43,332 nucleotides of DNA from Nevskia sp. (GTDB lineage Bacteria > Pseudomonadota > Gammaproteobacteria > Nevskiales > Nevskiaceae), in NCBI GenBank assembly GCA_030694365.1, contig JAUXYM010000076.1:1-43332 (forward strand), read 5' to 3'. This document shows positions 1 to 43,332 of this stretch, piece by piece. Numbering within the stretch: position 1 is the stretch's first letter; the number at the start of each line of letters is the position of its first letter. The translations under genes and the position numbers were made by a program. The notes below the pieces were generated by a model, which was given only the letters and a program-made list of their open reading frames with translations, was not told the origin of the DNA and ran no database searches.

Positions 1-1106
1 TTGCGCGCGGCGAACTGGCGCCGCATGCGGCGCGCTGGGATGCCGACTGCGAGTTTCCGCTGGCGACCATCGCCAAGGCCGGCGAGCTGGGCTTCTGCGG
101 CATCTACACGCCGGAAGCGCTCGGTGGCCTGGGGCTCAGCCGGCTCGATGCTTCGATCATCCTCGAAGAACTTGCCGCCGGCTGCACCAGCACCGCGGCC
201 TACATCACCATCCACAACATGGTCTGCTGGATGGTCGCGCGCTGGGCGCAAGCCCCACTCCGTGACGAATGGGTGCCACGGCTGGCCCGCGGCGAGGCAC
301 TGGGCAGCTACTGTTTGACCGAGCCCGACGCCGGTTCCGATGCCGCCTCGCTGAAGACCCGGGCCGAGAAGCGCGGTGGCAAGTACGTGCTCAACGGCAG
401 CAAGGTGTTCATCTCCGGCGCCGGCGCGACCCATCTGCTGGTGGTCTTCGCCCGCACCGGTGGCGGTGGCGCCAAGGGCATCTCGACCTTCGCCGTGCCG
501 GCCGATGCACCGGGCATCCGCTACGGCAAGAAGGAACACAAGATGGGCTGGAACAGCCAGCCGACGCGGGCGATCAGCTTCGACAATGTCGAGGTGCCGG
601 AAGGCAATCGCCTGGGTGCCGAAGGCGAAGGCTTCCAGATCGCGATGAAGGCGCTGGACGGCGGCCGCATCAACATCGCCACCTGTTCGGTCGGCACCGC
701 GCAGTCGGCGCTCGATCGCGCCCAGGCCCATCTGAACACCCGCAAGCAGTTCGGCCAGACCCTGGCGCAGTTTCAGAGCCTGCAGTTCCGGCTTGCGGAC
801 ATGCTGATCGACCTGGTGTCGGCCCGGCAGATGGTGCGGCTGGCGGCCTGGATGCTCGACTCCCAACACCGTGAGGCCAGCACCTACTGCGCGATGGCCA
901 AGCGCCATGCCACCGACATCGGTTTCGAAGTCGCCAATCAAGCGCTGCAACTACACGGCGGCTACGGCTACAGCCGCGAATACCCGCTGGAACGGCATGT
1001 GCGCGACAGCCGCGTGCACCAGATTCTCGAAGGCACCAACGACATCATGCGGGTCATCGTGGCCCGCGCCATCTTGCGCGAAGGCGCACCGGAGATATTG
1101 CGATGA
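1..1106 (+). CDS. isobutyryl-CoA dehydrogenase (acyl-CoA dehydrogenase family), 5'-partial
   Basis: FAD-dependent acyl-CoA dehydrogenase. It probably oxidises isobutyryl-CoA to methacrylyl-CoA in valine breakdown. Reading frame 3 is open from the window edge, so about 367 residues are visible against roughly 380-390 in the family; only a short N-terminus is missing. The family signature YCLTEPDAGSD is near visible residue 105, and RKQFGQ and GGYGYSREYPLERHVRD follow. The catalytic base is the Glu of HQILEGTND, near visible residue 343, the position used by short-chain and isobutyryl enzymes. The TIHNM motif in the N-terminal half is typical of the isobutyryl type. The stop overlaps the next start (ATGA at 1103-1106). 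The valine-pathway genes that follow set the substrate assignment; a 2-methylbutyryl or other short-chain substrate remains possible. Confidence 0.9.
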   Translation, partial: ARGELAPHAARWDADCEFPLATIAKAGELGFCGIYTPEALGGLGLSRLDASIILEELAAGCTSTAAYITIHNMVCWMVARWAQAPLRDEWVPRLARGEALGSYCLTEPDAGSDAASLKTRAEKRGGKYVLNGSKVFISGAGATHLLVVFARTGGGGAKGISTFAVPADAPGIRYGKKEHKMGWNSQPTRAISFDNVEVPEGNRLGAEGEGFQIAMKALDGGRINIATCSVGTAQSALDRAQAHLNTRKQFGQTLAQFQSLQFRLADMLIDLVSARQMVRLAAWMLDSQHREASTYCAMAKRHATDIGFEVANQALQLHGGYGYSREYPLERHVRDSRVHQILEGTNDIMRVIVARAILREGAPEILR

Positions 1107-1900
1107 GCAGCCCCAGCGACACGAGCTACACCAATCTGAAACTCGAGAAGCGCGGCCACACCGCCATCGTCACGCTGAACAATCCGCCGGCCCACACCTG
1201 GACCGCCGACAGCCTCGCAGCCCTCAAGCAGCTAGTGCTCGATCTGAACGCCGATCGCGAAATCTACGCGCTGGTGATCACCGGCGACGGTGCCAAGTTC
1301 TTCTCGGCCGGTGCTGACCTCAAGCTGTTCGCCGATGGCGACAAGGCCCGCGCCCGCGACATGGCGCGCCGCTTCGGCGAAGCCTTCGAAACGCTCAGCG
1401 CCTTCCGGGGCGTCAGCATCGCGGCGATCAACGGCTTCGCGATGGGCGGCGGCCTGGAATGCGCGCTGGCCTGCGACATCCGCATCGCCGAAACCCAGGC
1501 GCAGCTGGCACTGCCGGAAGCGACGGTCGGTCTGCTGCCCTGCGCCGGCGGCACCCAGAACCTCGCGGCCCTGGTCGGTGAAGGCTGGGCGAAGCGGATG
1601 ATCCTTTGCGGCGAGCGCATCGACGCCGCGACTGCGAAGGACATCGGCCTGGTCGAACAAGTCGTGTCGACTGGCACCGCGCTGGAAGCCGCGCTGAAGC
1701 TGGCCGAAGCGGCCGCGAAGCAGAGCCCGACCAGTGTCGCGATCTGCAAGACCCTGATCCAGAGCACCCGTGGCGTGCCGCTGAAGCAGGTACTGCCGGT
1801 GGAGCGCGAAGCTTTCGTCGATCTTTTCGACACCCTCGATCAGAAGGAAGGCGTCAACGCATTTCTCGAAAAGCGCAAAGCGGAGTGGTGCAATGGCTGA
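1103..1900 (+). CDS. enoyl-CoA hydratase
   Basis: Crotonase-fold enoyl-CoA hydratase of 265 residues, the usual family length. In this operon its likely job is hydration of methacrylyl-CoA to 3-hydroxyisobutyryl-CoA. The oxyanion-hole segment FSAGADLKLF and the GFAMGGGLECALACD motif are present. Both catalytic glutamates are there, one in GGGLE and one in ALPEATVGLLP. The ATG overlaps the stop of the acyl-CoA dehydrogenase by 4 bases and the end overlaps the next start by 8 bases, so translation is probably coupled along the operon. Substrate range cannot be read from sequence alone. Confidence 0.9.
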   Translation: MSSPSDTSYTNLKLEKRGHTAIVTLNNPPAHTWTADSLAALKQLVLDLNADREIYALVITGDGAKFFSAGADLKLFADGDKARARDMARRFGEAFETLSAFRGVSIAAINGFAMGGGLECALACDIRIAETQAQLALPEATVGLLPCAGGTQNLAALVGEGWAKRMILCGERIDAATAKDIGLVEQVVSTGTALEAALKLAEAAAKQSPTSVAICKTLIQSTRGVPLKQVLPVEREAFVDLFDTLDQKEGVNAFLEKRKAEWCNG

Positions 1901-3026
1901 TTCCGCAAACCTGGCGCCCGGCGCGCCTGTGCTGTTCCGCGAGGCCGCAGCGGCCAACGGCAAGACGATCGGCTACGCGATGCTGAACAGCGAGAAATCG
2001 CTGAACGCGCTGAGCTTGGCCATGATTCGCCTGCTCGACGCGCAACTGCGCACCTGGGCCATTGATCCGGCCATCGCCTGCGTGGTGCTGCATGGCGCTG
2101 GCGAGAAAGCTTTCTGCGCCGGCGGCGATGTGCGCAGCCTGTACGACGCGATGCGCCGTCATCCGGCCAGCCTGCCGAACCCGGATACCTTGCCGTTCTT
2201 CGCCGAGGAATACCGGCTCGATCATTTCATCCACCACTATCCGAAGCCGTTCCTGGTCTGGGGCAGCGGCATCGTCATGGGCGGCGGCCTCGGCTTGTTC
2301 GCCGGTGCCAGCCATCGCGTGGTCACCGAAACCTCGCGGGTGGCGATGCCGGAAATCACCATCGGCCTGTTCCCGGATGTCGGCGGCAGCTGGTTCCTGC
2401 CACGGATGCCGGGCCGCACCGGGCTGTTCGTCGCACTGACCGGCGCCTCGCTGAACGGCCACGATCTGCTGCGCGCCAAGCTCGCCGATCACTTCGTGCG
2501 TGCGGCCGATCGCGATGCGATCTTCGCGGCACTGTCGTCGGCTGAATGGACCGGTGATGCAGTGCTGGATCGCAGCCTGCTCGGTGTGCAGCTCGAAGGC
2601 TTTTCGGCACAGGCTGTCGATGCTTTGCCGGCCTCGAAGCTGGAAGAACATGCGGCCTTGATCGCCGCGATGTGTGCCAGCAATTCGCTAGCCGCCGTGG
2701 TCGACGCCATCACCGGCTACACCGGCGAAGACACTTGGCTGCGCCGCGCGGCCACCGCACTGAAAGCCGGTTCGCCAACCACCGCTGCGCTGATCTGGGC
2801 GCTGTTCCAGCGTGGTGCCGAGTTGTCGCTGGCCGAAGTGTTCCGCCTCGAACTGATCGTCGCGCTGCACTGCTGCGCACAGCCGGATTTCGCCGAAGGT
2901 GTGCGGGCGCTGCTGGTCGACAAGGACAACGCACCGCGCTGGGCGGCGGTGACGCAGGTTCATGTCGATGGGCATTTCGTTGCGCCGGCCTGGCCGAACG
3001 GTGTGCACCCGCTGGCCGATCTTTAA
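1893..3026 (+). CDS. 3-hydroxyisobutyryl-CoA hydrolase
   Basis: 377-residue crotonase-superfamily thioesterase that releases 3-hydroxyisobutyrate from its CoA ester, step three of the distal valine pathway. It is longer than ordinary hydratases, as HIBCH proteins are (about 350-380). Visible motifs are FCAGGDVRSLYDAM, WGSGIVMGGGLGLFAG and MPEITIGLFPDVGGSW; the last carries the Glu/Asp pair typical of HIBCH. The gene starts 8 bases inside the end of the enoyl-CoA hydratase gene. About 230 bases follow before mmsB, and they contain a palindromic repeat. Confidence is high because family and context agree. Confidence 0.92.
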   Translation: MADSANLAPGAPVLFREAAAANGKTIGYAMLNSEKSLNALSLAMIRLLDAQLRTWAIDPAIACVVLHGAGEKAFCAGGDVRSLYDAMRRHPASLPNPDTLPFFAEEYRLDHFIHHYPKPFLVWGSGIVMGGGLGLFAGASHRVVTETSRVAMPEITIGLFPDVGGSWFLPRMPGRTGLFVALTGASLNGHDLLRAKLADHFVRAADRDAIFAALSSAEWTGDAVLDRSLLGVQLEGFSAQAVDALPASKLEEHAALIAAMCASNSLAAVVDAITGYTGEDTWLRRAATALKAGSPTTAALIWALFQRGAELSLAEVFRLELIVALHCCAQPDFAEGVRALLVDKDNAPRWAAVTQVHVDGHFVAPAWPNGVHPLADL

Positions 3027-3057
3027 CGCAGTTTTCCATCAACACCCTGCAAGCACC

Positions 3058-3146
3058 CGTCTTTCCCGCGCAGGCGGGAATCCAGTTCTGATGCGGCGCG
3101 CTACGGCCAACACTGGATGCCCGCCTGCGCGGGCATGACGAGATTT
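3058..3146. repeat. palindromic intergenic repeat, copy 1
   Basis: About 89 bp with long inverted arms: CCCGCGCAGGCGGGAATCCAG on the left and CTGGATGCCCGCCTGCGCGGG on the right, separated by about 24 bp. A near-identical copy lies at 6219-6309, including the non-palindromic centre (only a few substitutions). The arm sequence belongs to a dispersed element type common in proteobacterial intergenic regions. It lies between the HIBCH gene and mmsB, inside the presumed operon, and could fold in RNA as an attenuator or processing site (inference). Confidence 0.85.
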
Positions 3147-3258
3147 TGATGTGTGTACTTGACGTGTGAGCACGCACAGCGCGGGCTTTCGTCTCTCCCG
3201 AAGGGAGAGGCTAGCGCGCCGCTTCCCGAAGCATCTCCCCGAATTTCTGGAGTTCCCC

Positions 3259-4137
3259 ATGACCACAATCGCATTCATCGGCCTCGGCAACATGGGCGCG
3301 CCGATGGCCTTGAACCTGCTGAAAGCCGGCTTCGGCTTGCGCGTGTTCGATCTCGCCGCCGAGCCGCTGCGTCGCTTGGCCGAAGCCGGCGCGCAAGTCG
3401 CCAGCAGCCCGGCCGATGCCGTCGCCAACGCCGAAATCGTCATCACCATGCTGCCGGCCAGCAAGCACGTCCGCAGCCTGTATCTCGGCGATGGTGGCGT
3501 GCTCGCTTCGGCGAAAGCCGGCGCGCTGCTGATCGACTGCAGCACCATCGCCGCCGATGCCGCACGCGACGTAGCCGCAGCGGCAACAGCGCGTGGCTAC
3601 ACGATGATCGATGCACCCGTCTCCGGCGGCACCGGCGGCGCCACCGCGGGCACTTTGACCTTCATCGTCGGTGGCTCGGCGGAAGCGCTCGAACGCGCCC
3701 GACCTGCCTTGAGCGCGATGGGCAAGAACATCTTTCACGCCGGTGGCAGCGGCACCGGCCAGGTCGCCAAGATCTGCAACAACATGCTGCTCGGCGTGCA
3801 GATGATCGGCACCATCGAAGCGATCAATCTCGGTGTCGCCAGCGGCGTCGATGCCAGGGTGCTGTCGGAAATCATGGCGAAAAGCTCGGGCCGCAACTGG
3901 ACCCTGGAGGTCTACAACCCCTGGCCCGGCGTCATGGAAACAGCCCCCGCTTCGCGCGGCTACGCCGGCGGTTTCGGCAGCGACCTGATGCTCAAGGATC
4001 TCGGCCTCGCCGCCGAAACCGCCGAAACCGCCCAGGCACCGATCGCGCTCGGCGCGCTGGCTCGCGAGCTGTATCGGCAGCACAGTGAGGCCGGCCACGG
4101 CGCGCTGGATTTCTCCAGCCTGCGCGAGCAGTTGTAG
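3259..4137 (+). CDS. mmsB: 3-hydroxyisobutyrate dehydrogenase
   Basis: NAD-dependent beta-hydroxyacid dehydrogenase of 292 residues, turning 3-hydroxyisobutyrate into methylmalonate semialdehyde in valine catabolism. The N-terminal Rossmann motif FIGLGNMGAPM (residues 5-15) matches the family signature. DAPVSGGTGGATAGTL is the substrate-binding loop, and GQVAKICNNM holds the catalytic Lys. The ATG at 3259 was chosen because MTTIAFIGLG is the normal family start and a GGAG lies just upstream; an in-frame upstream start would add 31 unlikely residues. The gene ends the valine operon. The methylmalonate-semialdehyde dehydrogenase expected in this pathway is not in the window and may lie upstream. 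Confidence 0.93.
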   Translation: MTTIAFIGLGNMGAPMALNLLKAGFGLRVFDLAAEPLRRLAEAGAQVASSPADAVANAEIVITMLPASKHVRSLYLGDGGVLASAKAGALLIDCSTIAADAARDVAAAATARGYTMIDAPVSGGTGGATAGTLTFIVGGSAEALERARPALSAMGKNIFHAGGSGTGQVAKICNNMLLGVQMIGTIEAINLGVASGVDARVLSEIMAKSSGRNWTLEVYNPWPGVMETAPASRGYAGGFGSDLMLKDLGLAAETAETAQAPIALGALARELYRQHSEAGHGALDFSSLREQL

Positions 4138-4191
4138 ATCGGGCCACGCCCGACGCAGCTGGCTTCCGCACTGACAGGAAAAGCTGGCCTC

Positions 4192-4304
4192 ACGCAGAGG
4201 ACGCAGAGGACGCAGAGAACGCAGAGAACGCAGAGAACGTCAAAAGCGCTTGTTGGTGAATTTTTACTTCGCTTTTCTCCGCGTTCTTTGCGTTCTCCGC
4301 GTGA
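4192..4304. repeat. 9-bp tandem repeat with inverted partner arm
   Basis: Five head-to-tail copies of ACGCAGAGR run from 4192 to 4236. After a 40-bp spacer, 4277-4304 (CTCCGCGTTCTTTGCGTTCTC...) is an imperfect reverse complement of the same motif, so the whole block can form a long hairpin. Recognisable coding similarity of the downstream regulator pseudogene starts immediately after the right arm, so the element marks the truncation point of that gene. This kind of ACGCAGAG repeat is known as a dispersed repeat in proteobacteria; its mechanism of spread is not known to me. Confidence 0.8.
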
Positions 4305-4307
4305 GAT

Positions 4308-6187
4308 CGCTTCCGGTTTCTGCGAGTCGGGCTGCACCGTCGCGACGCTGACCATTCCAAGCGCGTCGTTCATCTGCTCGAAGACAGTCTCGATGCCCAT
4401 CAGGCCGAGCTTGATCCGGTGCAGCATCTGACTCGCGGTGACGAGCCGATGGAAAGCCGCATCGACGCGGTGCTCGACGCCGTCGCCCGGCTGCCCGACC
4501 CGACGCTGATCTTCATCGACAACCTCGGCTACTGCGCCGACGAAACGCTCGGCACCCTGCTTGATCTGCTGGTGTTCCGCACGCCGTCGAGCGCGTCGCC
4601 GCACTGTTCGTTCGCGATCGCGGCAATCTTCGCCAGTACATCGACTGGATCGAGCAACTGCACGGCGGTGGTCATGAAGTCGGCTGGGAAGCCTATTTCT
4701 GGTACGTCTGGGCGCTGGTCTTCCATCGCCGCTACGACACCGCACGGTTGCAGAACGAGCGCCTGACCCAGCGCGTAGAGCGCGAGCAGCAGGCCGGCCG
4801 CGATCCGGCGCAGATGGCTGATCTCAAGCGCCGCACCGAGGTGATCCGCGCCTGCGTCGACACCTATACCGATCGCCTGGTCGATGCCCATCGCCTCGCT
4901 CTCGCCTGGCTGGCTGGCTGGCAGCGGAGCCGACGATCCATTCAACGTAGCCACCGTCGCCAGCGCCGCCGGCATCTCGCTGAGCAGCGTCCATCGCTTC
5001 GTCGAAGCCCGGCAGGTGATGCGCACGGCGCAGGCGGCGATCGCCCAGTCGCGCAGCGCCTATGGCATTGGCTGGGTATCGATGCTGACGGCGATGATCA
5101 GCATCTTCGAAGGCGATTTCGCCGCCGTCCACAATGACATCCTCGCTGCCCTCGCCCGCAGCCGCGCCACACTCGGCGACAACGCCGGCATCACTCGCAC
5201 GATCGCGCTGGTCGGCGCCAAGTGTGCAGTCGAGATGGGGCAGGACGAGGAAGCCCGCAGCCTGCTCGCCCAGGGTCTGCACTGGGCGCATACCCACGGC
5301 ATCGTCGATACCGCCGCAGCCGGTTTCGATGCGGCCTTGAAGCTGTGGTCCGGTCGGCCGGACGATCCGGTGGCGCTCGCCCCGTTGCGCGAGATTGCCG
5401 CCGGCTATCCGCCACGGCTGGCGCTGATGCTGTCCTGCCTGATCGTCCAGCGTCTGGTACACCTCGGCCGGCTTGGCGAAGTGCTGACCGAAGCCGCACA
5501 GATCGGCCTCGGGATCACGCTCAGTGCCGAGCGCCGGCTGCCGGCGATTGAAGGCATCGACAATCCGCGAGTCCGCGAGCTGTACGCCGCTGCCGAAATC
5601 GAACTGCTGATCGCCGCCGGCCAGTTGCGCTAGGCCGAAGTGCTGATCGCCGAGGAAACCCGGCTCGCCAAGCAGGACGGCCGCATCGCCCGGCTGGTCG
5701 AGCTGGCACTGGCGGAAACGACGATCGCGATCTGCTCGCACAACCCACAACCGGCGGCGCGGCATTTCGTTCGCGCGATCGGGCTGGCGGCGCGCCGGCG
5801 CATCATCCGGCCGTTCCGCGATCGCGCCGAAACCATCGCCGGCCTGGTCAACGAAACCAAGGCCACCGCCTGGGGCTTCGCGCTGGACGAGGAGCGCAAG
5901 TTCTTCTTCGAGATCTGCAACGGCCTGCCGCTGACCAACTCCTTCCTGGTCGATCATCTCGACCAACTGCAGGGCGACAACCCGCTGCTGGAAACGCCGA
6001 CCGCCCGCGAGCTGCAGTTGCTCAGCCTGATCGAGGCTGGGCTGTCGAACCAGCAACTCGCGGACCGCCTGAACCTGTCGGTGGCGACGGTGAAATGGAC
6101 CTCTACAACCTGTACACCAAGCTCGGCGTGTCGAGCCGCTCGGCAGCGCTGGCACGTGCCAGAGCGCTGAATCTGCTGGCGCGATAG
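4308..6187 (+). pseudogene. MalT/LuxR-type ATP-dependent transcriptional regulator, degraded
   Basis: Remnant of a large (normally about 850-900 aa) MalT-like STAND-ATPase regulator. Frame 3 from 4308 reads a piece after the missing Walker A region (RRDADHSKRVVHLLE) and a Walker B-like stretch DPTLIFIDNLGYC. Near 4585 similarity jumps to frame 2 (RDRGNLRQYIDWIEQ), with a large deletion between. Near 4915 it returns to frame 3 for the helical-repeat part. A TAG at 5631-5633 interrupts the frame. The LuxR-type HTH (TARELQLLSLIEAGLSNQQLA) is intact up to VKW at 6098, where one missing base shifts to frame 2; the expected end LYNLYTKLGVSSRSAALARA then reads to the TAG at 6185. At least four lesions make function very unlikely. 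Confidence 0.85.
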
Positions 6188-6218
6188 CGCGTTCTTATTT
6201 CACATCCCTACCAACACT

Positions 6219-6309
6219 CGTCATTCCCGCGCAGGCGGGAATCCAGTTCTGATACGGCGCGCCAAGGCCAACACTGGATGCCCGCCTGCGCGGGCATGAC
6301 GGGATTTTA
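6219..6309. repeat. palindromic intergenic repeat, copy 2
   Basis: Second copy of the element at 3058-3146. It has CGTCATTCCCGCGCAGGCGG on the left, CCGCCTGCGCGGGCATGACG on the right and almost the same centre. It lies between the end of the regulator pseudogene and the convergent lysozyme-like gene, about 20 bases from the latter's stop, where it may also act as a transcript end (inference). Confidence 0.85.
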
Positions 6310-6332
6310 TGAGTCTATTTGACTTGGCCGCG

Positions 6333-7133
6333 CTAGGCGCGCGGATCGCCGGGCAGGAAGCTGCCGGTCACTGCCTTGTAGGCGTCCGAGGTCTTTTGAC
6401 CCGGTACGCCGTCGACCTTCAGGAAGATCTGCGGGAAACCGCTGAGCCAGCGCTGCAGGGATTCAACCTGGGCGACGATCGAGGCATCGGTGGATTTCTT
6501 CATCGCATAGCGCGGTACCACCTTCGCTGCCACGGCAACCGCCGCCGGCACCGGGAAGGCGATTTCGCCCAGCTCGGCCATCCGGCGCAGCAGCACGGCG
6601 GCACCGCATTGTTTACTGATCTCAGTCGGCGACCAGACGCCGTCCTTGACGTACTTGCCGCTGACGTAGTGATTCGAGTAGCTCCACAGGTAGGGCGACA
6701 GCGTTTCCGGATGATGGTTGCGATAGCCCCAGCCGTTGTACAGCTCGAGCCGGTACAGCGTGCCGGCGAGACTCCAGTCGGTGCTGGCATCGAGTTTTTT
6801 CAGGCCCAGCGCATCGGTGGCGCTGACTTCCCAGGTGAACGGCGGCGGGCCGAGCGGCCGCCCCTTCGGTACCTGCACGGTACGGGCGTTCAAGGGATCG
6901 CCATTGTGCAGATGCCCGGCGAAACTCTGGCCAGACTCCATGTTGTGAATCACGGCGATGAAGTGCCAGGGGACGCCGGTTGCCTTTGAAACGTCCTGGT
7001 AACGCGCTCGGTTGCTCAGCAGCTTCTTGACCAGATCATTGACCGCTTTGGTCTTGACCGGGATCGGCGAGATCACGCAGCGATTGAACAGCGATTCGTA
7101 CTCGGCGCGGAGTGCGGCAGTCAGGGTCGGCAT
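6333..7133 (-). CDS. lysozyme-like protein with C-terminal peptidoglycan-binding-like segment
   Basis: 266 residues with no obvious signal peptide. The central part (VPWHFIAVIHNMESG, then GHLHNGDPL, GRPLGPPPFTWEVSATDAL and PYLWSYSNHY) resembles a lysozyme-like domain found in phage-derived and bacterial cell-wall hydrolases; the Glu of HNMESG is the candidate catalytic acid. The C-terminus (FLKVDGVPGQKTSDAYKAVTG) resembles the last part of a PG_binding_1 repeat. The start at 7133 (MPTLTAALRAEY) follows a GAGG; a start at 7160 would add nine residues. Without a secretion signal it may need a holin-like route or another export path. The peptidoglycan hydrolase role is inferred from motif resemblance. 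It is a single gene, convergent with the pseudogene. Confidence 0.75.
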   Translation of the reverse strand: MPTLTAALRAEYESLFNRCVISPIPVKTKAVNDLVKKLLSNRARYQDVSKATGVPWHFIAVIHNMESGQSFAGHLHNGDPLNARTVQVPKGRPLGPPPFTWEVSATDALGLKKLDASTDWSLAGTLYRLELYNGWGYRNHHPETLSPYLWSYSNHYVSGKYVKDGVWSPTEISKQCGAAVLLRRMAELGEIAFPVPAAVAVAAKVVPRYAMKKSTDASIVAQVESLQRWLSGFPQIFLKVDGVPGQKTSDAYKAVTGSFLPGDPRA

Positions 7134-7354
7134 GGAAGATCCTCGGCAGTGGATGAGCATCAGCCTGGCGCTGCCCCGGCAGGACGGCGCGGCTTCGAGA
7201 ATCTATCCAATTTGCCCAGCTCTGGACTGCACGCCAGCCGCCGCCCGGACCGCGGCTGTGAACACCGTCACGGCGGATGTGGATTCCACGCCGCTTGAAG
7301 CATCCGGTGCAGGCCGCTACCGTGCAGGCAACGCCCACGAACCCGAGTCCCTAG

Positions 7355-7699
<345 letters not shown>

Positions 7700-7749
7700 T
7701 TCAGCACCCTTGGCCTGCCCGCCAATCAGCGGAGCGGATCGGCGGACAC

Positions 7750-7783
7750 AAAAAAGGCGGCGCTTCGCAGCGCCGCCTTTTTT
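7750..7783. terminator. bidirectional intrinsic terminator
   Basis: Six A's, then GGCGGCGCT, the loop TCGC, AGCGCCGCC and six T's: a perfect 9-bp GC stem with U-tracts on either strand. It sits between the convergent P-II gene and the VOC-family gene and can end both transcripts. Confidence 0.93.
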
Positions 7784-7840
7784 GTTGCTGACGGGCGGCT
7801 TGCGCCGATTCGTCAGCGTGTAGTCAGCCCTGGGGCAAGC

Positions 7841-8230
7841 TCAGGCCGGGGCGAAGCAGTAGCAGCAGATCTTGTTGCCATCCAGATCGCGGACGTAGGC
7901 AGCGTAGGCAGTCGGCGTGAACGAACGCGGGCCGGGCGCGCCTTCGTCCTTGCCACCCTGCGCCAGCGCCACTTCGTGGAACTTGTGCACGGCTGCGCGT
8001 GACGGCGCGTTGAAGCTGATGGTGCCGCCGTTGGCGAACGTCGCCGGTGCACCGTTGCCGGGCTTGGTGATCATGAACAAGTCCGAACCTTCCGCACCGG
8101 TGCTCCACAACGACGCGGCGTCGAAATTCATCACCCGCTTCAGGCCCATCGTGTCGAGCACGGCGTCATAGAACTTGCGGCCGGCTTCAACGTTGTTGGT
8201 ACCGACTACCACATGCGTGAAAATACCCAT
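7841..8230 (-). CDS. VOC-family (glyoxalase/bleomycin-resistance-like) protein
   Basis: 129 residues of the vicinal-oxygen-chelate fold. The first beta-alpha unit is FTHVVVGTNNVEAGRKFYDAVLDTMGL, with a metal-ligand-type His at position 5; the end is YVRDLDGNKICCYCF, the usual RDPDGN-like turn before the last strand. The usual C-terminal Glu metal ligand is not obvious, so a metal-dependent activity is uncertain. The start at 8230 has GAGGAG at good spacing; the ATG two codons upstream lies too close to it. The substrate is unknown. Confidence 0.8.
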   Translation of the reverse strand: MGIFTHVVVGTNNVEAGRKFYDAVLDTMGLKRVMNFDAASLWSTGAEGSDLFMITKPGNGAPATFANGGTISFNAPSRAAVHKFHEVALAQGGKDEGAPGPRSFTPTAYAAYVRDLDGNKICCYCFAPA

Positions 8231-8395
8231 GGTCATTCTCCTCAATTGGTTATCGTGTGCTTGTTGGCGCAGGCGTCTTGTTGTCGCTCAAACCCGTCGC
8301 CCGCAACTACTCTGGAGCAGCCGCAAGCGAACAACAAGATGTGCGAAATTGCGCCAGATCGATGGCCACAACTGACACAGCAGCGCAGTCGAAAC

Positions 8396-9265
8396 TCAGG
8401 GGTTTCCGGGCAGCGTCGAAAACGATGAACCGGACTGACCTAGCACACCCGGCACCGTCGCCGGCACCTCGTCGGTCCAGACCTTGAACGACTCCAGCGT
8501 GTGCTGGCCGTAGGTGGTGGTGATGGCGACATCGGCGGCATCGCGACCGCGGGCGATCAGGATGCGGCCGATGCGCGGCTGGTTGTTGCGCGGATCGAAG
8601 GGATGCCAGGTACCGCCGAGGAAGACTTCCATCGAACCGGCGAAATCCATCGGCGCATCCACTGCCGGCACGCCGATGTCACCGAGATAGGCGGTGCAGT
8701 AACGGGCCGGGATGTTCAGGCAGCGGCAGAAAGTGATCGCCAGGTGCGCGTAATCGCGGCAGACACCCTGACGCTCGTTCCAGGCTTCGAAGGCGGTCTT
8801 GGTCGGCCGCGCGAACTGGTAGCCGAAGACGATGTGGCGGTTCACGTAGTCGCAGACCGCCTGCACTCTGGGCCAGCCCGGCGGCGTGTTGCCGAACAGT
8901 TGCCAGGCCGCGCCCATCAGCAGATCGGTCTCGCAGTAACGGCTGCCGAGCAGGAACACCAGCGTCTCCTGCGGCAGTTGTTCGACCGGATGCTGCTGCG
9001 CATTCATCAGCACCGGTTCGGTACGACCGTGATCACGGATCAGGCCATCGGCGGTCAGACGGATACGGCCAGCCGGGGCGACGATGCGGCTGCACCAGTT
9101 ACCGAAACCATCTCGGTACATGGTCATCGGCACCGGCGGATCGAGGCACAGCAGGTCCGGCCGGATCAGGTCGGAGGCACGCGAATAGTGCGCGTGCAGG
9201 GTGAGAATCATCGGTGTCGGCTGCGGACACTGATAGACGATTTCGTAACCGAAGCGGATCTGCAT
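8396..9265 (-). CDS. transglutaminase-like family protein
   Basis: 289-residue cytoplasmic protein. The N-terminal beta-rich half (MQIRFGYEIVYQC) precedes a transglutaminase core with the Cys in ERQGVCRDYAHLAITFCR. The stretch where classical transglutaminases carry the catalytic His reads MDFAGSMEVFLGG, with Ala instead. The later Asp of WHPFDPRNN is present. Related bacterial proteins often have Ser there, so the loss may be a subfamily trait and the activity is uncertain. It ends with FKVWTDEVP. A second, much larger transglutaminase-type gene is at 17262. The N-formylglutamate amidohydrolase upstream on the same strand may be co-transcribed (51-base gap). Confidence 0.85.
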   Translation of the reverse strand: MQIRFGYEIVYQCPQPTPMILTLHAHYSRASDLIRPDLLCLDPPVPMTMYRDGFGNWCSRIVAPAGRIRLTADGLIRDHGRTEPVLMNAQQHPVEQLPQETLVFLLGSRYCETDLLMGAAWQLFGNTPPGWPRVQAVCDYVNRHIVFGYQFARPTKTAFEAWNERQGVCRDYAHLAITFCRCLNIPARYCTAYLGDIGVPAVDAPMDFAGSMEVFLGGTWHPFDPRNNQPRIGRILIARGRDAADVAITTTYGQHTLESFKVWTDEVPATVPGVLGQSGSSFSTLPGNP

Positions 9266-9316
9266 GAATGGTTTCCGGCGGGGTGGTTGGCCACGATCCG
9301 GAAAGCCCGGCGGGCA

Positions 9317-9976
9317 CTACGGTAGTGTCTGGAGCGGAGGCAGCAAGCGTGCCAGCAAGGCGGCCCAATATTGCTGGCCCACCGGGTCGGCGATCAGGTC
9401 CTGACGAATTTCGAGTTCGACATGCAGTAGACCTCGTTGTTCGCCATGCACCGGGATCGAATAATCGCTCTCGTCGTTCAAGTCATACGGCTCGTTGTAA
9501 CCAACTACCGTGCCCGGCTCCCCTTCCAGCGAGGCACCGAGCGCCAGGGCCAGACGTGCATCGCGGTGATACAGCACGCCGACCTGCCAGGGCCGCGCCC
9601 GACCCTGCCAGATCGGCGTGAAACTATGCACGGCGATCAGCACGCTGAGCTGGCCACGCGCGGCACGGGCATCGAGCTGCGCGGTGATTGCGGCGTGATA
9701 AGGCTCGAAGATGGCGAGGCGTCGCTGCTCGACATCGGCAAAATTTACCGAAGCATTGCCCGGAATTACCGTGCCATCACTGCATGGCGCGATCGAGTCA
9801 GCGGCCTGTGGTGGCCGGTTGCAGTCGATCACCAGTCGCGAATAGCCCTGCATTACCAGGGTCGCATCGAGCTGTGCGGACAGCAGCCTCGACACTTCCG
9901 CCGCGCCGATGTCCCAGCCGATATGACGACGCAAATCGGCATCCGGCAAACCCAGCGCAGCCAGCGAGCGGGGCAC
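9317..9976 (-). CDS. N-formylglutamate amidohydrolase family protein
   Basis: The family hydrolyses N-formylglutamate to formate and glutamate, though many members with this architecture are uncharacterised. Visible motifs are RHIGWDIGAAEV, GYSRLVIDCNRPP, AVHSFTP and VGYNEPYDL. The GTG at 9974-9976 gives 219 residues but cuts off the conserved SSPFFLICDHAS segment, which continues in the same frame up to a TGA at 10121-10123. No ATG, GTG or TTG exists in that 48-codon stretch; the best-placed candidate is ATC at 10103-10105. Either a rare start is used, or the 5' end was damaged when the adjacent tRNA region was rearranged. The family call is firm, the start is not. Confidence 0.8.
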   Translation of the reverse strand: MPRSLAALGLPDADLRRHIGWDIGAAEVSRLLSAQLDATLVMQGYSRLVIDCNRPPQAADSIAPCSDGTVIPGNASVNFADVEQRRLAIFEPYHAAITAQLDARAARGQLSVLIAVHSFTPIWQGRARPWQVGVLYHRDARLALALGASLEGEPGTVVGYNEPYDLNDESDYSIPVHGEQRGLLHVELEIRQDLIADPVGQQYWAALLARLLPPLQTLP

Positions 9977-10152
9977 CGCACAACTGGCGTGATCGCAGAT
10001 CAGAAAAAAAGGCGAGCTGCCGTCGGCACGAATGAGGTCGACAGGCCCCGGCTCATCGGCGGCGATGAGGGGCTGGCTTGCGGTCGGATTTGAGGTGTTG
10101 GCGATGGCCGAACCACGGAATCAGCCGTCTGCTGATTCCAAGCATTCAAAAG

Positions 10153-10201
10153 TGGTCGGGGCGACAGGATTCGAACCTACGACCTCTTGCTCCCGAAGCA
10201 A
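10153..10201 (-). other. 3' half of tRNA-Pro(CGG): integration-site remnant
   Basis: On the minus strand the sequence reads TTGC-TTCGGGA-GCAA (anticodon stem and loop, CGG anticodon), then variable and T-arm GGTCGTAGGTTCGAATCC, the 3' acceptor strand, and an encoded CCA at 10153-10155. The 5' half (acceptor 5' strand, D-arm) is absent: AT-rich unrelated DNA begins at about position 28 of the tRNA. A tRNA 3' end starting at the anticodon arm is the usual product of tyrosine-recombinase integration. It cannot be a functional tRNA. No intact tRNA-Pro is in the window. Confidence 0.87.
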
Positions 10202-10264
10202 TTTTTGCAGTAAGTTTGGCGGGCCGTTGATTTAAAAAATTCGTTTGAAAACATTGTTTTACCT

Positions 10265-10304
10265 ATCATTCTGAATCATTCCGTATCATAGTGTCTCATG
10301 AAAT
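10265..10304. repeat. 10-bp phased direct repeats, candidate integrase arm sites
   Basis: Four consecutive 10-bp units beginning ATCATTCTGA, ATCATTCCGT, ATCATAGTGT, CTCATGAAAT keep a TCAT core at exact 10-bp spacing. They lie between the tRNA fragment and the truncated integrase gene. Short direct repeats here fit arm-type binding sites of a tyrosine recombinase; that reading is inference. A separate hairpin (GGGGTGCCC/GGGCGCCCC, 10305-10326) follows just before the integrase start. Confidence 0.5.
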
Positions 10305-10345
10305 GGGGTGCCCCCAAGGGCGCCCCAATCACTTCCCGCCTCGAC

Positions 10346-10561
10346 ATGCCGACCAAACTTTCCGACGCCTACCTGCGGTGCCTCCAGAACGACCCAACGC
10401 TGAAAGAACAGCGGATTGCTGATTCCGCGTGTACTGGCCTCCGGCTGCGTCTGAGACCTGGACGAGCGCCTCAGTGGGAACATGCTTACAAGGTTGATGG
10501 CATGCACCGCCTCACCCGGCACGCCAGCCGCTACGGCCAGATGGGCCCAGGTTGCGGATAG
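10346..10561 (+). pseudogene. tyrosine-recombinase integrase, N-terminal fragment
   Basis: 71 residues starting MPTKLSDAYLRCLQNDP, with KEQRIADSACTGLRLRLRPG and WEHAYKVDGMHRLT. This matches the N-terminal arm-DNA-binding (DUF4102-like) domain of P4-type integrases, in which a beta-sheet reads about I-D--xGL-LRV----W-YRY. Full integrases are about 400 residues; the core-binding and catalytic R-H-R-Y parts are missing and the frame ends in TAG at 10559. Downstream DNA to 10737 shows no further recognisable integrase. With the tRNA fragment it records a lost or collapsed element. Confidence 0.78.
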
Positions 10562-10875
10562 TCCGGACCATCCTGCGATGCCCGCCAGTCCCGCATGCCT
10601 GGATGCTCTCTTGGCCCCTCTCATCAATCGCTTCACATGATCAACCATTGCTCACCCTGTTCGCCCTGTGCCCGGCCCGGCACCGCGTCGGCGAGCCCAG
10701 GTCTGCCTGACAGCGGCAGCCTTCGGTCGATTCAGCGGTATGACGTTTATATACGATGTCATACAACGGATTGATGAAAGCCGATGCAGCGCAGTCGAAC
10801 TTTCTGCAGCCACGCGCAGAAGCTCGGTCACCGCGCTAACGTGCTCGCAGTCCTGACCTCACAAAACGCAACGCC
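10562..10875. promoter_or_regulatory. intergenic region with inverted repeat upstream of trans-sulfuration gene
   Basis: 314 bases without a convincing gene. The first half is probably residual element DNA. At 10738-10764 GTATGAC and GTCATAC form a perfect 7-bp inverted repeat around a 13-base AT-rich centre with TTTATATA. It could be an operator for a dimeric repressor of the downstream gene, whose start is 112 bases away. The regulator is not identifiable. Confidence 0.4.
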
Positions 10876-12045
10876 ATGACCACCCAGACCCCAGCACGCA
10901 ACGCCTTCGCGACCCGCGTGATCCACGCCGGCCAGAGCCCGGACCCGACCACCGGCGCGATCATGCCGCCGATCTACGCCACCTCGACCTACGTCCAGGA
11001 AAGCCCGGGCGTCCACAAGGGCTACGAGTACGCACGCAGCCAGAACCCGACCCGCTTCGCCTACGAGCGTTGCGTCGCCGATCTCGAAAGCGGCACGCAC
11101 GGCTATGCCTTCGCCTCCGGTCTGGCGGCGACCGCGACGGTGCTCGACCTGTTCGCGCCCGGCGATCACATCATCGCCAGCGATGATCTCTACGGCGGCA
11201 GCTATCGATTGTTCGAGCGGGTGCGGGCGAAATCGGCCGGGCTGAAATTCTCCTTCGTCGACCTGCGCGACCCGGCCAATGTCGAGGCGGCGATCCGCCC
11301 GGAAACGAAGATGATCTGGGTCGAAACGCCGACCAACCCGATGCTGAAACTGGCCGACCTGTCAGCCATCGCCGTAATCGCCAAGCGCCACGGGCTGATT
11401 GCTGCCGCCGACAACACCTTCGCCAGCCCTTACGTGCAGCGGCCGATCGAACTCGGTTTCGATCTGGTCATGCACTCGGCGACCAAGTACCTGAACGGCC
11501 ACAGCGACATGGTCGGCGGCATGCTGGTGGTCGGCGGGAACGTTGACCTGGCCGAACGCCTGACCTTCCTGCAGAACGCCGTCGGTGCCGTCGCCGGGCC
11601 GTTCGATGCCTTCCTCGCGCTGCGCGGCGTGAAGACACTGGCGCTGCGCATGGAGCGCCACTGCAGCAACGCGCAGGAACTGGCCGGCTGGCTGCAGACC
11701 CATCCGAAGATCGCCAAGGTTCACTACCCGGGCCTGGTCTCGCACCCTCAGCATCCGCTGGCGAAGAAACAGATGCCGCGCGGCTACGGCGGCATGATCG
11801 CGATCGAACTTAAAGGTGCGCTCGATGATGCCAAGCGCTTCCTGGAGCGCTGCGAACTGTTCGCGCTCGCCGAAAGCTTAGGGGGCGTCGAAAGCCTGAT
11901 CGAGCACCCGGGGATCATGACCCACGCCAGCATCCCGGCCGACAACCGCGCCGCACTCGGCATCAGCGACACGCTGTGCCGGCTGTCGGTTGGCGTCGAG
12001 GATGTCGAGGATCTACGGGCCGATTTGGCGCATGCGCTGAACTGA
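10876..12045 (+). CDS. trans-sulfuration PLP enzyme (cystathionine gamma-synthase / gamma-lyase type)
   Basis: 389-residue Cys/Met-metabolism PLP enzyme, normal family length. N-terminal motifs are FATRVIHAGQSPDPTTGAI and YEYARSQNPTR. PLP-site motifs are ASGLAAT, DDLYGGSYR and ADNTFASPY, and SATKYLNGHSDMVGG holds the PLP-binding Lys. The C-terminal LAESLGGVESLIEHP and substrate-carboxylate segment GISDTLCRLSVGVED are intact. Family members interconvert cysteine, homocysteine and cystathionine. Synthase, gamma-lyase and beta-lyase cannot be separated safely by eye, and no other methionine or cysteine gene is adjacent. It is probably transcribed alone. Confidence 0.92.
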   Translation: MTTQTPARNAFATRVIHAGQSPDPTTGAIMPPIYATSTYVQESPGVHKGYEYARSQNPTRFAYERCVADLESGTHGYAFASGLAATATVLDLFAPGDHIIASDDLYGGSYRLFERVRAKSAGLKFSFVDLRDPANVEAAIRPETKMIWVETPTNPMLKLADLSAIAVIAKRHGLIAAADNTFASPYVQRPIELGFDLVMHSATKYLNGHSDMVGGMLVVGGNVDLAERLTFLQNAVGAVAGPFDAFLALRGVKTLALRMERHCSNAQELAGWLQTHPKIAKVHYPGLVSHPQHPLAKKQMPRGYGGMIAIELKGALDDAKRFLERCELFALAESLGGVESLIEHPGIMTHASIPADNRAALGISDTLCRLSVGVEDVEDLRADLAHALN

Positions 12046-12053
12046 TCGGCTAG

Positions 12054-12080
12054 CTCCTTCCCCGTTTACGGGGGAAGGAG
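12054..12080. repeat. palindrome flanking DUF559 gene, left copy
   Basis: CTCCTTCCCC-GTTTAC-GGGGGAAGGAG forms a strong hairpin directly after the trans-sulfuration gene. The same core (CCTTCCCCC...GGGGGAAGG) recurs at 12455-12478 at the other end of the DUF559 gene. It may also act as a transcript 3' end, but lacks a T-tract. Confidence 0.75.
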
Positions 12081-12107
12081 AGCAGCAAAGCAGTACAGGA
12101 GTGGACC

Positions 12108-12500
12108 ATGCGCAACGCAAAATCCCAGCAGCACGCAAAAACACTCCGCAAAGCACTGACTGATGCCGAACAGAAACTCTGGCCGCGCCTGCGCAGCCGG
12201 CAGCTTGCAGGCCACAAGTTTCGCCGTCAGGCCCCGATCGGTCCTTACATCGCTGATTTTGCTTGTCTGGAAGCGTATTTGATCGTCGAGGTCGATGGCG
12301 GCCAGCATCTCGAAAGTAGCCGCGACGCGCTGCGAGATGCTTGGTTCGCAGCCCAGGGCTTCAGGCTGCTGCGCTTCTGGAATACTCAGGTTCTGATCGA
12401 AACCGACGCTGTGGCCGATAGCATCCTGTCCGTGCTGCAACGCCCCCATCCCGACCTTCCCCCGCTTGCGGGGGAAGGAGACCGACGAGAACTGCCATGA
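12108..12500 (+). CDS. DUF559 (VSR/restriction-endonuclease-like fold) protein
   Basis: 130 residues. The domain runs from residue 3 to about 112: LRKALTDAEQKLWPRLRSRQL, GHKFRRQAPIGPYIADFAC, LIVEVDGGQH. The last two segments carry the D...ExD arrangement expected for a PD-(D/E)XK/VSR-like nuclease core; activity of DUF559 proteins is not established. The C-terminal tail PHPDLPPLAGEGDRRELP is encoded by the flanking palindrome and so looks acquired. A CAGGAG lies 7 bases before the ATG. The stop overlaps the phhB start (ATGA at 12497-12500). The whole unit has the look of a small insertion cassette between two palindromes (inference). Confidence 0.88.
   Translation: MRNAKSQQHAKTLRKALTDAEQKLWPRLRSRQLAGHKFRRQAPIGPYIADFACLEAYLIVEVDGGQHLESSRDALRDAWFAAQGFRLLRFWNTQVLIETDAVADSILSVLQRPHPDLPPLAGEGDRRELP
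12455..12478. repeat. palindrome flanking DUF559 gene, right copy
   Basis: CCTTCCCCCGC-TT-GCGGGGGAAGG, a near-perfect palindrome within the last codons of the DUF559 gene, matches the core of the left copy at 12054-12080. The phhB start is about 20 bases downstream. Confidence 0.75.
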
Positions 12501-12838
12501 CCACCCCCACCCTCGCCCAGCGCCGCTGCGTTCCCTGCGAAGGCGGCGTCGCACCGCTGACGCCCTCCGAAGCCGCCGAGTTCATGACCCGGCTTGGCCC
12601 GGCCTGGACGCTGTCCGAAGACGGCCGGAAGCTGCACGGGCACTTCGAGTTCAAGAACTATTTCCGCACCCTGAGCTTCGTCAACGCGGCGGCCTATATC
12701 GCGATCCACGACGACCATCACCCGGGAATCGCCTTCGACTACAAGAATTGCGACATCAGCTACTGGACGCACGCGATCGACGGCTTGTCGGAGAACGACT
12801 TCATCTGCGCGGCCAAGACCGACGCTCTGCTGGTATGA
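12497..12838 (+). CDS. phhB: pterin-4a-carbinolamine dehydratase
   Basis: 113 residues, normal size. It regenerates the tetrahydrobiopterin-type cofactor by dehydrating 4a-hydroxytetrahydropterin, usually for phenylalanine hydroxylase. It begins RRCVPCEGGVAPLTPSEA; the core FEFKNYFRTLSFVNAAAYIA is followed by DDHHPGIAFDYKNC with the catalytic His pair, then WTHAIDGLSENDF. No phhA is in the window. The stop overlaps the elaA start (ATGA at 12835-12838), so the two are likely translated together. Confidence 0.93.
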   Translation: MTTPTLAQRRCVPCEGGVAPLTPSEAAEFMTRLGPAWTLSEDGRKLHGHFEFKNYFRTLSFVNAAAYIAIHDDHHPGIAFDYKNCDISYWTHAIDGLSENDFICAAKTDALLV

Positions 12839-13296
12839 CGGCAGCCGTCATCGACTGGCACCTGTGGCGCTGGAACGAGTGGTCAAACGATCTGCTCTAT
12901 GCCGCGATGCGACTACGCAGCGAGATCTTCGTCGTCGAACAGAACTGTGTGTTCCCGGACATGGATGGTCTCGATCCGGCCTGCACGCATCTCTGTGGCA
13001 CCAACGCCGACGGCGAGCTGTTGGCCTACGCCCGGCTGCTGGCGCCGGGCCTGAAGTATCCGGAGGCTTCGATCGGCCGGGTCATCACCGCGGCGTCCGC
13101 GCGCGGGCTGCAACTCGGCCGGCTGCTGATGCTGGAAGCCTTGCGGCTGACTCGCGAGCACCATCCCGGCATGCCGATTCGCATCGGCGCTCAGCAACGT
13201 CTGGACCGCTTCTACGCAAGCCTCGGCTTCGTGCAGATCGACCTGCCGTATCTCGAAGACGGTATCTGGCACATCGACATGCGGCTGGATCGCTAG
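12835..13296 (+). CDS. elaA: ElaA-type GNAT acetyltransferase
   Basis: 153-residue GNAT-fold N-acetyltransferase of the ElaA group. Typical features are LRSEIFVVEQNCVFPDMDGLD, HLCGTNADGELLAYARLL and IGRVITAASARGLQLGRLLM, the last being the acetyl-CoA-binding Q/RxxGxG/A loop in the form RGLQLGR. FYASLGF closes the fold. Targets of ElaA are unknown. The ATG overlaps the phhB stop. It is convergent with yciK, 10 bases apart. Confidence 0.9.
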   Translation: MTAAVIDWHLWRWNEWSNDLLYAAMRLRSEIFVVEQNCVFPDMDGLDPACTHLCGTNADGELLAYARLLAPGLKYPEASIGRVITAASARGLQLGRLLMLEALRLTREHHPGMPIRIGAQQRLDRFYASLGFVQIDLPYLEDGIWHIDMRLDR

Positions 13297-13305
13297 CGCT
13301 GCAGA

Positions 13306-14061
13306 TTAGCCGCGTGACAGCGCCTGGCCGTTGATGCCAGCGCTATCCGGGCCGAGCAGATACAGCAGGCCCGCCACGGCTGCATCAGGTCCCGGCAGCT
13401 TCTGCACTTCTTCGGCGACAAAGCCGCGCGCGCGCAGTTCGGTGCGCATCGCGCCCGGGTCGTAGCTGTTGATGCGCAGGCCCGGCGTAGCGCCGAGTTC
13501 CTGCGACCAGCTCTTGACCAGGCCTTCGAGCGCGTACTTGGCAACGCCGTAGGAACCGCGCAGGGCTTTCGGCTCGCGGCCGACGGCGTCGGTGACGAAG
13601 ACGATGCTGGCGTCGCGGGTCTGCTGCAGCAGCGGCAGGCATTGGCGAGTCAGCGAATACGCCGCCGTGAGATTGACCTGCAGGCCTTCCAGCCAATCCT
13701 TCGGTGCTTCCTCGGTCATCGCCGTGAAACCCTTGAAGTGCGCCGCGCAGTGAACCAGACCATCGAGCCGGCCGAACTCGCGCTCGACGGTTTCGGCGAG
13801 TTCGAAGATATCGGCCCAGGTGGTGCCGGCCAGGTTCATCGGATAGATCGCCGGCTGCGGCCCGCCAGCGGCTTCGATCTCGTCGAACGCCGCTTCGAGC
13901 TTCTTCACCGTGCGGCCGAGCAGGATCACCGTCGCGCCAAGACGCGCAGCCGCCAGCGCGGTGGCGCGACCCAGGCCAGCACCTGCACCGGTGATCAGAA
14001 CAACCCGGCCCTGGAGCAGGCCGGCAGCCGGCGTGTAGCCGGCAGGAATCGCTGAACTCAT
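13306..14061 (-). CDS. yciK: YciK-family short-chain dehydrogenase/reductase
   Basis: 251-residue NAD(P)-dependent SDR. The cofactor motif is GRVVLITGAGAGLGRA (TGxxxGxG), VHCAAHF replaces the usual NNAG, and the catalytic YxxxK lies in GSYGVAKYALEGL. YPMNLAGTTWADIFEL and the YDPGAMRTELRARGF loop are hallmarks of YciK. The reaction is unknown. It is third in a minus-strand operon ubiG-mupP-yciK with gaps of 5 and 7 bases, an order known from Pseudomonas, which supports the assignment. Confidence 0.9.
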   Translation of the reverse strand: MSSAIPAGYTPAAGLLQGRVVLITGAGAGLGRATALAAARLGATVILLGRTVKKLEAAFDEIEAAGGPQPAIYPMNLAGTTWADIFELAETVEREFGRLDGLVHCAAHFKGFTAMTEEAPKDWLEGLQVNLTAAYSLTRQCLPLLQQTRDASIVFVTDAVGREPKALRGSYGVAKYALEGLVKSWSQELGATPGLRINSYDPGAMRTELRARGFVAEEVQKLPGPDAAVAGLLYLLGPDSAGINGQALSRG

Positions 14062-14068
14062 GCCGTCC

Positions 14069-14743
14069 TCATCTGGCCACTCGCGGCCGGATCAGCGCCA
14101 GCACATCGGCCGGCGCATGGGCGATCGCGTCGGCTTTCCAGATCGACAGATCCGGCTCGGCACCGAGATAACCCCAGCCGGCGGCAATGGTCATCATGCC
14201 GGCGGCGCGACCGGCGACGACATCGCGCAGGTCGTCGCCGACATAGATGCAGTGCTCGGGTTTGATGCCGATCTTCCGCGCAGCGAGCAGCAAGCCATCG
14301 GGCGCGGGCTTCGGATGCGGCGTCGAATCACCGGCGACCAGGCAACCGCAGCCAGCCGGAAAGCCCAGTTGCGCGACCATCGGCTCGGCCAGCCAGCCGG
14401 CCTTGTTGGTGACGATGCCCCACTTGAGCCCTTCCTGATCGAGCGCCGCCAGCAACTCGACGACGCCATCGAACAGCCGGCTGTGAGTGGTCAGATTGGC
14501 CTGATAGAACTTCAGGAACAGAGCCTTGCGGTCCTCGTAGTCCCGATGATCCATGCTCATGTTCAGCGCCACTTTCAGCAGGCCGCGCGCGCCATTGGAG
14601 GCCTGCGGGCGGTAGTCGGACAGCGGCAGATGCGGCAGCCCCTGCGCCTCGCGAACGAGATTGGCGGCGTAGCCGAGATCGGGCGCGCTATCGACGAGCG
14701 TGCCGTCCAGATCGAACAGCACACAGTAGTTATTCGGATTCAA
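14069..14743 (-). CDS. mupP: HAD-family phosphatase, MupP / phosphoglycolate-phosphatase type
   Basis: 224-residue HAD phosphatase. Motif I is FDLDGTLVDSAPDL, motif II WGIVTNKAGW, motif III the Lys of HPKPAPDG, and motif IV YVGDDLRDVVAGRAAGM. It is often annotated as phosphoglycolate phosphatase (gph). The position between ubiG and yciK is that of Pseudomonas mupP, the N-acetylmuramate-6-phosphate phosphatase of the peptidoglycan recycling route. The symbol therefore rests on synteny; substrate residues cannot be judged here. The stop is 7 bases from yciK. Confidence 0.85.
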   Translation of the reverse strand: MNPNNYCVLFDLDGTLVDSAPDLGYAANLVREAQGLPHLPLSDYRPQASNGARGLLKVALNMSMDHRDYEDRKALFLKFYQANLTTHSRLFDGVVELLAALDQEGLKWGIVTNKAGWLAEPMVAQLGFPAGCGCLVAGDSTPHPKPAPDGLLLAARKIGIKPEHCIYVGDDLRDVVAGRAAGMMTIAAGWGYLGAEPDLSIWKADAIAHAPADVLALIRPRVAR

Positions 14744-14748
14744 AACGA

Positions 14749-15486
14749 TCAGTCCTCGGCCGGCTTCCGGCAGTGCATCAGGTAGTTGACGTCGATGTCG
14801 CTGGCATTCAGCGAGGCCGACTTCAGCAGCGGGTTATAGCGCAGGCCCATGACGTCCTGCGGAACCAGACCGGCGTTGCGGGCCCAGCGATCCAGCTCGG
14901 ACGGCCGGATGAACTTGGCGTAGTCGTGAGTGCCGCGCGGCACGATGCGGGCGATGTACTCGGCACCGACGATCATCAGCGCGTAAGACTTCGGATTGCG
15001 GTTGATGGTCGAAAACACCACGTCGCCGCCCGGCTTCACCAGACGGGCGATCGCTTCGATGGTCTCGGCAGGGTCCGGCACGTGTTCGAGCATTTCCAGG
15101 CAGCAGACCAGATCGAAACTTTCCGGCTGCTGCTCGGCGAGCACTTCGGCACTGACGACGCGGTACTCGACCTTCAGCCCCGCTTCCTCGGCATGCTGCT
15201 TGGCGACTTCGATCGACGCGGTGGCCAGATCGATGCCCAGCGCATCGGCACCGGCGATCGCCAGCGCTTCGGTCAGGATGCCGCCGCCGCAGCCGACATC
15301 GAGCGTGCGCTTGCCCTTGATCGAAGCGCTCGCGCCACCGGCGCGCTGCAGGATGTAGCGCATCCGCGGCGGGTTGATGACGTGCAGCGCACCCATCTCG
15401 CCTTCGCGATCCCACCAACGGGCGGCCAGCGCTTCGAAGCGGGAAATTTCGTCGTGATCGACGTTGCCGGAATCAGTTCTGCTCAT
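14749..15486 (-). CDS. ubiG: ubiquinone biosynthesis O-methyltransferase UbiG
   Basis: 245 residues. SAM-dependent methyltransferase performing both O-methylations of ubiquinone synthesis. Signature: N-terminal ISRFEALAARWWDREGEMGALHVINPPRMRYI, SAM-binding LDVGCGGGILTEALA, CLEMLEHVPDP, and the membrane-interaction region AEYIARIVPRGTHDYAKFI. First gene of the ubiG-mupP-yciK operon. All landmarks are intact. Confidence 0.96.
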   Translation of the reverse strand: MSRTDSGNVDHDEISRFEALAARWWDREGEMGALHVINPPRMRYILQRAGGASASIKGKRTLDVGCGGGILTEALAIAGADALGIDLATASIEVAKQHAEEAGLKVEYRVVSAEVLAEQQPESFDLVCCLEMLEHVPDPAETIEAIARLVKPGGDVVFSTINRNPKSYALMIVGAEYIARIVPRGTHDYAKFIRPSELDRWARNAGLVPQDVMGLRYNPLLKSASLNASDIDVNYLMHCRKPAED

Positions 15487-15528
15487 GCCGCGAGTTTACC
15501 AAACGACGGCCGGCAGCCCGCCAAGCGA

Positions 15529-16044
15529 TCAGGCAGGAGCAGTCGCGTCGAGCAGATCGAGCAGCCCCTGCAGCGCCGCTTCGGCGGTGAGCCGCCGCAC
15601 GGCGTCGCGATCGCCATCGAACTGGTAGCGGCTCGACGAAGTGGCAATGCCCGGCCCGGCCCAGGCGATGAACACGGTACCGACTGGCTTAGCCGCGACC
15701 GCCCCGCCCGGCCCGGCAATGCCGCTGACCGAGACCGTCCAACGCACCGGCGCGCGCGCTTTCAGTCCGTCGGCCATGGCGATCACCGTCGGGCCGCTGA
15801 CTGCGCCGAAGGTCTCGATGGTATCTGCCGGCACGCCGAGCAGTTCCTGCTTCGCCCCGTTCGAGTAACTGACGATGCCGCGCTCGAACCAGCCGGAACT
15901 GCCGGCGATGTCGGTCATCAGCTTGGCGATCAGGCCGCCGGTGCAGGACTCGGCAGTGCCGATCATCTCGCCGCGCGCCAGCAGCCGCTCGCCAACCTGA
16001 ACCGCCAGGGCATTGAGCACCGCATCATCAGGAACAGGGTTCAT
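15529..16044 (-). CDS. pncC: CinA-family nicotinamide-nucleotide amidase
   Basis: About 171 residues. Deamidates NMN to nicotinate mononucleotide in pyridine-nucleotide recycling. Motifs: GTAESCTGGLIAKLMTDIAGSS with the catalytic Ser, VSYSNGAKQELLGV, GAVSGPTV and VSVSGIAGPGGAVAAKPVGTVF. It is the stand-alone C-terminal CinA domain. The start MNPVPDDAV at 16044 is preferred; a start at 16071 would add nine residues lying in a GGACACTGGACAC-type repeat. It sits 42 bases upstream of ubiG on the same strand and may join that operon. Confidence 0.92.
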   Translation of the reverse strand: MNPVPDDAVLNALAVQVGERLLARGEMIGTAESCTGGLIAKLMTDIAGSSGWFERGIVSYSNGAKQELLGVPADTIETFGAVSGPTVIAMADGLKARAPVRWTVSVSGIAGPGGAVAAKPVGTVFIAWAGPGIATSSSRYQFDGDRDAVRRLTAEAALQGLLDLLDATAPA

Positions 16045-16089
16045 CGCTGTGCTTCTCTGGACACTGGACACTAACCACTGGAAACGGCT

Positions 16090-17139
16090 TCAAGCCCGGA
16101 AGATCGCTTCCGCCATTGCATCGGCAATCTCGCCGGTCGGGCGCTGGGTTGCGAATGAACGGGTGAAGATTTCGCTCAGGGTCGTGCCGATCCGCTGCAG
16201 ATGAGCATGGACCGCCGCTTCGTCGTAGCCCGGGCCTTCGTAGTGGATGTCGATGATACCGCCGGCATTGATCACGTAGTCCGGCGCGTACAGCAGGCCG
16301 TGATCGAGCAGCCGCTGGCCGTCGCGCGGCTTGGCCAGCTGGTTGTTCGCGGCACCGGCGATCACCTTGGCTTTAATCTGCGGGATGCGGGTTTCGTTGA
16401 GCATGGCACCGAGCGCACAGGGCGCGAACACGTCGACATCGAGCGCGTGGATCGCCTCCATCGCCACCGCCGTCGCGCCGAATTCGGCGACCGCGCGGTC
16501 GACCGCAGGCCGATGCAAATCGGTCACCCAAAGTATTGCCCCTGCGGCGTGCAGATGCCGCGCCAAGCGATAGCCAACATTGCCGACGCCCTGGATCGCC
16601 ACCCGAAGGCCACGCAGATCGTCCCGGCCGAGGGCTGCGCGCACGGCAGCCTGCAGGCCGATGAACACGCCGAGCGCGGTCGCCGGGCTGGGGTCGCCGC
16701 TGCGGCCGGCGGCGATCGAGGTGGCATCGGCGAGGCCGCCGACGTGGCGGGTTTGCTCAGCCATCAGGCGGATATCCGGCACGCTGGTGCCGGAGTCTTC
16801 GGCGACGATGTAGCGGCCGTTCAGGGATTCGACGAAGCGGCCCATGGCGCGCATCAAGGCCGGGCTTTTGTCGTGGCGCGGGTCACCGAGGATCACCGAC
16901 TTGCCGCCGCCCTGCGGCAGCCCGGCGAGTGCTGCCTTGTAGGTCATGCCGCGGCTCAGGCGCAGCACATCGGTCAGCGCTTCGGCATCGGAGGCATAGG
17001 GCCACATGCGGCAGCCGCCGAGGCCCGGACCAAGCCGGGTGCTGTGCACGGCGATGATCGCGCGCAGGCCAGAGGCCTGGTGGTGATGGAAAGCCACCTG
17101 CTCGTGGCCATCGAACTCGGAATGCGAAAAGACTGACAT
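16090..17139 (-). CDS. Glu/Leu/Phe/Val dehydrogenase, leucine dehydrogenase type
   Basis: 349-residue NAD-dependent amino-acid dehydrogenase that oxidatively deaminates branched-chain amino acids to 2-oxo acids. STRLGPGLGGCRMWPY and GMTYKAALAGLPQGGGKSVI hold the substrate Lys residues. The Rossmann motif is VAIQGVGNVGYRLA, and GAANNQLA lies in the C-terminal part. The size and GGCRMW motif fit leucine rather than glutamate dehydrogenases. It would feed the valine-degradation operon at 1-4137, although the two are 12 kb apart. Confidence 0.92.
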   Translation of the reverse strand: MSVFSHSEFDGHEQVAFHHHQASGLRAIIAVHSTRLGPGLGGCRMWPYASDAEALTDVLRLSRGMTYKAALAGLPQGGGKSVILGDPRHDKSPALMRAMGRFVESLNGRYIVAEDSGTSVPDIRLMAEQTRHVGGLADATSIAAGRSGDPSPATALGVFIGLQAAVRAALGRDDLRGLRVAIQGVGNVGYRLARHLHAAGAILWVTDLHRPAVDRAVAEFGATAVAMEAIHALDVDVFAPCALGAMLNETRIPQIKAKVIAGAANNQLAKPRDGQRLLDHGLLYAPDYVINAGGIIDIHYEGPGYDEAAVHAHLQRIGTTLSEIFTRSFATQRPTGEIADAMAEAIFRA

Positions 17140-17261
17140 GGCGCAGGAGTCTACCGACGAAAAGCCTGCCTAATGCTTTTGGCTTTTGCGCCACGCCGAA
17201 GAACAACGGCAGTCTTCTTGCTTCACAATCAAACCCACCTTCCGGAACTGCCGACCGCCTC

Positions 17262-20200
17262 ATGTCGATCCATGCCGTCCTGCATCACGAAACGACCTAC
17301 CAGTACGACCGGCGGGTGACCTTGTCGCCGCAGATCATCCGTCTGCGGCCGGCACCGCATGGCCGCACGCCGGTGCTGTCGTACTCGCTGAAAGTCGAGC
17401 CGGAAGGCCACTTTCTGAACTGGCAGCAGGATGCCTTCGCGAACTGGCAGGCCCGAGTGGTGTTCCCGGACAAGGTCACCGAGTTCAAGGTGACCGTCGA
17501 TCTGGTCGCCGACATGTCGATCTACAACCCCTTTGACTTCTTCATCGAAGAGAAGGCCGAGACCTTCCCGTTCACCTATGACGATGCGCTGAAGGAAGAC
17601 CTCAAGCCCTACCTCAAGCACGGCTCGGCGACACCGCGCCTGGCCGCATTCGTCAGGGCGATTCCGAAGGAAGAGATCCGCACCATCGACTTCATCGTCG
17701 AACTGAACCGCCGCGTGCAGGAAGCGGTGAGCTACCTGATCCGCCTCGAACCCGGCGTGCAGACGCCGGAAGACACCCTGACCCTGGCTTCCGGCTCCTG
17801 CCGCGATTCAGGCTGGCTGCTGGTGCAGATCTTCCGCCAGCTCGGGCTGGCGGCGCGCTTCGTCTCCGGCTATCTGATCCAGCTGACACCGGACGTGAAA
17901 TCGCTCGACGGCCCGTCCGGCACCGATCACGATTTCACCGATCTGCACGCCTGGTGCGAGGTCTATCTGCCGGGTGCCGGCTGGGTCGGCCTCGACCCGA
18001 CCTCGGGCCTGCTGACCGGCGAAGGCCATATTCCGCTGTGCGCAACGCCGGAGCCGTCGAGTGCGGCGCCGATCACCGGCTCGATGAGCTTCGAAGGCAA
18101 GGGCAGTCTCGACACCGAGTTCGGCCACTCGATGATCGTCACCCGCTTGTTCGAATCGCCGCGCGTCACCAAGCCGTACACGGAAACGCAATGGAAGGCG
18201 ATCGACACCCTGGGTCTGGCCGTCGATGCGCGCCTGAAAGCCGGCGACGTGCGCCTGACCATGGGCGGCGAGCCGACCTTCATCTCGATCGACGACATGC
18301 AGGGCGAGGAATGGAACATCGCCGCCGTCGGCCCGACCAAGCAGGGGCTGGCCAACATCCTGATCCGCCGTCTGCGTGATCGTTTCGCGCCGCCCGAAAA
18401 GGGCGGCGGCCTGCTGACCTTTGGCCAGGGCAAGTGGTATCCGGGCGAATCGCTGCCGCGCTGGGCCTATGCGCTGTACTGGCGCGGTGATGGCAAGCCG
18501 ATCGTCCGCACCGATCTCGCCGAGGGCAAGACCGCGCCGACCATCGAAGCCGCAGCGCTGCTGGTGCGCGGCATCGCCAACCGGCTCGAAGTGAGCCCCG
18601 AAAACGCCCTGCCCGGCTACGAGGACGCGTTCTTCTATCTGCACCGCGAGCGCCAGTTGCCGGACAACGTGCTGCCGGAAGACAGCAAGCTGAAGGACCC
18701 GGAAGAGCGCGCCCGCATCGCCAAGGTTTTCGAGCGCGGGCTCGACGTGCCGCGCGGCTATGCACTGCCGGTGCAGCGCTGGCAGTCGCGGGCCTGGATT
18801 TCCGAGCGCTGGAGCTTCCGTCAGAAGCGCATGTTCCTGATCCCGGGCGATTCGCCGATCGGCTTCCGCCTGCCGCTCGATGCCCTGCCCTGGCTGCCGC
18901 CGTCGCGCTTCCCGACCCTGATTCCCTATGACCCGATGGCGGTCGACATCCGCACCGCCACACCGCTGCCGGCCTTCGATGGCCGCCGCCAGCCGTTCCT
19001 GCAATCGTCCGGTGAAAAGCGCGCGGAAGCCGAAACCGATATCGCCGCGCGTCTGCGCGAACGCCGCCAACGCCTGACCGCCGAGCAGGACCAGCCGGAG
19101 CCGGTGAAGCGCGGCGCCTATCTGGAAGGTGGCAATGTCCGCACCGCGCTGACCGTGGAGCCGCGCGAAGGCCATCTCTGCGTGTTCCTGCCGCCGACCG
19201 AATCGATCGAGGACTATCTGGAGCTGGTCGCCGCCATCGAGGACGCGTCCGCCGAACTCGACACGCCGGTGCGCATCGAAGGCTATTCGCCGCCGAACGA
19301 TCACCGCATCAACGTGCTCAAGATCACCCCGGACCCGGGCGTGATCGAAGTCAACATCCATCCTTCGCATAGCTGGGAAGAGCTGCGCGAAACCACGCTG
19401 ACCGTCTACGAGGAAGCGCGGCTGGCCCGTCTGGCCACCGAAAAATTCCTCATCGACGGCCGCTCGGTCGGCACCGGCGGCGGCAACCATTTCGTCGTCG
19501 GCGGTGCCACGCCGGCCGATTCGCCGTTCCTGCGTCGGCCGGACGTGCTCGGCTCGCTGATCCGCTACTGGCAGAACCATCCCAGCCTGTCGTACTTCTT
19601 CTCCGGCCTGTTCATCGGTGCGACCTCGCAGCATCCGCGCATCGACGAAGCCCAGGACTCAGCACTGTACGAGCTGGAAATCGCCCTCAGCCAGTTGCCG
19701 CCTCCGGGCCAGCAAGTACCGCTGTGGATGGTCGATCGCACCTTGCGCAATCTGTTGACCGATCTGACCGGCAACACCCATCGCACCGAAATCTCGATCG
19801 ACAAGCTCTATTCGCCGGACGGCCCGACCGGCCGTCTCGGCCTGGTCGAATTCCGCGCTTTCGAGATGCCGCCGCACGCGCAGATGAGCCTCGCCCAGCA
19901 ACTGCTGCTGCGCAGCCTGATCGCCTGGTTCTGGGAGCAGCCGTACACCCAGCCGCTGGTTCGCTGGGGCACCCAGCTGCACGATAAATTCATGCTGCCG
20001 CACTACGTCTGGAGCGATCTCGGCGAAGTGGTGGCCGATCTCAATCGCGCCGATTTCCCGTTCAAGCTCGACTGGTTCGCGCCGCACTTCGAGTTCCGCT
20101 TCCCGCGCCATGGCGCCGTGCGTCACGGCCAGGTCGAACTGGAAATCCGTCACGCGCTGGAACCCTGGCCGGTGCTCGGCGAGGAGAACGCCGTCGGTGG

Positions 20201-20648
20201 CACGGCGCGCTATGTCGATTCGTCGATGGAGCGTCTGCAGGTGCGAGTCACCGGGCTGACCGAAGGCCGTCACTTCGTCACCGCCGGCGGCCGTCGCCTG
20301 CCGTTGCTGAACACCGGCGTGAGGGGCGAGTACGTGGCCGGCCTGCGCTATCGCGCCTGGCATCCGCCATCGGCCCTGCATCCGTCGATCGGCGTCCACA
20401 CGCCTTTGGTGTTCGATCTCTACGACGCCTGGAACAAGCGCCCGGTGGCCGGCTGCACCTACCACGTCGCCCATCCGGCCGGCCGCAACTACGAGACTTT
20501 CCCGGTCAACGCCTACGAGGCCGAGGCGCGTTTCCTGAGCCGCTTCACGCCGTTCGGCCACACGCCGAACCCGTACTGGCCGGCCGAGGAAAAGGTCAAC
20601 CCGGACTACCCGCATACGCTGGATCTGCGGCGACCGAACGGGCTGTAA
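17262..20648 (+). CDS. giant transglutaminase-like protein with DUF2126 C-terminus
   Basis: 1128 residues. The N-terminal third is a bacterial transglutaminase module: HHETTYQYDRRVTLSPQIIRLRP, then the core with Cys near residue 179 (ASGSCRDSGWLLVQIFRQLG), the His in FTDLHAWCEVYLPG and the Asp in WVGLDPTSGL, so the triad looks complete. The remaining about 750 residues match the DUF2126 type (LTMGGEPTFISIDD, PGVIEVNIHPSHSWEEL, TGGGNHFVVGGATPADSPFLRRPD, GLVEFRAFEMPPHAQM). No signal peptide. These proteins often accompany ATP-grasp and alpha-E genes, absent here. Function is unknown; peptide crosslinking or hydrolysis is plausible. Confidence 0.92.
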   Translation: MSIHAVLHHETTYQYDRRVTLSPQIIRLRPAPHGRTPVLSYSLKVEPEGHFLNWQQDAFANWQARVVFPDKVTEFKVTVDLVADMSIYNPFDFFIEEKAETFPFTYDDALKEDLKPYLKHGSATPRLAAFVRAIPKEEIRTIDFIVELNRRVQEAVSYLIRLEPGVQTPEDTLTLASGSCRDSGWLLVQIFRQLGLAARFVSGYLIQLTPDVKSLDGPSGTDHDFTDLHAWCEVYLPGAGWVGLDPTSGLLTGEGHIPLCATPEPSSAAPITGSMSFEGKGSLDTEFGHSMIVTRLFESPRVTKPYTETQWKAIDTLGLAVDARLKAGDVRLTMGGEPTFISIDDMQGEEWNIAAVGPTKQGLANILIRRLRDRFAPPEKGGGLLTFGQGKWYPGESLPRWAYALYWRGDGKPIVRTDLAEGKTAPTIEAAALLVRGIANRLEVSPENALPGYEDAFFYLHRERQLPDNVLPEDSKLKDPEERARIAKVFERGLDVPRGYALPVQRWQSRAWISERWSFRQKRMFLIPGDSPIGFRLPLDALPWLPPSRFPTLIPYDPMAVDIRTATPLPAFDGRRQPFLQSSGEKRAEAETDIAARLRERRQRLTAEQDQPEPVKRGAYLEGGNVRTALTVEPREGHLCVFLPPTESIEDYLELVAAIEDASAELDTPVRIEGYSPPNDHRINVLKITPDPGVIEVNIHPSHSWEELRETTLTVYEEARLARLATEKFLIDGRSVGTGGGNHFVVGGATPADSPFLRRPDVLGSLIRYWQNHPSLSYFFSGLFIGATSQHPRIDEAQDSALYELEIALSQLPPPGQQVPLWMVDRTLRNLLTDLTGNTHRTEISIDKLYSPDGPTGRLGLVEFRAFEMPPHAQMSLAQQLLLRSLIAWFWEQPYTQPLVRWGTQLHDKFMLPHYVWSDLGEVVADLNRADFPFKLDWFAPHFEFRFPRHGAVRHGQVELEIRHALEPWPVLGEENAVGGTARYVDSSMERLQVRVTGLTEGRHFVTAGGRRLPLLNTGVRGEYVAGLRYRAWHPPSALHPSIGVHTPLVFDLYDAWNKRPVAGCTYHVAHPAGRNYETFPVNAYEAEARFLSRFTPFGHTPNPYWPAEEKVNPDYPHTLDLRRPNGL

Positions 20649-20676
20649 GGCAACCGGAGAGCGACGAGACCCGCGC

Positions 20677-20690
20677 GATAAACTGCGCGG
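20677..20690 (+). promoter_or_regulatory. probable -10 element giving a near-leaderless transcript
   Basis: GATAAACT at 20677-20684 is followed six bases later by the ATG at 20691, and no ribosome-binding site fits in between. The arms CCGCGC (20671-20676) and GCGCGG (20685-20690) can pair across it. Transcription starting at a normal distance would begin at or beside the ATG, so the HPP-CBS mRNA may be leaderless. No clear -35 was found; inference. Confidence 0.4.
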
Positions 20691-21875
20691 ATGAACTCGT
20701 CGCCAACTCCTTCCGCTCCGCTGGCCGGGGCGATCAAGACCATCTTTCTATCGCTGCTGCCGGCCCCGGTGACTCTGGCCGGACGCGAACGGCTGCGCGT
20801 CGTGGCCGGTGCCGCGATCGGCGTCGGCCTCGCCGCGCTGCTGAGTCATAGCCTGGCCGGCGTTGCCGGCATCGAAGGCGCATGGATGGTCGCTTCGCTC
20901 GGTGCCTCGGCGGTGCTGGTGTTCGCAGCACCCGCCGGCCCGATGGCCCAGCCCTGGGCGGCGGTTGCCGGCAACACCGTTTCGGCGGTGGTCGGCATTG
21001 CCTGTGTACGCTGGATCGGCGAGCCGGCGTTCGTGGTCGCCGCGCTGGCCGCCAGCCTGTCGATTGCCGCGATGTTCAGCCTGCGTTGCCTGCATCCACC
21101 CGGTGGCGCGGTGGCGCTGACTGCGGTGCTGCTGCAGGTTCATGACTTCCGCTTCGCGCTGTTCCCGGTTGCCGTCAACACCTTGCTGCTGGTGCTTGCC
21201 GGTAGTGCGTTCCATCGGGCGACTGGCCGACGCTATCCGCACTCGCAGCAGCCGGCAAAACCGCCGGCCGGCGAGATTCCGTCACGCTTCAACTCGGCGG
21301 ATTTCGACGAGGCCCTCGCCCGCTACAACGAGGTACTCGACGTCAGCCGCGACGACCTCGAAAACCTGCTGCGCCAGACCGAGCTGAACGCCTATCACCG
21401 CCTGTTCGGCGGCCTGCGCTGCGCCGACATCATGTCGCGCGAGCCGGTCATCGTGCAGTTCGGCGATGGCTTGCAGGACGCCTGGGCGCTGATGCGCCGG
21501 CATCACGTCAAAGCGCTGCCGGTGACCGATCGCAGCGGTCGCATCGCCGGCATCGTCACCCAGGCGGATTTCCTGCGGCAGGCCAATCGCGATGCCCATG
21601 AAGGCCTGGGCGAGCGGGTCAAGGAGCTGGTGCGCAGCACCGGCACGCTGCTGTCGACGAAGCCGGAAGTGGTCGGCCAGATCATGACTCGCCGCGTTCG
21701 CGTGGCCCGCGAGGATCGGCTGATCGTCGACCTGATCGCCTCGTTCTCCGCCGATGGTCATCACCATCTGCCAATCGTCGATGCCGACAGCAAGCTGGTC
21801 GGCATCATTACCCAGTCGGATTTCGTCCGGGCGCTGGCTCGGGTCATCGAGCCGGAGCAGGCGGTAGCGCGCTAG
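20691..21875 (+). CDS. HPP-family membrane protein with two CBS domains
   Basis: 394 residues. The first about 175 form an HPP-type integral membrane domain with several hydrophobic helices (about 37-55, 60-80, 95-135, 150-170) and the signature RCLHPPGGAVALTAVL. A linker leads to two CBS domains: about 240-300 (IMSREPVIVQFGDGLQDAWALM, LPVTDRSGRIAGIVTQADFL) and about 325-385 (IMTRRVRVAREDRLIVDLIASF, LPIVDADSKLVGIITQSDFV). HPP proteins have been linked to nitrite transport in phototrophs; here only a regulated, nucleotide-sensing membrane transporter can be proposed. Ends three bases from convergent yajD. Confidence 0.9.
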   Translation: MNSSPTPSAPLAGAIKTIFLSLLPAPVTLAGRERLRVVAGAAIGVGLAALLSHSLAGVAGIEGAWMVASLGASAVLVFAAPAGPMAQPWAAVAGNTVSAVVGIACVRWIGEPAFVVAALAASLSIAAMFSLRCLHPPGGAVALTAVLLQVHDFRFALFPVAVNTLLLVLAGSAFHRATGRRYPHSQQPAKPPAGEIPSRFNSADFDEALARYNEVLDVSRDDLENLLRQTELNAYHRLFGGLRCADIMSREPVIVQFGDGLQDAWALMRRHHVKALPVTDRSGRIAGIVTQADFLRQANRDAHEGLGERVKELVRSTGTLLSTKPEVVGQIMTRRVRVAREDRLIVDLIASFSADGHHHLPIVDADSKLVGIITQSDFVRALARVIEPEQAVAR

Positions 21876-21878
21876 TAG

Positions 21879-22238
21879 CTACTTCTTCAACAACGACTTC
21901 AGATCGGCAAACGGATTGCCAGTCGACAGCTTGTCCTTGGCATTGCCGACGGTGGTCTTGTCGATGTAGCGCTGGTGTTCGTTGTCGTGGCAGTACAGGC
22001 ACAACAGTTCCCAGTTGCTGCCATCGGACGGGTTGTCGTCGTGGTTGTGGTTGCGGTGATGCACGGTCAGTTCGCGCAAGTTCACGCGTTCGAAAGTGCG
22101 GGCGCAGCGGCCGCAAACCCAGGGATACAGCTTCAGCGCTTGCTCCCGGTAGCCGAGTTCGCGGGCGTCGGCTTTGCGCCGGTTATCGATGATGATCTGG
22201 TCGAGCTTCGACCGGTCCGGCGTCTTGTTGGTGCTCAT
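21879..22238 (-). CDS. yajD: YajD-family HNH nuclease
   Basis: 119 residues. Zinc-type HNH fold: WVCGRCARTF (CxxC), LTVHHRNHNHDDNPSDG with the HH and N of the motif, and LLCLYCHDNEHQ (second CxxC and final His). The N-terminus LDQIIIDNRRKADARELGYREQALKLYP is typical for YajD. The DNA target and role are unknown. Single gene, convergent with the HPP-CBS gene. Confidence 0.92.
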   Translation of the reverse strand: MSTNKTPDRSKLDQIIIDNRRKADARELGYREQALKLYPWVCGRCARTFERVNLRELTVHHRNHNHDDNPSDGSNWELLCLYCHDNEHQRYIDKTTVGNAKDKLSTGNPFADLKSLLKK

Positions 22239-22297
22239 GCCGGCAGTTTAGCGGCTGCGCGGCTGCCGTCACCCAAGACGGCAGCCGCGCGCACCGG

Positions 22298-23137
22298 TCA
22301 GCGCAGCATCCGCTTGGTGTTGGCAGCGATCAGCGGCTGGTAGGCCGAACCGAGCAGGCGCACAAGGATGTCCATGAACTTGGCATCCGGGCCGACGACG
22401 ACCCGGCGCGAATTGTTCTCGACCGCCCGCAGGATGATCCGCGCCGCCTTGTTCGCCGAGGTGGTGTTGAGCAGCTTGTCGAACTTGTCCCGCGCCTTTT
22501 CGCCGCTGACGCCGAACAGCTTTTCGGTGCCTTCGGCGATGCGCGCGCTGCGGTTGATCTCGGTGCGGATGCCGCCCGGATGCACGCAGGTGGCGCTGAC
22601 GCCGCAGCTCATCATGTCCAGCTCGATGCGCAGGCTTTCGGTATAGCCGCGCACCGCAAACTTGGTCGCCGAGTAGGCGCCGGTGCCCGGCGTGCCGATC
22701 AGGCCGAACAGGCTCGAGGTGTTGATGATGTGGCCGTCACCGCTGGCCTTCAGATACGGCAGGAACGCCTGGCTGCCGTAGACCACGCCCCAGAAATTGA
22801 TATCGACGATCCACTCGAAATCCTTCTGCGAGATGCTGTCCAGCGGCGCGTTGAGCGCGACGCCGGCGTTGTTGAAAATGAGATTGACGCCGCCGTGATC
22901 CTTGGCGGTCTGCTCGGCCCAGGCGTAGACCGCGTCACGGCTGGCAACGTCGAGCTTGGCGGTGGTGACCTTCACGCCCTTGGCTTTGGCCAATTTCGCA
23001 GTCTCTTCCAGACCCTTGGTGTTGACGTCAGACAGGCTCAGCGCACAGCCCTTGGCGGCAAGCTCCAGCGCCAGCTCGCGGCCCATGCCGGAAGCAGCGC
23101 CGGTGATCGCGGCGACCTTGTTGGCAAATGATTTCAT
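22298..23137 (-). CDS. SDR-family NAD(P)-dependent oxidoreductase
   Basis: 279 residues. Classical SDR: TGAASGMGRELALELA cofactor motif, NNAGVAL, catalytic Ser in INTSSLFGLIGTPGTGAYSATKFAVRGY with the YxxxK, and VHPGGIRTEINRSARIA. The C-terminal extension KAARIILRAVENNSRRVVVGPDAKFMDILVRLLG is common in SDRs paired with flavin monooxygenases. It lies 45 bases downstream of the Baeyer-Villiger gene. It probably oxidises an alcohol to the ketone substrate, or acts on the product (inference). Confidence 0.9.
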   Translation of the reverse strand: MKSFANKVAAITGAASGMGRELALELAAKGCALSLSDVNTKGLEETAKLAKAKGVKVTTAKLDVASRDAVYAWAEQTAKDHGGVNLIFNNAGVALNAPLDSISQKDFEWIVDINFWGVVYGSQAFLPYLKASGDGHIINTSSLFGLIGTPGTGAYSATKFAVRGYTESLRIELDMMSCGVSATCVHPGGIRTEINRSARIAEGTEKLFGVSGEKARDKFDKLLNTTSANKAARIILRAVENNSRRVVVGPDAKFMDILVRLLGSAYQPLIAANTKRMLR

Positions 23138-23182
23138 CGTGTCTTTCTCGTTCTTGTGATTGTTCTTTTAAGGTTCGACGAC

Positions 23183-24682
23183 TCAGGCCGCGACCGTCGC
23201 GGTGTCGCGTTCCAGCCGGTAGGCCGTTGTCGGGAAGCGCCGCGTCTTGCCGCGGTAGATGAAGGTGAAGCCCGGCCACAAGGTGGTGTTCTTGCCGTTG
23301 GCGTCGACGTACCAGCTCTTGCAGCCAGACGTCCAGACGGTTTTCGACAGCTGCCCCTGAAGCCCCAAGTTGAACGTCACCTGGGCATCCGGCTTGACGT
23401 CGACCGCCCGCAACCCCTGCTTGTGCATGGTCTTCAGCGCGTCCATCACGTAGGCGACCTGCGACTCGATCATGAACACCATCGAGTTGTGGCCGAGGCC
23501 GGTGTTCGGGCCGACCAGCATGAAGAAGTTCGGGAAGCCGGCGACTGATAGACCAAGGTAAGCCTCCGGGCCGGTCTTCCAGGCATCGAGCAGATCGACG
23601 CCGCCGGTGCCGAACACGGTGCCGCGCGGCATCGGGTCCTGGGCCTTGAAGCCGGTGCCGTAGATGATCGCGTCAACCGCACGCTCGTTGCCGGCGCTGT
23701 CGATCACCGAGTTGGCTCGCACTTCGACGATGTCATCGGTGATGACCTCGACATTGGCCTGGGCCAGCGCCGGGTAGTAATCGTTGGAGATCAGGATGCG
23801 CTTGCAGCCGATCGTGTAGTCCGGCGTGACCTTGGCGCGCAGCGCCGGGTCCTTGATCTGGCGCTTGATGTGACGGCGAGCGACGCCTTCGACCATGGTC
23901 ATCAGCTTCGGATTGATAACGAAGCCGAGCACCCGCGATTCCAGCATCCAGTAGATCGCCGTGCGGTAAGCGTTCTGCAGCACCGGCAACGCCCTGTACA
24001 GGCGGCGCTCGCGCGGGCCGATCTCGCGATCCGGCTTCGGCATGATCCACGGCGCGGTGCGCTGGTAGAGGTCGACGCGCTTCGCGAGCTTTTGGATCTG
24101 CGGGACAAACTGGATCGCGCTGGCACCGGTGCCGATCACGGCCACGCGCTTGTCGCTGAGGTCGTAGCGGTGATCCCAGTGCGCCGAGTGGAAAGCCTTG
24201 CCTTTGAAGCTATCCAGCCCTTTGACGTTGGGCATCGCCGGATTCGACAGGCCACCCATGCCGGACACCAGCACGCGGCCGCTGAAGCTGCGACCGTCGG
24301 CGGTGTTCACCGTCCAGGTTGCTGAGCCTTCGTCATAACGGGCGTTCTGGACATTGGCGCCAAACACGATGTGGCGGCGCAGGTCGTACTTCGCGGCGCA
24401 CTTTTCGAGATAGGCCTTGATCTCCGGCTGGCGCGCGAACATCCGCGTCCACTCCGGGTTCGGTTCGAACGAGAACGAATAGAGGTGCGACTGCACGTCG
24501 CAGGCACAGCCTGGGTAATGGTTGTCGCGCCAGGTGCCCCCGACATCGTCGCCGCGCTCCAGGATCTGGAAGTCCTCGATGCCCTGCTCACGCAGCCTGA
24601 TCGCCATGCACAGGCCAGCGAAGCCGCTGCCGATGATCAGGATCTGCTTGTTCTCGTTCGGTTTGCCCGCGTCGTATGCCAT
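23183..24682 (-). CDS. Baeyer-Villiger-type flavin monooxygenase
   Basis: 499 residues. FAD motif ILIIGSGFAGLCMA at 14-27, GGTWRDNHYPGCACDVQSH, and the full type I Baeyer-Villiger fingerprint FxGxxxHxxxWD at 159-170 (FKGKAFHSAHWD). The NADPH motif is VAVIGTGASAIQF, and the C-terminal IYGTGFKAQDPMPRG is present. It should insert oxygen next to a ketone carbonyl using NADPH and O2; the ketone is unknown and an AlmA-type alkane role cannot be excluded. The start at 24682 has AGGGGAG 7 bases upstream; a start at 24706 would lie inside an operator. Divergent from the TetR gene. Confidence 0.9.
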   Translation of the reverse strand: MAYDAGKPNENKQILIIGSGFAGLCMAIRLREQGIEDFQILERGDDVGGTWRDNHYPGCACDVQSHLYSFSFEPNPEWTRMFARQPEIKAYLEKCAAKYDLRRHIVFGANVQNARYDEGSATWTVNTADGRSFSGRVLVSGMGGLSNPAMPNVKGLDSFKGKAFHSAHWDHRYDLSDKRVAVIGTGASAIQFVPQIQKLAKRVDLYQRTAPWIMPKPDREIGPRERRLYRALPVLQNAYRTAIYWMLESRVLGFVINPKLMTMVEGVARRHIKRQIKDPALRAKVTPDYTIGCKRILISNDYYPALAQANVEVITDDIVEVRANSVIDSAGNERAVDAIIYGTGFKAQDPMPRGTVFGTGGVDLLDAWKTGPEAYLGLSVAGFPNFFMLVGPNTGLGHNSMVFMIESQVAYVMDALKTMHKQGLRAVDVKPDAQVTFNLGLQGQLSKTVWTSGCKSWYVDANGKNTTLWPGFTFIYRGKTRRFPTTAYRLERDTATVAA

Positions 24683-24699
24683 CTGTTCTCCCCTCTTGT

Positions 24700-24747
24700 T
24701 TGACAATGAACGTTGTCAATCTACATTTTGACAACGTACCATGTCAA
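24700..24747. promoter_or_regulatory. paired operators in the BVMO/TetR divergent promoter
   Basis: Two 20-bp near-palindromes lie 28 bp apart: TTGACAATGAACGTTGTCAA (24700-24719) and TTGACAACGTACCATGTCAA (24728-24747). Both have TTGACA...TGTCAA ends and share an ACGT half-centre. On the minus strand TTGACA of the right site is 17 bases from GTAGAT, a possible -35/-10 pair for the monooxygenase gene, so bound repressor would block it. Probable binding sites of the adjacent TetR protein (inference from position). Confidence 0.8.
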
Positions 24748-24755
24748 GATGGCCC

Positions 24756-25502
24756 ATGGTCAATCCGAAGCAGTCATCCGAAAAGATTCGCGCAGCCGAG
24801 CCGCAGCCGCCGAAACGCCGCGCCCTCAAGGGTGTGGCGATGGCCGATCGCGTGGTGCAGCGGCGCCTGCAATTGCTTGATGCCGCGCTCGAAGCCTTCG
24901 GCACCCGCGGCTATCACGCGGTGACCGTGCGGGAGGTCTGCGTCGGTGCGCAATTGACCGAGCGCTACTTCTACGAATCGTTCAAGAGCCTGGAAGCGCT
25001 GTTCAGCGCGCTGTATCTGGAACTGAACGGCCAGTTGAAGCGGGCCACGCTCGCCGCGCTGATCGAAGCGCAGATACGCAGTGGTGCCGTGACCGGCGGT
25101 AACCGGGTCGACGTGCTGGCCGAAGCGGCGCTGAGAGTGCTGCTGGAGTTCATCCGCGATGACCCTCGCCGCGCCCGGGTGATGCTGATCGACGCGATCA
25201 GCATCAGTCACGACGTGCAGCAGATTTCCGGTCAGATCACCCGCGAGTACGTCGAACTGACGCGCCGCTTCATCGACATGCTGTTCCCGGAAGCGAAATC
25301 GCGCGGTGTCGATCTCGACCTGATCGCGACCGGCCTGCTCGGTGCCAACATCCACATCGCCACCCACTGGGTGCGCGAAGGCTTGAAACTGCCGTTCGAC
25401 GTGGTGCTGCGCAACTGCCTGGCGATCTATCAGGCGCTCGGCGCGTACTGGCCCAAGCTGGCCGCCAGCACGATGCCCGACAAGCCGACTCCGGCTGCAT
25501 AG
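24756..25502 (+). CDS. TetR/AcrR-family transcriptional regulator
   Basis: 248 residues from the ATG at 24756. The N-terminal HTH is VQRRLQLLDAALEAFGTRGYHAVTVREVCVGAQLTERYFYESFKS, with the usual YFY recognition-helix end. The C-terminal helices form the ligand/dimer domain. Starts at 24741 (inside the operator) or 24840 are also possible; the first about 28 residues are basic and not part of the HTH. It most likely represses the divergent monooxygenase-SDR operon and itself through the twin operators. Confidence 0.88.
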   Translation: MVNPKQSSEKIRAAEPQPPKRRALKGVAMADRVVQRRLQLLDAALEAFGTRGYHAVTVREVCVGAQLTERYFYESFKSLEALFSALYLELNGQLKRATLAALIEAQIRSGAVTGGNRVDVLAEAALRVLLEFIRDDPRRARVMLIDAISISHDVQQISGQITREYVELTRRFIDMLFPEAKSRGVDLDLIATGLLGANIHIATHWVREGLKLPFDVVLRNCLAIYQALGAYWPKLAASTMPDKPTPAA

Positions 25503-25786
25503 CGGGCGCTGCGTAGCGCAAGACCTTCCATCGGGATCACCTGCGCAAGCCCGGCGATGACGATCGCCGTCGCCATCAGCGCCAGATGCGGGACCCCGGT
25601 CGTCCACAGTGCCGATGCGCCGCCCAGCGCGTTCCACAGCACGGCGGAGGCCGATGCCAGCAGCAGGCTCGCGGCCAGCAATTCAAGCCGCGCCGACGGA
25701 TCACGATTGCGCAGGCCGGTGCTCAACCAGACGGCGGCGATCAACAGCGGCGGCGCATCGGCGATCGGGCTGAACAGATGGCTCAC
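25430..25786 (-). CDS. small hydrophobic membrane protein of unknown function
   Basis: 118 residues with about four predicted membrane helices (near 11-25, 36-55, 66-86, 97-113). No family was recognised. The GTG start overlaps the stop of the Cys-rich gene upstream (GTGA), so it is probably coupled to it. Its last 73 bases overlap the 3' end of the TetR gene on the other strand. The hydrophobic pattern supports a real gene, but the overlap and GTG start lower confidence. Confidence 0.5.
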   Translation of the reverse strand: MSHLFSPIADAPPLLIAAVWLSTGLRNRDPSARLELLAASLLLASASAVLWNALGGASALWTTGVPHLALMATAIVIAGLAQVIPMEGLALRSARYAAGVGLSGIVLAASLGQYAPSA

Positions 25787-25965
25787 GGCAAACCCGGGGT
25801 TGCAGGCTGCCTGGGTTCAGGAAGCTTGCGTCGCGCCAGCAGCGTTTCCAGGCGCACTGACTTGGGCTGAGCCAGCGCATCAGTTTTCGCGTTGAAAGCC
25901 GGCTTGCCGCACTTGCCCCGAGCGCTGTCGGCTTCCCGAGGACACAGAACACAACGCCCGCACAT
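25783..25965 (-). CDS. small cysteine-rich protein, unknown
   Basis: 60 residues beginning MCGRCVLCPREADSARGKCGKPAF: four cysteines in the first 20 residues (C2, C5, C8, C19) could bind a metal. The rest is polar and Pro-rich. A GAGG lies about 8 bases before the ATG and the stop overlaps the start of the membrane-protein gene. No family was recognised. It lies 142 bases downstream of the Fur-box-preceded methyltransferase gene and could belong to the same transcript (inference). Confidence 0.45.
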   Translation of the reverse strand: MCGRCVLCPREADSARGKCGKPAFNAKTDALAQPKSVRLETLLARRKLPEPRQPATPGLP

Positions 25966-26107
25966 CAGCCGTACCTCACGCGCACTGCTTGCTGCGGCGA
26001 ATAGAAAGCCGTCGTCGAACTCCTCAACGAGACGAGACGGAATACGACACGGCGCGCGGTTTCCTGGAGGCGCGCAGATGGCGTAAGAGAGACGAATACG
26101 GGGTGGT

Positions 26108-26785
26108 TCATGGCTGTTTCACCGACCATTCGAGGCCACCATCGATCGGCAAGCTCAGGCTGCGATATGGGCCATCGGGAGCACGAACGCTGGCCAGCCA
26201 GTCGGCCAGCGCTCGCTGTCGTCGCTGGATCTGCGGGGCAATCAGGATGCCGCCCGGTCGGAGCTTGGCGGTCAGTTGCGGCAGCAGCGCCGCTGCATCG
26301 GCATCGAAGGGTTCGAGCAACAGCACGAGGTCGATCGGCGTATCGAGTTCGCCGAGCAGCCGGGTCGGCTGGTCATGGCGAATGTCGACATACCGGGAGA
26401 TGCCGGCACCGCGCAGCGTCGCTCGTGCCCGATGCGCGGCGCCCGCATCGCGCTCGAACGCGATCAGCGCGCGATCGCCACGCCCCACCGGCGCTTCCCT
26501 CAAGGCATCGGCAAGCCAGACCGCGGCTACACCATCGGCGCTGCCCAAGGCCACCACCAGCCGCGCGGCACTGACGTCGACCATCTGCCGCAACAGCCGG
26601 CCGCAATCCGCCGACAGCAGGCGCTCAGGCCGGCGCGAACGCCATAAAGGTGCCCGAACCGGCTGGTAGAGCGCATCCAGAAATACCTGCGGCCGATGCC
26701 GAAACGGTCGGTCGTCAGCTATCGGCGTCGAATGGGAAACGGTGCGGCCGAAGCCGCGCAGCGTGCCTGAATCGGAAATCGGCAT
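26108..26785 (-). CDS. SAM-dependent (O-)methyltransferase-like protein
   Basis: 225 residues. The Rossmann-type fold can be followed: ARLVVALGSADGVAAVWLADAL (motif I, as in the caffeoyl-CoA-OMT group), ALIAFERDAGAAHRARATLRGAG (acidic loop), IDLVLLLEPFDADAAALLPQL and LRPGGILIAPQI. Motif I lacks the classic GxGxG, as in class I O-methyltransferases of the MT_3 type. It has a strong ribosome-binding site (AGGAGG, 7 bases before ATG). A Fur box lies 74 bases upstream, suggesting iron-repressed expression. The substrate is unknown. Confidence 0.75.
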   Translation of the reverse strand: MPISDSGTLRGFGRTVSHSTPIADDRPFRHRPQVFLDALYQPVRAPLWRSRRPERLLSADCGRLLRQMVDVSAARLVVALGSADGVAAVWLADALREAPVGRGDRALIAFERDAGAAHRARATLRGAGISRYVDIRHDQPTRLLGELDTPIDLVLLLEPFDADAAALLPQLTAKLRPGGILIAPQIQRRQRALADWLASVRAPDGPYRSLSLPIDGGLEWSVKQP

Positions 26786-26858
26786 GACCAGCCCTCCTTG
26801 TGCGGACAGGGTTCCGGCTGGCTAGCGGCTTAAGCTTCGCTGCGGCTTGTTCAGTCAA

Positions 26859-26877
26859 TTTAATGATAATCATTTTC
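26859..26877 (-). promoter_or_regulatory. Fur box
   Basis: TTTAATGATAATCATTTTC matches the classical 19-bp Fur consensus at 16 positions, including the whole AATGATAATCATT centre. It lies in the AT-rich divergent region, 74 bases from the methyltransferase start and 150 from the lipoprotein start, so the methyltransferase is the likelier target. Confidence 0.85.
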
Positions 26878-27027
26878 ATTTGCAAACAAGCATCGCATCC
26901 GCTCGTGCCGCTTGCCGTAAATGCACTGACGACATTGCGACAGCCATCCGCGACCCTGAACTCTCGCGCCCTCGCCATGGTCTGTAAGCTGGTATCGAAC
27001 TAGCTGTTCCCGCCCGAGGATGTCGTG

Positions 27028-27498
27028 ATGAAAAGCCCGTACCGTCTGCTCGCTCCCGGCCTGCTTTCGCTGCTGCTGGTGGCTTGTGCGTCGCCGCAGA
27101 CGCGCATCGAAAAGAGCCCGGAAGCCTTCAATGCGCTGCCGGCAGAGCAGCAGGCCTTGATCAAGGTCGGCAAGATCGGTATCGGTTTTGATGAGACGGC
27201 GGTGAAGCTGGCGATGGGCGAGCCGGACCGGATCACCCAACGGACCGACGCCAAAGGCGTCAGCCTGGTCTGGCGCTATACCCGCTACGAAGATCAGCTC
27301 GGTGCGCCGCTGTACACCGGCTTCTACCATCGCGGCTTCGCATACCCGTTCAACAGTTTCAACGGGCCGGGCTTTTACGGGGCCGGCGCAGGCCTCTATC
27401 CGTATTACCTGAGCAACACCACGCGCCAGGAACGCGACCATGTGCGTGTCGTGTTCAGCGACAGCAAGGTCAGCGCGATCGAGGAAGAAGTGAAGTAG
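27028..27498 (+). CDS. outer-membrane lipoprotein with BamE/SmpA-like motif
   Basis: 156 residues. Lipoprotein signal: basic MKSPYR, a hydrophobic core and the lipobox LVAC with Cys at about 20. After a helical stretch comes GFDETAVKLAMGEPDRITQRTDAKGVSLVWRY, which resembles the SmpA/OmlA (BamE) fold start. A Gly/Tyr/Phe-rich segment follows (GFYHRGFAYPF..GPGFYGAGAGLYPYY), then VRVVFSDSKVSAIEE. The ATG at 27028 is used; a GTG one codon earlier is an alternative. A role in the envelope is likely, the exact function unknown. Confidence 0.85.
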   Translation: MKSPYRLLAPGLLSLLLVACASPQTRIEKSPEAFNALPAEQQALIKVGKIGIGFDETAVKLAMGEPDRITQRTDAKGVSLVWRYTRYEDQLGAPLYTGFYHRGFAYPFNSFNGPGFYGAGAGLYPYYLSNTTRQERDHVRVVFSDSKVSAIEEEVK

Positions 27499-27574
27499 TT
27501 CTGCGTCCGGTTCGGGCCTTCCCCCAACCTTAGGCGATAATCTCCGCACCTGCCAGACCATTTGCGGAGTCACC

Positions 27575-28771
27575 ATGTCATCCACTGCCCGCCACGATTC
27601 CGTGGTCATTGTTTCGATCGCCCGCACGCCGATGGGCGGCCTGCTGGGCATGCTCTCGCCATTCAGCGGTGCCCAGCTCGGTGCGATTGCCGTCAAGGCC
27701 GCCGTCGAGCGTGCCGGCATTGCGCCGGCTGACGTCGAGGAAGCGATCCTCGGCTGCTGCCTGATCGCCGGCCAGGGTCAGGCCCCTGCCCGTCAGGCGG
27801 TCCGTGGTGCGGGCCTGCCCGACTCCGTCGGTGCCACCCAGATCAGCAAGATGTGCGGCTCCGGCCTGAAGGCGGTGATGCTGGCCAATGACCTGATCAA
27901 GGCCGGGACCAACACGATCATGGTGGCGGGTGGCTTCGAGTCGATGACCAATGCCCCGCATCTGCTGCCGAAGGGCCGCAGCGGCGTGCGCTACGGTGCC
28001 ACCACGATCTATGACCACATGGCGATCGACGGTCTGGAAGACGCCTACGAGCGTGGCAAATCGATGGGCCTGTTCGCCGAAACCTGCGCCAGCCAGTACC
28101 GCTTCACGCGCGAGGAACAGGACGCCTTTGCCGTCGCTTCGCTGGCCCGCGCCAAGCTGGCCAACGAGGACGGCACTTTCGATTTCGAGATCACCCCGGT
28201 CGAAGTCACCGGCAAGAGCGGCCCGGAACTGATCCGCCATGACGAGCAGCCCGCCAAAGGCCGTCCGGACAAGATCCCGACCCTGAAAGCCGCCTTCAGC
28301 AAGGACGGCACGATCACCGCCGCAACCTCGTCGAGCATCTCCGACGGTGCCGCTGCCGTGGTCGTGATGTCGGAAGCGGAAAGCAGCAAGCGCGGCCTGA
28401 AACCGCTGGCCCGCATCCTCGGCCATGCCTCGCACGCACGCCTGCCGGGCGAGTTCGCGGTGGCACCGGTGTTCGCCATTCAGGCGCTGCTCGACAAGCT
28501 CGGTTGGAAAGCCGCCGATGTCGATCTCTGGGAAATCAACGAGGCCTTCGCGGTGGTGACGATGGCGGCGATGAAGGAGCACAGCCTGCCGCACGACAAG
28601 GTCAACATCCACGGTGGCGCCTGTGCGCTCGGCCACCCGATCGGCGCCAGTGGCGCGCGCATTCTCGCCACCCTGATCGGCGCGCTGAACAAGACCGGCG
28701 GCAAGCGCGGCATCGCCTCGCTGTGCATCGGCGGCGGTGAAGCGGTGGCGGTGGCGATCGAGATGGTCTGA
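27575..28771 (+). CDS. acetyl-CoA C-acetyltransferase (thiolase)
   Basis: 398-residue thiolase. Nucleophile Cys in QISKMCGSGLKAVMLA, the catalytic His-containing GGACALGHPIGASGAR, and the second Cys in ASLCIGGGEAVAVAIE; NEAFAVV is also present. The length and motifs fit the biosynthetic (PhaA/AtoB) type that condenses two acetyl-CoA, or the reverse cleavage. GGCGATAATCT at 27531-27541, 34 bases before the ATG, resembles a -10 region. Monocistronic, followed by a strong terminator. Confidence 0.94.
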   Translation: MSSTARHDSVVIVSIARTPMGGLLGMLSPFSGAQLGAIAVKAAVERAGIAPADVEEAILGCCLIAGQGQAPARQAVRGAGLPDSVGATQISKMCGSGLKAVMLANDLIKAGTNTIMVAGGFESMTNAPHLLPKGRSGVRYGATTIYDHMAIDGLEDAYERGKSMGLFAETCASQYRFTREEQDAFAVASLARAKLANEDGTFDFEITPVEVTGKSGPELIRHDEQPAKGRPDKIPTLKAAFSKDGTITAATSSSISDGAAAVVVMSEAESSKRGLKPLARILGHASHARLPGEFAVAPVFAIQALLDKLGWKAADVDLWEINEAFAVVTMAAMKEHSLPHDKVNIHGGACALGHPIGASGARILATLIGALNKTGGKRGIASLCIGGGEAVAVAIEMV

Positions 28772-28800
28772 GCACCGTCTGCGCGCCGCACCGCATAGCG

Positions 28801-28831
28801 CGGGCCGATCACCTGATCGGCCCGTTTTTTT
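28801..28831 (+). terminator. intrinsic terminator of the thiolase gene
   Basis: CGGGCCGATC-ACCT-GATCGGCCCG followed by seven T's: a perfect 10-bp stem with U-tract, 30 bases after the thiolase stop. Confidence 0.95.
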
Positions 28832-29152
28832 GTGTCTTGGGTTCAAGCCGAAGGCAGCATGGCCGGCCTTGCCAATCCCATTCGAAAGCGCGATGCGATC
28901 GAGGATCAGAACTGCGTTCTGCGCTCGAAATTCCGGCTTGAGGACAACCGCCGGTTCGATGGCTGCGCGTGCCTCCGCAGAGGCGGAAAACTCCCGGTGC
29001 TATCGAGGTCACGCGCCACTAGAAACACTTGGGTCAGAACTGCGCCAGAGGATTTTTACCACCCCTTGAATTGTGCAATTGCAGCAATAAATGAATTTCT
29101 CAAACCATTGTATTCAATAGATTTAATTAACTTCCGGGAAGCTTTCCCAGAG
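28832..29152. other. non-coding region upstream of xoxF with candidate activator site
   Basis: No convincing gene: the open frames have no family match or ribosome-binding site. Base composition shifts to AT-rich from about 29050. At 29070-29088 ATTG-TGCAATTGCA-GCAAT contains a perfect 10-bp palindrome inside outer ATTG/CAAT arms, 65 bases upstream of the sigma-54 promoter, a suitable place for an enhancer-binding protein (inference). CTTCCGGGAAG (29131-29141) is a second, smaller palindrome near the promoter. Confidence 0.5.
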
Positions 29153-29167
29153 TGGCACGGCTGTTGC
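29153..29167 (+). promoter_or_regulatory. sigma-54 (-24/-12) promoter of xoxF
   Basis: TGGCACGGCTGTTGC matches the RpoN consensus TGGCACG-N4-TTGC at every defined base, with the required 10 bases between GG and GC. It would start a transcript near 29179, leaving a leader of about 185 bases before the xoxF ATG. An activator of the sigma-54 class is encoded 4.5 kb downstream in the same cluster. Confidence 0.88.
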
Positions 29168-29364
29168 GGAAGCGCATGCGGGTTCGGTTATTGAGGGCGA
29201 CACGGCGAGGGGTCAATCGCAGAGTCGATTCAAGTGATACAGCCTCGATGTCCCACCGGGTTTCGAGACAACAAAAATGATGCGCCGGATGAAATGGAGC
29301 TGTGCAGTCCAGGTGTGATCGAACAGCGGCAACCGTAATTTCTTAAATGCGGAGGAGAAAACAA

Positions 29365-31173
29365 ATGAATTTTCGCTACAAGACAAGCATGGCAATGGCG
29401 GCCTTCGCCCTCGTCGCGGCTCCGGGCATCACCCATGCCGCAGCAGATCTCGACAAGGCGATGGCCAATCCCGACAACTGGGCTGCGCAGGCTGGCGACG
29501 AGTACAACCAGCGCTACAGCAAACTGAGCCAGATCACTGACAAGAACGTCAACAAGTTGCAGGTAGCCTGGACCTTCTCGACCGGCGTGCTGCGCGGCCA
29601 TGAGGGCTCCCCACTGGTCATCGACGGCACCATGTATATCCACTCGCCGTTCCCGAACAAGGTGTTCGCGGTCGATCTGGATACCCAGAAGATTCTGTGG
29701 AAGTACGAGCCGAAGCAGGATCCGGCCGTGATTCCGCAGATGTGCTGCGACACGGTCAATCGGGGCCTGGCCTACGGCGACGGCAAGATCCTGCTCCAGC
29801 AGGCTGACTCGAACCTGATCGCGCTCGACGCCAAGACCGGCAAACTGGTGTGGTCGGTGAAGAATGGCGATCCGAAGCTGGGCGCCGTCAACACCAATGC
29901 ACCGCACGTGTTCAAGGACAAGGTCATCACCGGCATCTCGGGCGGTGAATGGGGCGTTCGGGGTTTCCTCGCGGCCTATAATCTGAAGGACGGCAAGCCG
30001 GCCTGGAAGGGCTACAGCGTTGGTCCGGATGCAGAAATGCTGATCGAACCGGGCAAGACCACCACTTGGGAAGATGGCAAGGTCACGCCGGTCAAGAAGG
30101 ACTCCTCGCTGTCGACCTGGAAGGGCGATCAGTGGAAGATCGGCGGCGGCACGACCTGGGGCTGGTACAGCTTCGATCGCGCGTTGAACCAGGTGTTCTA
30201 TGGCACCGGCAATCCGTCGACCTGGAATCCGTCGCAGCGTCCGGGCGACAACAAGTGGTCGATGTCGATCTGGTCGCGTGATGTCGATACCGGCAAGGTC
30301 AAATGGGTCTATCAGATGACCCCCTACGACGAATGGGATTTCGACGGCATCAACGAAATGATCCTGGCCGACATCCCGGTCAAGGGGAAAGCAACGAAGG
30401 CCCTCGTCCATTTCGACCGCAATGGCTTTGGCTACACGCTGGACCGCACCAATGGCGCGCTGCTGGTCGCCGAAAAATACGATCCGGCCGTGAACTGGGC
30501 CACCGGCGTCGACATGAAGACCGGCCGTCCGCAGGTCGTCTCCAAGTACTCCACTGCGCAGAACGGTCCGGACGTCAACACCAAGGGCGTCTGCCCGGCG
30601 GCGTTGGGCACCAAGGACCAGCAGCCGGCGGCGTTCAACCCGAAGACCGGCCTGTTCTACGTGCCGACCAACCACGTCTGCATGGACTATGAGCCGTTCG
30701 CCGTCGATTACACCGCAGGTCAGCCGTATGTCGGCGCGACCCTGGCGATGTACCCGGCGCCGAACAGCCATGGCGGCATGGGCAACTTCACGGTTTGGGA
30801 TGCGGGCGCGGGCAAGATCGTCTGGTCCAAGCCGGAGAAGTTCTCGGTCTGGTCAGGCGCTCTGACCACCGCGGGTGACGTGCTGTTCTACGGCACGCTG
30901 GAAGGCTACCTGAAGGCGGTCAGCCTGAAGGACGGCAAGGAGCTTTGGAAGTTCAAGACTCCGTCCGGCATCATCGGCAACGTGTTCACCTACGTGCACA
31001 AGGGCAAGCAGTACGTTGGCGTCTACTCGGGCATTGGCGGCTGGGCCGGTATCGGCATGGCAGCAGGCCTCGAGAAGGATGCGGACGGCCTTGGTGCAGT
31101 GGGCGGCTATCGCGAACTGAGCCAGTACACGGAACTGGGCGGCTCTTTGACCGTCTTCGCCCTCAGCGAATAA
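29365..31173 (+). CDS. xoxF: XoxF-type lanthanide-dependent PQQ methanol dehydrogenase
   Basis: 602 residues, secreted (signal peptide to about residue 25, ending THA). Periplasmic eight-bladed quinoprotein that oxidises methanol (possibly other short alcohols) and passes electrons to cytochrome c. The vicinal disulfide Cys127-Cys128 is in [11 protein letters not shown]. Metal ligands are Glu195 (GGEWGVRG), Asn283 (GTGNPSTWN) and catalytic Asp325 in DEWDFDGIN. Asp327, two residues on, is the extra Asp found in lanthanide enzymes where calcium MxaF has Ala. [10 protein letters not shown] and [12 protein letters not shown] are XoxF-like. The ATG at 29365 follows GGAGGAG by 7 bases. No pqq or mxa genes are in the window. 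Confidence 0.93.
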
Positions 31174-31216
31174 ACGGTCACCGGGTCCACGGACCCAGCA
31201 GGTTCTGAAGTACCGG

Positions 31217-31254
31217 GTGGTGCCACCGACGAACTCGGTGGTGCCACTTTTTTT
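31217..31254 (+). terminator. intrinsic terminator after xoxF
   Basis: GTGGTGCCACCGA and TCGGTGGTGCCAC pair over 13 bp (two G-U wobbles) and are followed by seven T's, 43 bases after the xoxF stop. It would separate xoxF from the protease gene, at least partly. Confidence 0.85.
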
Positions 31255-31298
31255 GCCCTGCAGCTTCCTATTCAGCATCTCGGCCTACCGACCACGCC

Positions 31299-32372
31299 AT
31301 GACTACCGCAGGCCCTTGGTGTCCTGGCACCCGTTCGATCGCCCTTTGGCTGATCGCAATGCTTCTGTCGAGCGGCGTCCGCGCAGCGGCGAGTGATATC
31401 AACCGCGAGCGCTTCAATCCGATCGTCGCCAGCATCGTCAAGATCGAAGCCGTGACCGACAGTGGCAGCTATTCGCTGGGCAGCGGCGTGGCGGTTCAGC
31501 CCAGCCGTTTTGTCACTAGTTGCCACGTCACGGCACAGGCCGTGTCGATCACCGTGCTGTATCAAGGACTGCGCTGGCCGGTCATTCGACAGCGCGCGAA
31601 CACTGTTCGCGATCTGTGCATTCTTCAGGTTCGCGGGCTCGACGACCTGGTTCCCGTGCCACGCGGCAAAGTCAGCGATCTGCGCGTGGGAACCGAGGTC
31701 GCTGCGATCGGCTACACCTTGGGCACCGGGCTGGCGACTCAGGTCGGCACCGTGCAGGCACTTCATCCGCTTGCCGACGGCACCGTGATTCAAAGCGCCA
31801 CTTACTTCAACTCCGGCGCCAGCGGCGGCGGTTTGTTCCAGCTGGACGGTCGACTGGTCGGCATCCTGACTTTTCGACTCAAGGGTGCGGAGGCTTACTA
31901 CTTCTCGATTCCGGTTGACTGGATCGAATCGGAACTCGCCCGCAGCGATCCCTTCGAACCGGTCGGCAAGCTCGCTGGCGCTTCACCGTTCTGGGCGCAG
32001 CCGCCCGAGCGCCTGCCATTCTTCATGCGCGCCGCGACCCTGCAAGCGCGCATGCTGTGGCAAGACTTGATCAGCCTCAGCAATCAATGGGCTGAAGCCG
32101 AACCGGGCAATGCCGAAGCCTGGTTCATGCAAGCTCAGGCCTTGACCCGTCTTGATCGCCCAAGCGAAGCCGTGGCTGCCTACGAACACGCTGTGCGCCT
32201 CGACGCGCATCTTGCGCAGGCCTGGTTCCAGCTCGGCCAGCTGAAGATCAGGCTCGGCCAGCAGAAGGAGATCAAGCGCATCGTCCAAAAACTCGAACCC
32301 TTGGATCCGGCGCTGGCCTCGGAACTGGCGACCCGAAACAGCCAGGGCCAACCAGCATCGCCGCCGCCTTGA
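31299..32372 (+). CDS. periplasmic trypsin-like serine protease with TPR C-terminus
   Basis: 357 residues. N-terminal hydrophobic signal (about 12-30). Trypsin-like S1C fold with triad His76 (FVTSCHVT), Asp105 (NTVRDLCIL) and Ser175 (NSGASGGGLF), as in DegP-type enzymes but without PDZ domains. A Cys precedes the His (SCH) and another follows the Asp (DLC), a possible disulfide. From about 250 to 330 two TPR-like repeats follow (AEAWFMQAQALTRLDRPSEAVAAYEHAV and AQAWFQLGQLKIRLGQ). It lies between xoxF and the activator gene; a quality-control role for the quinoprotein system is speculative. Confidence 0.85.
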   Translation: MTTAGPWCPGTRSIALWLIAMLLSSGVRAAASDINRERFNPIVASIVKIEAVTDSGSYSLGSGVAVQPSRFVTSCHVTAQAVSITVLYQGLRWPVIRQRANTVRDLCILQVRGLDDLVPVPRGKVSDLRVGTEVAAIGYTLGTGLATQVGTVQALHPLADGTVIQSATYFNSGASGGGLFQLDGRLVGILTFRLKGAEAYYFSIPVDWIESELARSDPFEPVGKLAGASPFWAQPPERLPFFMRAATLQARMLWQDLISLSNQWAEAEPGNAEAWFMQAQALTRLDRPSEAVAAYEHAVRLDAHLAQAWFQLGQLKIRLGQQKEIKRIVQKLEPLDPALASELATRNSQGQPASPPP

Positions 32373-32434
32373 ATTGCCAATTTTCGCTGCAACACCAGAA
32401 CTCCATTTCCAAGAAATTTCCCTCCGGAACCGCC

Positions 32435-33106
32435 ATGAACAAACTGTTGGCAAGCCTTGGTATCGCGCTGAGCTTCGTTGCAGCACCTGCCGTATTCGCG
32501 GCAGATGATTACTCGCCTGCCGAACAGCGGGTATTCCTCGATCAGCACCTGGCCAATGTGCCGAAAGCCGCGACCATCGAATATCGCTACACGCAGAGCG
32601 GCAAGCCTGAGGACAGCTTCGAGGACGTCGTCAAGCTCAAGGTCGGCGAAGGCAGCGCGGACCAGCGAACGCTCGCCGTGGAGTTCCTGACCGGCGCCCA
32701 CAAGATCGAACTGCCGAGCGTCGAAGGCGGCGTCGGCAACCCGGTGATCCTCTACTTCCTCGAACATGACATCCGCAGCATGCACGATCGTCTCGGCGGC
32801 CAGCAGGCCTACTTCCGCAAGCGCATCCGTCTGGCGCTGGCGGATGTCGCCGCCACGGTCAAGCCGATCAAGCTGAGCTACAAGGGCAAGACCGTCGATG
32901 GCAACGAAGTGACGATCGAGCCCTACGTGAATGATTCGCTGAAGGATCGCTTCGGTCCGTTCGCGAGCAAAGCCTATGTCTTCACCTTCTCCACTTCGGT
33001 ACCGGGCGGCGTCTACGAGATTCGTACCAGCACCGCAGCCGCCACCGGCAGCGCAGCGGCGCCAGCCATCAGCACAACGATGAGGATCAGCGAAGGCAAG
33101 TTCTGA
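32435..33106 (+). CDS. periplasmic protein of unknown function
   Basis: 223 residues with a clear signal peptide (MNKLLASLGIALSFVAAPAVFA, cleavage near 22). The mature part is beta-rich with ATIEYRYTQSG, DVVKLKVGEG, VILYFLEHDIRSM, GQQAYFRKRIRLALAD, SYKGKTVDGNEVTIEPYVND and YVFTFSTSVPGGVYEI. No Cys, heme motif or known domain was recognised. It starts 62 bases after the protease gene on the same strand. Its place inside a methanol-oxidation cluster suggests a role in that pathway, but nothing in the sequence names it. Confidence 0.8.
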   Translation: MNKLLASLGIALSFVAAPAVFAADDYSPAEQRVFLDQHLANVPKAATIEYRYTQSGKPEDSFEDVVKLKVGEGSADQRTLAVEFLTGAHKIELPSVEGGVGNPVILYFLEHDIRSMHDRLGGQQAYFRKRIRLALADVAATVKPIKLSYKGKTVDGNEVTIEPYVNDSLKDRFGPFASKAYVFTFSTSVPGGVYEIRTSTAAATGSAAAPAISTTMRISEGKF

Positions 33107-33268
33107 GCGGCCATCCATCGGCATCCGCCCAAGCAGCGGCGCACGCAGCGGCACAGCATTGGGTCAATATCGAAACAGGCTCTGTGGAGCCTGCTCATGA
33201 ACGCCGTCAAGCAGTCTTTTCATTGTTGTTTTCATTGAAAATTTAGTACCCAAACACGATTGCGACGA

Positions 33269-33283
33269 TGGCACGCGATCTGC
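33269..33283 (+). promoter_or_regulatory. probable sigma-54 promoter upstream of the activator gene
   Basis: TGGCACGCGATCTGC has the -24 TGGCACG and a -12 CTGC (one change from TTGC) at correct spacing. A near-palindrome TTTTCATTGAAAA is at 33229-33241, and TTTTCATTG is directly repeated at 33217 and 33229 (12-bp period), possible activator sites. The activator may thus control its own gene. Confidence 0.65.
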
Positions 33284-33827
33284 AGTGCGAGGCATCGAAG
33301 GGCGATTCAAAAGAGTCGCCCAAGTCCGCTCGATACCCGTTCCCCGCCATGTTGCCTAACGCTCGTCGCCTCTGCCGACTGATGTCTCCACTGCGAATGG
33401 ACGCTGTGGAGACATTCCCGCTGACTGGAGTTCGATCGTGGTGAAGAAGCGCGGCAGTCGCAAAAGTCCAATCCGGCATGCCAGCGTTGATCCGCCGGCT
33501 GCGGACGCAAATCGCAAGCGCAGCGACGCGGAATCGCGGCTCGATCAGACGCCCGCACACTCGCTCGCACCGGATTACTGGATGGCAACTCCCGGACGTC
33601 GTCAGGACCTTCCGTCAGACCCCTTCAAGCCTGATTCTTCAAGGGTTCCGGCACCCGGAAACCTATTGTTGTACCGCGCACCTGACGGGGGTAGTCTTCA
33701 GTCGCTCGGTGTCGCCCTGCCCGCTGTCCCGGATGATTTTTCCTCTGACGCGTTTCGCAAGGTGCCCGAGCACCAAGACGATAAAGACTGCGGGCCTACG
33801 GGCCCGACAGCGCGAGAGGAGGAACAG
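33284..33827 (+). other. long leader of the sigma-54 activator gene
   Basis: About 540 bases. A frame in phase with the activator is open from a GTG at 33438 with a weak GGAG, and would add 130 Pro/Asp/Arg-rich residues with no domain; family members do not have this part. CGGGCC-TACG-GGCCCG (33791-33806) forms a hairpin 9 bases before the strong ribosome-binding site and could affect translation. No independent gene is seen. Confidence 0.5.
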
Positions 33828-35876
33828 ATGCTGACCACGCAAAAAGCGGCGCGTCATGCCAGCTTGGTCGAATCGGCTGTTCAGGGCATAGCCCCGGCGT
33901 CCGAAATCGATCATCTGGTCCGTCATTCATGGACCCGGTGTATCGAGAATTACGCACTCGATCCACTGACGCCCAAGAAGGCCACTATCGTCGATCGCCC
34001 GGAACTGCAGGCGCGGCGCGAGCAGCACGGCCTGTTGCTGTCGATTGCCCGAGTCGAATTGCTGGGCCTGCGCAACCGGCTGCAGCAGAATGACTTCGGA
34101 ATCATGTTGACCGATCAGGACGGCGTGATCCTCCATTACGTCGGCGATCCGGGTTTCGCCAATACCGCCAAGCGCAGCGGCCTGCGCGAAGGCGCGATAT
34201 GGAGCGAACGCGAGCTGGGCACCAACGGCATGGGCACCTGCATCATCGAGCAGCGCTCGGTAATCATCCATCAGAATGATCACTTTCTCGCCCAGAACAC
34301 CGAACTGACCTGCTCGGCAGCACCGATCTTCGACATGCAGGGCAGAGTTGTCGCCGCGCTCGATATCTCAGGCAGCTTCAGCCGCTCGCAGACGCATACG
34401 CTGGCGTTGGTCGAGATTGCCGCGCAGAACATCGAAAACCGGGCACTGCTGGAATCCTGCAAGCGCCATTACATGCTGCGTTTCCATCGCCAGGCGGAGT
34501 TCATCTCCACGCCGGGAGAAGGCATCGTCGCTTTCGATGACAATGGCATGATCGTCGGCGCCAATCGCAGCGCCCTCGAACTGCTCGGCCTCTCCCATCA
34601 TCGCGCCCTGTGCGGCCAGGCACTGGAAGCGATCTTCGACACCACCATGTCGACCCAGATGCAGCTCGCCGCGCGCCGCGCCTTTCGCGCTGCGCCGCTG
34701 GTGGTGCGCAGCTCGCAGACCAAGCTCTGGAGCGCGATCCAGCCTCCGGAGCGCGATGCTCGCAGCGAAACTCGTCGGGAGCCGATCGAGGCACCGGCAC
34801 CCTCGCCCTGCGGTCCGCTGGCGACCCTGGAGCATGGCGATCAGCAGATGGCGAACAACATCCGCATCGTTCGCCGGGTGCTCGATCGCGACATCCCGGT
34901 GCTGCTGCTCGGAGAAACCGGCACCGGCAAGGGCTGCTTCGCGAAAGCGATTCACGCCGCCAGCCGACGGGCCGACAAGCCGTTCGTGACGGTCAACTGC
35001 GCGGCCATTCCCGAAACCCTGATCGAGTCCGAGCTGTTCGGCTACAAGGCCGGCGCGTTCACCGGTGCGACCCGTGAAGGTCATCCGGGCCGGGTGGTGC
35101 AGGCCAATGGCGGCACGCTGTTTCTCGATGAGATCGGCGACATGCCGTTGCCGCTGCAGGTGCGCCTGCTGTCGGTGATCGAGGATCGCGAAGTGATGCC
35201 GCTGGGTGGCTCGAAAGCGATTCCGGTGGACATCCGCATCATCAGCGCCACCCACTGCGACCTGATGCAGCAGGTGCGCGACCGCCGCTTCCGCGAAGAC
35301 CTGTATTACCGCCTGAACGGTCTGGCGCTGCGCATGCCGGCGCTCCGTGACCGCCAGGACAGCCGCGAACTGGTGCTGAGCCTGATTCGCGAAGAATCCC
35401 GTGGCCGGGCGCCGATCGATGTCGATGACGCCGTGATGCGACGGCTGCTGCAGTCGCCGTGGCCGGGCAACATCCGGCAACTGCGCAATGTGCTGCGCAC
35501 GATGATCGCCATGTGTGAAGGCGATTGCCTGACGCTCGCCGATTTCAACGAAGAATGGCTGGGCACCAGCGTCTTGCCGGCGCTCACCGCGCCGAGCCCG
35601 GCGGATCTTTCCGATCTCGATGGCGACGACGTGCTCGGCGATGCCGAACGCGATGCGCTGCGCCGCGTGCTCGAAAGCTGCCGCTGGAACGTCAGCGCGG
35701 CAGCCGTGCAACTGCATGTCAGCCGCAAGACGCTGTACCGGAAGATGTTCCGGCACGGCATCACTCGCCGCGAACTGCGTGAAGCCGCTCCCCAAAACGC
35801 TGCGGCCGATGGCGTCGGCGCAGCCGATGGCAGCGCCTCGTCCCGCCCGCAGACCCCACCGTTGTTCAAGCACTGA
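33828..35876 (+). CDS. sigma-54-dependent activator, AcoR family (GAF-PAS-AAA+-Fis)
   Basis: 682 residues from the ATG at 33828, chosen for AGAGGAGG 5 bases upstream and because HLVRHSWTRCIENYALDP then falls at the usual AcoR position. Order: GAF sensor (about 70-200, with GTNGMGTC at 131-138), PAS-like segment (about 223-285), AAA+ domain with Walker A GETGTGKG (362-369), ESELFGYKAGAFTGA with the sigma-54 contact GAFTGA at 409-414, Walker B GGTLFLDEIGD, R-finger region RFREDLYYRLNG, and a Fis-type HTH near 620-645 (NVSAAAVQLHVSRKTLYRKM). It has no receiver domain, so it likely senses a small molecule directly. Likely target: xoxF. Confidence 0.93.
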   Translation: MLTTQKAARHASLVESAVQGIAPASEIDHLVRHSWTRCIENYALDPLTPKKATIVDRPELQARREQHGLLLSIARVELLGLRNRLQQNDFGIMLTDQDGVILHYVGDPGFANTAKRSGLREGAIWSERELGTNGMGTCIIEQRSVIIHQNDHFLAQNTELTCSAAPIFDMQGRVVAALDISGSFSRSQTHTLALVEIAAQNIENRALLESCKRHYMLRFHRQAEFISTPGEGIVAFDDNGMIVGANRSALELLGLSHHRALCGQALEAIFDTTMSTQMQLAARRAFRAAPLVVRSSQTKLWSAIQPPERDARSETRREPIEAPAPSPCGPLATLEHGDQQMANNIRIVRRVLDRDIPVLLLGETGTGKGCFAKAIHAASRRADKPFVTVNCAAIPETLIESELFGYKAGAFTGATREGHPGRVVQANGGTLFLDEIGDMPLPLQVRLLSVIEDREVMPLGGSKAIPVDIRIISATHCDLMQQVRDRRFREDLYYRLNGLALRMPALRDRQDSRELVLSLIREESRGRAPIDVDDAVMRRLLQSPWPGNIRQLRNVLRTMIAMCEGDCLTLADFNEEWLGTSVLPALTAPSPADLSDLDGDDVLGDAERDALRRVLESCRWNVSAAAVQLHVSRKTLYRKMFRHGITRRELREAAPQNAAADGVGAADGSASSRPQTPPLFKH

Positions 35877-35996
35877 ACGGCAGCAGGCCCGCCACCCGGT
35901 GACGAGTCCGCGCCGTCGAAGCCGTTGTCGATTCGCTGCACCGGGGCCACGGCCCTACCCCAAGCCCCACTCCCACCCAAGACAAGGAGTTGAATC

Positions 35997-37106
35997 ATGG
36001 ATGTCCGCGCCGCTGTTGCTTTCGAAGCCGGCAAGCCGCTGTCGATCGAAACCGTGCAACTCGATGGCCCGCGTGCTGGCGAGGTGCTGGTCGAGATCAA
36101 GGCCACCGGCCTCTGCCATACCGATAAATTCACCCTGTCCGGCGATGATCCGGAAGGCATGTTCCCGGTGATCCTCGGCCACGAGGGTGCCGGCATCGTT
36201 GTCGACGTAGGCCCCGGCGTCACCTCGGTCAAGAAAGGCGACCACGTCATCCCGCTGTACACACCGGAATGCCGCGAGTGCGATTACTGCCTGTCCGGCA
36301 AGACCAACCTGTGCCAGAAGATCCGCGCCACCCAGGGCCGTGGCCTGATGCCGGACGGCAACAGCCGCTTCAGCTTCCAGGGCAAGCCGGTGCTGCATTA
36401 CATGGGCTGCTCGACCTTCGCCAACTACACGGTGCTGCCGGAAATCTCCGTCGCCAAGGTTCGTGAAGACGCCCCGTTCGACAAGATCTGCTACATCGGC
36501 TGCGGCGTGACCACCGGCATCGGCGCGGTGCTGTTCACCGCCAAGGTCGAGTACGGCAGCAACTGCATCGTCTTCGGCCTCGGCGGCATCGGCCTGAACG
36601 TGATCCAGGGCCTGAAGATGGTCGGTGCCAACATGATCATCGGCATCGACATCAATCCGGGCCGCGAAGCCATGGCCCGCAAATTCGGCATGACCCACTT
36701 CGTCAACCCGAAAGAAGTTCAGGGCGACCTCGTGTCCTACCTCGTCGAACTTACCAAGGGCGGCGCCGACCACACTTTCGAGTGCACCGGCAACGTCAAG
36801 CTGATGCGCCAGGCGCTGGAGTGCTGCCACAAGGGCTGGGGCATGTCGACGATCATCGGCGTGGCACCGGCCGGTGCCGAAATCTCGACCCGTCCGTTCC
36901 AACTGGTCACCGGCCGTCGCTGGATCGGCTCGGCCTTCGGCCGTGCCAAGGGCCGCACCGACGTGCCGAAGATCGTTGACTGGTACATGGACAAGAAGAT
37001 CAACATCGATGATCTGATCACCCACACGATGCCGCTGGAAAAGATCAACGAAGGCTTCGATCTGATGACCCGCGGTGAGTCCATTCGCGGCGTGGTGCTC
37101 TACTGA
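35997..37106 (+). CDS. frmA: S-(hydroxymethyl)glutathione dehydrogenase (class III alcohol dehydrogenase)
   Basis: 369-residue zinc alcohol dehydrogenase oxidising the formaldehyde-glutathione adduct to S-formylglutathione with NAD. Catalytic zinc ligands are Cys40 (ATGLCHTD), His62 (LGHEGAG) and the Cys of [11 protein letters not shown]. The structural zinc is bound by Cys92/95/98/106. The Rossmann motif is [22 protein letters not shown] 9 bases before the ATG. The stop overlaps the fghA start by one base. It removes the formaldehyde made by XoxF in the cytoplasm. Also called adhC or flhA. Confidence 0.95.
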
Positions 37107-37954
37107 TGTCGGGAGCGATCGAAAAGCGCAGCGACCAGGCCTGTTTCGGCGGCCGCATGGGCTTCTACACCCATGCCTCGACCGAGACCGGCACGGCGAT
37201 GAAGTTCGGCGTCTACCTGCCGCCGCAGGCCGCCACGCGCCGCGTGCCGGCGCTGTATTACCTCGCCGGCCTGACCTGCACCGAAGAGACCTTCCTGATC
37301 AAGGCCGGCGCGCAGCGCATCGCGGCCGAATTCGGGATTGCGCTGGTCACCTGCGATACCAGCCCGCGCGGTTTGAATCTGCCGGGCGAAGCGGATAGCT
37401 GGGACTTTGGTCTGGCCGCCGGTTTCTATCTCGATGCCACCAACGAGCCCTGGAAGCAGAACTACCGGATGGGCTCGTACATCAACGAAGAGCTGCCGGC
37501 TTTGATCGAAGCCAACTTCCCGATAGATACGGCCAAGCGCGGCATCTTCGGCCATTCGATGGGTGGCCACGGTGCCTTGGTCACGGCACTGCGCAACCCG
37601 ACGCGCTGGCAATCGGTGTCGGCGTTCGCGCCGATCTCGAACCCGGTCGCGGTGCCCTGGGGCCAGAAAGCATTTGCAAACTATCTGGGCCCGGATGCCT
37701 CTACTTGGGAGCAGTACGACGCCAGCCTGCTGATCAGGAAGAATCCCTACCCCGGTCTGCTGCTGGTCGACCAGGGACTGGCCGACAACTTCCTGAACCG
37801 CGAACTGAAGCCGGAAAATCTCGACGCGGCGGCACGTGCTTCCGGGCAGCGTCTGAGCTTGCGTCTGCAGGCCGACTACGACCACTCGTACTGGTTCATC
37901 CAGAGCTTCATCGCCGATCATCTTGCCCACCACGCGAGCCAGCTCGGCCTCTGA
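37106..37954 (+). CDS. fghA: S-formylglutathione hydrolase
   Basis: 282-residue esterase-D-type alpha/beta hydrolase that releases formate and glutathione. Nucleophile Ser151 in IFGHSMGGHGAL, the Asp in LLLVDQGLADNFL and the His in DYDHSYWFI complete the triad. The N-terminal GRMGFYTHASTETGTAMKFGVYLPP and YYLAGLTCTEETF are standard for the family. It follows frmA with a one-base stop/start overlap. No formate dehydrogenase is in the window. Confidence 0.95.
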   Translation: MSGAIEKRSDQACFGGRMGFYTHASTETGTAMKFGVYLPPQAATRRVPALYYLAGLTCTEETFLIKAGAQRIAAEFGIALVTCDTSPRGLNLPGEADSWDFGLAAGFYLDATNEPWKQNYRMGSYINEELPALIEANFPIDTAKRGIFGHSMGGHGALVTALRNPTRWQSVSAFAPISNPVAVPWGQKAFANYLGPDASTWEQYDASLLIRKNPYPGLLLVDQGLADNFLNRELKPENLDAAARASGQRLSLRLQADYDHSYWFIQSFIADHLAHHASQLGL

Positions 37955-38119
37955 TCAACACCGATACACGCACCGATAAAAACAACCATTGGCACCGTGC
38001 CTGACGCCGTACATCGGCACCGGTGTCAGCCCAAGGGAAATAACGGGAATTAAGGACCGGTTCAGCGCCAGCCACGCGTACCAGTCCTGCGAGCAATTAC
38101 TAATCTGGAGGAATTCGAC

Positions 38120-38521
38120 ATGCAGCACCGCGTACTGTTATCCCTGATCGCTGCAGCCGGCCTGACCGGCGGAGCGATCACTACAGCGTCGGCAGCCGAT
38201 GCGCCGCTGTACACCGTTGTCGATGGCACCAAGGTTGATGCCGATACCCTGAAAGGCTTCAAGACCTGGCGCGCCGCTGCCTGCGATCGCTGCCACGGTC
38301 CGAACCAGGAAGGCCTGGTAGGCCCCTCGCTGGTCGAAAGCCTGAAGGTGCTGACCAAGGACGAGTTCAAGACCACGGTCACCAATGGCCGCCTCGAAAA
38401 AGGCATGCCCAGCTTCAGCACCAGCGCTGCTGTCATCGACAATCTCGACAAGCTGTACGCCTATCTGAAAGGCCGCTCCGACGGCAAGATCACCGCTGCC
38501 AAAGTGACGGGCATCGAATGA
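38120..38521 (+). CDS. c-type cytochrome, likely XoxF electron acceptor
   Basis: 133 residues with a signal peptide ending TASA (about 25). One heme site, Cys55-x-x-Cys58-His59 (ACDRCHGPN), with the likely axial Met96 in EKGMPSFS. Class I cytochrome with one heme; smaller than typical XoxG/cL proteins. RBS GGAGG 8 bases before the ATG. It overlaps the binding-protein gene by 4 bases (ATGA). Its location between the formaldehyde genes and a XoxJ-like gene supports a role as XoxG, but that is inferred. Confidence 0.88.
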   Translation: MQHRVLLSLIAAAGLTGGAITTASAADAPLYTVVDGTKVDADTLKGFKTWRAAACDRCHGPNQEGLVGPSLVESLKVLTKDEFKTTVTNGRLEKGMPSFSTSAAVIDNLDKLYAYLKGRSDGKITAAKVTGIE

Positions 38522-39456
38522 TGCCGCTGCCGCAGGTCGGCGGTTCCTGGATCAGCGCCTTGATCGTGGCAGTCCGGAACACCCGGCCTGCGGCAGTTGC
38601 CGCTGCGGCGCTGCTGCTGGTCGGCCTCGCGGGCCTGCTGCCGGTGCAGGCCCAAGCTCAAGCTCAGGATGCCGAGCGCAAGGCGTTCCGCATCTGTCGT
38701 GATCCGAACAATCTGCCGTTCCAGAACGCCAAGGGGGAGGGCTTCGAGGACAAGATCGCCGAGCTGTTTGCGGCCGATCTCGGCCTCAAGGTGCTAGCCT
38801 TCGACTACCCCGCCCGCTTCAACTTCATCCGCAACACGCTGCGCTTCAAGCTGCCCGGTGACGATTTCCCCTGCGACATCGTCATGGACGTGCCGGCAGG
38901 TTTCAGCCAGGGCACGGCGTCGACCAAGCCCTACTACCGCTCGACCTATGCGATGGCGTTCCCGCGCGGCAAGGCGCTGGCCGGCATCACATCGGTGGAG
39001 CAGTTCCTGGCCTTGCCGCAGGAAAAGCTGGCCAAGCTCAAGATCGGCGTCATCGACAAATCGCCAGCGTCGGACTGGCTGGCCAAGCGTGGCCTGCTCG
39101 AAATCGGCGTGCCTTATCGCGTGCTGGTGGCCGATCCGGATCAGAGTTCCGGCGGCATCATCGAAGCCGATCTGATCGCCGGCAAGCTCGATGCCGTGAT
39201 CGTCTGGGGGCCGATTGCCGGCTACTACGCGAAGCGTTACCCGGAAGCCGATCTGCTGGTGCTGCCGATGCGGTCCGAGCACAACGTCCGTTTCGATTTC
39301 GAGATCGCGATGGCGGTACGCATTGCCGACAAGACCCTGAAGCAGACGCTCGATGATCTGATTGCGCGCAACCAGAACAAGATCGATGCGGTGCTGAAAG
39401 ACTATGGCGTGCCCTTGCTGCCGCCGGCTCCTGCGGCACCAGCGGCTGCCAACTGA
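38518..39456 (+). CDS. XoxJ/MxaJ-like periplasmic binding protein (quinoprotein-associated)
   Basis: 312 residues. Membrane/signal segment about 25-46. Family signature FRICRDPNNLPFQNAKGEGFEDKIAELFA, DFPCDIVMDVPAGFSQG, YYRSTYAMAFPRG and DLIAGKLDAVIVWGPIAGYYA. These proteins look like amino-acid ABC binding proteins but travel with quinoprotein dehydrogenases without any permease; MxaJ/XoxJ is thought to help enzyme maturation or activation. No ABC permease or ATPase gene lies nearby, which supports this. The ATG overlaps the cytochrome stop. Confidence 0.92.
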   Translation: MMPLPQVGGSWISALIVAVRNTRPAAVAAAALLLVGLAGLLPVQAQAQAQDAERKAFRICRDPNNLPFQNAKGEGFEDKIAELFAADLGLKVLAFDYPARFNFIRNTLRFKLPGDDFPCDIVMDVPAGFSQGTASTKPYYRSTYAMAFPRGKALAGITSVEQFLALPQEKLAKLKIGVIDKSPASDWLAKRGLLEIGVPYRVLVADPDQSSGGIIEADLIAGKLDAVIVWGPIAGYYAKRYPEADLLVLPMRSEHNVRFDFEIAMAVRIADKTLKQTLDDLIARNQNKIDAVLKDYGVPLLPPAPAAPAAAN

Positions 39457-39513
39457 ATCGACGCTCGCGCTGATCCGGCGCGGTCGTTGCCTGAACCCTC
39501 ATCGAGACTGCCC

Positions 39514-39885
39514 ATGACCACCCGCAAGCTGAGCAGCACGCTGTCCGCCGCGTTGCTGACCTTGGCTATCGCCGCGCCGCCTGCGGCCACTGCCGCAGTC
39601 AACGATTACCCGACCGTCGACCGCGTCGAATTCGTGCATCTGTGCCAGCGCGAAAATGCCGACAGACCACCGCAGGAAATGGTCTACAAGTGCTCCTGCG
39701 TGATCGACAAGCTGGCGGCCGATCTTCCCTACGAGGATTTCGTCGAAGCCTCGACGGCCTACTACGCGTCGACGATTGCCGGTGAACGTGGCCAGGTCAT
39801 GCGCAACGAGCGCGTAGCCAAGAACCTGGCCGACCAGTTTCGCAGCCTGCTCGGCAAGGCGCGCAAGTCCTGCTTCATCGGCTGA
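39514..39885 (+). CDS. small secreted protein with CxC motif, quinoprotein cluster
   Basis: 123 residues with a signal peptide (about 1-28, ending TAA). Four Cys in the mature part: HLCQRE, YKCSCVIDKLAAD and the C-terminal KSCFIG. The start MTTRKLSS at 39514 is preferred over one nine codons earlier. No ribosome-binding site is obvious. Similar-sized unnamed proteins occur in alcohol-dehydrogenase quinoprotein clusters (from memory of the Pseudomonas ped/exa regions). Function unknown; a thiol/disulfide role with its neighbours is possible. Confidence 0.82.
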   Translation: MTTRKLSSTLSAALLTLAIAAPPAATAAVNDYPTVDRVEFVHLCQRENADRPPQEMVYKCSCVIDKLAADLPYEDFVEASTAYYASTIAGERGQVMRNERVAKNLADQFRSLLGKARKSCFIG

Positions 39886-39891
39886 GATCAG

Positions 39892-40842
39892 ATGAACCGG
39901 TCGCGGGCCGCGGGGCGATCGACGCTGGCGTCGATGGTCCTGCTGGCCAGCGTGCTGCTCCCGCAGACGGCGGCAGCAGCGTCTGCGTTCAGTATCGAAC
40001 GAGTCGCCGAAGGGGTTTACCTCCATCGCGGCCAGCAGCAGGACGCCACGGCGGCCAATGGCGGCGATATCGCCAACATCGGCTACATCGTCGGCGATCG
40101 CTGCGTGGCGGTGATCGACAGCGGCGGCACGCTGGCCATCGGCACCGCGCTGCGCGACGCCATCCGCCGCGAAACTGCGAAGCCGATCTGTTACCTCATC
40201 CACACCCACGTCCACCCGGATCACAGCTTCGGCGACCCGGCGTTCGCCGACCCGGCGACGATGTTCGTCGCCCACGCCGAGTACCCGGCAGCGCTGGCAG
40301 CTCGGCGCGACGGTTTCCTCGCCAATCTGCGGTACACGCTCGGCGCAGCTGCAGACGGCAGTGGCAGCACCGTGCCGACCCTGCTGGTTCAGGACCGTGA
40401 AACGGTCGACCTCGGCAACCGGTGCCTCAGCCTGCAAGCCTGGCCGACCGCCCACACCAACAACGACCTGACCGTGTTCGACGAGCGAACCAAAACCTTG
40501 TGGACCGGCGATCTGCTGTTTGTCGACCGCATCCCGGTGGTCGATGGCCGCGCCACCGGCTGGCTGAAGGTGATGGCCGCATTGCGCGCCCTGAAGCCCG
40601 CCCATCTGGTGCCCGGTCACGGCCCGGTCCAGCACAACGTCGACGCCGCATTCGGGCCTCAGCAGCAATATCTGGATCAGCTTATAAACAGCGTTGGTGC
40701 AGCGCTGAAAGCCGGGACCACACTGGCGCAGACTGTCGACACCCTCGGGCGTGAGCCGCCGCAGAAAGCCTGGCTGCTGTTTGACGACTACCACCGCCGC
40801 AACCTGACGGCGGTCTACACCGAACTCGAGTGGGAGGATTGA
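39892..40842 (+). CDS. quinoprotein relay system zinc metallohydrolase (MBL fold)
   Basis: 316 residues, secreted (signal to about 30, AAAA). Metallo-beta-lactamase fold: HTHVHPDH at 104-111, the Asp of DSGG, TAHTNNDLTVFDERTKTLWTGDLLF with the third-ligand His and the Asp, and LVPGHGPVQ with the last His, so both zinc sites look intact. It matches the type described as a 'quinoprotein relay system' hydrolase that travels with PQQ dehydrogenases and SoxYZ-like carriers. The substrate is unknown. It starts 6 bases after the CxC gene and ends 2 bases before the SoxYZ-like gene. Confidence 0.92.
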   Translation: MNRSRAAGRSTLASMVLLASVLLPQTAAAASAFSIERVAEGVYLHRGQQQDATAANGGDIANIGYIVGDRCVAVIDSGGTLAIGTALRDAIRRETAKPICYLIHTHVHPDHSFGDPAFADPATMFVAHAEYPAALAARRDGFLANLRYTLGAAADGSGSTVPTLLVQDRETVDLGNRCLSLQAWPTAHTNNDLTVFDERTKTLWTGDLLFVDRIPVVDGRATGWLKVMAALRALKPAHLVPGHGPVQHNVDAAFGPQQQYLDQLINSVGAALKAGTTLAQTVDTLGREPPQKAWLLFDDYHRRNLTAVYTELEWED

Positions 40843-40844
40843 CC

Positions 40845-41723
40845 ATGTTCCCGTTTCAGCGCCTGTCCGGCATTGCCCCGAGCATTGCCCTTGTCGGCCT
40901 CGCGGCCGGCTTCGCTTTAGCCACCCCTGCGGTCGTCGCCCAGTCGACGCCCCAAGCGCCTGCTCAGATTTCGCCAGCGCCGATCTGGCCCAAGGTCCGC
41001 AACAGCCTGTTCAGCACCCGGACGATCGACGAGAACGCCGGCGAGATCATCGTGCTCGAGGCGCCGAACCGCGCCGAGGATGCCTCGACCGTGCCGATCG
41101 CGATCCGCACCCAGATCATGCAGTCGCCGTCCCGTTACGTGCAGAAGCTCTACCTGCTGGTCGACAACAATCCTTCGCCGATCGCCGCCGTGTTCGAGCT
41201 GACGCCGGACAGCGGCCGGGCCGACATCGAAACCCGCATCCGCATCGAGCAGTACACCGACGTGCGAGCGATCGCCGAGTTGAACGACGGTTCGCTGTAC
41301 ATGGCCAGTCGCTACGTCAAAGCTTCCGGCGGCTGCTCGGCACCGGCCGGCAAGGATCCGAAAGAAGCCCTGCGCAATGCCGGACGGATCAAGTTCAAGG
41401 TCGATGGTCCGCTGGCAGCCGGCAAGCCGGCGGCCGTGCAGCTTGCGATCAGCCATCCGAATGCCTCGGGGCTGGTACTTGATCAGGTCAGCCGCCTGTA
41501 TGAACCCGCGTACTACGTGCGCAAGCTGACTGTCCGCTATGGCGACAAAGCGGTGCTGACCGCCGATATCGATTTCTCGATCAGCGAAAACCCCAACTTC
41601 CGCTTCTATTTCCTGCCCAGCAGCGACGGTGCGCTATATGCCGACGTGGTCGACACCAAGGACTTGAGCTTCAGCAGCGAAGTCGCCGTCAAGCTGGGCG
41701 GTATCGCCAGCAACACCCGGTAG
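40845..41723 (+). CDS. quinoprotein-associated SoxYZ-like carrier protein
   Basis: 292 residues with a signal peptide (about 1-32). The first half resembles SoxY and ends YVKASGGCSAPAGKD with Cys164 in a GGC arm; the second half resembles SoxZ (AAVQLAISHPNASGLVL, YYVRKLTVRYGDKAVLTADIDFSISENPNFRFYF). In sulfur oxidation the SoxY GGCGG Cys carries substrates covalently; here the Cys lies mid-protein because SoxY and SoxZ parts are fused. GGAGG upstream favours the ATG at 40845 over a GTG at 40830. Probably works with the MBL protein. Confidence 0.93.
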   Translation: MFPFQRLSGIAPSIALVGLAAGFALATPAVVAQSTPQAPAQISPAPIWPKVRNSLFSTRTIDENAGEIIVLEAPNRAEDASTVPIAIRTQIMQSPSRYVQKLYLLVDNNPSPIAAVFELTPDSGRADIETRIRIEQYTDVRAIAELNDGSLYMASRYVKASGGCSAPAGKDPKEALRNAGRIKFKVDGPLAAGKPAAVQLAISHPNASGLVLDQVSRLYEPAYYVRKLTVRYGDKAVLTADIDFSISENPNFRFYFLPSSDGALYADVVDTKDLSFSSEVAVKLGGIASNTR

Positions 41724-41805
41724 TCGTCTGGCGTGCGAGCAGGCGCGCTGCAGATCGCCGTGATCAGCCTGATACGATCACCCTAACTTGCCCCGGAATC
41801 ATCCC

Positions 41806-43332
41806 TTGTCGCTCTTTTCCACAAAGCGCCGCCGCTGGTATGGCGTCGGCGCGCTCTGCTGTGTCGCCGCTTTCGCCATGCTGGCCTGCTCGGGCATCGT
41901 CCCTCGCGAACAGCCGCCGCCGGCCCCGGTGGCGGTCGTCCAGACCTACCACTACGCGCGCGACATCCAGCCGATCTTCGACAGCAAGTGCGCGGCCTGC
42001 CACGGCTGTTACGACGCCCCCTGCCAGCTCAAGCTGACCAGTGGCGAAGGCGTCGAACGGGGGGCCAGCAAGTTGCCGGTCTACGACGGCACACGGCTGG
42101 AAACAGCGCCGACCACGCGTCTCGGCATCGACGCCTTGAACGCTGGCGAATGGCGTCAGAAAGGCTTTTTCTCGGTGCAACCGGTGCTGCACACCGAAGG
42201 CGGCAGCCAGGTCCCGGCCTCGCTGCTGCAACGTGCGCTGGCGCTGGGCCGCGAACATCGCTGGCCTCCGAACCAGCGGCTGCCGAACGATCTGCCGCTC
42301 GGCTTCACGCGCATCAACCAGTGCCCGACGCTCGACGAGTTCGACGGCCACGCCAAGAAGCATCCGCGTGAAGGCATGCCGCTGGCCGTGACCGGCCTGA
42401 CCGAGCCCGAGTACCAGACGCTGAGCACCTGGATTTCTCAGGGCGCCGTCGTCGAGCCCAACGAAGTGCAGCCAAGCGCTGCCGAAGCTGCGCAGATCAA
42501 GCAATGGGAAACCTGGCTGAATCGCGAAGGTGATCGCGAGCAACTGGTCGCCCGCTACCTGTACGAGCACCTGTTCATCGGCCACCTGCATTTCACCAGT
42601 GAAAAGACCCCTCACTTCTACGAGCTGCTGCGCTCGCGCACGCCATCGGGCGAACCGATCGTGCCGGTGTCCACCCGGCTGCCGAACCAGGTGCCGGACG
42701 GGCCGTTCCACTACCGGCTGCGAATCCTGACCGAAAGCATCGTCCAGAAGAACCACATCACCTACGGGCTCGACGAGCGCCGGATGGCGCATTTCCAGAA
42801 CCTGTTCCTGAGCGACGCCTGGACCGTGCCGCCTGGGCCGGAGCATGAGAAGCACGACAAGGAAGCCCGCGCCAATCCGTTCCTGACCTTCGATCCGATC
42901 CCGGCGAAGGCGCGCTACCAGTTCATGCTCGACGAGGCCCAGTTCTTCGTCCGCACCTTCATCCGCGGCCCGGTCTGCGCCGGCCAGGCGGCGACCGACG
43001 TGATCCGCGACCAGTTCTGGGTCAGCTTCGAAGATCCGGCGCGCGAGCTGTATGTCAACGATGCGGCTTACCGCAAGCAGGTGTCGCCGCTGCTCGATGT
43101 CGCCGGCCAGGACTCGACCTTGATCAAGGCCGGCAGCGAATGGCTGAGCTACCGCGGCCAGCGCAACGACTACGCACGGCTGCGCCTGAAGGCCTATGGC
43201 AAAGCGATGCCAAAAGGCCCGGCGATCACCGATATCTGGGATGGCGATGGCAGCAACCACGACGCGCTACTGACCATCTTCCGTCACCACGACAACGCCT
43301 TCGTCAAGGACGGCCTGCTCGGCGCGCTGCCG
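41806..43332 (+). CDS. cti: fatty acid cis/trans isomerase, 3'-partial
   Basis: Open to the window end; 509 of about 760-790 residues visible. Cti is a periplasmic heme protein that turns cis-unsaturated phospholipid acyl chains to trans under solvent or heat stress. A heme site Cys62-x-x-Cys65-His66 is followed by the Cti-typical GCYDAPCQL; LFLSDAW, YEHLFIGHLHF and VCAGQAATDVIRDQFWV also fit. The TTG at 41806 is chosen because it gives a full export signal (KRRRWYGVGALCCVAAFAMLAC) with a lipobox-like LAC at 26-28; ATG at 41878 would destroy it, and a TTG at 41788 is possible. It is separate from the quinoprotein genes in function as far as known. Confidence 0.93.
   Translation, partial: MSLFSTKRRRWYGVGALCCVAAFAMLACSGIVPREQPPPAPVAVVQTYHYARDIQPIFDSKCAACHGCYDAPCQLKLTSGEGVERGASKLPVYDGTRLETAPTTRLGIDALNAGEWRQKGFFSVQPVLHTEGGSQVPASLLQRALALGREHRWPPNQRLPNDLPLGFTRINQCPTLDEFDGHAKKHPREGMPLAVTGLTEPEYQTLSTWISQGAVVEPNEVQPSAAEAAQIKQWETWLNREGDREQLVARYLYEHLFIGHLHFTSEKTPHFYELLRSRTPSGEPIVPVSTRLPNQVPDGPFHYRLRILTESIVQKNHITYGLDERRMAHFQNLFLSDAWTVPPGPEHEKHDKEARANPFLTFDPIPAKARYQFMLDEAQFFVRTFIRGPVCAGQAATDVIRDQFWVSFEDPARELYVNDAAYRKQVSPLLDVAGQDSTLIKAGSEWLSYRGQRNDYARLRLKAYGKAMPKGPAITDIWDGDGSNHDALLTIFRHHDNAFVKDGLLGALP

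Follow-up and report, generated by a model that had tools for sequence, protein, structure and literature searches.

Gene content of the methanol oxidation cluster

The window analysed here (43,332 nt) is a whole contig (C94) of the Nevskia genome G000, which is 89% complete. It carries a cluster in the order xoxF, a trypsin-like/TPR protein gene, a gene for an unknown protein, acoR, frmA, frmB, and genes for a xoxG-like cytochrome, a xoxJ-like protein, a metallo-hydrolase and a SoxYZ-like carrier:

29365..31173, + strand: xoxF, lanthanide-type PQQ methanol dehydrogenase (domain, family and structure matches; metal motif EWDFDGIN)
31215..31249, + strand: terminator-like hairpin 3' of xoxF, 15 pairs and a T tail
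33828..35876, + strand: acoR-type one-component sigma-54 activator (domain matches; start placed by the ribosome-binding site and the lack of coding signal upstream)
35997..37106, + strand: frmA, S-(hydroxymethyl)glutathione dehydrogenase (TIGR02818 above cut-off)
37106..37954, + strand: frmB, S-formylglutathione hydrolase (TIGR02821 above cut-off)
38120..38521, + strand: xoxG-like c-type cytochrome (Cytochrome_CBB3 domain; methanol-metabolism cytochrome model below cut-off)
38518..39456, + strand: xoxJ-like periplasmic binding protein (TIGR03871 above cut-off)
39892..41723, + strand: quinoprotein-associated metallo-hydrolase and SoxYZ-like carrier genes (TIGR04559 and TIGR04557 above cut-off)

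Among solved quinoproteins, the xoxF product was matched best by 6DAM (957 bits) and 6OC5 (929 bits), both named as lanthanide-dependent XoxF, followed by 4TQO at 667 bits. An extra aspartate in a DxD motif is a mark of lanthanide enzymes, and this residue of the lanthanide site is present here (EWDFDGIN). As judged from its closest structures and the lanthanide aspartate, the product is predicted to be a lanthanide-type XoxF methanol dehydrogenase. Across nine Nevskia genomes, quinoprotein matches at E ≤ 1e-100 comprised this XoxF and, in eight of the nine, a single ethanol-type protein (41-42%), with no others. The hairpin behind xoxF is the longest of ten terminator-like sites in the window, a class that does not exceed chance (10.6 in shuffled sequences).

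The first-pass annotation had proposed an AcoR-family activator containing GAFTGA in this cluster, and Pfam matches bear this out: AcoR has GAF, PAS, sigma-54 AAA+ and HTH_8 domains with no receiver domain listed, and the GAFTGA motif is present. The protein is 83% identical to AcoR of the MAG Nevskia sp. D1_Bin_22 (locus L008). It resembles the DhaR/AcoR enhancer-binding proteins in domain order, and its residues 28-283 align with 4LRX, the structure of a DhaR sensor; it differs from them in its putative targets (xoxF, frm and acoR) and in scoring 304.1 bits against the NCBIfam DhaR equivalog, below the cut-off of 551, so that an assignment as DhaR, the dihydroxyacetone kinase regulator, was rejected. 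Nothing in this analysis pointed to metal sensing by AcoR. RpoN was found in all 11 genomes checked from the 16 with an AcoR orthologue, with three copies in G000.

The start of AcoR is most likely the ATG at 33828, preceded by AGGAGG, rather than the GTG at 33438, because the last 95 leader codons carry no coding signal. In 9/9 genomes, the leader upstream of this ATG forms an uninterrupted reading frame continuous with acoR, and it can be aligned as a peptide. In its last 95 codons (33543-33827), pN/pS was 0.38-0.95 (11 pairs), whereas the opening 200 codons of the body gave 0.00-0.16; variation by codon position was 51, 55 and 60 of 87 in the leader versus 45, 18 and 143 of 200 in the body. 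The N-terminal extension implied by the listed protein of 812 aa was rejected for those last 95 codons.

Promoters and upstream elements of xoxF and acoR

Two regions upstream of genes in the cluster contain candidate regulatory elements:

29030..29047, + strand: candidate activator site of xoxF, dyad TGGGTC-N6-GCGCCA, 123 bp upstream of the -24 element (within a conserved flanking block; dyad also at acoR)
29070..29088, + strand: imperfect palindrome ATTGTGC-N4-GCA(G)CAAT, ATTGTGCAATTGCAGCAAT
29098..29110, + strand: IHF-like TCAA-N4-TTG between the dyad and the xoxF promoter, tentative (core in 6/9 xoxF loci)
29153..29167, + strand: sigma-54 -24/-12 promoter of xoxF, TGGCACGGCTGTTGC
33160..33177, + strand: candidate activator site at the acoR promoter, TGGGTC-N6-GAAACA, 109 bp upstream of the -24 element (dyad form as at xoxF)
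33269..33283, + strand: second sigma-54 -24/-12 promoter, TGGCACGCGATCTGC, upstream of acoR, 559 nt before the ATG (kept in 9/9 loci)
33669..33697, + strand: sigma-70-like TTGTAC-N17-TAGTCT in the acoR leader (at -159 in 9/9 acoR leaders)

A full-consensus -24/-12 promoter had been claimed at 29153-29167. The match is exact, and it is the sole occurrence of TGGCAC-N5-TTGC with zero mismatches in the window when both strands are scanned. With up to one mismatch, seven matches occur versus 4.59 expected, a number reached by 18 of 100 shuffles, and the form TGGCAY-N5-YTGC occurs three times versus about 0.7 in Markov sequences. The sequence match taken alone is thus weak evidence; the element stands above chance because its columns are conserved across loci. 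In nine orthologous xoxF loci, with XoxF proteins 93-100% identical, it is kept in 9/9 with a single C-to-T change in G015, and 14 of its 15 columns are invariant versus 5/43 just upstream (29089-29131). Elsewhere in this alignment, invariant columns number 20/26 in the block 29022-29047, 0/21 in 29048-29068, 12/19 in the palindrome and 143/400 overall. These observations uphold the promoter call.

Control of xoxF by a two-component system acting on a sigma-70 promoter, with a -24/-12 element that does not work as a promoter, would follow the pattern of model methylotrophs. Two-component control has been described elsewhere (PMC11845868) and single -24/-12 matches are not rare, but the conservation of the element in all nine loci, its fixed spacing to the putative enhancer, and a crude scan of 28700-41800 that found no sigma-70 promoters make this explanation very improbable. 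Sigma-54 control is not a general rule for xoxF genes: a -24/-12 element is lacking within 450 nt upstream of six others (XoxF 66-68% identical) in a different family of the order.

The second -24/-12 element, at 33269-33283, and the dyad common to both promoters were missed in the first-pass annotation. In the nine genomes, the acoR element lies 548-664 nt before the ATG. Nearer to the gene, TTGTAC-N17-TAGTCT is proposed as a basal promoter of acoR, judging from its motif and fixed position, although a stricter sigma-70 scan listed no promoter in the leader. A structured RNA in this leader was considered and set aside: an Rfam search gave nothing there (one chance microRNA match elsewhere), and the conserved block may be explained by the sigma-70-like promoter.

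The first-pass annotation had pointed to the palindrome at 29070-29088, 65 bp upstream of the xoxF promoter. It exists in imperfect form, and a relaxed form was found in 8/9 xoxF upstream regions versus 0/9 acoR upstream regions, which suggests that it may serve a second regulator and that AcoR probably acts mainly from elsewhere. A search for the exact palindrome gave hits in 4/61 genomes, two of them at xoxF, a weak test in that the window copy, with one extra base, escapes the pattern; a role as a site common to the regulon found no support in its absence at acoR or in this distribution. The dyad at 29030-29047, although imperfect, appears the better candidate, because it recurs upstream of acoR and relatives have it too. 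Action of AcoR on xoxF mainly through the palindrome, with the TGGGTC dyad used by another factor, would fit the recurrence of the palindrome at xoxF and its position at the usual enhancer distance; its absence from all nine acoR upstream regions, as opposed to a dyad present at both promoters and in other genera, renders this quite unlikely. The dyad thus remains our preferred candidate for the activator site. Between it and the xoxF promoter, TCAA-N4-TTG is tentatively regarded as IHF-like by its resemblance to the IHF consensus.

Distribution of the dyad-promoter composite

To follow dyad and promoter together, we defined a composite pattern, TGGGTC-N6-GNNNCA-N78..108-TGGCAY-N5-YTGC, which did not arise in any of 60 Markov versions of the window. 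We compiled 25 distinct dyad-promoter pairs (nine at xoxF, nine at acoR, and seven at further promoters). The distance from dyad to -24 element was 123 bp (five) or 122 bp (four) at xoxF, 109 bp (four), 99 bp (four) or 100 bp (one) at acoR, and 122-123 bp at the seven further promoters. The 99 and 109 bp classes at acoR are about one helical turn apart; between xoxF and acoR the offset is 14 or 24 bp, not a whole number of turns. In G015, the identical G-to-A change (TGAGTC) is present in both the xoxF and acoR dyads.

Among 61 relatives, eight genomes had the composite twice, before xoxF and before acoR; G004, G007 and G035 had it once each, and the other 50 had none. Across the order, it occurred in 13/85 genomes, 16 of these 85 having an AcoR orthologue (57-100% identity, E ≤ 1e-180). 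It was restricted to the latter (13/16 versus 0/69; Fisher 7.6e-13, a value inflated by kinship, three genera holding all hits). The three AcoR genomes lacking the strict composite are G015, with a relaxed form at both promoters, G062, in which the contig ends inside frmA, and G065. The reversed pattern, used as a control, had no matches in the 61 relatives or the 85 genomes of the order. In a class sample of 369 genomes, the composite was detected in G000 and in one of the 368 others (G128), and the reversed control matched once. Within the genus, AcoR (≥83%) and XoxF (≥93%) orthologues occupy the identical 9 of 18 genomes. Since AcoR and XoxF co-occur, the binder of the dyad cannot be named from co-occurrence alone.

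This bears on the question of whether xoxF might be sigma-54 dependent through another enhancer-binding protein, with the clustered AcoR serving only its own gene and the formaldehyde genes. G000 encodes several further AcoR-like activators, at least one of them matching at E ≤ 1e-100 (second match C32, 44%), and the palindrome is a conserved element of xoxF only, as such an arrangement would allow. We nevertheless consider it unlikely, in view of the dyad common to the xoxF and acoR promoters in 9/9 genomes and the finding that, across the order, only genomes with this AcoR have the composite. Taken together, the conserved promoters, their common dyad and its spacing, and the AcoR-linked composite provide good comparative support for the idea that the AcoR-type activator of the cluster controls xoxF through sigma-54; this part of the first-pass proposal holds, with the dyad at 29030-29047, rather than the palindrome, as the better candidate for the activator site.

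The composite was also found beside a different enzyme. The quinoproteins of G061, G066, G035 and G004 share just 45-47% identity with XoxF of the window; all four have QWDYDGIN, and the best structure match of the G066 product (895 bits) is 7O6Z, described as an XoxF1-type enzyme (PMC8546591). The composite precedes this other-clade xoxF in G061 and G004, and in G066 it precedes both the other-clade xoxF and the frmA-acoR operon. In G035 it precedes frmA-acoR, and the xoxF of that genome has a -24/-12 element without a strict dyad. In G007, one composite lies close to a contig end, its gene not visible, and another, of relaxed form (TGTGTC, 122 bp), precedes frmA-acoR. These arrangements suggest that the wiring outlasts exchange of the XoxF enzyme between clades.

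A wider survey of 80 AcoR-like loci gave a PQQ-dehydrogenase match at 13. Besides L008, seven of the remaining 12 have a -24/-12 element (score ≥6) within 450 nt, compared with about 0.05 expected per 450 nt; four have none (L011, L018, L030 and L042), and the start could not be located at L020. On a quick look, the enzymes at these loci were diverse and the binding sites were not common to them, and a wider link between AcoR-like activators and quinoproteins is only suggestive.

A putative self-activating regulon for C1 oxidation

We propose, with a probability of roughly 0.8, that the cluster is a sigma-54 module with two promoters, serving methanol oxidation in the periplasm, in which AcoR acts on the xoxF and acoR promoters. 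AcoR would bind the TGGGTC-N6-GnnnCA dyads located about 100-125 bp upstream of the two -24/-12 promoters, and its sensor region would take up a cytoplasmic signal, possibly methanol, formaldehyde or the formaldehyde-glutathione adduct. Signal-bound AcoR would open RNA polymerase-sigma-54 at both promoters, perhaps with the help of IHF between dyad and promoter at xoxF. The first promoter would drive xoxF; the second would yield more acoR, probably frmA-frmB for formaldehyde disposal, and perhaps xoxGJ. The sigma-70-like element nearer to acoR may keep a basal level of the activator. The outcome would be a positive loop by which methanol oxidation and formaldehyde removal are raised jointly.

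Several parts of this scheme have precedents. In Azospirillum brasilense, exaA is reported to depend on sigma-54 together with a regulator of the LuxR type (Singh et al. 2017, as described in PMC6115532; also cited in PMC12826043). That case is alike in that a PQQ alcohol dehydrogenase gene depends on sigma-54, but it involves a LuxR-type response regulator and an ethanol-type enzyme, rather than a GAF/PAS one-component activator and XoxF. BmoR, which responds to alcohols, controls butane monooxygenase in Thauera butanivorans, and MmoR/RpoN controls soluble methane monooxygenase (PMC8784404, PMC5874634); both are examples of sigma-54 control of C1/alkane oxidation, with monooxygenases as targets and not a quinoprotein. 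Lanthanide- or calcium-type quinoprotein genes are controlled by the two-component systems MxbDM/MxcQE, MxaY/MxaB and PedS2/PedR2 (PMC11845868, PMC6115532), which consist of membrane sensor kinases and response regulators, in contrast to the predicted cytoplasmic one-component activator with sigma-54 considered here. The gene for a GAF-modulated sigma-54 regulator has already been noticed beside methanol dehydrogenase genes and is drawn in such clusters in a figure of PMC11845868, the legend of which gives no promoter, site, function or species for it. No study in which xoxF is placed under sigma-54 or an AcoR-type regulator appeared among the literature matches listed, a provisional result in that most subscription journals lay outside the collection. 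A quinoprotein under sigma-54 is thus already known; xoxF as target, the dyad site and the regulon appear to be new.

According to a review (PMC11845868), regulation of xoxF needs further study and is expected to be species-specific. For the Nevskia locus, the proposed circuit is concrete, its sites are named, and it is directly testable, and if AcoR does respond to methanol or formaldehyde, the activator and its promoter would form a compact C1 biosensor. A broader reading, which we hold more tentatively and with somewhat less than even confidence, is that a one-component cytoplasmic C1 sensor, with methanol, formaldehyde or S-hydroxymethylglutathione at its GAF region, takes the place of the two-component switch in the membrane for a lanthanide methanol dehydrogenase and ties XoxF production to formaldehyde removal by means of a very small, self-activating regulon under sigma-54, a wiring kept through exchange of the XoxF clade. 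Because the nine Nevskia genomes contain few quinoproteins, control by substrate or product, and not by a choice between calcium and lanthanide, would make sense in these organisms.

Conserved stretches around xoxF and acoR

Three further features of the xoxF-acoR region were followed across the nine Nevskia genomes with XoxF and AcoR orthologues:

29131-29141, palindrome CTTCCGGGAAG, immediately upstream of the xoxF -24 element
31299-32372, trypsin-like/TPR protein, between xoxF and acoR
32435-33106, protein without a Pfam or NCBIfam match, between xoxF and acoR

The CCGGGAA of the palindrome is conserved in 9/9 xoxF loci. Both intervening proteins were found in all seven Nevskia loci whose sequence covers the stretch, and the 32435-33106 protein was partially detected in the remaining two. 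The acoR leader (33543-33827) is open and in frame with acoR in 9/9 genomes, all of which share conserved nucleotide blocks within it; a coding signal was sought in this leader and none was found. Elsewhere in the window, a large protein (17262-20648) combines transglutaminase-like and DUF2126 amidoligase domains. In G066, a relative with an xoxF of another clade, ankyrin repeats are fused to an xoxJ-like binding protein (L205, 8579-10234).

A second AcoR-like activator

The Nevskia sp. genome (G000) encodes three RpoN homologues, on contigs C1, C11 and C60, each above the family cut-off. Another AcoR-like activator (44% identity to that of the window) lies about 6 kb from an ethanol-type quinoprotein (42%):

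C32, 21544-23535, (+), AcoR-like activator
C32, 13562-15178, (-), ethanol-type quinoprotein

In genomes G005, G011 and G015, a -24/-12 element precedes the second activator gene by about 130 nt, with a TGTC...GACA dyad 105-109 bp further upstream (second-activator loci: L162, 12469; L163, 6169; L164, 12307). Because both elements precede its own gene, this activator may be self-activating, through a site unlike that of the window acoR.

Quinoprotein genes beside AcoR-like genes in other taxa

Among 12 loci examined in other taxa, seven (L010, L012, L017, L019, L021, L026 and L055) carry a -24/-12 element within 450 nt upstream of a quinoprotein dehydrogenase gene near an AcoR-like gene, hinting at a wider association between AcoR-like activators and quinoprotein genes.
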